Assembly: GCF_019059575.1 (NCBI RefSeq)
Contig: NW_024881695.1
Location: 372,001 to 436,000, forward strand
From: Amphibalanus amphitrite
Taxonomy: Eukaryota > Arthropoda > Thecostraca > Balanomorpha > Balanidae
DNA: 64,000 nt
Direction of reading: 5' to 3'
Positions 1 to 64,000 of this stretch are shown in pieces. The notes under the pieces are model-generated. The model made no database searches. It saw only the letters and a program-made list of their open reading frames with translations, and had not been told where the DNA came from. The position numbers and the translations under genes are program-made. The first letter of the stretch is position 1, and each line of letters opens with the position of its first letter.

Positions 1-333
1 TACACGTACCGTCGCCAGTACGAGTCGCGCCGGCCGCTGCCCGCTGACGGACTGGGGCCCGTCGACCTGGCCACGCGCCGGGATGAGCTCAGCTCGCGCC
101 GCGTCCAGGGAGGCGTCGAGAGGGTGGAGGACCTGGGTGATGGCACGCGGCGCACCTACCAGGCTCACCGCGACCTGGACGGCGGCGACGGCTTCGAGCG
201 CGAGCTGACTACCGAGGAGGACCGGCGCACGCGGCGCGATGTCGGCGTCAGGAGGCGCCGCGAGCGGGAGATGGTGGTGATGCCAGAGGCGGTGACGTCG
301 CCGTCCGGAGAGGTGCAGCAGGTGGTGTTCTTT
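1..333 (+). CDS. Integrin alpha subunit, partial exon (linker / cleavage region)
   Basis: The frame is open from the first base, so this exon begins upstream of the window. It ends at TTC TTT|gtgagt (donor at 334) in phase 0 and joins the exon at 679. The encoded segment is highly charged and contains RRTRR (223-237) and RRRR (250-261). Laminin-type integrin alpha chains are cleaved by furin-like proteases in a basic loop of the calf-2 domain, and these motifs fit such a loop. That assignment is inferred, because the linker itself is poorly conserved. Identity as integrin rests on the next two exons. Confidence 0.75.
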
Positions 334-678
334 GTGAGTACCGCGGCGGGGCGGAGGGCGGGAGGGCAGGGATGGTGTTTAAGCTACTCCGCACCGTAAG
401 CCACACCGCAATCGTATGGTTAAGTGGCTAATTTGTTGTGCTTTCAGAAGTGTATGGTAGAGATCAACAACATTTCAAAGTGCTCTTTGAGTAGCTGTCT
501 CGAGGCTCATTCTAGAGTAAATACATTTTCGTCTATTGACAAAAGACAAATCATTTCAGTTCATGTTAGGTTGGCCAGAGCTGCATTTCCTCATTTATGA
601 CATGTTTTGCCTTTGATATCACTCTATACTGTCCTTGCACTCCTACGCTGGTCTAACCCACCCACCAACCTCCCTCAG
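334..678 (+). other. Integrin alpha intron
   Basis: The intron runs from gtgagt at 334 to a pyrimidine-rich acceptor ending ctccctcag at 678. It is AT-richer than the flanking exons. I see no repeat or other element in it. Confidence 0.75.
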
Positions 679-900
679 GACTGCGCGCGCAACACAGCCA
701 AGTGTGTTCAGTTCCGGTGCCGCATCAACAGCCTGAAGCCGAACCAGTACGCGCTGGTGCACATCCAGGGCCGCATCTGGAACCATACTCTGGTGGAGGA
801 CTATGACCGCGTCTCCTACGTGTCTATCAAGTCGCGCGCCACGCTGCAGATGGACCCCACCCTGGAGCAGCTGCAGGATGTATCCGATGATGTCTCAATG
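679..900 (+). CDS. Integrin alpha subunit, membrane-proximal ectodomain exon
   Basis: The exon has 74 codons and both ends are phase 0: acceptor ccctcag|GAC, donor TCA ATG|gtaggt. It begins DCARNTAKCVQFRCR, the cysteine-containing block that precedes the 'R-W-N-T-L/F-E-Y' segment of laminin-binding integrin alpha chains. Here that segment reads GRIWNHTLVEDYDRVSY. This is the distal calf-2 region, extracellular, just before the membrane. The alpha chain pairs with a beta chain as an adhesion receptor. The pattern is closest in my memory to vertebrate alpha6/alpha7 and insect PS1, so laminin-type is likely but not proven. Confidence 0.88.
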
Positions 901-1167
901 GTAGGTGGATAGAGGAATAGGGGAGAGGGGAGGATGGAGAGTGGTGGGTGTTGTGTTCTGCAGTGGCGCGAGAAGAAGGGGCGGATGAGAGGTGCGGTGG
1001 TCGTATGGAGAGAGGATAGAGGAACATCGAGCTCAGCAAACAACGCTGGATATTGAGCGTTCAAGTGTTCCTTCAGCTAAATGTGTTTTGCTAGTCTCGT
1101 TTGATGTTTAACATGTTCGATGTCTGTCAACATGTTCCCCGTCTGACTGTGTGCCGTGCTCCGGCAG
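901..1167 (+). other. Integrin alpha intron
   Basis: The donor is gtaggt at 901 and the acceptor is gctccggcag ending at 1167. The 267 bp are purine-rich in the first third. No further element is seen. Confidence 0.75.
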
Positions 1168-1356
1168 GCGGAGACGATAGCGTACCCGGCGGTGCCGGCC
1201 AAGGCCGAGGACGGCGGCGTACCCATCTGGGTGATCGTCGTCTCCGTGCTGGCCGGCCTCCTGCTGCTGGCAATCATCTGCCTCATCCTGTGGAAGCTGG
1301 GCTTCTTCAAACGCCGGCGGCCAGACCCGACGCTGAAGTCCAACATCAGCCGCTAG
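1168..1356 (+). CDS. Integrin alpha subunit, terminal exon (membrane helix and GFFKR tail)
   Basis: This phase-0 exon starts GCG GAG ACG and ends at a TAG stop (1354-1356). It encodes a short stalk, a hydrophobic segment beginning [20 protein letters not shown], then the WKLGFFKR signature, with GFFKR at 1300-1314. GFFKR is the nearly invariant membrane-proximal motif of integrin alpha tails; it clasps the beta tail and controls activation. The cytoplasmic tail after GFFKR is only 13 residues ([13 protein letters not shown]). The gene converges on calsyntenin, which is read from the other strand. Confidence 0.95.
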
Positions 1357-3235
1357 ACGTTAGCAACTGTTGGCGAGCGACATCTATTCGAGCGCAGGTG
1401 CTGCCATCTACAGTGAGCCGTCCAAAGCGCCGCGGTGACAGGCCGGGCAGCGGCCGCCGTGTGCTGGTGCTCGAAGCCAGTTGTGCCATCGGCAGTATGT
1501 GCCAAATATGTGTCTGTGAAGGCACGTGCGAGCTTGCAGGACGGAAGGGACGCTGCACAGTGGCGAGGCGTGAGACGGGTCTGCAGACGCGTGCCTTGTG
1601 CGGACTGGTGGGCAGGGCCTGGACCGGTGCTGACCCGGTCAGAGGAACGCTGCGGACGCCGCTAACTGGTGACTGAGTCGCCCGCCGTCCTCTGGGGGCC
1701 GCCAGTGAGGGCGGACACAACTGCCACTGCCCACTCCGCCCCTCAGTCGCGCAGGTTTGAGTGTGCTTAAACCATCGCTTAGTGTTGTATGATTAGCATT
1801 ATGCAGTCTAGTTAGTATGTTTTGGCAGCTAGATGACTCTCGTAAAACCTTTTATACATTACACCGTCATCTGTCATTTTCATCCTCCCCTGTTCACATT
1901 GCATGCGCGTGCTCCTCTGATTCGGTCGCCGTTCCCTGTGACGAGTCGTCGTTCCAGTAACTCCACCGGCGCTCACCCCCTAACAACTCTGCCGCGTGGG
2001 TTATCTCGGTGGCCGAACGGTAAAGGGCGAACTACCAGCAATCCATGCATATCGGTCCTCAGTGGTCAATGCAGTGCCCTATCCCGTGAGCCTCATCCAG
2101 ACCTCTGGTTACCTCCCGATTGGTTCAGGAAATCCAGGACTCCCGTTGAGACTCTAGGATGTCCAGCTGAGCTTTGGCCTCTGGTTATGCTTAAATGACA
2201 GATTGAGTTCTGACCATTCATCGGGCGGCATCGCATCCCGAGGTTGAGCTAACCCTCTACTTCTATCCCCTTCAGATGCCCAGTCATGTTCCTTGCTCCC
2301 CAGCGTGGGGAGAAGCCGGGCGGCCCCACAGGTCGCTAGTTGCATGGTCGCCCGACAGATGGCAGTGAGGCGCTGTTGTGCGACTGACGCGTTGTAATAC
2401 TGTGATATTAACCTGGGGCAGTCGGGTGGGAGCGGGCGTGACGCTACTCCGGCGGCCAGCGGCCTGTTTGTATGTGTGTATGTGCCGCAGTGTTTGTGTG
2501 GAGAAAATGATCGAACTCCCATTCTGACTGAGAAATGGTAGACCCGTGTGCTTTTGAGCCGTATGCCTTGGTGACTGACATTGATAAATTTTGACAGCAT
2601 TGATCGATCACCATAGCAATGAGCATGTCCGATTATGCTTGTGGATTTGGGAATAACATGAGACCATCGCTCTGCTTTTAGGTGTTCCCGTCCCAGGTAA
2701 CTTGAAGCACAAAATTTCGACAATAATTGCTGAATATTTCTCGGGGAATTTTTCATTTTTATGTCATGACTTCTTGTATTCATTTTTCGAACTCAAGTTC
2801 CTTGGAGGCCTTTAGAATCTCGGCTAAGTATTATTACTTGTAAGTTCACATTCATCATTTTATATTTCATTATCATTTAGTGTTTTATATTTGATCACAG
2901 CTTCTATTTATCTGAAGCCGGCTCTCCTAACTAGCAGAGCGGATGCCCATGCTATCACCCTTCCACTTTATGTGGAATCAAGCTGCGTTGTCGCGCACCT
3001 TATCAACGGGCGCGTTTCGGATTTGGCTAGCTGATTGACGCGTTTCGTAATTGACGACCTGTCTACTGTGTTGGTGTGCCAGTCATGTGTGCTCGCGAGG
3101 ACTGGCAGCGACCGACTGGTCACTTCGTGTCGCTGTCTTGAGGCCGTTGTGTGGTGTCGTATAAAATGTGCGATCGATAGAGTGCCGAGAACTAATCCGA
3201 AATGCCCAATAAAATCATAACAAGGTGTGTGCCGT
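1357..3235 (+). other. Integrin alpha 3' UTR (proposed)
   Basis: This is non-coding sequence after the TAG stop. The first 350 bp are GC-rich and the rest is mixed. No coding segment with family similarity was found. The extent is set by the poly(A) signal at 3208; intervening introns cannot be excluded without transcripts. Confidence 0.55.
3208..3213 (+). promoter_or_regulatory. Candidate poly(A) signal of integrin alpha
   Basis: A canonical AATAAA lies 1.85 kb after the stop. It is followed within 10-35 bp by GT-rich sequence (ggtgtgtgccgtgtg), the usual layout of a cleavage/polyadenylation site. The window is large enough for chance hexamers, so support is moderate. Confidence 0.55.
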
Positions 3236-5785
3236 GTGAAACTGTGTGCCGTCAGGGGCGAGTTACAAATGAGTTAGGTCAGGGACCGATTCGCTTGTCC
3301 AACGAACGAAAACGCCACGAGGCTAGATCGAAGAACAGAACTCGGGTGGCTGACATACAAGTTTACCGCTCTATTCACTAAACCATATGAACCCTGGCTA
3401 CCGATGGATTTAATCCTGGTAGAATATCTTACATGGTAGACTTAGTTTCCATACCTTAGCTTCCGCATGCGAGGTAAGCGATCCGAGCCGGACGATAAAA
3501 GCTTATACTCCTGCCGCTAGATGGCAGGCGTCCTAAGCGCCTGAAGTTAGGCTGTCCCGCATGGCAGCCTCAATGACTGGACTGGCTGCGGCTGATAGCG
3601 GTAGCGTGGCAAGGCAGGTGAGCGCGTAATTGGCGGTAAAAGCACACTGAAATGGCCTAGAGACACCATGTGGGCCCCTAAGTACTATATTTGGGCCTTT
3701 GGGGCCTCGAATGCCGGCGAGGATCCATGGAGAAGTTATGGGGTATCTCGAGGATCTGGTATGAGCCACAAGAACCAGTGTGGGGCCCTCAGATGACGTC
3801 GTGAGAGTGTTTAAGTGTGGTCTGCCCAGGTCGTCAAACCTGCTAGGGGTCCTCGTAGGCCGTTATGGGGCCTCCAGTAGCCATGATGGGACCCTCCGAG
3901 GCCGGCCGGGGGGGGGGGGAAGGCGGGTGCATCGAGAAGCAGGCGTGGGGCCTAAGAAGGGCCATTGCTGAGTGCAGGTTAACGGTTATCGCATTCCTAT
4001 CAGCTGTAATCGCACACACACACACACACACTTCAAAGGTCTGTAGGGTGTCAGCTACCTTCAATATGTTCTCACAATCAACACGCACATTGGTGGTGAC
4101 AGAATGTATTGGTGATCTACATTACAAAAGACTCGGCGTTTACAGCTCTAAACCTATCGGTGCGACAGCTCTTAACGGATAGAGATTATAACACTGGATA
4201 TTTTTTCACAACAGAACACATCGCGGCGCGCTCTGGGGCGCCGGTGACGTCACCTCCGGTAGCCGATGACGTCACCCGTCAGTCCGGGGGCTCGGCCGCC
4301 GCGTCCGTCAGTCGCACACCGCACGATGCGAGATGGAATGTTAATCAGACAAACACCGAGATGGCTACAGTGACGTCACGTTCCGGCACGCGCCGGCGCC
4401 ATGATATGGTTACGGAGCGGCCGCGCGCGCGCGCGCCTCTCTCGGCCGCCGCGCGGCTCCGGTCGGCGCGGCTGGTTCCGGATGGTTTCTGGCGCCGCCG
4501 GCGGTGACCGCTCGTGCCCAAAGATATGTGAGTGAATGTCGCGCTGCGCAGGTCAACAGAGCTAAAACCTAGCCACAACAAACACGGCCCCAGTCGCCCG
4601 GCGCTGATTACGAGCGGACCGGCCGGGCGCCGGGCCCGATATCCGGTCACTCTTCCCACCCCCAACAGTCCACGCCACGTCACACACACGCACCCGCACA
4701 TACACCCACCGCCCCTGTCGTGTGTCCCAGAGCGCGGCGGCGGGGTGCCTCACGCTCTGCCGAGCCGGGCCGGACCGAGCCGTGTGAGGTGCTCCGGAGC
4801 CGGCGGTGCCAGGTCGGCCCCGGCTGCAGCCAGGGATGCCGGGGGTGCCACCGGCAGGCGAGAGGCACTCGAAACGGCGGCGGCCGGCGCTCTCACTCGC
4901 CGTCACTCGCATCACACACGTCAGTCACAGAGCAGCTGCCAACACAGGGAGAGGCGCCAGCGGCGGCCGGCAGACCTCTCCGGGGAGAGGAGGGAGAGAA
5001 GGAGAGAGGGAGAGAGCAGACAACCCATCCCGGGCCCGTCAACGGGGTAAAACGGATAACACAGAGAGGGGGTGGATAAGAGAGAATGGATGACAGAAAA
5101 CTGGTAAAATGAAAGATGATTGAAGAAGGAAAAATGAAATGAAAAGAAATTAAACAATAATCATAAATGGAGCGATAAGGGTGATGAGATTCAGTAAGAG
5201 GATAGAAAAGAGAGATCACAAGCAGAAAGTTCGAAAGAAGTACCAGAGTGGACGTCCGGACAGGGTGGTTATTGCGGCCGGGAAGGGGGCCTGTCAGCAC
5301 AGACCTCCGGCGGACTAGAAGTGGGTTAGAGCGCGCCCTCCACCGCCCCCGCCCGCTGCCATCAGCACCGCCCGCCGCCCCGGCCAGCACAGCCTGCGGC
5401 GGACGACCGAGGGACCGGCCCTCGAGGCGCGCCCCACGCCGTGTATCTACTCTACAGTGTATGGCACTCAATTCCCGGCGACTCAGCTTCTGTAGCTACG
5501 TAAGCATTGCTACAGGCAGCGTCAACCGCGATAGCAGTGGCGGCGGCGGCGGCGACAGGAGCAGCAAGAGAGACAGCAAGAGGGATAAAAGGAGAGATAA
5601 TGTGAGGCGAAAGGATAAGCAGCAGTGAGTAAGTCTGAGGAGATGACACCGCTCCAGCGCCACGAGGCTTTAGTAGCAAGGATGGTGGACTCACGGAAGC
5701 GGGCAGCGCGGCTCCGCAGAGCCGGCGAGGGCCGGGGCGGGGGCGGGGGCGGGGGCGGCCGCTATCACACAGGCGCCGGCGCCGC
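3236..5785. other. Convergent intergenic region / 3' UTR of calsyntenin
   Basis: No recognisable gene is present. The region holds a poly(G) run near 3909, a (CA)n tract at 4012-4031, a CpG-rich block from about 4220 to 5060 with three CRE palindromes, and an AT-rich purine stretch (about 5060-5240). A second GC-rich block at 5240-5760 includes a (GGGGGC)n tract near 5737. The part next to 5786 should be calsyntenin 3' UTR. I found no AATAAA on the minus strand here; an ATTAAA (plus TTTAAT, 3409-3414) is the only weak candidate noted. Confidence 0.5.
4220..4520. promoter_or_regulatory. CpG-rich block with three perfect CRE palindromes
   Basis: TGACGTCA occurs at 4245-4252, 4267-4274 and 4371-4378, inside strongly CpG-rich DNA that includes a (CG)n run near 4425. 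CREB/ATF factors bind this palindrome. Three copies in 134 bp are unlikely by chance and suggest a promoter or enhancer, although no coding region is seen on either side to be driven. Confidence 0.45.
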
Positions 5786-5938
5786 TCAGATGGCCAGGTG
5801 GCTGTTGTCCCACTCGAGCTGTTTGCGCGGCGGCGGCACCTCCTCCTCGTCGTCGTCCGGATCCGAGCTGTCGTAGTCGCTGCCGTCGTCGGAGCTGTCA
5901 TCGTCGACGGCGGCCGGCTGTCCGGCGGTGGCGGCGTC
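5786..5938 (-). CDS. CLSTN: Calsyntenin terminal exon: acidic tail and second W-acidic motif
   Basis: The acceptor follows a 13-base C run (gccgtcgcag|GAC, phase 0). The stop is TGA at 5786-5788. It encodes an Asp/Glu/Ser-rich tail (DDDSSDDGSDYDSSDPDDD) followed by QLEWDNSHLAI. Vertebrate calsyntenins end in a longer acidic tract and an LEWDDS motif. Here the second Asp of the motif is Asn and the acidic tract is short. Confidence 0.93.
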   Translation of the reverse strand, partial: DAATAGQPAAVDDDSSDDGSDYDSSDPDDDEEEVPPPRKQLEWDNSHLAI

Positions 5939-8900
5939 CTGCGACGGCGGGGGGGGGGGGGCGGTCAGAGAGATCAACAGAGGGCCACACAGGCCTCAAC
6001 ACGCGCGGGAGAATACGCGAGAATGCACAGGAGAATAAGCACGACCTCATGTTATGCGTAATTGCTTGCCCCAACATTGAAGACATACACCGACTGGCGT
6101 GCCCAACACGCGATAAAAATAATTCAAACAAAAAGGAGCCGGCCGGACTGGAGCTCTTTCTCAGCTTCCCGGCCTACCCAGATCCATCTCTATAGTACCC
6201 TCCCCACGTCCCTCCTCCCTCCCCACCACTCACGCCTCCCCTCTCCGCTGTTTGTGAGGCAGGCCACGTTTCAATATGGCCAGCGCCCGAGGGTGGCGGC
6301 GGGCCCTTCCCACAGAGGCCACAAATTAGAACCGGAGCCGTAGTTCAATCAGGCTCGCAGCCTCTGGCGGCGGTGGCGGCGGCACAGAAATTAGACTCGG
6401 CCGCCGCCGGGCGCCGCCGCGCCGTGGCGATGAAGCCCTCAGCTCTGAGGGACCGGTGAACCGCGCCGGGGACGGGTAAGCGGGGTGGAGATGGGCGGGG
6501 CGTTTTGTGAAACTGAATGCTGCCGTGAGTTAGGAAAACCTTTAGTACGTCTCTTGCGTGATTAGGCACTATCTTGAACATCCACAGAATCCAGCTACTC
6601 AATTTTCACCAGGGCAACTTTCTTTATTTAATTAAGCAGATTTAACCAAATAAAATAAAATTTCTTTGAAGATGGATCACATCTTCCATCAGAAAAGCTG
6701 TAGCAATTGCCATTGCCTCTTATTCGAAAGCAAATATTGCCCATTAAAAAAAAAAACGGGAAACGTTTTTGGAAATCTTTTATATGGGGCAATAAAACAG
6801 CATGGCAAAGTTCATCACCACCTCTTTCCACACTCTTGCCTTGATATTTAATCGCACTCGTGTAATGTGACGGGTAATGAACGCCCTTTCCTCTCTACTC
6901 CCTCTCACGCTCTACCCTTTCTTTTCCTCCCCCCCTCTCTCCCTCCGTCCCTCTCGCCTCCTCCATGGGGTTGACAGTGATGTTGAGCCCACTCCCTCCC
7001 CTCTCTCTCCCCTCCCACCCTCTCTCACCTCCTCCATGGGATTGACAGTGATGTTGAGCCCCTCCCTCCCCCTCCCTCCCATTCTCTCACCTCCTCCATG
7101 GGGTTGACGGTGATGTTGAGCGCCGAGTCGTCCCAGGCCATCTCGGCGTCAGCTGCCTCGTCCTGGTGTCTTCGGTGGGCGGCGCGGATCCGAATCACGC
7201 CCAGCACGATCATCGACACCAGGAAGCCGATACACACCACGATGATGATGGTCACCGCGTGGCCTGCGCGGAGGGGACGGGGGGGGGGGGCAGTGGTCAG
7301 CTGTTTGCTTTGGATAATTCGCACAATTGAAATTCATGATGAGTTTAACAAAACAACGTCTCGTTATTCGTGTTACTGTAGACTTTATCGACTGCAAATC
7401 TATTTTTGTTAATGCGTGATATAACTGTTAATGCCAATATTTTGCATAACAGAGGAAGTGAGCAGGTCAATGCATTAGAAAGCTGACTAAAATGGCTACA
7501 ATTTTCAAAAACAGCGCCATACAACCATTTGATCCATATCCATTAACCCTCGCCCGTATTGGTGTTTTTCCAGCCGCGAACGTATAAGGGGGGGGGGGGG
7601 GTCCGTTGGACCCCCCCCTTGCCGTTTCGCCCCTGATCGAGCTAGAGCTTCGCGGAAAAAACGAGCGTGTTGCCCGTGACGAGAGGAAGCCGATGATACC
7701 CAATTTTAAGGTCCTAGGTCATTGGTTGACCTTGCAGGTCAGGTCAATGACCCCAAAGGCGGGAAATCGGGACCTGTTAGAACGTCGTAAAGTGTGGCTG
7801 CTATGGGGTTTTTCGGGGTGCTGATCACGAATATCATGTTAGTTTTGATCACAGATGATGTCTTCATGTATTTAGGCCAGGTCGGGTCAGGTCAGATCAG
7901 GTCAACCAGTAAGGGTATTCGTAGTAGGTGGCAACCGCCTCTGACAGCTTCGTAACATGTTACGAAGGCACCAAAACTACTTCGTAAATGTTCATATGGT
8001 TGCTAAATTCGAATTCAGCTCCAAAAACTGGCCTAGAAACATGTAAAACTCGAAAAAGTGAGCCGAGGTCATCAAAGGTCAATGACCTGACCTGACCTCC
8101 AGGTGACCTTAACACCCACCCTAATGCATGGGGGCAACATCATATCACATGTTTGAACGCTTGAAACCACGAAAAGACTGCAAACGCGCGGCTAATGCGA
8201 GCCGACATACGCCGAATCGCGATTCCAGCCAAACATGGTCTCGAAAAGTAGGTCACAGGTCAAAGGTCATTTGGGTCAGGGTCATGAAATTTTCAGGGTA
8301 GGTGTGAAATTGATGAACGCGAGGGTACTGAAAGTTTCATCGCGATTGGCCGCTTTTTGCGCCAGTTATTCGCGAAAAACCATGGGGGGGGGGGTCCGTT
8401 CGACCCCCCCCCCCCTATACAGGCGAGGGTTAAGTTCAGTTCACTATAGTTCCACGTCATGCATCTTGTCTCCTACTTGCTCTTTCCCCATCCCCTTCTC
8501 CCCTCCTTATCACTCACTGGCTCCAGCCGAGCGCATCTGATGGCCGGTGGTCCACGATTTGAGCTGCACGTGGTGACGGGCGTCCTGGACATGAGCGGCA
8601 GGCGGCGGCACCGCCTCCTCGACCTCCGGCTGGGCGGGGGCGGCGGCGGCGGCGGCGGCGGGCTCGTCGTCCTGGGCGGCCGGAGGGGCGGCCGTGGCCA
8701 GCCGTTTGGGCGGCTCGGTGCGTCGCGCCGGGTGGATCACCGTCAGCGTCTGCACGTACTCGTTACTGATGAATCGCTGGCTCATACTCGAGCAGAGCAG
8801 CTTGAAGGCGCGGTTCAGGTAGTAGGCTGGTTTGCGGTTGGTGTACTGCACGAAACGCAGCGCCTGCCGGGAGCGAGAGCGATCCGTTATAAACGTATAC

Positions 8901-11900
8901 GTGGAAAGAAAGAACCTTTGGATTTTTCATCCACTTCTTATCGTTTAGCAGTTCCCCATGCTGAAATCGGCTACAAGACGCTCCTAGGTGATCAGCCGCC
9001 TAATATCAGTTAGTACACAATTACATAATATTAAATGTAGCGCAAAGATAACGAAAATTACATTGGCGCCAGGAAGGGGTTGATTTATACACACAGTACA
9101 AAAATGACTCACATACTATCACGAAACGTCGGGAAACATAAATCAAAGTCCAGATCACCGCCGAGTAAGAAAAGATCGCTATCATTAGGCCCCCGATCAA
9201 ATACACCTATGCGGCGGCAAACACCATTACACCGCACAACTCTGACGGCTCTGTACAAACGACCTCTGTATGATGGTGGGTGGATGGCAGCGCCCCCCCC
9301 CCCGATTCTCCGAACTTGGCCGTGTACGGTCACCACCGCCCCCTAATCGACCCCGGGGGACATCAGCTAATGGCTGGCATTAGGCCGAGACCAGACATTA
9401 GTGCAGTTTCGCCAGTGCCATGTATTGCGCGAAACGCCGGCGCAGTGCTGCTAAAACGGTGAATATATTCACTACGATGGGGTAGGAGAATGAGATCGAT
9501 TTGGCGGATGTTTGCCAAGAGAGACGTGTTTTTATTGCGATCATTTATGACATTTGTCGCAAAGTTGTCCCATCATTTATCAAGAAACAAGACGGCGTTT
9601 CTGACATTTGTCGCTGGTATATAACTATACTGACATGTGGATTGTGGAATGTGGAATGCAAACACCTCTGCCTGAGTACTTGAGTAGCTAATGTCAGATG
9701 CCGCTGTGGAGTTAAACCCGCGCGGGGCTGGGGTCTCCAGCCGAACGCGCGGGGCTGGGTGTGTGTGTGTGTGTAAATTTTACCCCCCCCCCCCCCCTGT
9801 TATCTCCCGAACTAATGGTCCGATTTGGAAAATTCAAACGCCAATCGAAAGATCTCATCACGAACAACTAAAAACATGTACTTAATTTAAAAGTTTGAGG
9901 TCAAGGTCAAGGTCAGGTGTCAAGGGTACAAATTGCAAGTTTCTACAGTATCGGCCTTGCACCGTAGTTGCCGAAGAATGGAGTCATGGACTGAGACTGA
10001 TTGCCCAAAACGTGTTCTTAGGATACCAAGACAATATTCGTTGCATACAATATCATTCAGAGGTCAAGGTCAAGGTCAGGTCAGGTCAGGTCAGGTCAGG
10101 TCACCAAAAACAAAATATAGAAAAGGGCATGTGCGACACTGCATGTTTTATGGGTCATTTTATTCATAGAATTCAATAGGCACACTCAATAAGTGATATG
10201 GACCACCTCTGGATGAATTTCAGGTCAAGGTCAGGTCAAGGTCAGGTCAATGAGGTCAAATTTTGAAGTTGGTTGTTAAGGCCTAAAAAGGTGTCTATCT
10301 GATGTAGTTTTTCACGGCAAATCGAATGGTGCTATTTTTGTTTCTGTACGAGGTCTAGAACTTTAAAAAAAATCATTTTTCAAAAATTTTGTGTGTCGTG
10401 ATGTCATAAATTTGAAATAACTCCCACATTTTTGAACCGATTCTTTTGAAAATTGATATGTAGGTGCACATTGACCACTTCACTGACATTTATTCCGGTT
10501 TTTTCGATACACTCAAAATTTTGGATTTTATAATTATTTTCCCAAAAAAGTCAGTTTTTTTGAAAAATTGGGCCAAAATCCAAAATTTTCAAAAACCGAG
10601 ATAGCCACTTTATAGACAAAGTAGAATCACGTATAACCTTTTTTGTTACGTCTTGATTCCCTTAAAAATGAAGATGTTAGCGGCGTTTGAAATTTTGCCG
10701 TTTTTTAGGCGAAAATGGCGAACATGACGTCACTAAAACGTCATTTTCTCAAAAACTTTCCTAAGGATTTCGCTCAAATTTTGAGGGAACGTGTCAAATT
10801 GATGTAAGAAAAGGTACTGAAAGTTTGGCGGCGCGCAGCGCCGCCGTTTTTGAGATATTGCAAAATTTCGCGAGGGGGGTTTACCCCCCCTCTCCAGCCC
10901 CGCGCGGGTTAAGTTCAAGCCCATCCACAAATGTGGCCTGTCCTCGCCACTCGACACATTATTTTTTAACCGATAACTAAGTTCCTCACTTCAGTATCTG
11001 GAGTCGTGAAACACGGACACGGTTATTTTAACCCATTTCGAGAATTTTAAATAGAAAATGAAATTCGCAATGCTCACGATCCTTCTCCCTCTCGTTCTAC
11101 GGGCTCTCCGGCGACCCTTCCATTTTCCTCTCTGACAACAAACGGACCTCGCCCACGGCTCTTCCGTCCTGCCCTCTGATACCAAAGGGACTCTCCTCCG
11201 ACCCTTCCGTATTCCCCTCTGACCCCAGATGAACCCACCCCGATCCTACTGTCCTCCCTCTGACCCCACACGGACCCTCTCGCAGCTCTGACCCACCTCT
11301 TGGTAGCTGTCGGGCTGACCAGGCCCGTACACCACCAGACCGTCTTTGTTCAGCTTGGCCCGCAGCTGGAAGCTGTCCAGCAGTCGCTGGTTCAGGGTCA
11401 GCTCCTCGTGCTCAGGGTTCAGAGGAGGGTAGACCGTGACGGCACACTTGTCCAGCTTGTGGCCGACGCTCCTGCCGGCTGAGGCGGGGGGGGGGGGGGG
11501 GATTAGAGGTGGTGCCCTTTCAATGCTAGATAATAATAATACACTGCATTGGTACATTGCAACACAACACAAATAACGATAATGCGATGGGCAAAGCATT
11601 AACTGCAGATCTACAGTGCCCAGACTTCCCATTCAGGTCATTCTTAAGTGGGAGCGTGTTTAACAAGACGTGAACATTAAGCACTTTTGAAGGCGCACCA
11701 GACCGCACCAACTTCCCGCACGAACATGAGTGGAAAACTTTCCGCTTCCAGTATTGATTACCCAGTTCATAGAACCTTTCCACGTTACAGAAACTAGCCG
11801 CAACTATCGAGCGAAAAGGGCACCCGGGTACTTCAGCTTATTAGGGACAATAGTTTCGCCGTTCTACTTGAAACATACATGAAATTATCTCCTTGTCTGC

Positions 11901-14900
11901 ACTTAGAATTTAGATGCGCAGTTTAACGAAAAGCTATCACGCACTTTATGAGTCACCCTTTGAGTAGCCTTTTCGCTGCACAAGTTCAATAAGACATTCC
12001 GGCTCTCACAATATGTGCGTCACGCCCTCCATTCCTCGCATCTCCTCCCCTGCCCTCCTTCCTTGATTAACAAGCAGCTGACGTGCGTCAGGCGCCCATC
12101 AAATCCGGAGCACGCTCACAAATCTGCAATAAGGACCAACTTCAAAGAAGGCCCGTTAGCGCCGCCAACAAAGAATGCGGGCGCCATTTTCTGACGGACC
12201 TTAGTGTTCCACGCCAAGGCCGCCTCCTATTCAGACATGTCTTCCAGTACGTTTCATCACGTGTGAGCGTTTTCAGCCCCCTCCATCGCGTCCCCGGTAC
12301 GTCTTTCACACCTTCCATCGTATCTTTCAGCACATTCTATCACGTATCCCAATACCATCCAATGAGCCCTATCACCTCCCACCCTTTCCCTCCCGCCGCG
12401 CTATCACCTTCCCCCACCCACTCCCCCGCCTGTATCCTCCACCGGAGCCACATTAGCACCATTCTAATACACCAGACGGCGGCCAAGCCGGCGATAAGAC
12501 GGCCAGACGGCCGCCGAAGGTCACCTCCCGCGGGCCGCCCCGGCCTCCAGTGGGCAGCATTTCATCAACACAGGCCCGGCACCCGCGCCAGCCGACAGTA
12601 ATTGCGTTCTGACGACGGCCGGCGCCGCCGGGCAGAGTTTGCTGCGAGTGCTGGCTGAATTTTGACAGTTCAAATACGCCAGTCACGAGCTGCCAGTGGA
12701 CGTTGGTCCGAGGGGCTCAACTGGTGCTCGCTCTCTTGAGCCATGTGTTGTGCTTGGCCTCACAGGTGCATGAGGGGAGGGGGATGGATCGGTTTGTTGA
12801 AATGCGTAATAGAGAGGCTGACCTAGACCGCCGTGGGTATTAATAAGCACCGGCTGTGACGCACGTCATATTGTTCCAGAGACGGGGAACACCCCGGGCA
12901 TTAAACTGCATACCACGTCACGTATTCAGCATGACGCAAACTAGGGTAATGCGTCAAAGGCAATGGCACCTGAGAGAAACTCCAAGACTCTCAGGAATAA
13001 CGCGAGCATAATGTGGCGGACCCTAAAAGACATCGTTCTATACCGTTGATGAAGGTCCTGGACGGCCGTAAATGGGGGGACTGGGAGCCGTACTCATGCA
13101 GCATATGTCTATTAAACTGGTATATCAAATCGACTTGACCCAGCTCAAATACGATCAAATTGTCTGTGAAAACTACCAAAAAACGTTGAAGACTTATCGC
13201 CCTCAGATCTTCTATCCGCGCCTTGAACCAGTTCATAGACTCCTGCGAGTCCCGTCCCACTCACTATGACCCAACCTTCCCTCCTTCCCCGCCCACCCCA
13301 GATTCCCATCAGTCCCGTCCTCGTATTTACCGTTCATCTCCTGCTGGTCGGTGCCGGCCAGCACGCGGATGTCGGGGAACACAGACACGCCCGTCTTGAG
13401 CTGCTCGTAGTCGTCGGAGAAGTTGTCCGTGCCATTGACGGCAATGTGGAGGTAGCGAGGCTGACGGACGATGACGTAGCTGTCCACCACGGGGATCTTC
13501 ACCATCTTGCCGTTGGTGCAGCTGAGGGAGGGAGAGAGGCGGGGGTGCTGGTGTAAGACATGCTTCTGGGCGTTGTTGTAACTTGGTTGCTAGACGCAGT
13601 AAGCGGCGGTATCTTTATTTGGTATACCTAGACAGCATTGATTTGATAATGGAGATCGTTTTGGTAGTGTCAGATAAAGCAAAACTTCGACATGTCACTA
13701 CGACTCGTTATGTATGTGTTAACCGAGACAACTATCAAAAGCACGTCAGGCTTGATAACCTAACGCCTTCTCAGACGGCTCAACCACTCTGTGCCACCCA
13801 TTCTACCTATACCAATCACAAAGTCATTAACAACTGCCACCACCGTGTGCGATTCAGACCGAATCCAAACTACCTCCAGGCTTCAACTTCGCCAGACCAC
13901 AATAACAAACCCATCAACTGACACCGGCAAAATGCCAGCAACCTCCTAAAATAGCCGTCTGTCCCAGCTGCTTGGCTACTGACGATATTTCGGTGCTTGC
14001 CGTAACTCTTCGATCCTTTGGCCACAAATTTAGCCGGCGGCCTTCGCTACAAGACGAAAGCACTAAGCGGCTGGCGCCTATCCAGCTGATGGGCATAACC
14101 TCGGAGATTGGCGGCCATCAATACATTGACTCGGTGGGTCGTTATTGGCGTATCACACCCCACACACCAGTCCCCCTGAGCGGACACAGGCCAAACTGCG
14201 TCCCTCGCCGATAAATTATTGGAGGATTTTCTCGGCTCCCCGCCATTTTCACTGACTAAGCGGCACTTCGTCTGAGGGACTTACACGGCCAAAGGCTCTG
14301 GAGTTAATGACACTGCCCGACAATCGGCCTACAAAGCGAAATAAATGATGATCGGCAACATAAATTTGGTCACTGCGCTGAGGGAAGCAAACGTCTAAAA
14401 GGCCACTAAATATTTACAAGCCACTTAGCCAACAATACAAAAACTAGAAAGCGTCAGTTTTCGAAGCATTCCCTAGGGCAAACCTATCACCACAAGCAGG
14501 ATTGTGATGAAACATCAAACAGCACGCTGAATCAAACTACAACCCTCAATAACAGTGAGATCAATTCAAAGCCAATCAATTCGGTATTCATCTCCCACCA
14601 GCACCAGTTTTACTACGATGGTTCTGACCACCAACCCACACAGCGTTAGCTTCACAGCTTCCGAATCACACGGGACCAGTGAACAGGTTATCTGTACTTA
14701 CACCAGGTTAGTGATGACTTTGAGGCCGCGCCGGCCGGCCGTGGGGAACTCGCGACTGTTGACGTAGGCGATCTTGCGGAACAGGCTCTGGATGTGGGTG
14801 CGGTTACTACCCTCCACAGTAACCTCGGTCATGTCTGTTGAACAGGTCAAAAGAGGTCATACGGGGTCATACGGGATCAAGTACGGTCACATGCCCTACA

Positions 14901-17900
14901 AATGTATTCGTTATAGCGTACATCAAAATAATTTAGCACAAAATTAAACGATCATCATATGATCGAACTATTCTTGCAACCACTGAATGTTCAGCAAAAA
15001 AGCGCTCTTCGGAGTCTAAATTTCACAATTATCTATTCGTCTGAGGCTGAACACCATATCTCGTGGTTGGCTCAGTGTCATCCATCGTCCCACGGCCCAC
15101 CACAGCCACGCTCCACCCACGGCCCATTTCGGATCCATCACCGCCCGCCCCTCCACACACACACACACTCAGGCCCGGGGCCACACAAAAATAACCCTAC
15201 AAATGTATTCCTTTCAGCGTACATCAAAATAATTTAGCATAAATTTAAACGGTCATCATATGATCGAACTATTCATACAACCACTAAATGTTCAGCAAAA
15301 AAGAGCTCTTCGGAATCTAAATTTCGCAATTATCTATTCGTCTGAGGCTGAACACCATACCTCGTGGTTGGCTCAGTGTCATCCGAACTCTACCATCGTC
15401 CCACGGCCCACCACAGCCACGCTCCACCCACGGCCCATTTCGGATCTATCACCGCCCGCCCCTCCACACACACACACACACAGACCCGGGGCCACACAAA
15501 AATAACCCTACAAATGTATTCCTTTCAGCGTACATCAAAATAATTTAGCATAAATTTAAACGGTCATCATATGATCGAACTATTCATACAACCACTAAAT
15601 GTTCAGCAAAAAAGAGCTCTTCGGAATCTAAATTTCACAATTATCTATTCGTCTGAGGCTGAACACCATATCTCGTGGTTGGCTCAGTGTCATCCGAACT
15701 CTACCATCGTCCCACGGCCCACCACAGCCACGCTCCACCCACGGCCCATTTCGGATCCATCACCGCCCGCCCCTCCACACACACACAGGCCCGGGGCTCA
15801 ATTCCCGCCTGTGTTTGGTTTACGGCCGACACCGTCAGGCGGCGACGCACAGGCTGATTGAATGTCCGCCGAATGCGTGTCAAATTTCGGCAAAATGTTC
15901 GCGAAAGACGGGTGAAATATTCGTGGAAAGCTCCGAATAGTTCTTTTTCTTTCAGTATTTTTGTTATATAATTTCTAAAACAGATGTTAAATAGGTAATG
16001 CGGTGAGGATGAAGTTATTCACGTCTGTTTCAGGAATTATAAAGACGACTCCCAAGTTGCCTTCGCTCCATCGAGCCAAATTGAAAAGTTCGGCGCTTAA
16101 TTCATTGAGCTGGAACAAATTGGCAGCCAGCGAAAGAACTTCTGTCGGAGTCTCTTATCGGGGCCTGCGAGCCGGCCGGCGGGACGGACCCAGCCTCCGT
16201 ATTATCGGCAGGAGAAGTGGAAATAGATGCGAAAGTCAACAGAAAAAGCGTATTAAGTGGCAAACTTCCAGACTGAAGAACCACGCAGATTGCAAAACAT
16301 CGATAATTGGGTACAGCCTGGTCAATTACCGAACATTAATGCATTGAAGCATAATCAATAGCCTGGCGCAAAGACCAGCAACTAGTTACAACATCAAAAT
16401 GAATTTAAAATTATCCGCAGCGCATTCTCCGCAACCCTCACCGTCCCCGACTCCACCGTTCCGTTATTGACACCTGCCCGTCTTTGGCGTACCGTTGTTG
16501 GCGAGCAGCTCCATGCCGGGCAGCAGGAACTGCACGTCGGGCGCCTGTAGAGACTCGCTGCAACTGTGCAGACAGGAGAGCACCTCGGCCTTCTCGGTGG
16601 CGCCGCGCAGCACCGACAGGCCCGCCATGTAGCCGTTAAAGATGTGCTTCATCCGCGACTCGGAGCCTGACGACACGGGGAGGGTTGACGGTGAGGTTAG
16701 ACAACCCGACGAGGAGGGATAATGGGAGCGTGCAAACGAACGACTTGTGACTTGATTTTACACACATATCGAGCGATTGAAGTTAACCCGCGCCCTGCTG
16801 GGGGGGGGGGGGGGGCGCCTTGTGGTTTTTCGCGAATATCTCAAAAACGATAGCTACACCGAGTGACCGATCGCTTTGAAACTTTCAGCGATTGCTAAGA
16901 GCAATAGCATGTACAAAATGTATATCTCAGAATTTTGATATCGATGACCTAAGGTCAGGTCAATTTTGCGACCTCCCCATTATAAGTCATTGGGAGAAAA
17001 TTGAAATGCGCCTCTTTTGGACGAAAGACATTATAAACACTCCCAAACACCGAATTACAAGTGCTTTAGACACACTGAACATGAAAATGGTGTCCGTGAC
17101 CCTTGTTTATGCCCTGAGGTCATCTTAGGTCACGAATGGTATCTAACAGTTTTTCGCAAATAACTTTTGATAGAGGCATGCTAGAGCGATGAAAACGCCT
17201 TAGATGTGTTCAGCTCGACGATACGGATCGATTGATATGCAACATGACCCTTTCCGGTCAGGTCATGACCTTGACCTGAGGTCAAATTTTCAAGTTGACC
17301 TTTCAAGGTCAAGATATAGTTCATTCGATGCGTCTTGACGAGAGGAACACGATGCCGGTAAAAGTAAGCTCGTACAGGGCTTGGGTCAAAAGTTATTGCA
17401 GAAAAACTGCTTCCGAAAAAATCGGCTATTTTTGCAGTTTTTGCCCCCTGCAGGCAAAATCGTTGACGTTAGGTCAAATCTGAGAGAATTACTTAGAAAG
17501 GGCGTTAATAGGGCTATCGAATGCGCTTTTCCGCGGCGCTGTAGCTCTATTGGTTCCCGAGTTATGCGTTGGCTTCTTGGAAATTGTCGACATTCGACAT
17601 GGAAATCGGCGAAATTTTGCCTTCAATGACCTCTGGTGAGTGGTGACCTGACCTTTGACCTGACCAAAAAATTGACTGAAGTGATTTCGTCATTATTTTT
17701 GACGCTCTTTCGAACGCCGCCTTCCGCGTATCGCTACGTGGCCCAGGAGCCGAGTTACAGGGGGGGGGGGGTGTTCAAACACCCCCCCCCCAGCAGGGCG
17801 TGGAAATCCAGGACCCCCAGCCGGGCGCGGGTTAAATGCCCAGGCAATCTAGAAAAACGAGCTGCTACCACGAAGTTTAGTTTCGCTATTCGTTTTTCGC

Positions 17901-20900
17901 AAAGCACTGGCCGACATTAAGTCACGCAAAGTTGAAACACAGCCAAAAAGGTCCAGTGAAGTGATTTCCCCACAAATAGACTCACCCTGCCAGCAGCCAC
18001 CCACAGCCAGCCGGGTGGACACGTGAAGTAACCTCCCCCACAAATAGACTCACCCTGCCAGCAGCCTCCCACAGCCAGCCGGGTGGACACGTGAAGTAAC
18101 CTCCCCCACAAATGGACTCACCCTGCCAGCAGCCACCCACAGCCAGCCGGGTGGACAGGTCGGGCGCCGAGTGCAGCGGCCAGTCGTCGATGACCTCGTG
18201 CATCTGGGGCTCGACGGACACGGGTCGTCCGTCGACGGTCAGGGTGAGGTCCGGGTACTGCATACTCAGCGAGTAGTGGTGCCACTCGTCGTCACACACC
18301 TGTTGGAGAGGTCAGGGGTCAGGGGTCAGGGGTCAGGGGTCAGAAGTCAGAGAACAGAGGCCAGAGGTCAGGGTCGCGGGTCAACAGTGAGTCGTCAGAT
18401 GCAGAGGTCAGTCGAAATCGCCATATGGCTGGTAGGTACAGGTCTCGCGGGTTTTAGCGGTAGGTTTTGCACCTAGAAAATTTAGTGTACTTCAGGCTAT
18501 ATCTTCGTCGTCTTAAGCTTTTAAGTGTTGAAGATGCGATCGACTTGTTGGGTAGCAAGCCGGCCATGATCGTGTAAAATGGCTTCATCGTAGATCGATT
18601 AGTTTCTGAGATATAACCGGAAATGTAAAAGTGCAAAACCTACCGCTTAATCTCGCGAGACCTGTACGTACCCTGTGCCTCACAAACCAGGTGAACAAGT
18701 TGAAAACATTAGGAACGTTACCCTGATATAAGCAAGGGGGTACAAGGCAGTAGGCGCTAAAACATTCAAGTACGCTAAGTAGAGCTTCTTTAGGTATGGC
18801 AGCTGTCGGGCATATTTCATAACCCGTACCAATCCATCACCATATGCCATGTCCAATCAGACCCAAGTATGGACTACTGCTGCCAAACAAATCCCAAATG
18901 ACACATCACACGATAGCGCCGACCGTATCATAACCATCTCCCTGTACAATGTGTACATTACCCACCAACCCAGCGCAAAAACCACCATCGGCAAACCACC
19001 CGGGTCCAAAGGCCAGTGCGCTAATTTCGCCACCGGGGCGCCATGTGCGTCACAAAGGTGATTTGTGACGTCACACGCCGCCATGATAGACGGCGAGGGG
19101 TCAGGTCGATAATTCGGTAGGTCGAGTGGATGCGGATTGCGGGGGCAGGGTGGTTGCTGGAAATGGAACAGGAGGGAGGGAGGTAATAAAGGGGAGGGGA
19201 GTTGACAGCGATATTGTATACGGTGATTGTTCAGGTAAATTAGGCCTGCGAAGAAAATCCCAAGGGCATCCAAAGGCATCACGAGCTTCCATTGACGGAC
19301 TAATAAGCATGCTTCCTTCCATTCACATCAAGCTCTATGCCGTTATGACTAGCTCGCTACCGAGTTACAATTCTTATCTAAGCATGAGCGAGCTCGACAA
19401 AACCGACAAAAGTCGGCTCCACCTTCAGCCCCGCTACGGTCCCCTCCGCTGCCGCTGCCACACGCTCTGACCATTTCACGGGCCAGCAGCACCCTTCATC
19501 GCCACAAAACAGACCACGAAATCATCGGGCTGCGTTATGTCAACAGGCAATCGGCCTGAACACACTTGCCTTACCCTCCCGAGGCAGCAAAATAGCTGGA
19601 AATATTTCCGCTCTGCGTGCTCGGTATTTACCCAAGTGCCACTCAGCCGAGTTAGTATTCAAAACAGACAGGTACAGAACAGAACGCAGCAGTGTTTTTG
19701 CCTTCTGACACGGCACAAACAATGGTTTTGGCCAGAGTTTGCAGGGAACGTTGCCTAACAAATCACAATCACAAGGGACAGCGCCGGTCGGCGGCAGCGG
19801 CAGTCCGACACCAGTCCACCACACGGACAATCAATGTCCTGATCCAACAACTGAAATCAATAGGGCCATTATCGGTCGGCCGAGGAGGGCAGATGATCGC
19901 AGGGTAAGTCCACAGACCGACGTTCTCGGCTCGCATCCACATTCCCTGATCGGCTTTGGGCAGATAATGACGGTCGTTTGCCTCCCGGTGATCGGCTTTG
20001 ACCGTCTTCTCAGGCAAAGGCGATGATCTCCATGCCTCGCTTTCTCGAATAGTTATATAAAAAAGGAACACACATAAGTAGTTTCCCAAGCAAAACGAGC
20101 GCCTAAACAAACGAAAAAGACGAGCGGTGGTTTCCGATACTGACCTGCGGGATCTGCCAGCGCCACTCGGCCGGTGAGAAGGTGTTGAGGTTGGCCTCGT
20201 CGTACTCCCGTCGCAGCAGCATGATCAGGTGACAGTTGCGGATGAACAGCGCATAGTGGTGGCGGTTCATCCCTGAAACAGACCGAGTTCAGCTCGTTAA
20301 AACAGAACCAGGCATTACAATGGCAGGGGAAAGGACCGACAGGAATCAGGACCTGTTTTCTGCAATGATATTAATTTGCTTGTATAGCGAGGCAGGTGTG
20401 CTGGTGAATAGTTTTGCTTAGTTATGCAGTTTTCCTTTTCAAAGTGGCACTTTGAAAGTACTGTCCAAAAGTTTCCATATGACCTATGTGCTCGGTGTTT
20501 GTGTATGATGGTAGATTTTCAGCTCACAATGGCACCAACGTGACAGAGCAAGGCTAGGGAAACTTTGCAGTACTCTGTTTGCATTCCACTTTCCAACATT
20601 TCACAAAGCTTCAAAGGCAACGCGCTTTGCAAGACTACCTCACCGATTCCCTTGCCTGAAGCACGTTTTTCACTTAGACATCTCGATCTCCACGCAAACT
20701 TTCCGAAAACATCGAATGTCATCCCAGTTCCAGAGCTAGTGCTACACTATCTGATGCAAAGAAAAAAAAGAACATCCCAACCAAACCGGTGAATACTGGT
20801 AGGCATGAGCCATCAGGGTGCATATTTATATACACCGTGAGTGCACCTATCTCCGCCGGATTTATTTTCATATAGCTCAGGCAAGCAATACCACACCATT

Positions 20901-22679
20901 AGCAGCCTAGTGTACTATTTTTACTGATGTAAGATTGTCGTCGTTGTCTTAGGCAGTGGCACCAATCCAATCACAAGTTACTAACATTATTTCAGTCAGA
21001 CAATACCGTATAGGACTATTTGTCAGCTAGCCATTCCGCAGCGGCTGCACTAACGTGTCAGCTACTCTTCGCTTTCAGCACAAGCCCTTGCCCTCTGTCT
21101 GGTCAGTGTTCAGGTGGCTTGGGTTATCTTTGCCTGCGCTCATCCCCGCCGTCCCGGTGTATCGGCTGGCGCGCCTTGGTGGCCGGCCGGTGTGGCGGCG
21201 CGCCCGATCACTGCAGCGATTGGCCCGCTCCCGTGGGAAGTGCCCGTCAGAGTGGCGGCCTCTGTCCGGCGCTGGACGCTGTTTTCGTGCCGGTGTGATA
21301 CGATGGCGTGCCGCCGGCCCGCCAGGAGCGCCACACAATCTGGCTGGCCGGCCGGCCCGGGCCGCCGCGGTAGACAGGTGTTTGCCGGCCGGGTGACGGG
21401 GGCGGATGAGAGCGGCTCCGACCGACGGATAGACGGACGGACGGGAGAACAGCATGGCGATACACCTCCGCGGTGAAACTGATACAGGGAAAATTGGCTC
21501 TGCTTCGAGTCTCTAGCATTTTCTTAGAAGGTGGAATCGAGAAAAGGCGTTATGTTTACAGCGACTGATGGATGTTATGCACGTGTGTATCGTTTTGTAG
21601 AGTCAATCCCGTTCAAGTGCCAAACAGTGTTCCAGTTCATCCAGGCGTCCAAAAACAACCAAACATAATCAAATTCACAGTCGATACAGATAGAGCCTGA
21701 TCTACTTTGTTCATCCCAACGGGCGACACTGTTGAAAACAAACGTAGTTCAACAGCTTCGTCGAGTGACACGGAAACAAGCCCATTCAATCTCACAAACC
21801 CCGGGCCAGGCCGGGCCAGTGTCATCCCTCCGGGACAGGGACAGAACTGAAGGCTGAAGTCTGAAGCCAGTACTGGACTGGAGCTGGTGTAGGATTTGGG
21901 ATAGAGCTAGAGCTACGGCCAGCCCCAAGGCTGAGGTTGGGGCTGGGCTGAAGCTAAGAACTGACGCGGGTGCTTGTTTGATCTGTCTGGTAGAACAAGT
22001 GTGTGGGATATGATCTGAAAATTGTACGACAAAGATGGCCTCCCGCCACCACCCGCTCGTCCCAGTCGCTCCTTTCTCCGATCGACGGCCATCCGGAACA
22101 GCTGATTAGCGGTCTATCGATCAAACAGAGTGGTGACCTTTACCACCACACAGAGCGATCGGCGCTTATGTCCCGGGCCGGGTCCGACTGGGGAGAGAGA
22201 CAGTCGGGAGGGGGAGGGGGGCGAGCGCTACTTGATAATCAACTCAGAATGAGCAGGGATGCAAGAGGGAACATGTTTCGAGGAGCCATGAAATAATTAA
22301 CAGGAGCTCAGATTATCTGGAGTGGATGAGTTTGAGAAAGGTAAAACACGCATGTAGTCAGACTCGGGAATGAATAGAACGATACAATTAAGAAAGAACA
22401 CTGTGGGCCACTCGACACTCTTGTCCCCATATTTCTATCTTTTCCCCTCTTTTCCTCGCTCCCTCTCTCCCCTCTGCACCTCTCTGGCGCTGATAACGCT
22501 GCAGCGCCATAGAGCTCTCCGTCTACACAACAGGCACCAATCACCAAATCACCGACGTCAGCTCTGGTGCGCGGGCCGCGGCGCCACCGGCCGATGTTAT
22601 CAGCCGCCACCGGACAGCGGAGCACTGACGTGGCAGAGAGGCGCCAGGGGTGCGAGAGGGGGAGGGGAGGGAGGAGGGA

Positions 22680-22728
<49 letters not shown>

Positions 22729-22791
22729 AGAGGGAGAGAGAGAGAGAGAGAGAGGGAGAGAGGGAGGGGGAGGGGGAAGAGAGGAGGGAAG

Positions 22792-22822
<31 letters not shown>

Positions 22823-25800
22823 AGGGAAAGAGGGAGGCAAGAGGGGAGCGAGAGAGGGGGAGAGGCGACATAAACATTGAAACACTAATGATTAAAAAGT
22901 AAAAACTCCACAGAGCACCAAGAGGTTACACAAAAACCTCTCCCATCAATGCCTGGTCACCGTCTATTCTGTTTGCCTGTCTTTCACTTACTGCGCGGCA
23001 AACAACTCCTGGCAGTCAGAATATGATATCCTGTCTCACCCGTGAAAAAAAAAAACAGTTTGCAGCTGTCGGACTCATTTCAAACCAGCTAGCCTAGAGG
23101 CCATTGCGTCAGCGCTTTCAGAACTATTGTATGGCTGCGCCGTCTCATATGGCGGAGAATCAACAATAACATGCTTCAACGGCCGACCAGCGGAAATGTA
23201 TTCGCGCGTGGCGCAAATTGAATCTATTCGGCCGGCACCACGGCTGGAAATGAATAGCGAGATCCTCCTTTATGATCCGACGACTGATATTAGCGCGATT
23301 TCATTGATGTAGCCAGCACAGAAACGACCGTACTGAAATGAGCACCGGGACGGATGGTGGATATCAGGCTTCCAACCTGCAATTACCGGAGCCGTTGAGC
23401 ACTTTTGCGTTTGACTCGGGGCTGTTTTTAGCAGTTTCAAGCGGGGAAACTGAGTAGCCTCGGAAACACGTAACTTCTAAATGCGTCTCTCATTTGCGCT
23501 TGTGTCGCAGACGAAAGAATGGGAATTTCACCTGATATCCTGCAGAGATAACAGGATGTGAATTTGACGTAATATCCTGTACCGTGTCTCATATATCACC
23601 AATATCTCCTTCATATCATCTTATTCGTATACCACACTTATTTGAAAAGCCGGGAAAAGGTCCCACTCGCATACATAAACAACACGCACCCGTCACAGCC
23701 CCGGTTTCGCTGTTCTTTTTGTAAAAACCATTTTCAGTATTCCCGCCTGGCCACTTACTGTGATCGTCGGCGTTGCAGAGGACGTGCTCCTTGACGTGCT
23801 TGTCCTGGCCGGGATGGTCGGCGTGCCGCAGCCAGACCGAGATGGTGAACGTGTTGCCCAGCTGGGGCTCCATTACCGACGGCGGCACCACCACCGCCGT
23901 GCTCGTGCCGTCAAACTGGGGAAGCGGGGAGCAGGAAGTCGTCAAACTGGGAGACACAGTGGGCAGGGGTGCGGGACGTCAAATACAGTGCACGGGCCAA
24001 CGTATTGGGGATAAGCATGGGCTGTAAGAATGGGCGGGTCGCATTGGTAAAATAGCTATGACAGCAAGGGTCATCAAACCTGGATACACGTTACACACAT
24101 CTCAAGCGATTTAACTGGAGGACGAGCAATATCGTCAGTCGTCATCGATGAGTTCAAACTCGATGAAAAAACAAATAATGTTTTCCAGTGATAACATGCA
24201 ACTATTTTATAATCGAATCAACTCATTCTCCTTTCACCCCCCCCCCCCCCTCTCTCCTTCCCTCCCGCCCACCTGGAACACCTCGTCGGACTCGTGACCG
24301 TGATCCCGGGGCAGCGGCCGCGTCCACTGGCTCTCCGCTGTCGGCGACGGCAGCAGATCCACGGCACGGGCGTCGGCGCCGCACAGCCGGCGCTGGTTCT
24401 CCACGGAGAACGTGTCCCGGTCGCAGCCCTTGCCGATGTGAGACGTCTGCAGCGAGATCTTGCTCTGGACGCGGTCGACGGCGCAGGGGACCTCGCACAT
24501 GTCCAGCGTGGCGTCCGGGAACAGCGCCACGGCGCCAGAGTTGGGTGCGTATTCCACGTGTTCGGGCAGATCTGCCGGGGAGGGGGGGGGGGGGGCGGAG
24601 CGACCTTCAGTCGACGTAGGGTCCTACACACATGAGGTGGAACGCTGCAATGACTTGTAATTCATTCAATTTTGAAGCCAATGCCACATAAGCCGGCAAA
24701 TAAGCCGTGCCGGCTTCAGCTTTGCGGATTCGGCAGAGTATAGGCTGTACCGCAATACAGAAGCGTATGCGGCACAGCATAACTGGCAGGCGCCCTCACT
24801 GCTGCCATCTAGCGTCAGATATGCAAGTCACTCGAATCACTGTTTCTTCTCGCATCGATATCGCTCTGATTTCGCAAGAAACAGGTTATTGAAGATAACT
24901 ACCGAGACAGGAATGATAACTGAGAAAAACAGACTTCATTGTATAATGCCGATATAATGCATGTTTTTATGCCCGAGGAATCCGATTATAATGAGCAGCC
25001 GTCATCAAATGAACGTCATTTTTGGGTATAAGATCGGAAAGTCGAGGTTGAGGCCGTCATCAATCCGTCATATCTGTATCTGGCGCAGTATCCAATCAAA
25101 TGAGCTATATCAGTCGCCCGGGAGACCAACCAAGAGCCTGCCGGCCCGGCCAGCCAAGTAGAGAACTCTCCACTTCCCAGCATGATATCGGATAGGTCCT
25201 TTGCATGGCATGCTCCGGTACTCTGGGAGCGCCGTATAGGTCTTTCCGGACCGGGAAAAGATCACCTCTTCTCCTTTTCCTCATCTCCTCTATTTTTCAG
25301 CTCGCCCTCCGTCCTTCGACGGAAATGTATCGTTCGATGTTGACCGACAAAGGCGGATGGGAGGAGGATAGGCAGTGGGGGGGGGGGGGGGGGGCGAGAT
25401 AGGGTGCCGGAGGGATGTATTACTGACGGAGTAAGATGGAGGAGGAGGATCAGCATCGCCATAAACGGGCCAGGAACAGTGGCTAAACAAGACCGAAAGG
25501 AAGGTTTATGAAACAAAGAAATTAAAATAGCGATTGACGTTTTTTTTTCCAAAACGGTTACTGTTGCCCGGAATACACATGATGTGTCTTTTGATGTCTG
25601 ATTTTACACTCTCCCCCGAGATGGAGCACCCACTGTGCTCTGAGCCGCCACCTGAGCGGTGCCATTCTGGGCGGATGGGAGCGGCGGGGCTGACACAGGA
25701 CGGACATTAGGGCTGGGCGCTGGTGCGGCGGCGGCCCCAGCTCCGGCATCGACCCGCGAAGCCGCACCCGGGCGGCTGATTCGGACCGGCACCTGCCTAC

Positions 25801-28800
25801 AGCCGGATTCAGCGGTCCCCGAGCGGCCGCGCCGCCGCTCACTGCCGGCTTCATGGCCGCCGTAATCATGTGTTCGTCCTCTGACCCGGTGAAGAGGCTG
25901 CCTCGGCGAGGGGTGCGCCGGAAATGAAGGCTGTTTTGAGGCGCTGCAGACCAGATGCAGCCACAGGAAAACGAGAAAACGTGAGGAGAATAGCGGCAGA
26001 TGAGCTGTATCGAGCTTGTGGGTCATGATGGAGATAAAATCCGCCTTAAAATTCCGTCCGGTACTCGGTAAATTTGCGGAATATTTCGAACTCATCCCAG
26101 CAATATTTACTCATACCGACTTGATTGATCGTCGACGCCTATTCAATGCACCCATTCAGGTTTATGCAATATGATAATCGGTACATGATTATGAGTTTCA
26201 CAAACTTCTATGTTCTTGGGTCATGTTTAGAACATGCCAGCATCAGGATGAACGGAACAGTAACTGCGTATAATACGGTCTCATCCTGAGGCTAATAACT
26301 TTGGAATATCACGGCAACAACATTTATGACACTTAACATTTGGAACATCAATTCAACTAACTTGAAGCTAGGCCTTATTCCAAACTAATTTAATTACGGC
26401 ATGGTCCGCTGTAACATAAAGATCTTACGCTGTACCGATTCCTCTTGTCGTGCATTTGAATGCAACTGGCGAGGTGGCGGGTCTCCATGTATACAAATGC
26501 CTTCCATACGGCACGCCAACAAACTGATGCTTATGAATGGCTTCATTCGTGGCGCAATGTTTCTATTACACCTCCGCTATATATCTCGGCGGCATTTCGG
26601 AGCCAATGAGCAGAGCGATGGTGGTGGCACCAGACATTTCCGGGTGGAATATTCCCACTGGGTGAGCGAGACGCGACCATCAGTGCTGCAGGACGAGCCC
26701 GACAAGAGTGGTGACCCAGGCCTCCTCCCAAGGCTTCAGAGACCTCCAGAAATTCCGTGACCCTTTACTGAAAGACGTAGATTGTGGTCGTGTACGGGTT
26801 GTAGCGGGGGGTGGGGGGGGGGGGGGGGGGTGACAGGCTTTAAACTAGGGGATTTAACCCTCGCCCGCATAGGGGGAGGGGGGGGGGTCGAACGGACCCC
26901 CCTCGGTTTTTCGCGAATAACTCGCGTAAAAAGCGGCCGATCGCGACGAAACTTTCAGTACCCTCCCGTTAATCAATTTTACACCTACCCTGAAAATTTC
27001 ATGACCCTGACCCAAATGACCTTTGACCTGTGACCTACTTTTCGAGACCATGTTTGGCCGGAATCGCGATTCGGCGTATGTCGGCTCGCATTAGCCGCGC
27101 GTTTGCAGTCTTTTCGTGGTTTCAAGCGTTTAAACATGTGATATGATGTTGCCCCCACGCACTAGAGTGGGTGTCAAGGTCACCTGAAGGTCAGGTCAGG
27201 TCATTGACCTTTGACGACCTCGGTTCACTTTTTCGAGTTTTACATGTTTCTAGACCAGTTTTTGGAGCTGAATTCGAATTTAGCAACCATACGAACATTT
27301 ACGAAGTGGCTTTGGTGCCTTCGTAACATGTTACGAAGCTGTCAGAGGCCGTTGACACCTACTACGAATACCCGACAGGACCCCTACTGGTTGACTTGAC
27401 CTGACCTGACCCGACCTGACGTAAATGCATCAAGACATCATCTATGATCAAAACTAACATGATATTTGTGATCAGCACCCCGAAAAACCCCATAGCAGCC
27501 ACGCTTTACGACGTTCTAACAGGTCCCGATTTTCCCGACTTTTGGGCCATTGACCTGACCTGGAAGGTCAACCAATGACCTAGGACCTTAAAATTGGGTA
27601 TCATCGGCTTCCTCTCGTCACGGGCAACACGCTCGTTTTTTTTCGCGAAGCTCTAGCTCAATCAGGGGCGAAACGGCAAGGGGGGTCCCCCTTATACGTT
27701 CGAGGCTGGAAAAACACCAATACGGGCGAGGGTTAGCAAATACGTGACGCGTTAATGGTAATGTCGCATGACTGGATAATAAATCCTGTTGTCAAGATCG
27801 GTCTTGATAGCTGGGTCACATTTTTCACTCTAACGAAAGCTCTCGATTTTTCCGTGCACAACAAACAGCAAAACTTGCGATTCTTAATCCACATATGATA
27901 AATATCGTATGCGTTCAGCGAGGATAAATTCACAACTTCTCCTAATATACGTTCGCCAACTTTTCTAGTCGCCGCTTCCAAGTTCTGTCATTTCTCATAT
28001 CCACCCGACACCCGATCAGTTCTCAGACGAGACACCTCGATCAGGGTTTGACACGGACATTGACACCGACACAGCCGCCGACACGTGACACGCTGATGAC
28101 ACGCGGCCCCTCGGTCATCGCCGACACGCTGTCCGGACACGAACGATCGACCAGGGAGCCGTGTTGGCGCCGTTGCCGGCGAGTTACAGGCGGTCCACAT
28201 CACCGACAGACAATGCTGGCCGGAGGGGCGGGCTCGCCCGACAGAGGGGGACGGATTTGTATAGCGCAGGGTGACAGAACGGTGAGCTTTAGAGGATCGA
28301 GCAGATGGTTCGGGACGTGTTCAAATGATTTCCAAAGAAGTTCCAAAGAATTAAAATACTTTCACACAATGTTGTCGGTACACTTAAATAAGGGACCAGT
28401 AAAATAATGGATACCTATTTTCTGGCAGTACCGTAAGCTGAAGTAAGCAAGAGTCGGTTCTCTCACCTTTCCACCCGAGGTGGCAGACGCGGTTGACCTT
28501 GATGGTGACGGTGACCTTGTCCGACATCTTCATGCCGCAGTCGTAGGCCACGATGAACAGAATGTGGTTGTGAGACTTCTCATAAGACAGCGGCTCGGTG
28601 TTCCGAATGGTGCCTGTAAACAATGCCATAACACAGTGTTAAAACACAGCACACTAAGCTCATAATGGGCCCACTCATTTGCAAACTAGCAGCTTAATCT
28701 AATTCCCAGCGTCATTCCTTGGCAGCCCACTCGACCGTCCTAATCTGGCACTTCATTCCTCACCAGCTAGTGTGTCACATAAAATACCAGCTCAACGGAA

Positions 28801-31800
28801 CAAAGTGGCGTCTAAGTGAATTTAAGATAAAATGAACCCAGCGTCAGTTAATTATGCCATGCTAATGAGTCAAGATGACCAGATAAAACGGCCTACGCAT
28901 GATCCGTTCATTAGCATATCGGCAAGAATGATAGCAGTCTGTGCTAAACTTAAAGTCCCGATACGGTAGGCAGTGACCATTAAAACTCTGCGCTTAAGTG
29001 AGAGTTTAACGCACAGCCCACTTTCCAAATCGTCCACCAGTAACGATCCTTTTTCGTAAGTTCGGTGGTCTATCGGTGTCCATCCCAAACCAATCGCTTT
29101 CGTCAATATCATCAAAATTTCCATAACGCAGACCACCTCTTTAGAGGTGGTCTGCAGAGTTTTTCAGAGGTGGAAAAGGCTTTCAAAGACCTTCGCTGTC
29201 ACCTAAAAAATTACCACAACGCCTTCAGACTAGCAAAGACCACCTTTCATAGTCCGTCATCATCATAGTCATTCGTCGTTTATCATCCACACCGTTTCCG
29301 TAACCCCCAAGACAACATCTCGGCCCAGGGACGCCTCGTCGACCCGACTCAACAGGCTGTCTGTCGTCGGAACCGTCGCCCAACATATTAAGGTACCTCC
29401 GACGGCAGCCTGTGTTTGACGACCGTCCAAATGGCCGCGCCACTGACAGACACATACAAACAGCAGCCGACAGAGACGCAACGCGAAGGCTGTGGCTAGG
29501 TCATCGGGCGCAGAGACGGATTTAAAACTCGTAAAAATAGGGGCATCTGCTGGTCACTGGCCTGAGTTTTATTTCGGAAAAAATAGCGTAAAATCACACA
29601 TTTCGCTTGAATATAAGCGATGTTGCATCAAGGTACCGAAACAGCATTTACAGCAAGGCAACTCATCCCAAAATAGGCTGACGAAAATACAACCATCCAT
29701 CCATATAGCAGGTGAAATTCAATTCTCCCACAGACTGCTATTTCCAGCTGAACTAAACATCCCAGGCAGCTCCACTTAGATTTGAACCCCGTTAATTATG
29801 CAGAACGCGATAAGGCAGATGCACCATCGCTTTGAAGCTGTGAAGCTCGCAACTGTCAATGACCTAGTGTTTTGCTCCTTTATATGTGTGCCCATTCCCA
29901 ACTAAGATTTTCAGATGTGAAATTTAGACCCAGTAGGTACTTGACTTGCATAGTCATTAAAATATTTTGTGCAGAATACACCCCTCGATCGTAATGTCGT
30001 CTACAAAAAAATCATGCCGGGCTCGAACCACCATCCTGCAGCATATATTAGGTCTGTGTCTCCAGCAAAAGTTGCTTTCAAGTCGCTCGCAAAACAGACT
30101 CACTCGAAGAGTTGAGAAGTTTGACGCTCACCTCGTAAGGCACACACGCGTCATCCGTGACTCGCCAAGGACATCTTTGATTGGATCGGACTTAATCTCA
30201 CGCCTGGAAATTGCACGCTGAACTAATTTCAGATCGGAGAATGACTTTAGGACAGAAACCAATTAGCCGGTTGGTGTCTTTAGGAGGCGATCGCCAGATA
30301 AGATATCGGGGTGAGCCCAATTCGATTCCAACGAAATGACATCATCACTAATGTACATACATGGGCTCGCTTTTGAGAACATTCCTTGTCCTCTAAATAT
30401 TATTTTCGATTGCTTGTTTAAACTTTGCAAGATAAAACTGAAATCCTTTGCTTTTAACATAAATTATTACATATCAAATCATCGAATAAAACAAATATGA
30501 AGATACTAAAAAGCCCATGAATATGACAAGTCTTAGGTGCAAATGCTTAGGTGCCTTTTCAGTGGGTAAAGCTTGGCGCACTACATGCCATACAGACCAC
30601 GCTTTATCACTGTCGTCAATGTCGTCGCCCCAGGGCATAATATCAATCCGCCTGTCATCAATCCATCGCCATAAACCCTACGACTGTCGTCCAGCGCTCC
30701 CTGCCATCACGGAGCGGACTCTGGGCCGTCGCCACGGCGCTCATAGACCGGTTACGCGTGCTCGACTCCTCTCCGATTCAATATCGTCAGCGAGCTAATC
30801 GCTGCCGTCCGGCGCCGGCCGACCAAATCGGTCACTCGACGAAATTGACGCCTGCGACACCGGCCATCAGTCGAAGCGTTCGGCGGACATTGGCCACGTT
30901 AGCACGTCATACGAGCCGGCCGGATCGGCCGAGGTAACGAGCCGGCCGGCATCTGTCTCCATCCGGCCCAGCGGCCAAATTCAGCCACTCGCCTTTACGA
31001 GCGGCCCGCTAGCGGCTCGGGGCAGCCGTTCCGAAATTTCCGCCTCGTTCGGCCGTATCGATTTGGCCGGCTCGTTTCGATAATGGCAGACGCGATGGTC
31101 GCCCGATTTGAGAGATGGTGGGGGATGGGTAACGCTCCCCTGTTCCGCCACGCATGCTATGCAGGTGGTGGAGGTAGAAATTAGGCCTGACCGACCCCTG
31201 ACGTCTGCACGGAATGGGAAGCGGAAGAGGAAATAAGCACCTAAGCCTTATCAAAACGAGCTCCTGGCATGCAAATGTCATTTAACTGACCTTTCGTGTT
31301 AATGACTTTAGCAGAGCAAAGGTTTCCCCATTAAAAACGAAACGATACAAGCTCTGTCACAAAAGCAAACTAAAACGATCGCCACAAAATTCGGGAATTG
31401 TTCAGCTCTGTTACTCTTCCATTTAGCGGCATCCATAGCAACTGCAAGGCTTAGTTGTGCGGCACTTAGACTTTTTAAGCTACACGGTTCTAAGCCCAGT
31501 CATTCGGAAATAGTTCAAGATGCGCGACAAGTGAATCCATTCCCACTAACACTGTTTGTATCACTCGGGGTCATGGTGACGAAAAAAGCCCGCTGTAATT
31601 ATACGTCTGGCGCCGCCGGCCACTGGGGGACCTAGTCGTATCATGCTTTTCTCCGGAGACCCAGAGGGGATCATTTTCGCCCCCTTGATCCTTCGTCAGA
31701 CGCTCTCTTTCCCCTGGGAGGGGGCACGTCAGGATTGGCTCAAAGAACGCATCTCAGAGTCAGACTATTTCCCAGAAGACCTGACCATGAGGGTTAGGCT

Positions 31801-34800
31801 CCTGTGCCTCGCTAGACCCTCCTAGGACCATGGGGGATATTCTGCCATGCCTCTATAGACCCTAAGACACCAACCATGGCTCATCTACACCGTGCCTATG
31901 GACCCCAATCCCCAGCCATGCTGACCAGCCCACTCATGCCCCGGCAGAGGCCAGCCCGGTCTTCTGTCGGTCCCAGGGGACGCGGTAGGCCGCTACCGAC
32001 CGCCGCCTGATGAGGTCAGTCATTACGGCCAATCAGCAGGGAGACGACTGACCCGGGCTCGGCTCCGGCGGACACCACCCCGATCGTTACACGCCGTGAC
32101 TCCTGATAATTATACAGAGACCGAGCGCAGGGGCGGACTCGTGTCTGAGGCAGCGCCAAGTATAGAATCAAACGGCAGCGTCTTTGAGGCTGAACTTTGG
32201 GACATTAGGTGGCACGGACAGATTTAATCGTGTCTTATTTAAATTGGTTCTCAGAAATGTCGTGACTCATCAGTATAAATGCATTTGTGAAATGTTCATA
32301 ATGTCCCTCTCAAAGTGAAATAAAATCATTCTAGCGCAAAAAGCGAGTCAAATTGATAGAACTGTTGTAACGACCCTCTAAGAGCATATCTGGAGTTATC
32401 ACAATACATGTAAATGGAGCAAATAATCCGATATGATATCCGATATGACTGAGAAAAAAAAACTAAAATAAATGTAACAAAATAAAATGCATCGGTCGGT
32501 TTCTTCCGACCTTTAAACAAAAATTCCGGCAGCCGGCGATTTTTTTCTGTTGGTAAAGCCAGCCTTTGTCAGAAGCACTCACCCTGGCTGTTGATGACGA
32601 ACGGCTGGTCGCTGCTGAGGATCTCGTAGCGGCAGATGTCGCCGTACTTTGGAGAGCAGTCGTCATCTTCAGCCGCTACCTGGACGATCTCGTCGTACAG
32701 CCGACCCTCGTCCACGTCCAGGATGTAGGAGCGCTCGGTGAAGCGTGGCGCGAACTCGTTCACATCCTCCACCTCGATGTGCACGGTGACACTGCCGGAT
32801 AGAGGGCGGGGTTAGAGAGGTGACGGGTGAAGGTTAGGGGTTGGGGTTATTCGGTGATACATATTGTGGACAGATTGATAAGGTTTGATGAGCGACACTA
32901 CAGTGAAATGATGTGGTGCTGAAAAAGCCTGGGCGGCTGTAATTCAAACCATTACAGAATTCGGTTTAATTTACTAATGTAACGTGTAGCGCATAGTCCA
33001 GTAGTAAGGAGGCAGCGACAGTGTTTTGGCCAATATATTACGCCCCGTACCCATTGCATCCTCTTCAGGCGTAAATTAAATTACGCCGCCCTCTGAAGCA
33101 AGTGCGCAAGAATAACAACTTATTTTATTTGAACAGCGATATTGCCTCTCTGCGCATTTAAACAAGGGTTAAGCGGCCTAAACGAGACAAGTTCGCTGGC
33201 TGTTGGTACTGCCAAACTTCCCTAGTATCTTGTGTTGGAGTTGAGCAAGTTGGAAATTGACGAGCGCCACCCTGTCAGACATCGGAAATAATTTGAGCAG
33301 GCCGGCCTAACAAGCAAACAAGCGCGACTGTCCCGTCCCGGGGCTCCGAAATGGTGTCGCCGCTTCAGAGACAGCAGTCCAGTGAGGCTGCTGCCGTCTG
33401 GAAGGCACGATTTGAGCAGTAGCCTCTCCGGAAAAGTCCAATATATTGGACAACTGCACAGTGACACGGCACCGTAATTGGCGGTCTGAAATGGCTAGGG
33501 GAGTATGGCTCGTTTCTTACAAAATGCTGCGCAAAAAAGGGTCCGTGAAAGCAGGCGTGAGGGGGCGGCGTCGGCGATAATCTCAGTGCTTCTAAGCCCG
33601 CATATTGATAGCTTGTAGGACCCCCATGCAGGACTGGAGAATTATGCCGAGTTGGGGTTGCACGGGCGCAGCAAATCCGCCGCCGCCCTAGCGGTGACTT
33701 TGACCTCCGCCGTCGTGCGGCTCCAAAGCCAAGCCGGCGTGGCATTGGGAAGGCTCGTGCTACCCCAACTCGGCACAACTATCCACCCCTGTCCCCATGT
33801 AGCTGACAATGGTCACCATCCCAACTCGGCACAACTATCCACCCCTGCCCCCATGTGTAGCTGACAATGGTCACCATCCCAACTCGGCACAACTATCCAC
33901 CCCTGCCCCCATGTAGCTGACAATGGACACCACTGACCACTCACCAGACCATTCCAAATAATTTACCGTAGTGATTTAGATTAGAGGTGGCAAAAGATGA
34001 AAATTTTGGGAACCAGACTCGGACCAGACCCGGCTGGACATTTCTGGAACCAGTCGGACCCGGTCCTAGTTAGAATCAGAACCAGTCGGACCCGTTCCCA
34101 AAAGTCAATTAATAAAAACTACTTGTAGGTATCATTAGTTGCATCATGTAAAACAGCCAATTTCCCACTGGGAATACTCATGAGCTACTGTATGCAAAGA
34201 AACATTCACTTCATATTTTGCAATAATGTGTAGTGAGCAAGATGTATAGTTTATGGTAGGACCCGGCTGGACCCGTCAGAAAATTTCCAGGAACCGGTCT
34301 GGACCCGTATGGGTCCAGACTGGTTCTTTGGACCGGTTCCTCGGGTCCACATTTTGCCACCTCTAATTTAGATGACAGCTGCTGCTGCCCCTAGTGGCCA
34401 TACACCGAACTAGCCCTACCACCTAGCGGAACCGATAGAAACTACACACCAGCGACCAGCCACAGCTGACACCTGGTGGGAATCTTACGAACTACACAGG
34501 TCCCGCAGGACTGCTGTAATTTTGGTCGTGGGCTACGTAGATGAGAGGTGGTGAGGGACAAGGGTAACTGATCGCGTGACACGCTGCGGCGATGAGACGG
34601 GTCACGGCATAAGTCGGCCGTGCCAGGACGACCCCCATCCCCTCCCCCCCCCCACTGGGGTCACGGAGACCTGTCACCACCCAACGCCGACACAATGATA
34701 TCACGACGCCAAGCCCGTGCGTCTCGTATTGAGGGGATATACCGACACTACAGCTGACTCAGGTTTGTTCGGGACTAGAGCCAGTCGGAACACAGCCATA

Positions 34801-37800
34801 GACTAGGCGCTGGCTTCCGTACCGTCCAGTTCCACTCGCAGGGACAGGATTTAGCGGACGTCGGACCCAATGAGCGAATTTAAATGCATGGCCCACGCCG
34901 GTGGTTTTAGAGGACGATTGGAGGGAAAAGTGTCGCCCATGAAGGGGGCCATGGCTTACAGAGGTATAACTGTGACTTGATACATCTAATGCGATGGCGA
35001 GATGCATCAATACACCGACTTGACGTACAATTCTAATGAAGATGAAATTCGTTTGCTTTTTTACACAAATTCATGACAGCAGTATGCTATAGTGAATACG
35101 GTAGTATCTTTAGCCCGGATACCTATTTTACAACTACCGAAGGGTAAGAAGAAAAGAGCCCCTAGTGCTCCTAAATTTATTTGAGAGTTCAGCACATAAT
35201 TGAGTGTTCCACAGTATCTCCATACACGACTTTCATTATTTTACAAGATGGGGCAACTTTTAATCCATAACGATCAAATAACATCGACTACTATTTCAAA
35301 GAACAACTTCCAGTTCCACGTATGGTTAACGATCACCTCGATTTTTCTCCGACTTAATCAGTGTGTTTGATGTTCTTCTTTGATCCTTACCGAAACGATA
35401 GCCGCTACTGATTGGGCTAGAGCGGCGCGGCACGGTGTCAAACTTCCAAAAACTGCCCTCTCCCGCCCCTCCCCTCCGTCCAACCGCAGACTCACCCGCT
35501 GACAGGCGCCGCCGCCGGTCCGAGGGTTTGAGCAGCACGGACCGCACCTCTCCCCGGTTCGCCCCTCAGAGGACCGCTAAGCCTGATGGATGGCGGAGGA
35601 GCGGCCGATCGGACCGGGGATTTGTTTGGAGGCTCCCCGCCGCCCATCCGGCGGTGGGAGGCGCAGCAGCGGACCGGGCCGGTGGTAATTCACCAGCATA
35701 AACTGCTGAGACAGTCAACAATACAGCGGTGGCGCAGCGTCAACACCTAACTCAGCGGCATAAGTCAGCAGTCAACACCTATCTCAGCGGCAGAACCCTG
35801 CTATCCACAGTACCTGACAGCTCTTTATAGCACCCGGACGCTCCGCAATGTCTGTTCCGACTGGGCGCAGTTCAGGCTGTCTTCGCGCCCACCTTTGATG
35901 TAGCGCTGCACCAGCCGTCGGTGCTGAGGAGCTACCACTTATGTTAAGCTCTTACAACTTGAACAGCCCACACTTGGTTTTAACACAGCTTCTCCACTTT
36001 GAGCTTACGACAGAGTCATCGCCCTCCCACACTGTTTCATAAGCACCGGTCTTTCTCAATCTGTCGTCATCTACCTCCAACTCACTCCCACCTCATCCAT
36101 CTAACGCAGCCACATTCAACCATCATCAGCTCAATCATCATTCCCTAGCTCTCTGTCACCATTCCCTCTCTCCACAAACTTCTGATCTGTTCTCAAACCT
36201 CCTCTCCCGCCCCGGCGGCCTTTACCCGTCTGCAGCCACCCCGAGCCGCCGCGCCGTCCCGTCAGGAGCGGCCACTCGCCGACCCGATGTCGCATCGCTC
36301 GCCGATTATGCAGATACCGTCTGCTCCCAGGAGGGTCTGCCACCGGCCCGGAACGGGGGATCGGCGCGGAACAGCGGGCAGGACTGAGGTCGGCCAAAGT
36401 CAGACGCGCTGCGCACATGGAAACATAAGGCAGATGAGAGAGGAGTTGAGGAAGAAATGTTTGATTGTGGAGCGGTTCTGGGGTGCGGTGACCTGTGAGA
36501 AGGAATGACGCAGTTGGTAAGGAATAAGATGAGACAAGGAAGTGGCGCGTTCAGTAGGTCAAAGAATAGGGCAAGGCAAAACAAGAATAATGTCAAGTCT
36601 TGCATCATATGTTCCTTAATGTTTCGTTAATGTTTGGTACGAAAACAAACTATTCCATCATGCATGAACAATAAATCAGGCACCAGGTTACAATTTTACT
36701 CACATCATAGATAACATGAATCTATGGATTACATGAATCGATAGATTCATGTTATCTATGGTCATATTAATTTAAAACTCATCATTCACTCGACTGTTCC
36801 AATTCACCGTAACACCGCCTAACATAACCCAATACCATAATCATTGAGCATGGAGCACTATTAGGCCATGTTTGGATGCCGTTAACGAGGTTCATTTTTT
36901 AAGAGGACCGGCTTCTAGCTCCGTCTAACGATGTCCAAGAATGACACAACCGTGTCAGCAGGCAACTAGATACAACACTTGGAAGTACCGTATACCCTGG
37001 CACGACATACGACATTTTTGAAATGTTTGGGAAGTTGCATTCTTATCGTCCCTCAGCAACTGAGCAGTTATACAACCGAGCTGCCTTCCTACACCAGCTT
37101 CCATCCGCGAACATTATAAAAGTACCATTTCTACAAAAAGGAACAACGTGAGAAGGAAACAGGGCGGATGGCCGGATTGTGAAAACCGCCATGCTCGTGG
37201 TAACGTCACCAATATAACGACCGGTGACAGCAAAGGTGACGACGGAGCACCGACGGGGCTTTGTGAGCGTCCATTGTCGGTCTAAGGTGCGTGTGTGGCG
37301 GGCGATCATCAATAACTGAACAGTCAGGAGTGAGAATCAATATCGAAACCGGCTGTCACCAGGGCGGTAGCAGCCGTCACAGAGCATCAGAAGTCACGAA
37401 CATTCAGGCTTCAACGACTGGCAACCCGTTCCACCCGTTGGCAGCCCGTTAGTGTACGTGACTTTAAAATGCTGTATTTTTCCGGTCCTACATGCAATTA
37501 TCTGCTTTTTGTACATTTGTCAGTTGCGTTGAGGCTTCGCCTTCCGGCACGGAAAATGTCTATTGATTGAAACGCTGTCCTCGAGGCCGTGATCCATTGC
37601 CGACACAGCGGCAGCGGTGTAATTAGCTAATCCATCGAGTCAAAACAACCAAAAAACACAGGACTAACTTCGAAATCGGATGCGAACCAAACAAGCTTCG
37701 CCTTTACTACGCACAGAAAACATCGGAAAGAACGTGGGACTAAGTTACCAGCAAAGAACGAAAGGACGTTGCCGGATTTTCCAGAAATTCGGAAGAGTGA

Positions 37801-40800
37801 TGCTGTTGCCTAATGGTAATGGTACTTTTCCATTTTCTGTGCATCTCCTGCAGTCCAGTCAAGAGCAAGCATAATTGATAAACCTAGATAAACTGCAAAA
37901 ACAACCATCGTTATCTATCATCAAACATAAAACAAGTATATTATCCGAACCCACACGGATGGACATGCGAGCATTACCAGGTTGCCTGCTTGCATCCGGG
38001 GAGACGATACGCAGCTCTGACGGTTGTGTGTATCAGGTTCAAATTGGAATAGCTCTGGGGCATGCATCACGGACTCGCACAGAGCGGAATTGAGCTCCAA
38101 ACGATAGCTGTTTTCAGCTCGTGTTTCCCGACAAAGCCGCCGTCCGTCGCCCACGGCATCACAAAAGGTCCGTGGCAACTCTGTTTGGATTCGGCTCGTC
38201 GCCATGACAACGCTAATTGCGAAACAGTGCTATGCCTTTGTCTTGCCATCGTGAATAGACCCAAGGCCTTCTGGAAATGCGAATATGTTGACATTTCATA
38301 TTGCTTCGGTCGCATATGTGCAAGAACGTTTCCATTGTCCAAACGGTAGTAACTAATGTGCGCAAGAACGTGCCCATTAGCCAAACGTTAGCAAGTGATT
38401 ATGCCACACAATACCTTCATTAATACGTATAAATTCAACACACTTGTACATTTCAAACTGCAAGTATGATCAAGGCCGTAAGAATGATAACAAGACACAA
38501 TACATAACAAATGACAACTACGCCATTTTCTAACTGGCCAAAAATACCTAGCGAATCACTCTACGGCATCGTCGGAAAAGCTCACAATGTCTTCAAAACC
38601 GGTGTAGGTAGGTAATAAAGATGAGCTTAGAGCTCCTTCTACTCATTTAATTACCTCCGTACCTGCCCCAAACAACAAATAGCACAGCCACTTGGCCATC
38701 ACATAATCAGTCCACTGCACGGGACCTCCAGCATTACCAACTGCGCGCATTCTGATTATATTCACCACCCAGCCGTCTCCTGGCTCAGTGGCGGAAGCGA
38801 CCGTGGACCTACCCTTCATTACACTCGTCGCGGGAGTAATTTACGGCCCGCGGACCGGCCATGCATCAGGCCAACGAAAGCAGAGCCACTGCCCGCGGCT
38901 CTACGGAAGATAATGGGCATTGGACTGGCCGGATTCATGTGGTTTTACGGCCGTGACGAAAACACGTGGGATGCACGGAAACAAGAGGCGCTCAGGATAA
39001 TTAGTTCCAAAAATAGCCATCTGAGAGATGTATTCATTAGCAAATAGGTTGAGGTTGATGTTTGATAAAAAAACACGGATCCGATCACCACCGTGGTTTC
39101 TCAGCCAGTTACAAGGAGCACAAGCAAGGCAATCCACGACGTCGTGTTCACCGTTTCCGTACCTAACGAAGAACGGTCCAACCATACACCAGGTTGGCAG
39201 GAGCTCATTCGCAAGATTGCCTCGCACTGACTTTAGCCTCCTAATCCAGCTGACAGCTCAAACATCCAGCATCCAGCTCAGACCTGAAGGCAATTGCAGC
39301 TTCTGACACCAGGTATCTGACTGTTTGCTGGCTGTTTGTGTTGTTTTGAAAATCGACCGATGACCAACGACACACCCGGCGCAACTTTTGGGCAGTCCCG
39401 GACCTCTTTTTCGATAGGCCAGGAAACATCCCCGCGCTAATGTATGGCCACTCCTTGGTAATGCTCCAAAATTACAACCTTCTTCCTTCAGAGATGCAAA
39501 TAATCGCGTATGCGAAATAAAATAAGCGTAAGGCAAGTGCTAGACTGGTTTATGGTTTGATGTTAAAACATGCAAATTTTCTTCCGTGTTCCAGCTTTCA
39601 AGACAACCCATCCAGGAGCCGATTAAAGACCACTCATTCTCCTCTCATTTTGACGGCACACAGCTGCGGGCACTACCAACTTTAATATAAACCGGAGAGA
39701 ACTCCATTACATCGCTTATTTGACGTAAACTTGATGAGTCATGAGCCGTTTATGCTGGACGGCCAGGAACGACTATCTAAATCCATTAGTGTGGAAAATG
39801 GTTAGTTTTAAAATACACACTAACCATAGCCCAGCCAGCAATTTTGCTCCGGGCCCAAGCAGGCTCAAGTGCGGATTGCCCGAGATTTTAAGTCGGGCTA
39901 AAGTCGGCTAGGGCTTGGGCTAAAGTCGGCGTATGACACAAAAACGCCGACTAAAGCCCATGCTCTGCCGGAGGTATGCCCGCTCTGCGAGCTCCGGACA
40001 GCCGTAGTTTAGCCCTAGTTGAGCGACGATTGGCGTTAGCCCGATTTAAGCCCGAGCAGTGAATCCATTTATATATCCACTCTGGGCCCGAGCGGGCTGA
40101 ACTCCGGCAAGCCCACTCTGTGTGCCCTGTCTATCCCGACTTAAGCCATAGAAGTGAATGGGGTTTATACATTGCAAACTGCTATGGCTTTGCTCGGGTT
40201 CGGCTCGATTGACGGCTCCTGTTTCTTCAAGTCTCGACTTGACTTCATCTTGCTTTTGCTTCACACTGGATCAAGTAGCAAGGAGCAGCCAATGCACTTT
40301 CAGCAGGTTGTGCGGTTACAATGCATATTCAAAATTGTTACGGTCACTCATATGCTCTGTTAACCGGTCATCGAGCATTGCGAAAGGAAAGTAGTGGTTC
40401 ACTTTGATTGAATGTATATTTCAAACGACTACAGACACGTCAAATGAAACAAAAATACATGAAACAGTGGACTGCAAACTGCAGCAATAATATGGCATGA
40501 GTCATGAAAAAGTGCCATCAAAACTATAAAACAATCACAAGGCCCGCTAGCCTCCCTCCCCGTTCATAATACTTAGTTGAACACCCAACCGAAAGCATAA
40601 AGTAAGGACAGCAAGTAATCGCTCATCAGACTAAAGACATAAAGCAGTTAGCAAACAATCGTTTATAAGGAACTTCACTCTGGTGAATGGGAGCTTTGGA
40701 GGCATCTAGCTCCTCCACACACACACACATCTGCAGTAGATGGTCGGCCAGCTTTCGGCGCAGTTTCCATATATGTAGGTATACCTACTTAATTATAAGC

Positions 40801-43800
40801 AGGCAGTTTCCGCTTGAAACCACTTGGCGAGGGCGACTGCGGCGTCCACCCGATCCTGGTTTGTATAACTATTCATTTTTTTGGAACCATTTGCTCTAAT
40901 GGTACGTACCTGAAAAAGAGATTAATGGGTTTAATTTACATTGCATATTTGCTTGAAAAATAACTTATTGTTGCATTTATACTGTAAAAGCACTTCTCAT
41001 TGATCCGTATAAAATGTTCATTCGATTTTCAACGCGGACAGAGAATTAGCGTGCTCGGTGACAAGTAGATAAATATTTGTGTTTTGTATTTCATTTTCCT
41101 GGTTCAGAAGTGCTGGTATTTCACAACGATATAAAGGCACAAAATGCGGCTTTTCTGAGCGAGGGTTATATATAAGTCGCCAGGCTGAACAGCTATTCAG
41201 CTTCATGTTTGATGGTGTGAAACTCAGTCAAAATCATGACGTTTACATACGATCAAGCGCACTATTCAATACACTTACCTACCGTAAAACTCCATGCAAG
41301 TCCACTTGATAAGAGCAGCGAGCACTATCCCTTCTTCGCGCTGTCACACGCGCCCAAACATCAACCACCAAAAGCCCCAACACCGGTGTGTCGTTTCGTC
41401 GCACAGCGCGCAGACTGTCACAAACGCTGCACATGATTGGCGCAGATCTGCGCATGCGCGAACAGCCGAACAAGTATGGCTAAGCTCCGGCTTTACTCCA
41501 GTTAGCCGAAGGACACAGCCAGCTTGATCAGCCCGCGCTCCGCCCAAGTTAAACCTGTTTTGGATGCGCAGGCAGATGTCGGGCTGAGCTACTGCTTTCC
41601 GCACGTGGGCATAGCTGCGGCATGCCCCAGCTCAGCCCTAGTAAAAAATACATTGGTTTTGATCAAAGTGGGCAAACCCAAGCTAAGCCCAAGCTGCCCG
41701 ACGTTTGCCACAGTTCAGCCCAAGCGAATTGCTGGCTGGGAGAAGGTCACAAGAAAGAAAAAAATGAACTAATGGTGAATTATACTTACAACTGCTAACT
41801 GGGGCATTCCACGATAGATCGTACCACTTTTTTCCAATTTCACACCCTCATCTCTCGGATTTTAACGATAATTGGTCTAAGGGGTAATCAGGGGCTCTGA
41901 ATCCTCCTGTGACAATTTCAGGCTTATCAGATGAGTAGTTTTTGAGTTATAGTGTATAACATGTTTTGGATCTTGCGTTGCAGCGCCAAGTTTGGCGGAC
42001 TGTAACAAGACGGATAATCCAAATGCCAAATGTAATACGGCATTGAACTTGCATTGAAACAAAGAATAATATGCATTTTTGAAATTTTGAAATATAAACT
42101 ATTTTTGATACATAACACCTCGAGCTTCCTTTCATTTGCATTTTTATGCCTTTGGGACCAAATTTTTTTGAATTTTTATTTTCTTAAAAATTTTTTGGAT
42201 CATTTTTAAGTAGTATGCAAAAAATTAGGAAGGTGTTCTTTCTATAAATGTACTTATTTTGTGTTACCGTAATGCTCTCAAATTGTGATTTCGGGAAGAC
42301 AGCCTTCAAATGGCGTGGTAAAGCTGCCTAGTGACATCACTGGTTACTGAAAGTTCAATTGAGGTCATTTGTGCCTGACTTTTGCATTGTTGACCTTGCG
42401 TGACGTCATTCGTACGTCACTAGGGTCATAAGAGTTTTTCGTCAATAACTCTCGATCAAATTGAACTAGAGAGACGGGAAAGCTACCAATGGACTCGAGA
42501 AGACCTTGCGAATCGAATGATGTGCAATATGATCTCATTCACCCAGATTCGTGGCCTGACCCGACTGTTAACCATCTCTGTGGCGGCGCTGTTTATCCAG
42601 CGCCGCGCTGGTTGGCTTTGCCGCGGACTCGGGCGGTCACGTGATGCCCGGGGGCTGGCTGCCGGCTGGGCCGTCCGGTCGGGGAGCGGAGCCAAATACA
42701 CGGCAGTGTGCTGACCCGAGGTCAGCGACTTATGCTGACCTCACCACAACAAACAGTATACCATTCGACGCGCCGGAGCTAGGCAAACACAAAGATGCTA
42801 AAATCGCGGCTCTACGACCATTTGTTGCGAAGTTATCTACCAAAAACCGGACCCGTAATTTGGGTCACTTGAAATGACCTCAGGATTCACCAATGAACCC
42901 GAGACCTTAAAATGTGGTATCATTCGATGCATCTTGTAACGGCGCACATGCTCGTTTTTTTCCGCAAGGTTCTAGCTCCATTAGAGGCGAAACGGCGAGC
43001 TGGGGTCGTACCGACCCCCCGGAAACCCATTTTGTATGCATTAAAATGAGGAACTTATAGAAAGAACACCTTTCTAATTTTTTGCATCGATTTTAAATGA
43101 CCCGAAGTTTATTTTGAAGAAATAAAAATGGCAAAAATTTTGGTCCCAAGGCCCATTATAGACAATTTTAAAAAATATTACGAATTTTTTCAATATGTTA
43201 AGCTTTTCTTTCCAATTTTAAAAAAGCTGTATTAATCTTTGATTCATCGTTAGTTCAAAGCTGTTTACCGTTTGTTGCTTGCTTAGCTCGTTTTTGAGTT
43301 ATATGCTCATCAAACTCACCCTTACAATCTGAAGTTTAGAAAATATTATGCAATATAACTCAAAAAGTTTTCATCTGAGAAGTCTGATATTTTGGCAGGT
43401 GTTTTTGGAGCCTATGATTACCCCTAGTACCAATTTTAATTCAAATCTGAGGGATGAGGGTGACGGGCCTGGTACGATCTATCGTGGAATGCCCCAACTA
43501 AGAAGTAGCAGCGTTGCAAACGATTAGCCGCAGCTAAGAGAATTGGGCTCGATTTATTTTAAATCGTTTGATTTGACATATTCATGTTGCCAGTCATTTG
43601 TAAGTCGTCAGCTGTTGTATAAAGCCATTCTCTTCCAGTTTTTTAGCCGGTCTATCACTTAATCATAATTGACTCAACAAGCCAGTTAGCACAATGTGTT
43701 ATGTGATGATTAATGGTTCATCTAAATGAATAACTGGTTCAAGAGCTACTCTGAAAGTCCAAAGAAGCAGTTCTCTGGTTAGCTGCTTTGTTCGACATAA

Positions 43801-46671
43801 AACTGTCGTAGCTGTCAAGATCTGCCATGTTAGCTTCAACATTTGAGCAAGTGTCTGCTCATTAAATAGACACCACCAGCTTCCACCCTGCTCGACACTT
43901 GCCAGTCATTTCTAAACAACAAAGCATTACCATTAGGTATGTACTATCACACACGTTGCAACCCTTTCAAAGCAAAGAAATCCCGTGCCCCGTGGCTAAA
44001 ACCCATCCGACTCTTCGCCAAGTGGTCGAACCTCGAAGGTCACGGGGAGGATCGCAAGCGACAGCCGCCGCTCACGGTCAGCCCATCGTCACCTCGCGTG
44101 GACGCAATCTGCATAGCATGAATCGAAATGGGCCCACACGGGCACGGCGCCAGCTGGCAGAGCGCGGCCCGGGGACCGTCAACCGACACTAACCCCGCGC
44201 CCCAGTCCGATCCGCCAATCATTCAGCCCCGGCAGTGATTCATAAGTGGCCACGACCACAGCTGCTGCCGGATAAACTGTCAGACGAGGCGTAGTTTCAA
44301 CGCACGATGCGCGTCAGCTTTTCTGACAGTTCATAAGCTTTCTACGTCTGAGCGGAGATTGATATACGCTCAGTTGAGGGTGATGAATTCATTAGTCAGC
44401 TGTCCAGAGCTCATGAAGATGGAGCTTGTTGAGAGCGATGAATAGTGACGTTGAGAGGTTTAAATTAAATCGGGCAGTAAATTTACAGTGTCAGAAACGT
44501 GGTAAATGACAATCAGCGGTACGTCGTAAGAGGATCGCGTCGGGACTATACGGGGAAATATCTCTTTCCGAACTTGCAACACTGCAGAATGTCGGTTAGT
44601 TGGGACTGACAGTGGCGCACGCATGCTCGTCTTCAGAGTAAGTGAAAATATTATTCCATTTCAATGAATCCCTAGAAAAAGAGTAAGCATACAAACCGAT
44701 GTAAAGACAATTTAGCATTACCATTCAAATTACCCTTGTCAAACTTCAATTTAAGGCCATTAAAAGTTTCCAAAGTAAAACTAGTCCATCAGCTTCCCAA
44801 TGTCAACCAGACTTCAGCCCCAGTAGCGCAGCGTCAATTTTCATTCTACGACACATTCTCATGCCATCGGCACATTCTACAAAATCGTGTCGCCAGCCTC
44901 TTGGAACATTCATCACTTGCCGTGACGTTTCTGAGTCTACACCATTAGTCGTCCCACGAGCCTCCACCCGTCTGAGCCAGCCCTTGTCGACATCCCATGC
45001 CGTGCATGGCTCCGCCTATCCACCTTGCACCAGCACTGGTGCCAGGTTTCACCACCCCTCTGCATCACCAGGCCACCGGACCCCGCCGGCACCGCGCCCG
45101 CTGGTCCGGCCAGGTCGCGTCGGGTCGATCCGTCGGCATCACCTAATGGGGTCGACAGGGGGCCACACGCACGGCGGGCGGACGTAGCGGCGCCGTACCC
45201 GAGCACGCCACGAGGACAGAGCGGGTACCGAGCACGCCAGCGTGCCAGGCACCGCCGGGGTGGCGGTCCGTCGGGAGGGTGGAGCTGGGTGGCTGAGAAC
45301 TGCCGAGGAGCGACAACGGACAACAGAGGATGCGTATAGCAATTTGTTATCCCGGCATACAAGATGTGCCGTTTCAAAACAGTGGTGGTTTTAAAGTTAA
45401 AAACACAACGCGTCCATCTTTTTTCTCATGGGTTCTTAGTAAGATGCAGGTTGTTCACACCCGAAAATGCATTATCACACTACAGCGGAAGCCTCCCGCC
45501 GTGGACGCCGCCAGTGTTTGAGTGACTCACTTGTCGGAGACCTGCGGCCCTGGGTCACAGCCGACGGCAGCGATCTCGAACCGGTAGCTCTTCCTCTTCT
45601 CACAGCTGAGAGGCCGACGGGCCTGAATCACCGCCTCGCCGGTGCTCGCATCGGTGGACACCACCTGAGGTCAGAGGTCAGGTCAGGTTAGGTCAGGTCA
45701 GGTCAGGTCAAGAAAGGTCGGGAGAGGTCAGGTCAGGAAAGGTCGGGAGAGGTCAGGTCACAAGGTCACACATAGTCACATGACAGAGAGGTGTCACACA
45801 ACGCGCTGAAAAGACCACAAACAAACGCGCTTTTAAGCTAAATCATCAAAGACAGGAGGCAAACACATCAAAGGGTCAAAACAGGTGTTCGTCACTTGCC
45901 GCCAAAGTCTGTCATATTAGTATAAAACGAAGACCGAAATAGTATATGGAACTGCAGTTGTTTACGATCGAGCTGAACGTCATCGACCAATCGTGCGACG
46001 TTAACTGCACTCTCTCGATAACGGACCAGCTATGAGACATAAATCAAACCCAAAGGCCACAGCTCGCAGACAACAGAGGTCAAACCGGCCGGCCGCAACC
46101 GGTTCACTATTGTGACAAAAACGGTCAAGTTTCAGACAAAACCTACACTGTAAAAAGAAACTTACAAGCCCCTCGTAGAGGAATTCTCAGCGCAAAAATA
46201 ACATTGCAGGAGCGTGTAAATTTGGCTAATTTTAGGCTAGTTGCCGAGTAACAAGCTTGTTCGACAAGGCTGTGCCTCGTATGCATACGACCACCGTGCT
46301 CCACCTAGTTTGACAACACGCACGTAAATAGCGTGGGTAGTGCGTCTACTAGGTGTCATAACAGCCCCTGCCTGGTAAGGTAACTAGCCACTGCCTACTA
46401 ATACATACCCAGTAATGGTACTAGCCCCCAAGGCTAGTAGTGGTACTAGCTCAAGGCCAGTAGTGGCACTAGTTAACTAATACCACTACTGGCCTTCGGG
46501 GTCGGGGCACTGGGTCGACGGAATTCCGTCGACGGAATTCCGTCGACCAGTGCCCCCGACTCTCGACCGCCACCCGCAAGTAAACAGACTGAGTAGCGCT
46601 GCAGCACATTTATTCGGGCACGAGAACGAGAACGAGAACAATAACAACGCCAGGACAATAACTATAACTTT

Positions 46672-46730
<59 letters not shown>

Positions 46731-48937
46731 CTAACTGAATAATTTTCAATAAGGTTTCTTAAATAACCACCATCAAACATTTGTGATTTTTTCATTAGCT
46801 CTGCACCGGTGGCAGTCGCGGGGTGCAGGTAGGCCAGGACATTGGCCCCATTCTTTACCAGAGAAGTCTGTAATGGGTGAAAAAAACGAATATTAGCATT
46901 ATTATTATCATAAGGCATACCAATCTGGAAAATGATTAAATTAAAGTTGAATAAAGTGATAGATTCCTGCCACAAGCTAGCTTAAGTCCCAAACAATATA
47001 GCTATTCTGACTTGGATAGACGATACCGGCGCACTTCTGCCAACGACGGGCAAACATTATGCGATACTATACATCTTCTAGCTCAACAACATAACTTTTG
47101 TTTACAAATGGACAACCTTTTTGTTGAGCACACAGCAAATGATACAAGATGCCTCACCTTCAATCAAGCCAAAGAGCAGTTGGGCAGACACACACAGTAA
47201 TGGCGACGCAACACAAAATGGACGCCGGCTCCCGGAAGCGGGGGGGGGGGGGGGGACTCCTTCTGAAAGCAGCCACAGACTCCTAGGTTGTAACATGCGA
47301 CGAGGATAGCTATGAGGCACATCCTCATAGCCATCCAAAGCCGCTGACCACGCAAGCTTGCCAGCACGTTTACCAGCTGCAGGCGTTCGTGACAACAAGC
47401 GGGGTTGCACGCAAGGTTATCCGTTTAGTAGGTGCCAGCCGGGGCCTCGTCAGCTGAGCTAATAGCGAAATGACCTAATTGAGGGACACGCTAAAAACTG
47501 GCCGAGAACAAGCCAACGGCGGGTAACACTGTGAGGCTGTGCGTAGTTCATTAACACTGCGCAAAATTAGGTTCCTGAACATGTTCTCGCTCGTAGGCAT
47601 TTGTTCCACAAGCGGCATTGTTAACGTGCATGGCTCTGACTACTAATGTCCATATATGTTGTAACGAGGAGCAAGGGAGGCACTCGTAAAAAATGCCTTA
47701 TTTCAAAATTAGCTAGTGAATATTTTTTTACAGTGTACATCAACAACCAAGTAACATGAGTATTGAGTATGTACATAGAGCACACAGAAGATGGAAGGCG
47801 ATATGATAGTTGCTATTTAACCTGTACCACAATGCATATTGCACATTTGACGTCAGAACAAGTCCCTGGCTGACAGCAAGTAGCCAATACATCTTCCATC
47901 TCGCCAACCATGTCCGTTTTCACACTACGGAAGCCTTCCCACGTGTGCAATTACTTTCCGACGCGCGCGAGATCCTCCAAATCCCATAATGCCATCAACG
48001 GCCACACCGGTCTGGCTTCAACAGATGAGGCCAGCCAGAACCGGCACCTGAATATATGAGGTGCGAACCAAGCCGGCAGGTCTGCCCGGGAGCTGGCGCA
48101 AATCCTACCCACCGACCGGCGTCCTGCAGAGGGTTTGGACACCGCTCGAACCTAGCCGGCGCGGCTGCAGACCGCAGCCCCCCCCCCCTACAGCAGCTGC
48201 GGCAGCCCCCCCCCCGTCCCAGAGCTGTCGCAGCTGTTCACTGGAGCGGCAGGGCGTTAATTGGCAGCGCCGGCGCCGTCTCTGATGGCACTAATTCTCC
48301 GGTCGGCAAACGCCCGGCACGGCTCATAGCCGAATTACGCTCCGACCCAACACCCGGCTGCGTGTAATTTAAATACGGCCCCCGGGGATCCTGAGCGGGC
48401 GCAGTTTCCGCCCTCGGAGCCGCGCAGAATTCTGATCAGACCGGCCGGTAATGTCAGTCGGAGACCCGGATGGGGTCAACGAGCCAGCTAGGGGTCACAT
48501 CCGCTCAGTCAGGCGGAGACCCAGCCGGACTTACAGACTTGGCGTCCAGGGAAATTAAGAACATGTGCCCACTGAGCTGAGCTTATTGGCTGAACGTAAA
48601 TGGATCAATCTACGACTAATGACAGAGAACTGAAGAGAATTTCACTGGAATATATCAGCTTACTCACAATAAATTCAACATGGCATGTTCGCCCAAATTA
48701 CCCACACTTTCCCATCCCCCCCCTCTCTCTCTCTCTCTCTCTCAATCCTCTCTCCTCTCTCCCCACCCACCTCGAAGGGCACATCGCCGTGGTGTTTGTT
48801 GACGATGCGGAACCCGCAGACGGCAGCGCCCACAGCTCGGATGGGCGGCGATACGTCCACCAGGCGCTGGTCCTCCCGCACCAGGCCGTGGTAGCCGTCC
48901 GAGGGTGACACCAGGTCCAGCCGTGGCCGGGACGACC
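5786..48937 (-). CDS. CLSTN: Calsyntenin, gene span in this window (15 exons, 5' end missing)
   Basis: Fifteen exons (listed separately) join in phase with consensus GT/AG sites to give about 2771 nt, roughly 923 residues; vertebrate calsyntenins are near 950-980. Domain order is cadherin repeat 1, cadherin repeat 2, laminin-G/LNS domain, membrane-proximal ectodomain, transmembrane helix, acidic cytoplasmic tail. Signature segments include YDCG, IGKGCDR, MNRHHYALF, a CWQGG join, NSREFPTAGRR and WDDSALNITVNPME. Calsyntenins are type I neuronal membrane proteins that bind kinesin light chain and act in synapse organisation and vesicle transport. The signal-peptide exon is not visible and probably lies beyond 64 kb. 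The exon chain was built by reading splice sites and family similarity, not from transcripts. Confidence 0.93.
5939..7090 (-). other. Calsyntenin intron (penultimate to terminal exon)
   Basis: It contains GC-rich sequence near the terminal exon, an AT-rich centre around 6600-6800, and a CT-rich stretch (6890-7090). The CT-rich stretch includes two extra copies of the upstream exon's end. No other gene is seen. Confidence 0.7.
6958..7120 (-). repeat. Three tandem copies of an exon end plus donor
   Basis: The sequence ctcctccatgg..ttgac.gtgatgttgagc starts at 6958, 7029 and 7091. The 7091 copy is the real end of the transmembrane exon (NITVNPMEE). Steps are 71 and 62 bp and the spacers are CT-rich. 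The middle copy keeps a GT donor (gtgagag); the outer copy has GC (gcgagag). Confidence 0.85.
7091..7263 (-). CDS. CLSTN: Calsyntenin exon: transmembrane helix and first W-acidic motif
   Basis: The acceptor is ccgcgcag|GC (phase 1), preceded by a C run at 7279-7290. The donor is GAGGAG|gtgaga (phase 0). It encodes HAVTIIIVVCIGFLVSMIVL, then GVIRIRAAHRR and EMAWDDSALNITVNPMEE. The membrane helix, the RIRAAHRR stop-transfer and the WDDSAL-ITVNPME kinesin-light-chain-binding motif are diagnostic. Two partial copies of this exon's end lie just downstream. Confidence 0.97.
7264..8517 (-). other. Calsyntenin intron carrying a TTAA-flanked MITE
   Basis: The intron is mostly occupied by the repeat element at 7547-8429. 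The remainder, 7291-7540, is AT-rich with no recognised feature. Confidence 0.7.
7547..8429 (+). mobile_element. piggyBac-like MITE, family 1, copy A
   Basis: The ends are inverted (CCCTCGCCCGTAT at left, ATACAGGCGAGGG at right) and flanked by TTAA on both sides (7543-7546, 8430-8433). TTAA duplication plus CCC termini is the piggyBac hallmark. There is no open frame of transposase size. Both subterminal regions carry G/C homopolymer hairpins, and the interior is rich in GGTCA/TGACC motifs. A second copy lies inverted at 26858-27732. Confidence 0.8.
8518..8863 (-). CDS. CLSTN: Calsyntenin exon: juxtamembrane ectodomain with Ala/Pro linker
   Basis: The acceptor is tcccggcag|GCG (phase 0) and the donor is GGAGCCA|gtgagt (phase 1). 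It encodes ALRFVQYTNRKPAYYLNRAF, KLLCS and RFISNEYVQTLTVIHP. A low-complexity linker with a run of about eight alanines, rich in Pro and Glu, follows. The 'RKPAYYLNR-FKL-CS' and 'R-SNE' blocks are calsyntenin signatures. The Ala-rich linker comes from a (GGC)n tract and may be species-specific. Confidence 0.95.
8864..11296 (-). other. Calsyntenin intron with a family-2 MITE
   Basis: The central 1.2 kb is the element at 9716-10908. Elsewhere there are poly(C) runs (near 9292), AT-rich DNA, and CT-rich sequence at 11070-11280 next to the donor of the exon at 11297. Confidence 0.7.
9716..10908. mobile_element. piggyBac-like MITE, family 2
   Basis: Inverted ends CCCGCGCGGGGCTGG (left) and CCAGCCCCGCGCGGG (right) abut TTAA at 9712-9715 (one extra A) and 10909-10912. 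Inside are (GGTCA)n blocks at 9897-9920, 10061-10103 and 10222-10260, followed by a long AT-rich stretch. No transposase frame is present. The left end carries a second partial copy of the terminal repeat at about 9752. Confidence 0.7.
11297..11478 (-). CDS. CLSTN: Calsyntenin exon: LDKCAVTVYPPLNPEHE segment
   Basis: The acceptor follows a 16-base C run and reads gcctcag|CC (phase 1). The donor is CAAGAG|gtgggt (phase 0). It encodes VGHKLDKCAVTVYPPLNPEH, then EELTLNQRLLDSF, LNKDGLVVYGPG and SYQE. This matches the LD-C...P-L--E-E---L region of calsyntenins ahead of the membrane. Confidence 0.9.
11479..13330 (-). other. Calsyntenin intron
   Basis: It begins with the 16-base G run at 11486-11501 (polypyrimidine tract on the coding strand). 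A GC-rich block lies at 12470-12640. No repeat family or gene was recognised. Confidence 0.65.
13331..13521 (-). CDS. CLSTN: Calsyntenin exon: membrane-proximal ectodomain
   Basis: The acceptor is tccctcag|C (phase 2) and the donor is GAACG|gtaaat (phase 1). It encodes CTNGKMVKIPVVDSYVIVRQ, then LHIAVNGTDNFS and VSVFPDIRVL. The NGTD-F and V-FPDI segments match the calsyntenin region that follows the INSRQFPT block. NGT is a possible N-glycosylation site. Confidence 0.92.
13522..14701 (-). other. Calsyntenin intron
   Basis: The sequence is mixed and mostly AT-rich. I see no gene, repeat or motif beyond the splice sites. Confidence 0.6.
14702..14834 (-). CDS. CLSTN: Calsyntenin exon: NSREFPTAGRR segment
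   Basis: The acceptor is ttcaacag|AC (phase 1) and the donor is CTGGT|gtaagt (phase 2). It encodes MTEVTVEGSNRTHIQSLFRK, IAYVNSREFPTAGRRG and LKVITNLV. The 'YINSRQFPT-G-R' block is a calsyntenin hallmark. TGACC motifs fill the 45 bp upstream of the acceptor. Confidence 0.95.
14835..16492 (-). other. Calsyntenin intron with a 300-bp tandem triplication
   Basis: GGTCA motifs occupy 14845-14890 beside the acceptor at 14834, followed by the triplication at 14892-15800. The rest (15800-16490) is unremarkable. Confidence 0.65.
14892..15800. repeat. Three tandem copies of a 301-311 bp unit
   Basis: The unit starts cctacaaatgtattc and contains catcatatgatcgaact, a region of ccacc/cgcccg, and a (CA)n tract. 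Copies start near 14897, 15196 and 15507; steps measured on an internal marker are 301 and 311 bp. Copies 2 and 3 are nearly identical, and copy 1 differs at scattered sites and lacks about 10 bp. Short open frames of 81-96 codons recur because the unit recurs. I do not regard them as genes. Confidence 0.88.
16493..16666 (-). CDS. CLSTN: Calsyntenin exon: end of LNS and following domain
   Basis: The acceptor is gtcgtcag|GC (phase 1) and the donor is AACAACG|gtacgc (phase 1). It encodes SRMKHIFNGYMAGLSVLRG, then EVLSCLHSCSESLQ and a GMELLANN segment. This matches the 'F-G-LAGL...V--CL-AC-E-L' pattern after the CWQG join of calsyntenins. Confidence 0.93.
16667..18121 (-). other. Calsyntenin intron with a family-3 MITE and exon-end copies
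   Basis: Most of the intron is the element at 16787-17831. The part nearest the upstream exon (17970-18121) consists of 68-bp repeats of that exon's end. Confidence 0.7.
16787..17831. mobile_element. piggyBac-like MITE, family 3
   Basis: TTAA at 16783-16786 and 17832-17835 flanks inverted ends CCCGCGCCC.GCTGGGG and CCCCAGC.GGGCGCGGG. A G run follows the left end, and a G/C homopolymer hairpin (17761-17791) lies near the right end. GGTCA/TGACC motifs recur throughout. No transposase frame is present. Confidence 0.75.
17970..18162 (-). repeat. 68-bp tandem repeat of an exon end plus splice donor
   Basis: The junction ctcaccctgcc (donor gtgag and exon end) occurs at equivalent positions 17986, 18054 and 18122, two exact 68-bp steps. 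The 18122 copy is the true end of the LNS exon (LAVGGCWQG). The extra copies keep the donor and about 40 bp of exon sequence but have no acceptor. 68 is not a multiple of 3, so they do not extend the frame. Confidence 0.92.
18122..18299 (-). CDS. CLSTN: Calsyntenin exon: LNS domain, C-terminal part
   Basis: The acceptor is ctccaacag|GTG TGT (phase 0) and the donor is GGCAGG|gtgagt (phase 1). It encodes VCDDEWHHYSLSMQYPDLTL, TVDGRPVSVEP and LAVGGCWQ. The exon's 3' end plus donor is repeated twice more downstream in 68-bp steps. A GGTCA-repeat tract lies directly upstream of the acceptor. Confidence 0.95.
18300..20144 (-). other. Calsyntenin intron
   Basis: It holds a (GGGGTCA)n tract at 18311-18345, a short inverted-repeat element at 18436-18667, and a perfect CRE (TGACGTCA, 19066-19073). 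Otherwise it is unannotated mixed sequence. Confidence 0.65.
18436..18667. mobile_element. 232-bp MITE with ~37-bp inverted ends
   Basis: GTACAGGTCTCGCG and, after a few mismatches, AGCGGTAGGTTTTGCAC at the left reappear in reverse complement at 18620-18667. There is no coding capacity. The target duplication is unclear, since the GTAC-rich flanks blur the boundary, so the superfamily is not assigned. Confidence 0.7.
20145..20272 (-). CDS. CLSTN: Calsyntenin exon: LNS domain, MNRHHYALF segment
   Basis: The acceptor is ctgtttcag|GG (phase 1) and the donor is CCGCAG|gtcagt (phase 0). It encodes MNRHHYALFIRNCHLIMLLR, then FSPAEWRWQIPQ. The MNRHHYAL and PAEW/F-W segments are near-diagnostic for calsyntenins. 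The exon is too short to stand out as a long open frame. Confidence 0.96.
20273..23758 (-). other. Calsyntenin intron
   Basis: It contains a GC-rich block at 21110-21430 and the 190-bp (GA)n tract at 22640-22865. Sequence between these is mixed; no gene was recognised. Confidence 0.65.
22640..22865. repeat. (GA)n/(GGGA)n purine microsatellite
   Basis: About 220 bp of almost pure purine on the + strand, with (GA) runs broken by GGG and GGAA. It reads as a CT tract in the calsyntenin pre-mRNA. The long frames through it are low-complexity artefacts. Confidence 0.95.
23759..23915 (-). CDS. CLSTN: Calsyntenin exon: LNS (laminin-G-like) domain
   Basis: The acceptor is ttccccag|TTT (phase 0) and the donor is GATCACA|gtaagt (phase 1). 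It encodes FDGTSTAVVVPPSV, then FTISVWLRHADHPG and EHVLCNADDH. The FTIS-W-RH strand and LC-x-DD turn are typical of the calsyntenin LNS domain. Confidence 0.95.
23916..24272 (-). other. Short calsyntenin intron
   Basis: 357 bp with consensus ends and a C run near 24238-24250. Nothing else is seen. Confidence 0.75.
24273..24571 (-). CDS. CLSTN: Calsyntenin exon: cadherin-LNS linker and start of LNS domain
   Basis: The acceptor is preceded by a 14-base C run and ends ccggcag|AT (phase 1). The donor is TTC CAG|gtgggc (phase 0). It encodes EHVEYAPNSGAVALFP, SHIGKGCDRDTFS, RRLCGA and DLLPSP, then GHESDEVFQ. These are among the best conserved calsyntenin segments. Confidence 0.96.
24572..28466 (-). 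other. Calsyntenin intron with inverted copy of the family-1 MITE
   Basis: Features are a G run at 25377-25394, a GC-rich block at 25600-25900, a G run near 26812-26830 and the MITE at 26858-27732. No gene was recognised in the rest. Confidence 0.65.
26858..27732 (-). mobile_element. piggyBac-like MITE, family 1, copy B (inverted)
   Basis: This is the reverse complement of 7547-8429 over its full length, with scattered differences and small indels. It is flanked by TTAA at 26854-26857 and TTAG at 27733-27736 (one decayed target base). The homopolymer hairpins are shorter than in copy A. It is non-coding. Confidence 0.85.
28467..28613 (-). CDS. CLSTN: Calsyntenin exon: cadherin repeat 2 end
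   Basis: The acceptor is gtttacag|GC (phase 1) and the donor is TGG AAA G|gtgaga (phase 1). It encodes TIRNTEPLSYEKSHNH, then IVAYDCGMKMSDKVTVTIKV and VCHLGWK. The AYDCG and C-x-x-GW features mark the end of cadherin repeat 2 and the link to the LNS region in calsyntenins. Confidence 0.95.
28614..32582 (-). other. Calsyntenin intron
   Basis: It holds a 13-bp-stem hairpin at 29128-29155 and a CpG-rich block at about 30690-31090 rich in ccggccg. The rest is mixed or AT-rich without recognised features. Confidence 0.6.
29128..29155. repeat. Perfect short hairpin, 13-bp stem
   Basis: GCAGACCACCTCT, a 2-nt TT loop, then AGAGGTGGTCTGC. Partial echoes (cagaggtgg at 29165, gaccacctttc at 29238) suggest remnants of an inverted-repeat element. 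Confidence 0.8.
32583..32791 (-). CDS. CLSTN: Calsyntenin exon: inter-cadherin linker and repeat 2 start
   Basis: The acceptor is atccggcag|T (phase 2) and the donor is AGCCAGG|gtgagt (phase 1). It encodes VTVHIEVEDVNEFAPRF, whose DVNEFAP is the calcium-binding linker motif between cadherin repeats. This is followed by YILDVDEGRLYDEIVQV and AEDDDCSP, matching the second calsyntenin cadherin domain. Confidence 0.95.
33763..33929. repeat. Minisatellite, three ~56-bp units
   Basis: The unit runs ccaactcggcacaactatcc, then acccctg.ccccatg, tagctgacaatgg and tcaccatc. Three copies differ by one or two bases and a 2-bp indel (gtgtag versus gtag). Confidence 0.9.
33982..34365. mobile_element. hAT-type MITE with perfect 8-bp target duplication
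   Basis: The 384-bp element has inverted ends TAGAGGTGGCAAAA and TTTTGCCACCTCTA. It is flanked by identical ATTTAGAT at 33974-33981 and 34366-34373. An 8-bp duplication and a TAGAGGTGGCAAA-type end fit hAT elements. The interior carries repeated ggacc.g motifs and subterminal inversions (ggacccgtatgggtcc). It has no coding capacity. Confidence 0.9.
36706..36760. repeat. Perfect inverted repeat, 20-bp arms
   Basis: catagataacatgaatctat (36706-36725) is repeated in reverse complement at 36741-36760 around a 15-nt loop that itself echoes the arm (acatgaatcg). It could be a MITE core or cruciform site. No flanking duplication was found. Confidence 0.9.
39830..41740. mobile_element. 1.9-kb element with inverted ends CCCAGCCAGCAATT
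   Basis: CCCAGCCAGCAATT (39830-39843) and AATTGCTGGCTGGG (41727-41740) are perfect inverted termini. Both subterminal zones are rich in gggct/agccc motifs (cgggctaaagtcgg at left, cagcccaag at right). No transposase frame was recognised and the target duplication is unclear. It is probably a non-autonomous DNA transposon. Confidence 0.7.
41801..43495. mobile_element. 1.7-kb foldback element with long inverted ends
   Basis: GGGGCATTCCACGATAGATC at 41801 and its exact reverse complement ending at 43495 are flanked by AACT (41797-41800, 43496-43499). Similarity between the arms continues imperfectly for roughly 450 bp (for example the gaaggtgttctttctataa / ttatagaaagaacacctttc pair). The centre (42540-43025) is GC-richer. 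It resembles the homopolymer/gaggcgaaacgg segment of the family-1 MITEs, suggesting nesting or a shared ancestry. Confidence 0.82.
45531..45664 (-). CDS. CLSTN: Calsyntenin exon: cadherin repeat 1, second part
   Basis: The acceptor is tgacctcag|GTG GTG (phase 0) and the donor is GACAA|gtgagt (phase 2). It encodes VVSTDASTGEAVIQARRPLS followed by CEKRKSYRFEIAAVGCD, the typical cadherin strand pattern with the cysteine pair of calsyntenins. The acceptor sits directly against a tract of GGTCA repeats (TGACC on this strand). Confidence 0.92.
45666..45772. repeat. (GGTCA)n tract abutting a splice acceptor
   Basis: About a dozen GGTCA pentamers, many as AGGTC direct repeats, run from the acceptor of the exon at 45664 into the intron. 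On the gene strand they read TGACC. Confidence 0.9.
46501..46560. repeat. Near-perfect 60-bp palindrome
   Basis: It runs from gtcggggcactgg to ccagtgcccccgac, with an interior of tandem gtcgacggaattcc units. The SalI- and EcoRI-like hexamers come from the palindromic unit. One base breaks the outer symmetry. Confidence 0.88.
46671..46732. repeat. (AAC)n microsatellite
   Basis: About 20 uninterrupted AAC units inside the 46146-47735 element. The poly-Thr and poly-Val frames over it are artefacts. Confidence 0.95.
48771..48937 (-). CDS. CLSTN: Calsyntenin exon: cadherin repeat 1, first part
   Basis: The acceptor is cttccacag|GG (phase 1) and the donor is TTC GAG|gtgggt (phase 0). It encodes SDGYHGLVREDQRLVDVSPP and, after a short gap, CGFRIVNKHHGDVPFE. 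These match the 'YHG-V-EN...PP...ICGF-I...VPF' pattern at the start of calsyntenin cadherin repeat 1. The phase-1 start requires an upstream exon with the signal peptide, which is absent from the window. A (CT)n tract at 48723-48744 lies 25 bp past the donor. Confidence 0.9.
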
Positions 48938-50166
48938 CTGTGGAAGATGAGGGAGAAGGGGAGTTAGAGGGGTGTGTCGGGCGAAGTGGGTGGTAAAGTG
49001 AGAGTAAACCTTCCATTTCTTGCAGTACACGTGAGATCGGGATCGCTGAAACCTTTGTGGACGCCATTTACACCCATAGAAGCGTTTATATCATTTAGTC
49101 ATAGTTTCCACGTGACGAAATCAATCAGCTCTCAAGACGTGCATCACACTTAAATTACAAAGGAAAAGTTACTCGAATAGCACCATGTCTACCTATTCTT
49201 CCATCAACCTTACATCTCTAACAACACACAACCCTTTCAAAATGACATCGCCCGTGTCGCAGCAGTCCAAGTCTGTCCAACATCCAGCAGCGACGACCCG
49301 CGGCCTATCTCCGTCTGAAGCGGCGCAGCTCAATCCATCACGGAGCAATCACTGTCGCCGTGGACAGGAGGCCAGCCGACGAAAAACGCGCCGAGATCGC
49401 AGCAGCGGCGCCACGGTCGTCGCCGCTGCGCCACAGACGCCGCCCGCGCCCGTCAACAGGTGGCGATGTGGCGGAGCGCCGGCGAGACACCATTGTGGCG
49501 AGAAGAAAGGCGCCGGGGAAGAATGATAGTGTGGCGGAGGCGAGTGAGAAAGATTACCTGCAGAGCACGGTGTTTGGGGTGTTGGAAAACAAGCTATTTG
49601 GCTAAAAAGACGACGATGTTTAGAGCAGAAGCGAGACTTCGTACAAGCCGATGCCTTCTAGTTTGAATAGTTTGAAATAAAGCATATAAGTATGCTGTGT
49701 GTAAATGTAATTACCAGCATTCCGTCCATATGAAGCGTAAATGCATCCACAAGGTCACGCCGCCTTGGATCGCCCAAAGGTCTGCCGCAGTGACCCCGCC
49801 GCAGTGACCCCGCCCCCGCCTCAGTGACCCGCCCGCGCCGCCGCTGGGACAGATCGTGTGTACCGACGGGCGCCGGTCTGCAATCATGGGCCCAGTTTCA
49901 CCAAGCTCTGTTTGGGGTAGTTTCGGCGAAACTACCCCAAACCAGTTTCACCAAATGGGGTAGGTTCTGATTGGCCACTTCCAAACTACCCCATGGGGCA
50001 GTTCTTATTTTACCCCAAATTTGCCATGCAAACAGATGCTCACGGTCCGTGAGCATCTGAACAAGCCAATCAATCAGCTGTTTGCCGGCAATTCTACCCC
50101 AAATATCCGACCAAAATTACGGCTGACATTCGTGGGGTATGTCCATAAAGTTAGCGTCGTATTCGT
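48938..50166. other. Sequence upstream of the first visible calsyntenin exon (intron, proposed)
   Basis: A GC-rich block lies at 49320-49520 and another at 49780-49870 (repeated cagtgacccc). A palindrome-rich segment lies at 49889-50110. No signal-peptide exon was found here on the minus strand. Confidence 0.5.
49889..50110. repeat. Palindrome-rich segment (MITE-like)
   Basis: Hairpins occur at 49911-49941 (TTTGGGGTAGTTTC... with its reverse complement) and 50033-50059 (CAGATGCTCACGG, 1-nt loop). Cagtttcacc is repeated at about 49892 and 49943, and tttggggta variants recur. This looks like a foldback relic; the ends were not defined. Confidence 0.6.
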
Positions 50167-53100
50167 ATTCGGATTCAAATTCGAGTAATGATTTCGCTCA
50201 AAATTGGCATACAGATAGCCCATGGCACGCTGAGTTCGAAAATGGTGACCTTTTTTTCCTAGGTCAAACCGTTTGACCTTGAGAGGTCAAAATACCGCGT
50301 ACCCTGCAGAATCTTTGTTTATGGTCCGATTTGAAAAAATTCGACCACCAGTGTGTTGGTCTCATCCAGAAGCAGTAGCACATTCGAAAAAATCCGAGGT
50401 CAAGGTCATAGGTCAAGGTCAAGGTCACTTTAAAAATCGCCGTACCCTACAAAATCTTCATTTTTGGAGCTATCGGAAAATTTCGGCCACCACTGTGTTC
50501 GTCTCATCGAGAAGCAGTAGCACATTCAAAGAAATCCGAGGTCAAGGTCATAGGTCAAGGTCAAGGTCACTTTAAACGTTAATTTTAGTCCCCGTACCCT
50601 GTAGAATCTTTGTTTATGGTCCGATTTAAAAATTTCGGCCACCACTGTGTTCGTCTCATCGAGAAGCAGTAGCACATTTGAAAAAATCCGAGGTCAAGGT
50701 CATAGGTCAAGGTCAAGGTCACTTTAAACGTTAATTTTAGTCCCCGTACCCTGTAGAATCTTTGTTTATGGTCCGACTTGAAAATTTCGGCCACCACTGT
50801 GTTCGTCTCATCGAGAAGCAGTAGCACCTTTGAAAAAATCCGAGGTCAAGGTCATAGGTCAAGGTCAAGGTCACTTTAAACGTTAATTTTAGTCCCCGTA
50901 CCCTGTAGAATCTTTGTTTATAGTCCGATTTAAAAATTTCGGCCACCACTGTGTTCATCTCATCGAGAAGCAGTAGCACATTCGAAAAAATCCGAGGTCA
51001 AGGTCATAGGTCAAGGTCAAGGTCACTTTAAACGTTAATTTTAGTCCCCGTACCCTGTAGAATCTTTGTTTATCGTCCGATCTGAAAATTTCGGCCACCA
51101 CTGTGTTCGTCTCATCGAGAAGCAGTAGCACATTTGAAAAAATCCGACGTCAAGGTCATAGGTCAAGGTCAAGGTCACTTTAAACGTTAATTTTAGTCCC
51201 CGTACCCTGTAGAATCTTTGTTTATGGTCCGATTTGAAAATTTCGGCCACCACTGTGTTCGTCTCATCGAGAAACAGTAGGACATTTGAAAAAATCCGAG
51301 GTCAAGGTCATAGGTCAAGGTCAAGGTCACTTTAAACGTTAATTTTAGTCCCCGTACCCTGTAGAATCTTTGTTTATCGTCCGATCTGAAAATTTCGGCC
51401 ACCACTGTGTTCGTCTCGACGAGAAGCAGTAGCACATTCGAAAAAATCCGAGGTGAAGGTCATAGGTCAAGGTCAAGGTCACTTTAAACGTTAATTTTAG
51501 TCCCCGTACCCTGTAGAATCTTTGTTTATGGTCCGATTTGAAAATTTCGGCCACCACTGTGTTCGTCTCATCGAGAAGCAGTAGCACATTTGAAAAAATC
51601 CGAGGTCAAGGTCATAGGTCAAGGTCAAGGTCACTTTAAACGTTAATTTTAGTCCCCGTACCCTGTAGAATCTTTTTTTATGGTCCGATTTAAAAATTTC
51701 GGCCACCACTGTGTTCGCCTCATCGAGAAGCAGTAGCACATTCGAAAAAATCCGAAGTCAAGGTCATAGGTCAAGGTCAAGGTCACTTTAAACGTTAATT
51801 TTAGTCCCCGTACCCTGTAGAATCTTTGTTTATCGTCCGATCTGAAAATTTCGGCCACCACTGTGTTCGTCTCATCGAGAAGCAGTAGCACATTTGAAAA
51901 AATCCGAGGTCAAAGTCATAGGTCAAGGTCAAGGTCACTTTAAACGTTAATTTTAGTCCCCGTACCCTGTAGAATCTTTGTTTATGGTCCGATTTAAACA
52001 TTTCGGCCACCACTGTGTTCGTCTCATCGAGAAGCAGTAGCACATTTGAAAAAATCCGAGGTCAAGGTCATAGGTCAAGGTCAAGGTCACTTTAAACGCT
52101 CATTTTAGTCCCCGTACCCTGTAGAATCTTTGTTTATCGTCCGATCTGAAAAATTCGGCCACCACTGTGTTCGTCTCATCGAGAAGCAGTAGCACATTTG
52201 AAAAAATCCGAGGTCAAGGTCATAGGTCAAGGTGAAGGTCACTTTAAACGTTAATTTTAGTCCCCGTACCCTGTAGAATCTTTGTTTATGGTCCGATTTA
52301 AAAATTTCGGCCACCACTGTGTTCGTCTCATCGAGAAGCAGTAGCACATTTGAAAAAATCCGAGGTCAAGGTCATAGGTCAAGGTCAAGGTCACTTTAAA
52401 CGTTAATTTTAGTCCCCGTACCCTGTAGAATCTTTGTTTATCGTCCGATCTGAAAATTTCGGCCACCACTGTGTTTGTCTCATCAAGAAGCAGTAGCACA
52501 TTTGAAAAACCCGAGGTCAAGGTCATAGGTCAAGGTCAAGGTCACTTTAAACGTTAATTTTAGTCCCCGTACCCTGTAGAATCTTTGTTTATGGTCCGAT
52601 TTAAAAATTTCGGCCACCATTGTGTTCGTCTCATCGAGAAGCAGTAGCACATTTGAAAAAATCCGAGGTCAAGGTCATAGGTCAAGGTCAAGGTCACTTT
52701 AAACGTTAATTTTAGTCCCCGTACCCTGTAGAATCTTTGTTTATCGTCCGATCTGAAAATTTCGGCCACCACTGTGTTAGTCTCATCGAGAAGCAGTAGC
52801 ACATTCGAAAAAATCCGAGGTCAAGGTCATAGGTCAAGGTCAAGGTCACTTTAAACGTTAATTTTAGTCCCCGTACCCTGTAGAATCTTTGTTTATGGTC
52901 CGATTTGAAAATTTCGGCCACCACTGTGTTCGTCTCATCGAGAAGCAGTAGCACATTTGAAAAAATCCGAGGTCAAGGTCATAGGTCAAGGTCAAGGTCA
53001 CTTTAAACGTTAATTTTAGTCCCCGTACCCTGTAGAATCTTTGTTTATCGTCCGATCTGAAAATTTCGGCCACCACTGTGTTAGTCTCATCGAGAAGCAG

Positions 53101-56100
53101 TAGCACATTCGAAAAAATCCGAGGTCAAGGTCATAGGTCAAGGTCAAGGTCACTTTAAACGTTAATTTTAGTCCCCGTACCCTGTAGAATCTTTGTTTAT
53201 GGTCCGATTTGAAAATTTCGGCCACCACTGTGTTCGTCTCATCGAGAAGCAGTAGCACATTTGAAAAAATCCGAGGTCAAGGTCATAGGTCAAGGTCAAG
53301 GTCACTTTAAACGTTAATTTTAGTCCCCGTACCCTGTAGAATCTTTGTTTATCGTCCGATCTGAAAATTTCGGCCACCACTGTGTTCGTCTCATCGAGAA
53401 GCAGTAGCACATTCGAAAAAATCCGAGGTCAAGGTCATAGGTCAAGGTCAAGGTCACTTTAAACGTTAATTTTAGTCCCCGTACCCTGTAGAATCTTTGT
53501 TTATGGTCCGATTTGAAAATTTCGGCCACCACTGTGTTCGTCTCATCAAGAAGCAGTAGCACATTCGAAAAAATCCGAGGTCAAGGTCATAGGTCAAGGT
53601 CAAGGTCACTTTAAACGTTAATTTTAGTCCCCATACCCTGTAGAATCTTTGTTTATGGTCCGATTTGAAAGTTTCGGCCACCACTGTGTTCGTCTCATCG
53701 AGAAGCAGTAGCACATTCGAAAAAATCCGAGGTCAAGGTCATAGGTCAAGGTCAAGGTCACTTTAAACGTTAATTTTAGTCCCCGTACCCTGTAGAATCT
53801 TTGTTTATGGTCCGATTTGAAAATTTCGGCCACCACTGTGTTCGTCTCATCGAGAAGCAGTAGCACATTTGAAAAAATCCGAGGTCAAGGTCATAGGTCA
53901 AGGTCAAGGTCACTTTAAACGTTAATTTTAGTCCCCGTACCCTGTAGAATCTTTGTTTATGGTCCGATTTAAAAATTTCGTCCACCACTGTGTTCGTCTC
54001 ATCGAGAAGCAGTAGCACATTCGAAAAAATCCGAGGTCAAGGTCATAGGTCAAGGTCACTTTAAACGTTAATTTTAGTCCCCGTACCCTGTAGAATCTTT
54101 GTTTATGGTCCGATTTGAAAATTTCGGCCACCACTGTGTTCATCTCATCGAGAAGCAGTAGCACATTTGAAAAAATCCGAGGTCAAGGTCATAGGTCAAG
54201 GTCAAGGTTACTTTAAACGTTAAAATTCGGATTCAAATTCGAGTAATGATTTCGCTCAAAATTGGCATGCAGATAGCCCATGGCACGCTGAGTTCGAAAA
54301 TGGTCACCTTTTTTTCCTAGGTCAAACCGTTTGACCTTGAGAGGTCAAAATACTGCGTACCCTGTAGAATCTTTGTTTATGGTCCGATTTGAAAAATTCG
54401 ACCACCAGTGTGTTGGTCTCATCCAGAAGCAGTAGCACTTTCAAAAAAATCCGAGGTCAAGGTCATAGGTCAAGGTCAAGGTCACTTTAAAAATCGCCGT
54501 ACCCTATAAAATCTTCATTTTTGGAGCTATCGGAAAATTTCGGCCACCACTGTGTTCGTCTCATCGAGAAGCAGTAGCACATTCGAAAAAATCCGAGGTC
54601 AAGGTCATAGGTCAAGGTCAAGGTCACTTTAAACGTTAAAATTCGGATTCAAATTCGAGTAATGATTTCGCTCAAAATTGGCACACAGATAGCCCATGGC
54701 ACGCTGAGTTCGAAAATGGTCACCTTTTTTTCCTAGGTCAAACCGTTTGACCTTGAGAGGTCAAAATACTGCGTACCCTGTAGAATCTTTGTTTATGGTC
54801 CGATTTGAAAAATTCGACCACCAGTGTGTTGGTCTCATCCAGAAGCAGTAGCACTCTAAAAAAATCCGAGGTCAAGGTCATAGGTCAAGGTCATAGGTCA
54901 AGGTCAAGGTCACTTTAAAAATCGCCGTACCCTATAAAATCTTCATTTTTGGAGCTATCGGAAAATTTCGGCCACCACTGTGTTTGTCTCATCGAGAAGC
55001 AGTAGCACATTCGAAGAAATCCGAGGTCAAGGTCATAGGTAAAGGTCAAAGTCACTTTAAACGTTAATTTTAGTCCCCGTACCCTGTAGAATCTTTGTTT
55101 ATGGTCCGATTTAAAAATTTCGGCCACCACTGTGTTCGTCTCATCGAGAAGCAGTAGCACATTTGAAAAAATCCGAGGTCAAGGTCATAGGTCAAGGTCA
55201 AGGTCACTTTAAACGTTAATTTTAGTCCCCGTACCCTGTAGAATCTTTGTTTATGGTCCGATTTGAAAATTTCGGCCACCACTGTGTTCGTCTCATCGAG
55301 AAGCAGTAGCACATTCGAAAAAATCCGAGGTCAAGGTCATAGGTCAAGGTCAAGGTCACTTTAAACGTTAATTTTAGTCCCCGTACCCTGTAGAATCTTT
55401 GTTTATGGTCCGATTTAAAAATTTCGGCCACCACTGTGTTCGTCTCATCGAGAAGCAGTAGCACATTGGAAAAAATCCGAGGTCAAGGTCATAGGTCAAG
55501 GTCAAGGTCACTTTAAACGTTAATTTTAGTCCCCGTACCCTGTAGAATCTTTGTTTATCGTCCGATCTGAAAATTTCGGCCACCACTGTGTTCACCTCAT
55601 CGAGAAGCAGTAGAACATTTGAAAAAATCCGAAGTCAAGGTCATAGGTCAAGGTCAAGGTCACTTTAAACGTTAGTTTTAGTCCCCGTACCCTGTAGAAT
55701 CTTTGTTTATGGTCCGATTTGAAAATTTCGGCCACCACTGTGTTCGTCTTATCAAGAAGCAGTAGCACATTCGAAAAAATCCGAGGTCAAGGTCATAGGT
55801 CAAGGTCAAGGTCACTTTAAACGTTAATTTTAGCCCCGTACCCTGTAGAATCTTTGTTTATCGTCCGATCTGAAAATTTCGGCCACCACTGTGTTTGTCT
55901 CATCGAGAAGCAGTAGCACATTCGAAAAAATCCGAGGTCAAGGTCATAGGTCAAGGTCAAGGTCACTTTAAACGTTAATTTTAGTCCCCGTACCCTGTAG
56001 AATCTTTGTTTATGGTCCGATTTAAAAATTTCGGCCACCACTGTGTTCGTCTCATCGAGAAGCAGTAGCACATTTGAAGAAATCCGAGGTCAAGGTCATA

Positions 56101-56600
56101 GGTCAAGGTCAAGGTCACTTTAAACGTTAATTTTAGTCCCCGTACCCTGTAGAATCTTTGTTTATGGTCCGATTTGAAAATTTCGGCCACCACTGTGTTC
56201 GTCTCATCGAGAAGCAGTAGCACATTTGAAAAAATCCGAGGTCAAGGTCATAGGTCAAGGTCAAGGTCACTTTAAACGTTAATTTTAGTCCCCGTACCCT
56301 GTAGAATCTTTGTTTATGGTCCGATTTAAAAATTTCGGACACCACTGTGTTCGTCTCATCGAGAAGCAGTAGCACATTCGAAAAAATCCGAGGTCAAGGT
56401 CATAGGTCAAGGTCAAGGTCACTTTAAACGTTAATTTTAGTCCCCGTACCCTGTAGAATCTTTGTTTATCGTCCGATCTGAAAATTTCGGCCACCACTGT
56501 GTTCGTCTCATCGAGACGCAGTAGCACATTTGAAAAAATCCGAGGTCAAGGTCATAGGTCAAGGTCAAGGTCACTTTAAACGTTAATTTTAGTCCCCGTA
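50167..56600 (-). repeat. 152-bp tandem array, left arm
   Basis: About 40 units, nearly all exactly 152 bp apart. Each has gtaccctgtagaatctttg, gtccgat, a gccaccactgtgttcgtctc segment, agcagtagcac and a cluster of AGGTCA half-sites (for example 50691-50721: five half-sites spaced 0, 1, 0 and 0). Distinct head modules (attcggattcaaattcg ... gtcaaaccgtttgacc) occur at 50167, 54225 and 54641. In part of the arm two unit types alternate, giving a 304-bp period. Strand is nominal: the 80-codon frame of the unit is on the minus strand here. Confidence 0.97.
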
Positions 56601-59600
56601 CCTATGACCTTGACCTTGACCTTGGATTTTTTCAAATGTGCTACTGCTTCTCGATGAGACGAACACAGTGGTGGCCGAAATTTTCAAATCTGACCATAAA
56701 CAAAGATTCTACAGGGTACGGGGACTAAAATTAACGTTTAAAGTGACCTTGACCTTGACCTATGACCTTGACCTCGGATGTTTTCAAATGTGCTACTGCT
56801 TCTCGATGAGACGAACACAGTGGTGGCCGAAATTTTCAAATCGGACCATAAACAAAGATTCTACAGGGTACGGGGACTAAAATTAACGTTTAAAGTGACC
56901 TTGACCTTGACCTATGACCTTGACCTCGGATTTTTTTCGAATGTGCTACTGCTTCTCGATGAGACAAACACAGTGGTGGCCGAAATTTTCAAATCGGACC
57001 ATAAGCAAATATTCTACAGGGTACGGGGACTAAAATTAACGTTTAAAGTGATCTTGACCTTGACCTATGACCTTGACCTCGGATTTTTCGAATGTGCTAC
57101 TGCTTCTCGATGAGACGAACACAGTGGTGGCCGAAATTTTCAAATCAGACCATAAACAAAGATTCTACAGGGTATGGGGACTAAAATTAACGTTTAAAGT
57201 GACCTTGACCTTGACCTATGACCTCGACCTCGGATTTTTTCAAATGTGCTACTGCTTCTCGATGAGACGAACACAGTGGTGGCCGAAATTTTCAAATCGG
57301 ACCATAAACAAAGATTCTACAGGGTACGGGGACTAAAATTAACGTTTAAAGTGAACTTGACCTTGACCTATGACCTTGACCTCGGATTTTTTCAAATGTG
57401 CTACTGCTTCTCGATGCGACGAACACAGTGGTGGCCGAAATTTTCAAATCGGACCATAAACAAAGATTCTACAGGGTACGGGGACTAAAATTAACGTTTA
57501 AAGTGACCTTTACCTTGACCTATGACCTTGACCTCGGATTTTTTCGAATGTGCTACTGCTTCTCGATGAGACGAACACAGTGGTGGCCGAAATTTTCAGA
57601 TCGGACGATAAACAAAGATTCTACAGGGTATGGGGACTAAAATTAACGTTTAAAGTGACCTTGACCTTGACCTATGACCTTGACCTCGGATTTTTTCAAA
57701 TGTGCTACTGCTTCTCGATGAGACCAACACAGTGGTGGCCGAAATTTTCAAATCGGACCATAAACAAAGATTCTACAGGGTACGGGGACTAAAATTAACG
57801 TTTAAAGTGACCTTGACCTTGACCTATGACCTTGACCTCGGATTTTTTCGAATGTGCTACTGCTTCTCGATGAGACGAACACAGTGGTGGCCGCAATTTT
57901 CAGATCGGACGATAAACAAAGATTCTACAGGGTACGGGGACTAAAATTAACGTTTAAAGTGACCTTGACCTTGACCTATGACCTTGACCTCGGATTTTTT
58001 TTGAATGTGCTACTGCTTCTCGATGAGACGAACACAGTGGTGGCCGAAATTTTCAAATCGGACCATAAACAAAGATTCTACAGGGTACGGGGACTAAAAT
58101 TAACGTTTAAAGTGACCTTGACCTTGACCTATGACCTTGATCTCGGATTTTTCGAATGTGCTACTGCTTCTCGATGAGACGAACACAGTGCTGGCCGAAA
58201 TTTTCAAATCAGACCATAAACAAAGATTCTACAGGGTACGGGGACTAAAATTAACGTTTAAAGTGACCTTGACCTTAACGTATGACCTTGACCTCGGATT
58301 TTTTCAAATGTGCTACTGCTTCTCGATGAGACAAACACAGTGGTGGCCGAAATTTTCAAATCGGACCATAAACAAAGATTCTACAGGGTACGGGGACTAA
58401 AATTAACGTTTAAAGTGAACTTGACCTTGACCTATGACCTTGACCTCGGATTTTTTCGAATGTGCTACTGCTTCTCGATGCGACAAACACAGTGGTGGCC
58501 GAAATTTTCAAATCGGACCATAAACGAAGATTCTACAGGGTACGGGGACTAAAATTAACGTTTAAAGTGACCTTGACCTTGACCTATGACCTTGACCTCG
58601 GATTTTTTCGAATGTGCTACTGCTTCTAGATGAGACGAACACAGTGATGGCCGAAATTTTCCGATAGCTCCAAAAATGAAGATTTTATAGGGTACGGGGA
58701 CTAAAATTAACGTTTAAAGTGACCTTGACCTTGACCTATGACCTTGACCTCGGATTTTTTCGAATGTGCTACTGCTTCTCGATGAGACGAACACAGTGGT
58801 GGCCGAAATTTCCAAATCGGACCATAAACAAAGATTCTACAGGGTACGGGGACTAAAGTTAACGTTTAAAGTGACCTTGACCTTGACCTATGACATTGAC
58901 CTCGGATAGTTTTCGAATGTGCTACTGCTTCTTGATGAGACGAACACAGTGGGTGCCGAAATTTTCAAATCTGACCATAAACAAAGATTCTACAGGGTAC
59001 GGGGACTAAAATTAACGTTTAAAGTGACCTTTACCTTGACCTATGACCTTGACCTCGGATTTTTTCCAATGTGCTACTGCTTCTTGATGAGACGAACACA
59101 GTGGTGGCCGAAATTTTCAAATCGGACCATAAACAAAGATTCTACAGGGTACGGGGACTAAAATTAACGTTTAAAGTGACCTTAACCTTGACCTATGACC
59201 TAGACCTCGGATTTTTTCAAATGTGCTACTGCTTCTCGATGAGACGAACACAGTGGTGGCCGAAATTTTCAAATCGGACCATAAACAAAGATTCTACAGG
59301 GTACGGGGACTAAAATTAACGTTTAAAGTGACCTTGACCTTGACCTATGGCATTGAACTCGGATTTTTTCGAATGTGCTACTGCTTCTCGATGAGACGAA
59401 CACAGTGGTGGCCGAAATTTTCAAATCTGACCATAAACAAAGATTCTACAGGGTACGGGGACTAAAATTAACGTTTAAAGTGACCTTGACCTTGACCTAT
59501 GACCTTGACCTCGGATGTTTTCAAATGTGCTACTGCTTCTCGATGAGACGAACACAGTGGTGGCCGAAATTTTCAAATCGGACCATAAACAAAGATTCTA

Positions 59601-62600
59601 CAGGGTACGGGGACTAAAATTAACGTTTAAAGTGACCTTGACCTTGACCTATGACCTTGACCTCGGATTTTTTTCGAATGTGCTACTGCTTCTCGATGAG
59701 ACAAACACAGTGGTGGCCGAAATTTTCAAATCGGACCATAAGCAAATATTCTACAGGGTACGGGGACTAAAATTAACGTTTAAAGTGATCTTGACCTTGA
59801 CCTATGACCTTGACCTCGGATTTTTCGAATGTGCTACTGCTTCTCGATGAGACGAACACAGTGGTGGCCGAAATTTTCAAATCAGACCATAAACAAAGAT
59901 TCTACAGGGTATGGGGACTAAAATTAACGTTTAAAGTGACCTTGACCTTGACCTATGACCTCGACCTCGGATTTTTTCAAATGTGCTACTGCTTCTCGAT
60001 GAGACGAACACAGTGGTGGCCGAAATTTTCAAATCGGACCATAAACAAAGATTCTACAGGGTACGGGGACTAAAATTAACGTTTAAAGTGAACTTGACCT
60101 TGACCTATGACCTTGACCTCGGATTTTTTCAAATGTGCTACTGCTTCTCGATGCGACGAACACAGTGGTGGCCGAAATTTTCAAATCGGACCATAAACAA
60201 AGATTCTACAGGGTACGGGGACTAAAATTAACGTTTAAAGTGACCTTTACCTTGACCTATGACCTTGACCTCGGATTTTTTCGAATGTGCTACTGCTTCT
60301 CGATGAGACGAACACAGTGGTGGCCGAAATTTTCAGATCGGACGATAAACAAAGATTCTACAGGGTATGGGGACTAAAATTAACGTTTAAAGTGACCTTG
60401 ACCTTGACCTATGACCTTGACCTCGGATTTTTTCAAATGTGCTACTGCTTCTCGATGAGACCAACACAGTGGTGGCCGAAATTTTCAAATCGGACCATAA
60501 ACAAAGATTCTACAGGGTACGGGGACTAAAATTAACGTTTAAAGTGACCTTGACCTTGACCTATGACCTTGACCTCGGATTTTTTCGAATGTGCTACTGC
60601 TTCTCGATAAGACGAACACAGTGGTGGCCGCAATTTTCAGATCGGACGATAAACAAAGATTCTACAGGGTACGGGGACTAAAATTAACGTTTAAAGTGAC
60701 CTTGACCTTGACCTATGACCTTGACCTCGGATTTTTTTTGAATGTGCTACTGCTTCTCGATGAGACGAACACAGTGGTGGCCGAAATTTTCAAATCGGAC
60801 CATAAACAAAGATTCTACAGGGTACGGGGACTAAAATTAACGTTTAAAGTGACCTTGACCTTGACCTATGACCTTGATCTCGGATTTTTCGAATGTGCTA
60901 CTGCTTCTCGATGAGACGAACACAGTGCTGGCCGAAATTTTCAAATCAGACCATAAACAAAGATTCTACAGGGTACGGGGACTAAAATTAACGTTTAAAG
61001 TGACCTTGACCTTAACGTATGACCTTGACCTCGGATTTTTTCAAATGTGCTACTGCTTCTCGATGAGACAAACACAGTGGTGGCCGAAATTTTCAAATCG
61101 GACCATAAACAAAGATTCTACAGGGTACGGGGACTAAAATTAACGTTTAAAGTGAACTTGACCTTGACCTATGACCTTGACCTCGGATTTTTTCAAATGT
61201 GCTACTGCTTCTCGATGCGACAAACACAGTGGTGGCCGAAATTTTCAAATCGGACCATAAACGAAGATTCTACAGGGTACGGGGACTAAAATTAACGTTT
61301 AAAGTGACCTTGACCTTGACCTATGACCTTGACCTCGGATTTTTTCGAATGTGCTACTGCTTCTAGATGAGACGAACACAGTGATGGCCGAAATTTTCCG
61401 ATAGCTCCAAAAATGAAGATTTTATAGGGTACGGGGACTAAAATTAACGTTTAAAGTGACCTTGACCTTGACCTATGACCTTGACCTCGGATTTTTTCGA
61501 ATGTGCTACTGCTTCTCGATGAGACGAACACAGTGGTGGCCGAAATTTCCAAATCGGACCATAAACAAAGATTCTACAGGGTACGGGGACTAAAGTTAAC
61601 GTTTAAAGTGACCTTGACCTTGACCTATGACATTGACCTCGGATAGTTTTCGAATGTGCTACTGCTTCTTGATGAGACGAACACAGTGGGTGCCGAAATT
61701 TTCAAATCTGACCATAAACAAAGATTCTACAGGGTACGGGGACTAAAATTAACGTTTAAAGTGACCTTTACCTTGACCTATGACCTTGACCTCGGATTTT
61801 TTCCAATGTGCTACTGCTTCTTGATGAGACGAACACAGTGGTGGCCGAAATTTTCAAATCGGACCATAAACAAAGATTCTACAGGGTACGGGGACTAAAA
61901 TTAACGTTTAAAGTGACCTTGACCTTGACCTATGACCTTGACCTTGGATTTTTTCAAATGTGCTACTGCTTCTCGATGAGACGAACACAGTGGTGGCCGA
62001 AATTTTCAAATCGGACCATAAACAAAGATTCTACAGGGTACGGGGACTAAAATTAACGTTTAAAGTGACCTTGACCTTGACCTATGACCTTGACCTCGGA
62101 TTTTTTCAAATGTGCTACTGCTTCTCGATGAGACGAACACAGTGGTGGCCGAAATTTTCAAATCGGACCATAAACAAAGATTCTACAGGGTACGGGGACT
62201 AAAATTAACGTTTAAAGTGACCTTGACCTTGACCTATGACCTTGACCTCGGATTTTTTCAAATGTGCTACTGCTTCTAGATGAGACGAACACAGTGATGG
62301 CCGAAATTTTCCGATAGCTCCAAAAATGAAGATTTTATAGGGTACGGGGACTAAAATTAACGTTTAAAGTGACCTTGACCTTGACCTATGACCTTGACCT
62401 CGGATTTTTTCGAATGTGCTACTGCTTCTCGATGAGACGAACACAGTGGTGGCCGAAATTTTCAAATCGGACCATAAACAAAGATTCTACAGGGTACGGG
62501 GACTAAAATAAACGTTTAAAGTGACTTTGACCTTGACTTATGACCTTGACCTCGGATTTTTTCAAATGTGCTACTGCTTCTTGATGAGACGAACACAGTG

Positions 62601-64000
62601 GTGGCCGAAATTTTCAAATCGGACCATAAACAAAGATTCTACAGGGTACGGGGACTAAAATTAATGTTTAAAGTGACCTTGACCTTGACCTATGACCTTG
62701 ACCTCGGATTTTTCGAATGTGCTACTGCTTCTCGATGAGACGAACACAGTGGTGGCCGAAATTTTCAAATCGGACCATAAACAAAGATTCTACAGGGTAC
62801 GGGGTCTAAAATTAACGTTTAAAGTGACCTTGACCTTGACCTATGACCTTGACCTCGGATTTTTTCAAATATGCTACTGCTTCTCGATGAGACGAACACA
62901 GTGGTGGCCGAAATTTTCAAATCGGACCATAAACAAAGATTCTACAGGGTGCGGGGACTAAAATTAACGTTTAAAGTGACCTTGACCTTGACCTATGACC
63001 TTGACCTTGGATTTTTTCAAATGTGCTACTGCTTCTCGATGAGACGAACACAGTGGTGGCCGAAATTTTCAAATCGGACCATAAACAAAGATTCTACAGG
63101 GTACGGGGACTAAAATTAACGTTTAAAGTGACCTTGACCTTGACCTATGACCTTGACCTCGGATTTTTTCGAATATGCTACTGCTTCTCGATGAGACGAA
63201 CACAGTGGTGGCCGAAATTTTTAAATCGGACCATAAACAAAGATTCTACAGGGTACGGGTCTAAAATTAACGTTTAAAGTGATTTTGACCTTGACCTATG
63301 ACCTTGACCTCGGATTTTTTCAAATGTGCTACTGCTTCTTGATGAGACGAACACAGTGGTGGCCGAAATTTTCAAATCGGACCATAAACAAAGATTCTAC
63401 AGGGTACGGGGACTAAAATTAACGTTTAAAGTGACCTTGACCTTGACCTATGACCTTGACGTCGGATTTTTTCAAATGTGCTACTGCTTCTCGATGAGAC
63501 GAACACAGTGGTGGCCGAAATTTTTAAATCGGACCATAAACAAAGATTCTACAGGGTACGGGGACTAAAATTAACGTTTAAAGTGACCTTGACCTTGACC
63601 TATGACCTTGACCTTGGATTTTTTCAAATGTGCTACTGCTTCTCGATGAGACGAACACAGTGGTGGCCGAAATTTTCAAATCGAACCATAAACAAAGATT
63701 CTACAGGGTACGGGGACTAAAATAAACGTTTAAAGTGACCTTGACCTTGACCTATGACCTTGACCTTGGATTTTGTCGAATGTGCTACTGCATGTCGATG
63801 AGACGAACACAGTGGTGGCCGAAATTTTTAAATCGGACCATAAACAAAGATTCTACAGGGTACGGGGACTAAAATTAACGTTTAAAGTGACCTTGACCTT
63901 TACCTATGACCTTGACCTCGGATTTTTTTCAAATGTGCTACTGCTTCTCGATGAGACGAACACAGTGGTGGCCGAAATTTTCAGATCGGACGATAAACAA
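56601..64000 (+). repeat. 152-bp tandem array, right arm (inverted, runs off the window)
   Basis: The same unit in the opposite orientation, about 48 copies to the window end. The switch occurs at 56599-56603 within sequence gtacctatgacc. A 2737-bp block (18 units plus 1 bp) starting near 56640 is repeated almost exactly from about 59377, including private variants. Units with a gatagctccaaaaatgaag variant recur near 58660, 61397 and 62310. Confidence 0.97.

Follow-up and report, generated by a model that had tools for sequence, protein, structure and literature searches.

A 152-bp array of clustered AGGTCA half-sites in Amphibalanus amphitrite forms the arms of a foldback transposon

The half-site-rich tandem array of about 152-bp units analysed here makes up both arms of a single foldback transposon, which spans positions 50139-64926 (14,788 bp) of a 64,000-nucleotide stretch of the barnacle Amphibalanus amphitrite (contig NW_024881695.1, positions 372,001 to 436,000; hereafter the window). 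Foldback elements are a known palindromic type of mobile DNA element, and the array, which extends beyond the window to the element end at 64926, is one copy of such an element. Overall, the data are best explained if the array represents both long inverted arms of a foldback DNA transposon that is non-autonomous, and we hold this explanation with good confidence. The assignment is based on the fixed 28-bp ends and 134-bp head, the opposed tandem arms, the occurrence at many loci, the 9-bp target duplications, the variable arms and centre, and the lack of a long reading frame. The element consists of a 28-bp end, a 134-bp head, tandem units and an inverted junction, followed by the mirror image:

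50139..50166, plus strand: left terminal 28 bp, ATGTCCATAAAGTTAGCGTCGTATTCGT; the same sequence at 15 of 15 displayed ends from 8 copies
50167..50300, plus strand: 134-bp head, which is the terminal inverted repeat's flanking domain and contains AGGTCA twice and TGACCT twice; at 15 of 15 ends examined, 8 copies
50299..50440, plus strand: first unit, divergent type 1, 142 bp
50441..50592, plus strand: second unit, divergent type 2
50593..54223, plus strand: left-arm 152-bp units of the regular type, alternating in part as a dimer pattern
50691..50721, plus strand: example of the five-half-site block (unit positions 99-129), sequence read directly
54224..54357, plus strand: internal head copy, then type 1 and type 2 units
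54640..54773, plus strand: second internal head copy
56560..56640, no strand: inverted junction at about 56602/56603, with a 3-bp overlap ACC (read by eye)
56603..64000, minus strand: right arm, 49 units in the window and 54 in the whole copy; the element end at 64926 is outside the window

A sequence-only reading had described 50167..64000 as one array of close to ninety units. The repeat is real, with 89 units in the window that carry the five-half-site block, 40 on the plus strand (from 50299) and 49 on the minus strand (up to 64000). The 31-bp block AGGTCAAGGTCATAGGTCAAGGTCAAGGTCA is present at 50691-50721 as that reading stated, and exact copies of it occur 31 times on the plus strand and 24 times on the minus strand of the window. 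However, the 134 bases at 50167-50300 are the head of the mobile element and not units, and the single flip in unit orientation, at 56602/56603, had been missed. The several hundred potential sites were borne out, with AGGTCA found 198 times on the plus and 220 times half-sites characteristic of nuclear receptor response elements. The first two units correspond between the arms in six of seven two-ended copies, C13 being the exception. No long open frame was found in 50139-64000 (the longest is 111 aa), and the longest in the 760-bp middle of copy C539 is 103 aa; the middle is variable and, as read in these two sequences, has no coding capacity. Rfam and tRNA scans of the window found nothing, and there were no matches to the 31-bp block in viral contigs or to 22 bp of it in prokaryote contigs.

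Searching the genome with the first 27 bp of the 28-bp end (at most 2 mismatches) identified 163 element ends, and the reversed-pattern control none. All eight copies fetched whole or nearly so (one, at a contig start, is without its left end) read as end, head, plus-units, centre, minus-units, head and end, and long terminal inverted repeats of tandem units were present in 8/8. A perfect 9-bp target-site duplication flanks 24 of the 37 copies with both ends read (20/30 further copies and 4/7 earlier ones), whereas 0 of 870 mismatched pairings reached at least 8 matches. It is absent in the other 13, including the window's copy, and one of these has an 8-bp duplication. A plain tandem satellite that dispersed unaided, its transposon-like ends being a coincidence, would fit long homogeneous arrays with higher-order repeats; in the right arm, units recur in an 18-unit higher-order pattern (identity at this lag in 14 of 31 units). 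Such a satellite does not fit the inverted second arm or the fixed ends and 9-bp duplications at many loci; the duplications weigh strongly, and with the fixed ends they lead us to discard a plain satellite as extremely improbable. A mostly 9-bp target duplication is a trait of Mutator/Phantom elements, and the copies here show it. A transposase acting in trans would quite probably move the element; the likeliest type is Mutator/Phantom, which leaves duplications of 9 bp. MULE transposase domains gave 111 matches in the genome. An autonomous copy was not found, as none of the listed MULE matches was within 70 kb of the 100 listed ends of the 163 in a by-eye comparison.

The eight fetched copies have 9 to 69 units per arm, arm lengths and centre differ in each of them, and the junction of the window's copy is unlike the centres of the seven others. 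Two alleles of one insertion share long unit runs and, apart from a block of about 7 units and a few single ones, are collinear. We predict that the arms very probably lengthen and shorten through unequal exchange among units. Mirror-image copying of the arms was rejected, as the i-th units of the two arms were not clearly more alike than shuffled units in any of seven copies (arm-to-arm likeness in C198, C761 and C43 is 1 to 1.7 standard deviations above shuffled, and C13 has one run of 4 units common to both arms). Recent spread of one array was also rejected, with no run of at least three identical units common to different copies among the eight. The window's copy could be partly a product of assembly or recombination, with two elements joined inside the array, which we consider somewhat unlikely. 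It is without a target duplication, as is C1375, whose right flank is the left flank of C1567. However, the two alleles match nearly unit by unit, so the arrays at that insertion are well assembled.

Among known elements, Tetris of Drosophila virilis is structurally the closest, and the window's element is a variant of this known kind. As described in PMC4079207, Tetris is non-autonomous like the barnacle element and shares its long inverted repeats, built from a flanking domain and internal tandem repeats, and its variable middle. The internal repeats of Tetris are about 220 bp, its target duplications are 8-10 bp, and its repeats expand into satellite-like arrays (PMC4079207). Here, in a likeness judged by structure, the units are 152 bp, number 9 to 69 per arm and share the GGTCA block with the head, and the duplications are 9 bp in 24/37 copies and 8 bp in 1/37. 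Galileo, a foldback-like element of the P superfamily, also has long inverted repeats with tandem repeats, which according to PMC3688188 carry transposase (THAP) sites and bind transposase; that binding is demonstrated, whereas here it is only putative, and the superfamily differs. Tm1 (Mutator/Foldback, root-knot nematodes) likewise has composite inverted repeats that vary in length and contain tandem repeats, and 45 of 53 complete elements carry 8-10 bp, mostly 9-bp, duplications in the account of PMC3169594. In contrast, its repeats are 13-15 bp and some members encode a transposase, and no such member was found here around the 100 listed ends of 163. Judged by title, the papers listed in literature searches included none on half-sites in satellites or on a 152-bp satellite.

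The half-site block had been described as rarely altered, which holds loosely: 55 of 89 units keep the entire block, and individual half-sites survive in 78 to 85 of the 89, counts that include the junction unit, where the alignment is off. The sequence-only reading had staked its proposal on the half-sites being more conserved than the rest of the unit, and the window gives no special conservation (0.87 distinct variants per site in the block vs 0.84 outside, base-matched p 0.68). Without the junction unit, non-CpG distinct variants per site are 0.68 in both. Raw divergence in the window is 2.0% in the block and 3.6% outside (base-matched p 0.07), and 1.5% vs 2.0% once divergent subtypes are excluded; much of the raw gap is due to divergent subtypes common to several units. 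Of the trimmed versions of the window test, one left out R49 (the junction unit), a second 12 units and a third 27. We therefore rejected strong purifying selection acting on the window's half-site block, which has about as many distinct variants per site as its surroundings. Pooling 372 regular units from eight copies, with 116 of 488 units omitted for having more than 8 differences, gave 1.16 distinct variants per site in the block vs 1.53 outside (p 0.02; events p 0.04; divergence p 0.06). By the pooled measures, the block is within the least variable 3 to 12% of windows, a weak hint of mild constraint in the eight-copy sample.

The motif is not confined to this element. In 120 kb of arbitrary genome pieces, no hexamer is more over-represented than AGGTCA (456 vs 53 expected), and 333 of these 456 sites fall in abundant repeat families, of which several are flanked by TTAA and putatively piggyBac-like. 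TTAA adjoins CCCT (families F3, F4 and F6) or CCCG (F1 and F2) in at least one copy each; the piggyBac-like end motif is CC[C/T]T, with a TTAA duplication, in PMC2872659. Several kinds of mobile elements here carry the motif in clusters some 150 to 165 bases apart: GGTCA clusters are about 164 bp apart in the abundant families and 142-155 bp apart in the foldback arm. The first cluster is 158-197 bp from the left end in the TTAA-type copies laid out; no cluster lies in the right 670 bp of F1, and an F2 copy has one interval of 371 bp. Clusters hold their position between subfamilies that are 67-73% identical elsewhere. In 10 pairs of related elements, 31/31 clusters coincide with the partner's cluster, where both members were chosen for cluster runs and identity outside clusters is 67-73% in nine pairs and 87% in one. 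We used this comparison in place of a pentamer control that overlaps the clusters themselves, and by it GGTCA clusters were better kept than the remainder in two other element families. The spacing analysis took one cluster run per group and omitted the run in L027, a GC-rich tandem repeat. The TTAA-type GGTCA elements recall CMITE, a piggyBac-like coral element that has TTAA duplications and whose interior varies less from family to family than its ends do (PMC2872659). CMITE, however, is about 100 bp long, and a term search of the text of PMC2872659 returned neither 'GGTCA' nor 'spacing'.

We read the clusters as putative element-borne protein-binding sites, for a transposase, a nuclear receptor or another factor. 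For the head and units, we slightly favor sites that would serve the element, as transposase docking or as sites of a host factor, over a host device for soaking up nuclear receptors. GGTCA clusters also occur in TTAA-type elements, which argues against one transposase as the common cause. Slippage inside the clusters could alone keep them alike, and this counts against the best explanation. The half-sites may instead be passive baggage, the ancestral unit having copied part of a GGTCA-rich TTAA element and slippage keeping the clusters alike, which we think unlikely. With GGTCA masked, the type-1 unit still matches two copies of one TTAA-element family over 29 bp (25 identical), in line with the cluster, and 0/300 shuffles were as good for either copy; pentamer steps also dominate the clusters. 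The coincidence of clusters in the selected pairs and their regular spacing count against this.

The proposal of a satellite that titrates or recruits receptors survives in part: the array consists of transposon arms, which sets it apart from a simple satellite or a sink dedicated to receptors, but the better-kept clusters of the two other families give some support to the idea that the motif matters. A stronger form, in which nuclear receptors (FTZ-F1/NR5A, ERR, RXR/USP or COUP-type) would bind the arrays, and these would soak up receptors, seed heterochromatin or let the element be expressed in early embryos, appears doubtful. The abundance of TCAAGGTCA, the upkeep of clusters between diverged subfamilies and the hint of mild constraint in the pooled units are consistent with it. 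Against it are the lack of special conservation in the window and the pairing of neighboring AGGTCA sites (at most 12 bp, 120-kb sample), among which overlapping AGGTCAGGTCA is commonest (67/215), above DR4 (30), DR0 (17) and DR1 (12). To our knowledge, overlapping AGGTCAGGTCA is not among the standard nuclear-receptor dimer spacings. Published cases lend the idea some support. PMC13187458 describes orphan receptors that bind TCAGGG variant repeats of telomeres and promote H3K9me3 at these sites; tandem half-site-like repeats recruit receptors at human ALT-cell telomeres in that case, and only putatively here. In the mouse 2-cell stage, 73.6% of NR5A2 peaks overlap SINE B1/Alu as given in PMC12848575. 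In this genome, elements of at least two transposition types (9-bp foldback and TTAA-type) carry GGTCA clusters at nucleosome-length intervals, and the clusters hold their position while the intervening DNA turns over. We tentatively suggest a broader idea to which we give well under an even chance: a host DNA-binding protein, possibly a nucleosome-binding nuclear receptor, would occupy linkers or nucleosome edges and set the chromatin state, open for mobility or expression or else silenced, and unrelated elements would have converged on or shared this code.

The element is a clear animal case of a foldback transposon with arms that act like a satellite, and intact target duplications still flank many of its insertions. 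Together with alleles that are one unit block apart and the unlike arrays of the non-allelic copies compared, this makes it good material on the origin of satellites from transposons. If the GGTCA spacing holds genome-wide, it would tie transposon structure to nucleosome spacing and a host DNA-binding protein in a way that can be tested. The receptor-type motif would then be mostly transposon-borne in this genome, which matters for reading AGGTCA as regulatory.

Between position 50299 and the end of the window we counted 89 units of ~152 bp (40 on the plus and 49 on the minus strand). Each carries the 31-bp block of five half-sites, AGGTCAAGGTCATAGGTCAAGGTCAAGGTCA, or a variant of it, as the sequence-only reading had described, and Tandem Repeats Finder saw the same arrays. 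That reading began the array at 50167, which holds only from 50299 onward, as the first 134 bases (50167-50300) are not a unit. This head sequence recurs at 54224-54357 and 54640-54773. Unit orientation switches once, at 56602/56603, a feature the earlier reading did not mention.

Features of the window
~0.7-0.9 kb, plus strand: integrin alpha exon
7543-8434: GGTCA-cluster repeat, ~164 bp spacing
9709-10914: GGTCA-cluster repeat, ~164 bp spacing
10061-10103: (AGGTC)n microsatellite-like tract
16850-17835: GGTCA-cluster repeat, ~164 bp spacing
26854-27735: GGTCA-cluster repeat, ~164 bp spacing
~32.6-32.8 kb: cadherin-like exon of the calsyntenin gene
45673-45760: (AGGTC)n microsatellite-like tract
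50139-64926: foldback element, 14,788 bp in all, with 40 plus and 54 minus units (49 of these in the window), its right end lying past the window's end at 64000

A search of the whole genome (807.55 Mb, 2,644 contigs, with the window at C198:372001-436000) found the unit on many contigs and, on several, a plus array followed by a minus array. Eight copies were fetched for structural comparison, and they share the order 28-bp end, 134-bp head, plus-units, centre, minus-units, head and end. The copy on contig C539 lacks its left end, at the contig start, and has a middle of 760 bp. Each arm begins with two divergent units (type 1 and type 2), and these two correspond between the arms in six of seven copies. 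The centre is unlike in all eight. The 15 head copies found inside arms have an identical start junction, with single-base differences beside it in a few, pointing to one old rearrangement behind all of them. In the copy on C466, ~300 bp rich in GACTCCGACTCC (L014:4668-4970) breaks the left arm and looks like an insertion.

A 27-bp pattern of the end (at most two mismatches) matched 163 times genome-wide, 75 and 88 by strand, and the reversed pattern gave no match genome-wide. From 100 ends listed, 36 facing pairs were formed by eye; six were already in hand, and flanks were read for the other 30, which span 3,383 to 24,653 bp (median 7,124). Perfect 9-bp duplications flank 20 of these 30 copies and an 8-bp duplication one more, while none of 870 mismatched flank pairings had eight or more matches. 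Among seven earlier copies, four have perfect 9-bp duplications, one matches at 7/9, and two (the window copy and that on C27) have none. The total is 24 of 37 copies, representing 23 insertions because one insertion is counted twice, as its alleles on C969 and C1281.

The units of these alleles (6,445 bp in L111 from C969; 5,259 bp in L112 from C1281) agree one by one, apart from a single block of ~7 units (25 vs 18 units in the left arm) and a few individual units. Among the eight copies, no two have a run of three identical units in common, and the closest relative of a unit sits in a different copy for 235 of 372 units. In the window copy, the right arm contains an 18-unit higher-order repeat and the left arm a weak dimer pattern. 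Together, these observations fit unequal exchange within arms and an ancestral pool of units common to the copies. The copy on C1375 has no target duplication, and its right flank equals the left flank of the C1567 copy (30/30 bases), so that recombination or misjoining inside arrays happens; this copy is a rearranged allele or a misjoin. The window copy, likewise without a duplication, may be another such case.

The sequence-only reading held that the half-site block is rarely altered while the rest of the unit drifts. In the window (89 units; 31 block sites, 121 outside), this was not borne out: distinct variants per site are 0.87 in the block and 0.84 outside (base-matched permutation p 0.68), and 17/31 and 72/121 sites, respectively, are variable. 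Raw divergence is 2.0% vs 3.6% (base-matched p 0.07), a gap partly due to divergent subtypes common to several units; it becomes 1.5% vs 2.0% once 12 divergent-subtype or irregular units are removed. Removing the junction unit alone gives 0.68 vs 0.75 distinct variants per site (0.68 without CpG sites). Our reading is that the block has no special conservation in the window. Pooling 372 regular units from the eight copies, the window copy included, favours the claim weakly. With CpG sites excluded, distinct variants per site are 1.16 vs 1.53 (p 0.02); variant-by-copy events (p 0.04) and divergence (p 0.06) are also lower in the block. All of these p values, those for the window included, take sites as independent. 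Ranked against 31-bp windows of the unit, the block falls in the least variable 3% for distinct variants, 12% for events and 8% for divergence; the windows with the least variation of all start at unit positions 105-107 and overlap it. The larger sample is thus a weak hint of mild constraint.

The window also holds a calsyntenin gene with long introns (minus strand, 7094-48893). A tblastn search with a human protein as query places its exons in order along 7.1-45.7 kb, and Pfam detected C-terminal pieces in one search above the cut-off and one just below. A weak tblastn match at 48,726-48,893 (E 0.01) may be exon 2, in which case the foldback element would lie in intron 1 or upstream of the gene; exon 1 was not found in the window by tblastn. 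A portion of the 18.1-18.3 kb exon is found again within a 68-bp tandem repeat (17968-18157), and 14894-15787 consists of 2.9 tandem copies of a 311-bp unit (95% matches). Adjoining the foldback end, 49890-50130 includes a palindrome of GTTTGGGGTAGTTTCG with 16-bp arms and may be another repeat.

AGGTCA is abundant beyond the foldback element. Among 2,080 hexamer pairs it takes second place in the window's first 50 kb, array excluded (108 vs 23 expected), and it is the most over-represented hexamer in a 120-kb genome sample (456 vs 53 expected) of 24 5-kb pieces picked by round numbers (L025-L048). At least 10 sites occur in 13 of the 24 pieces; in the second batch alone (14 pieces), it ranks second behind TATATA. 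Site-to-site distances show peaks near 165, 340 and 515 bp, and pairs 140-189 bp apart are 19 times the mean of the 70-119 and 220-269 bp bins; for nine other hexamers this ratio is 0 to 2. Searching the 24 pieces, the first 50 kb of the window and piece L010 for at least three clusters spaced 110-220 bp apart yielded 20 runs, with a mean spacing, within that filter, of 164 bp (sd 19, n 60). One run from each of seven groups, the L027 run excluded, gives 165 bp (sd 17, n 20) within the same filter. BLAST joins related runs into five groups, and several of the repeat families F1, F2, F3, F4 and F6 fall in one. Stretches resembling the runs account for 16.9% of the 120 kb and contain 333 AGGTCA sites (33 times expected); outside them the hexamer is 2.8 times expected and ranks 13.

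At least one copy of each of these five families starts with TTAA-CCC[T/G]CGC, and the mirrored end was also seen for F1, F2, F3 and F6. Judged from sequence, they are piggyBac-like in their TTAA and end features. In the copies mapped, the first cluster is centred 158-197 bp away from the left TTAA. Clusters are absent from the right 670 bp of F1, and an F2 copy has one step of 371 bp. Most runs mix cluster strands, whereas F1 and F6 keep to one strand entirely or almost so. Within a run, the stretches separating the clusters are for the most part unrelated to each other (13/81 pairs scored higher than the best shuffle).

Ten pairs of related elements (nine F1, one F4) are 67-73% identical outside clusters in nine pairs and 87% in one, and 79-93% in cluster columns. 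All 31 clusters landed on a partner cluster, where these cover 16-26% of the length. Such retention overstates constraint to an extent not known, because members were picked for runs, pairs are not independent and alignments slide within clusters. With GGTCA masked, the type-1 unit and two F1 copies match over 29 bp (25 identical) in line with the cluster, and none of 300 shuffles was as good for either copy (0 and 3 of 300 for the regular unit). Thus, the foldback unit may derive from an F1-like GGTCA element. Signal was weak or absent for the head and in the masked comparisons that involved F2 and F3.

TTGACC resembles the W-box bound by WRKY-type domains, which have relatives in some MULE transposases, and this similarity is a possible lead. 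Among the open-licence matches listed, no title or abstract opening dealt with satellites made of AGGTCA or with the spacing of GGTCA in transposons. The nearest kinds among those seen are Tetris (PMC4079207), Galileo (PMC3688188), Tm1 (PMC3169594) and CMITE (PMC2872659). According to PMC3688188, tandem repeats of the long Galileo ends bind the element's own transposase, and such binding is called untested for Foldback and Phantom elements. AGGTCAA-type words are common to the head and unit here, paralleling the 37 bp common to the two domains of Tetris (PMC4079207). Given the Galileo binding and these shared words, it is a fair guess that GGTCA clusters would act as candidate transposase docking sites. 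However, such clusters also occur in the TTAA-type elements. Nuclear receptors are another candidate binder, against which counts the spacing in the 120-kb sample: overlapping AGGTCAGGTCA is commonest (67 of 215 close pairs; DR1, 12) and is not known as their usual dimer grammar. Precedents for them are mouse NR5A2 on SINE B1 (PMC12848575) and the binding of orphan receptors to telomere repeat variants (PMC13187458). A host factor of this or another kind that binds the clusters would account for foldback and TTAA-type elements alike.
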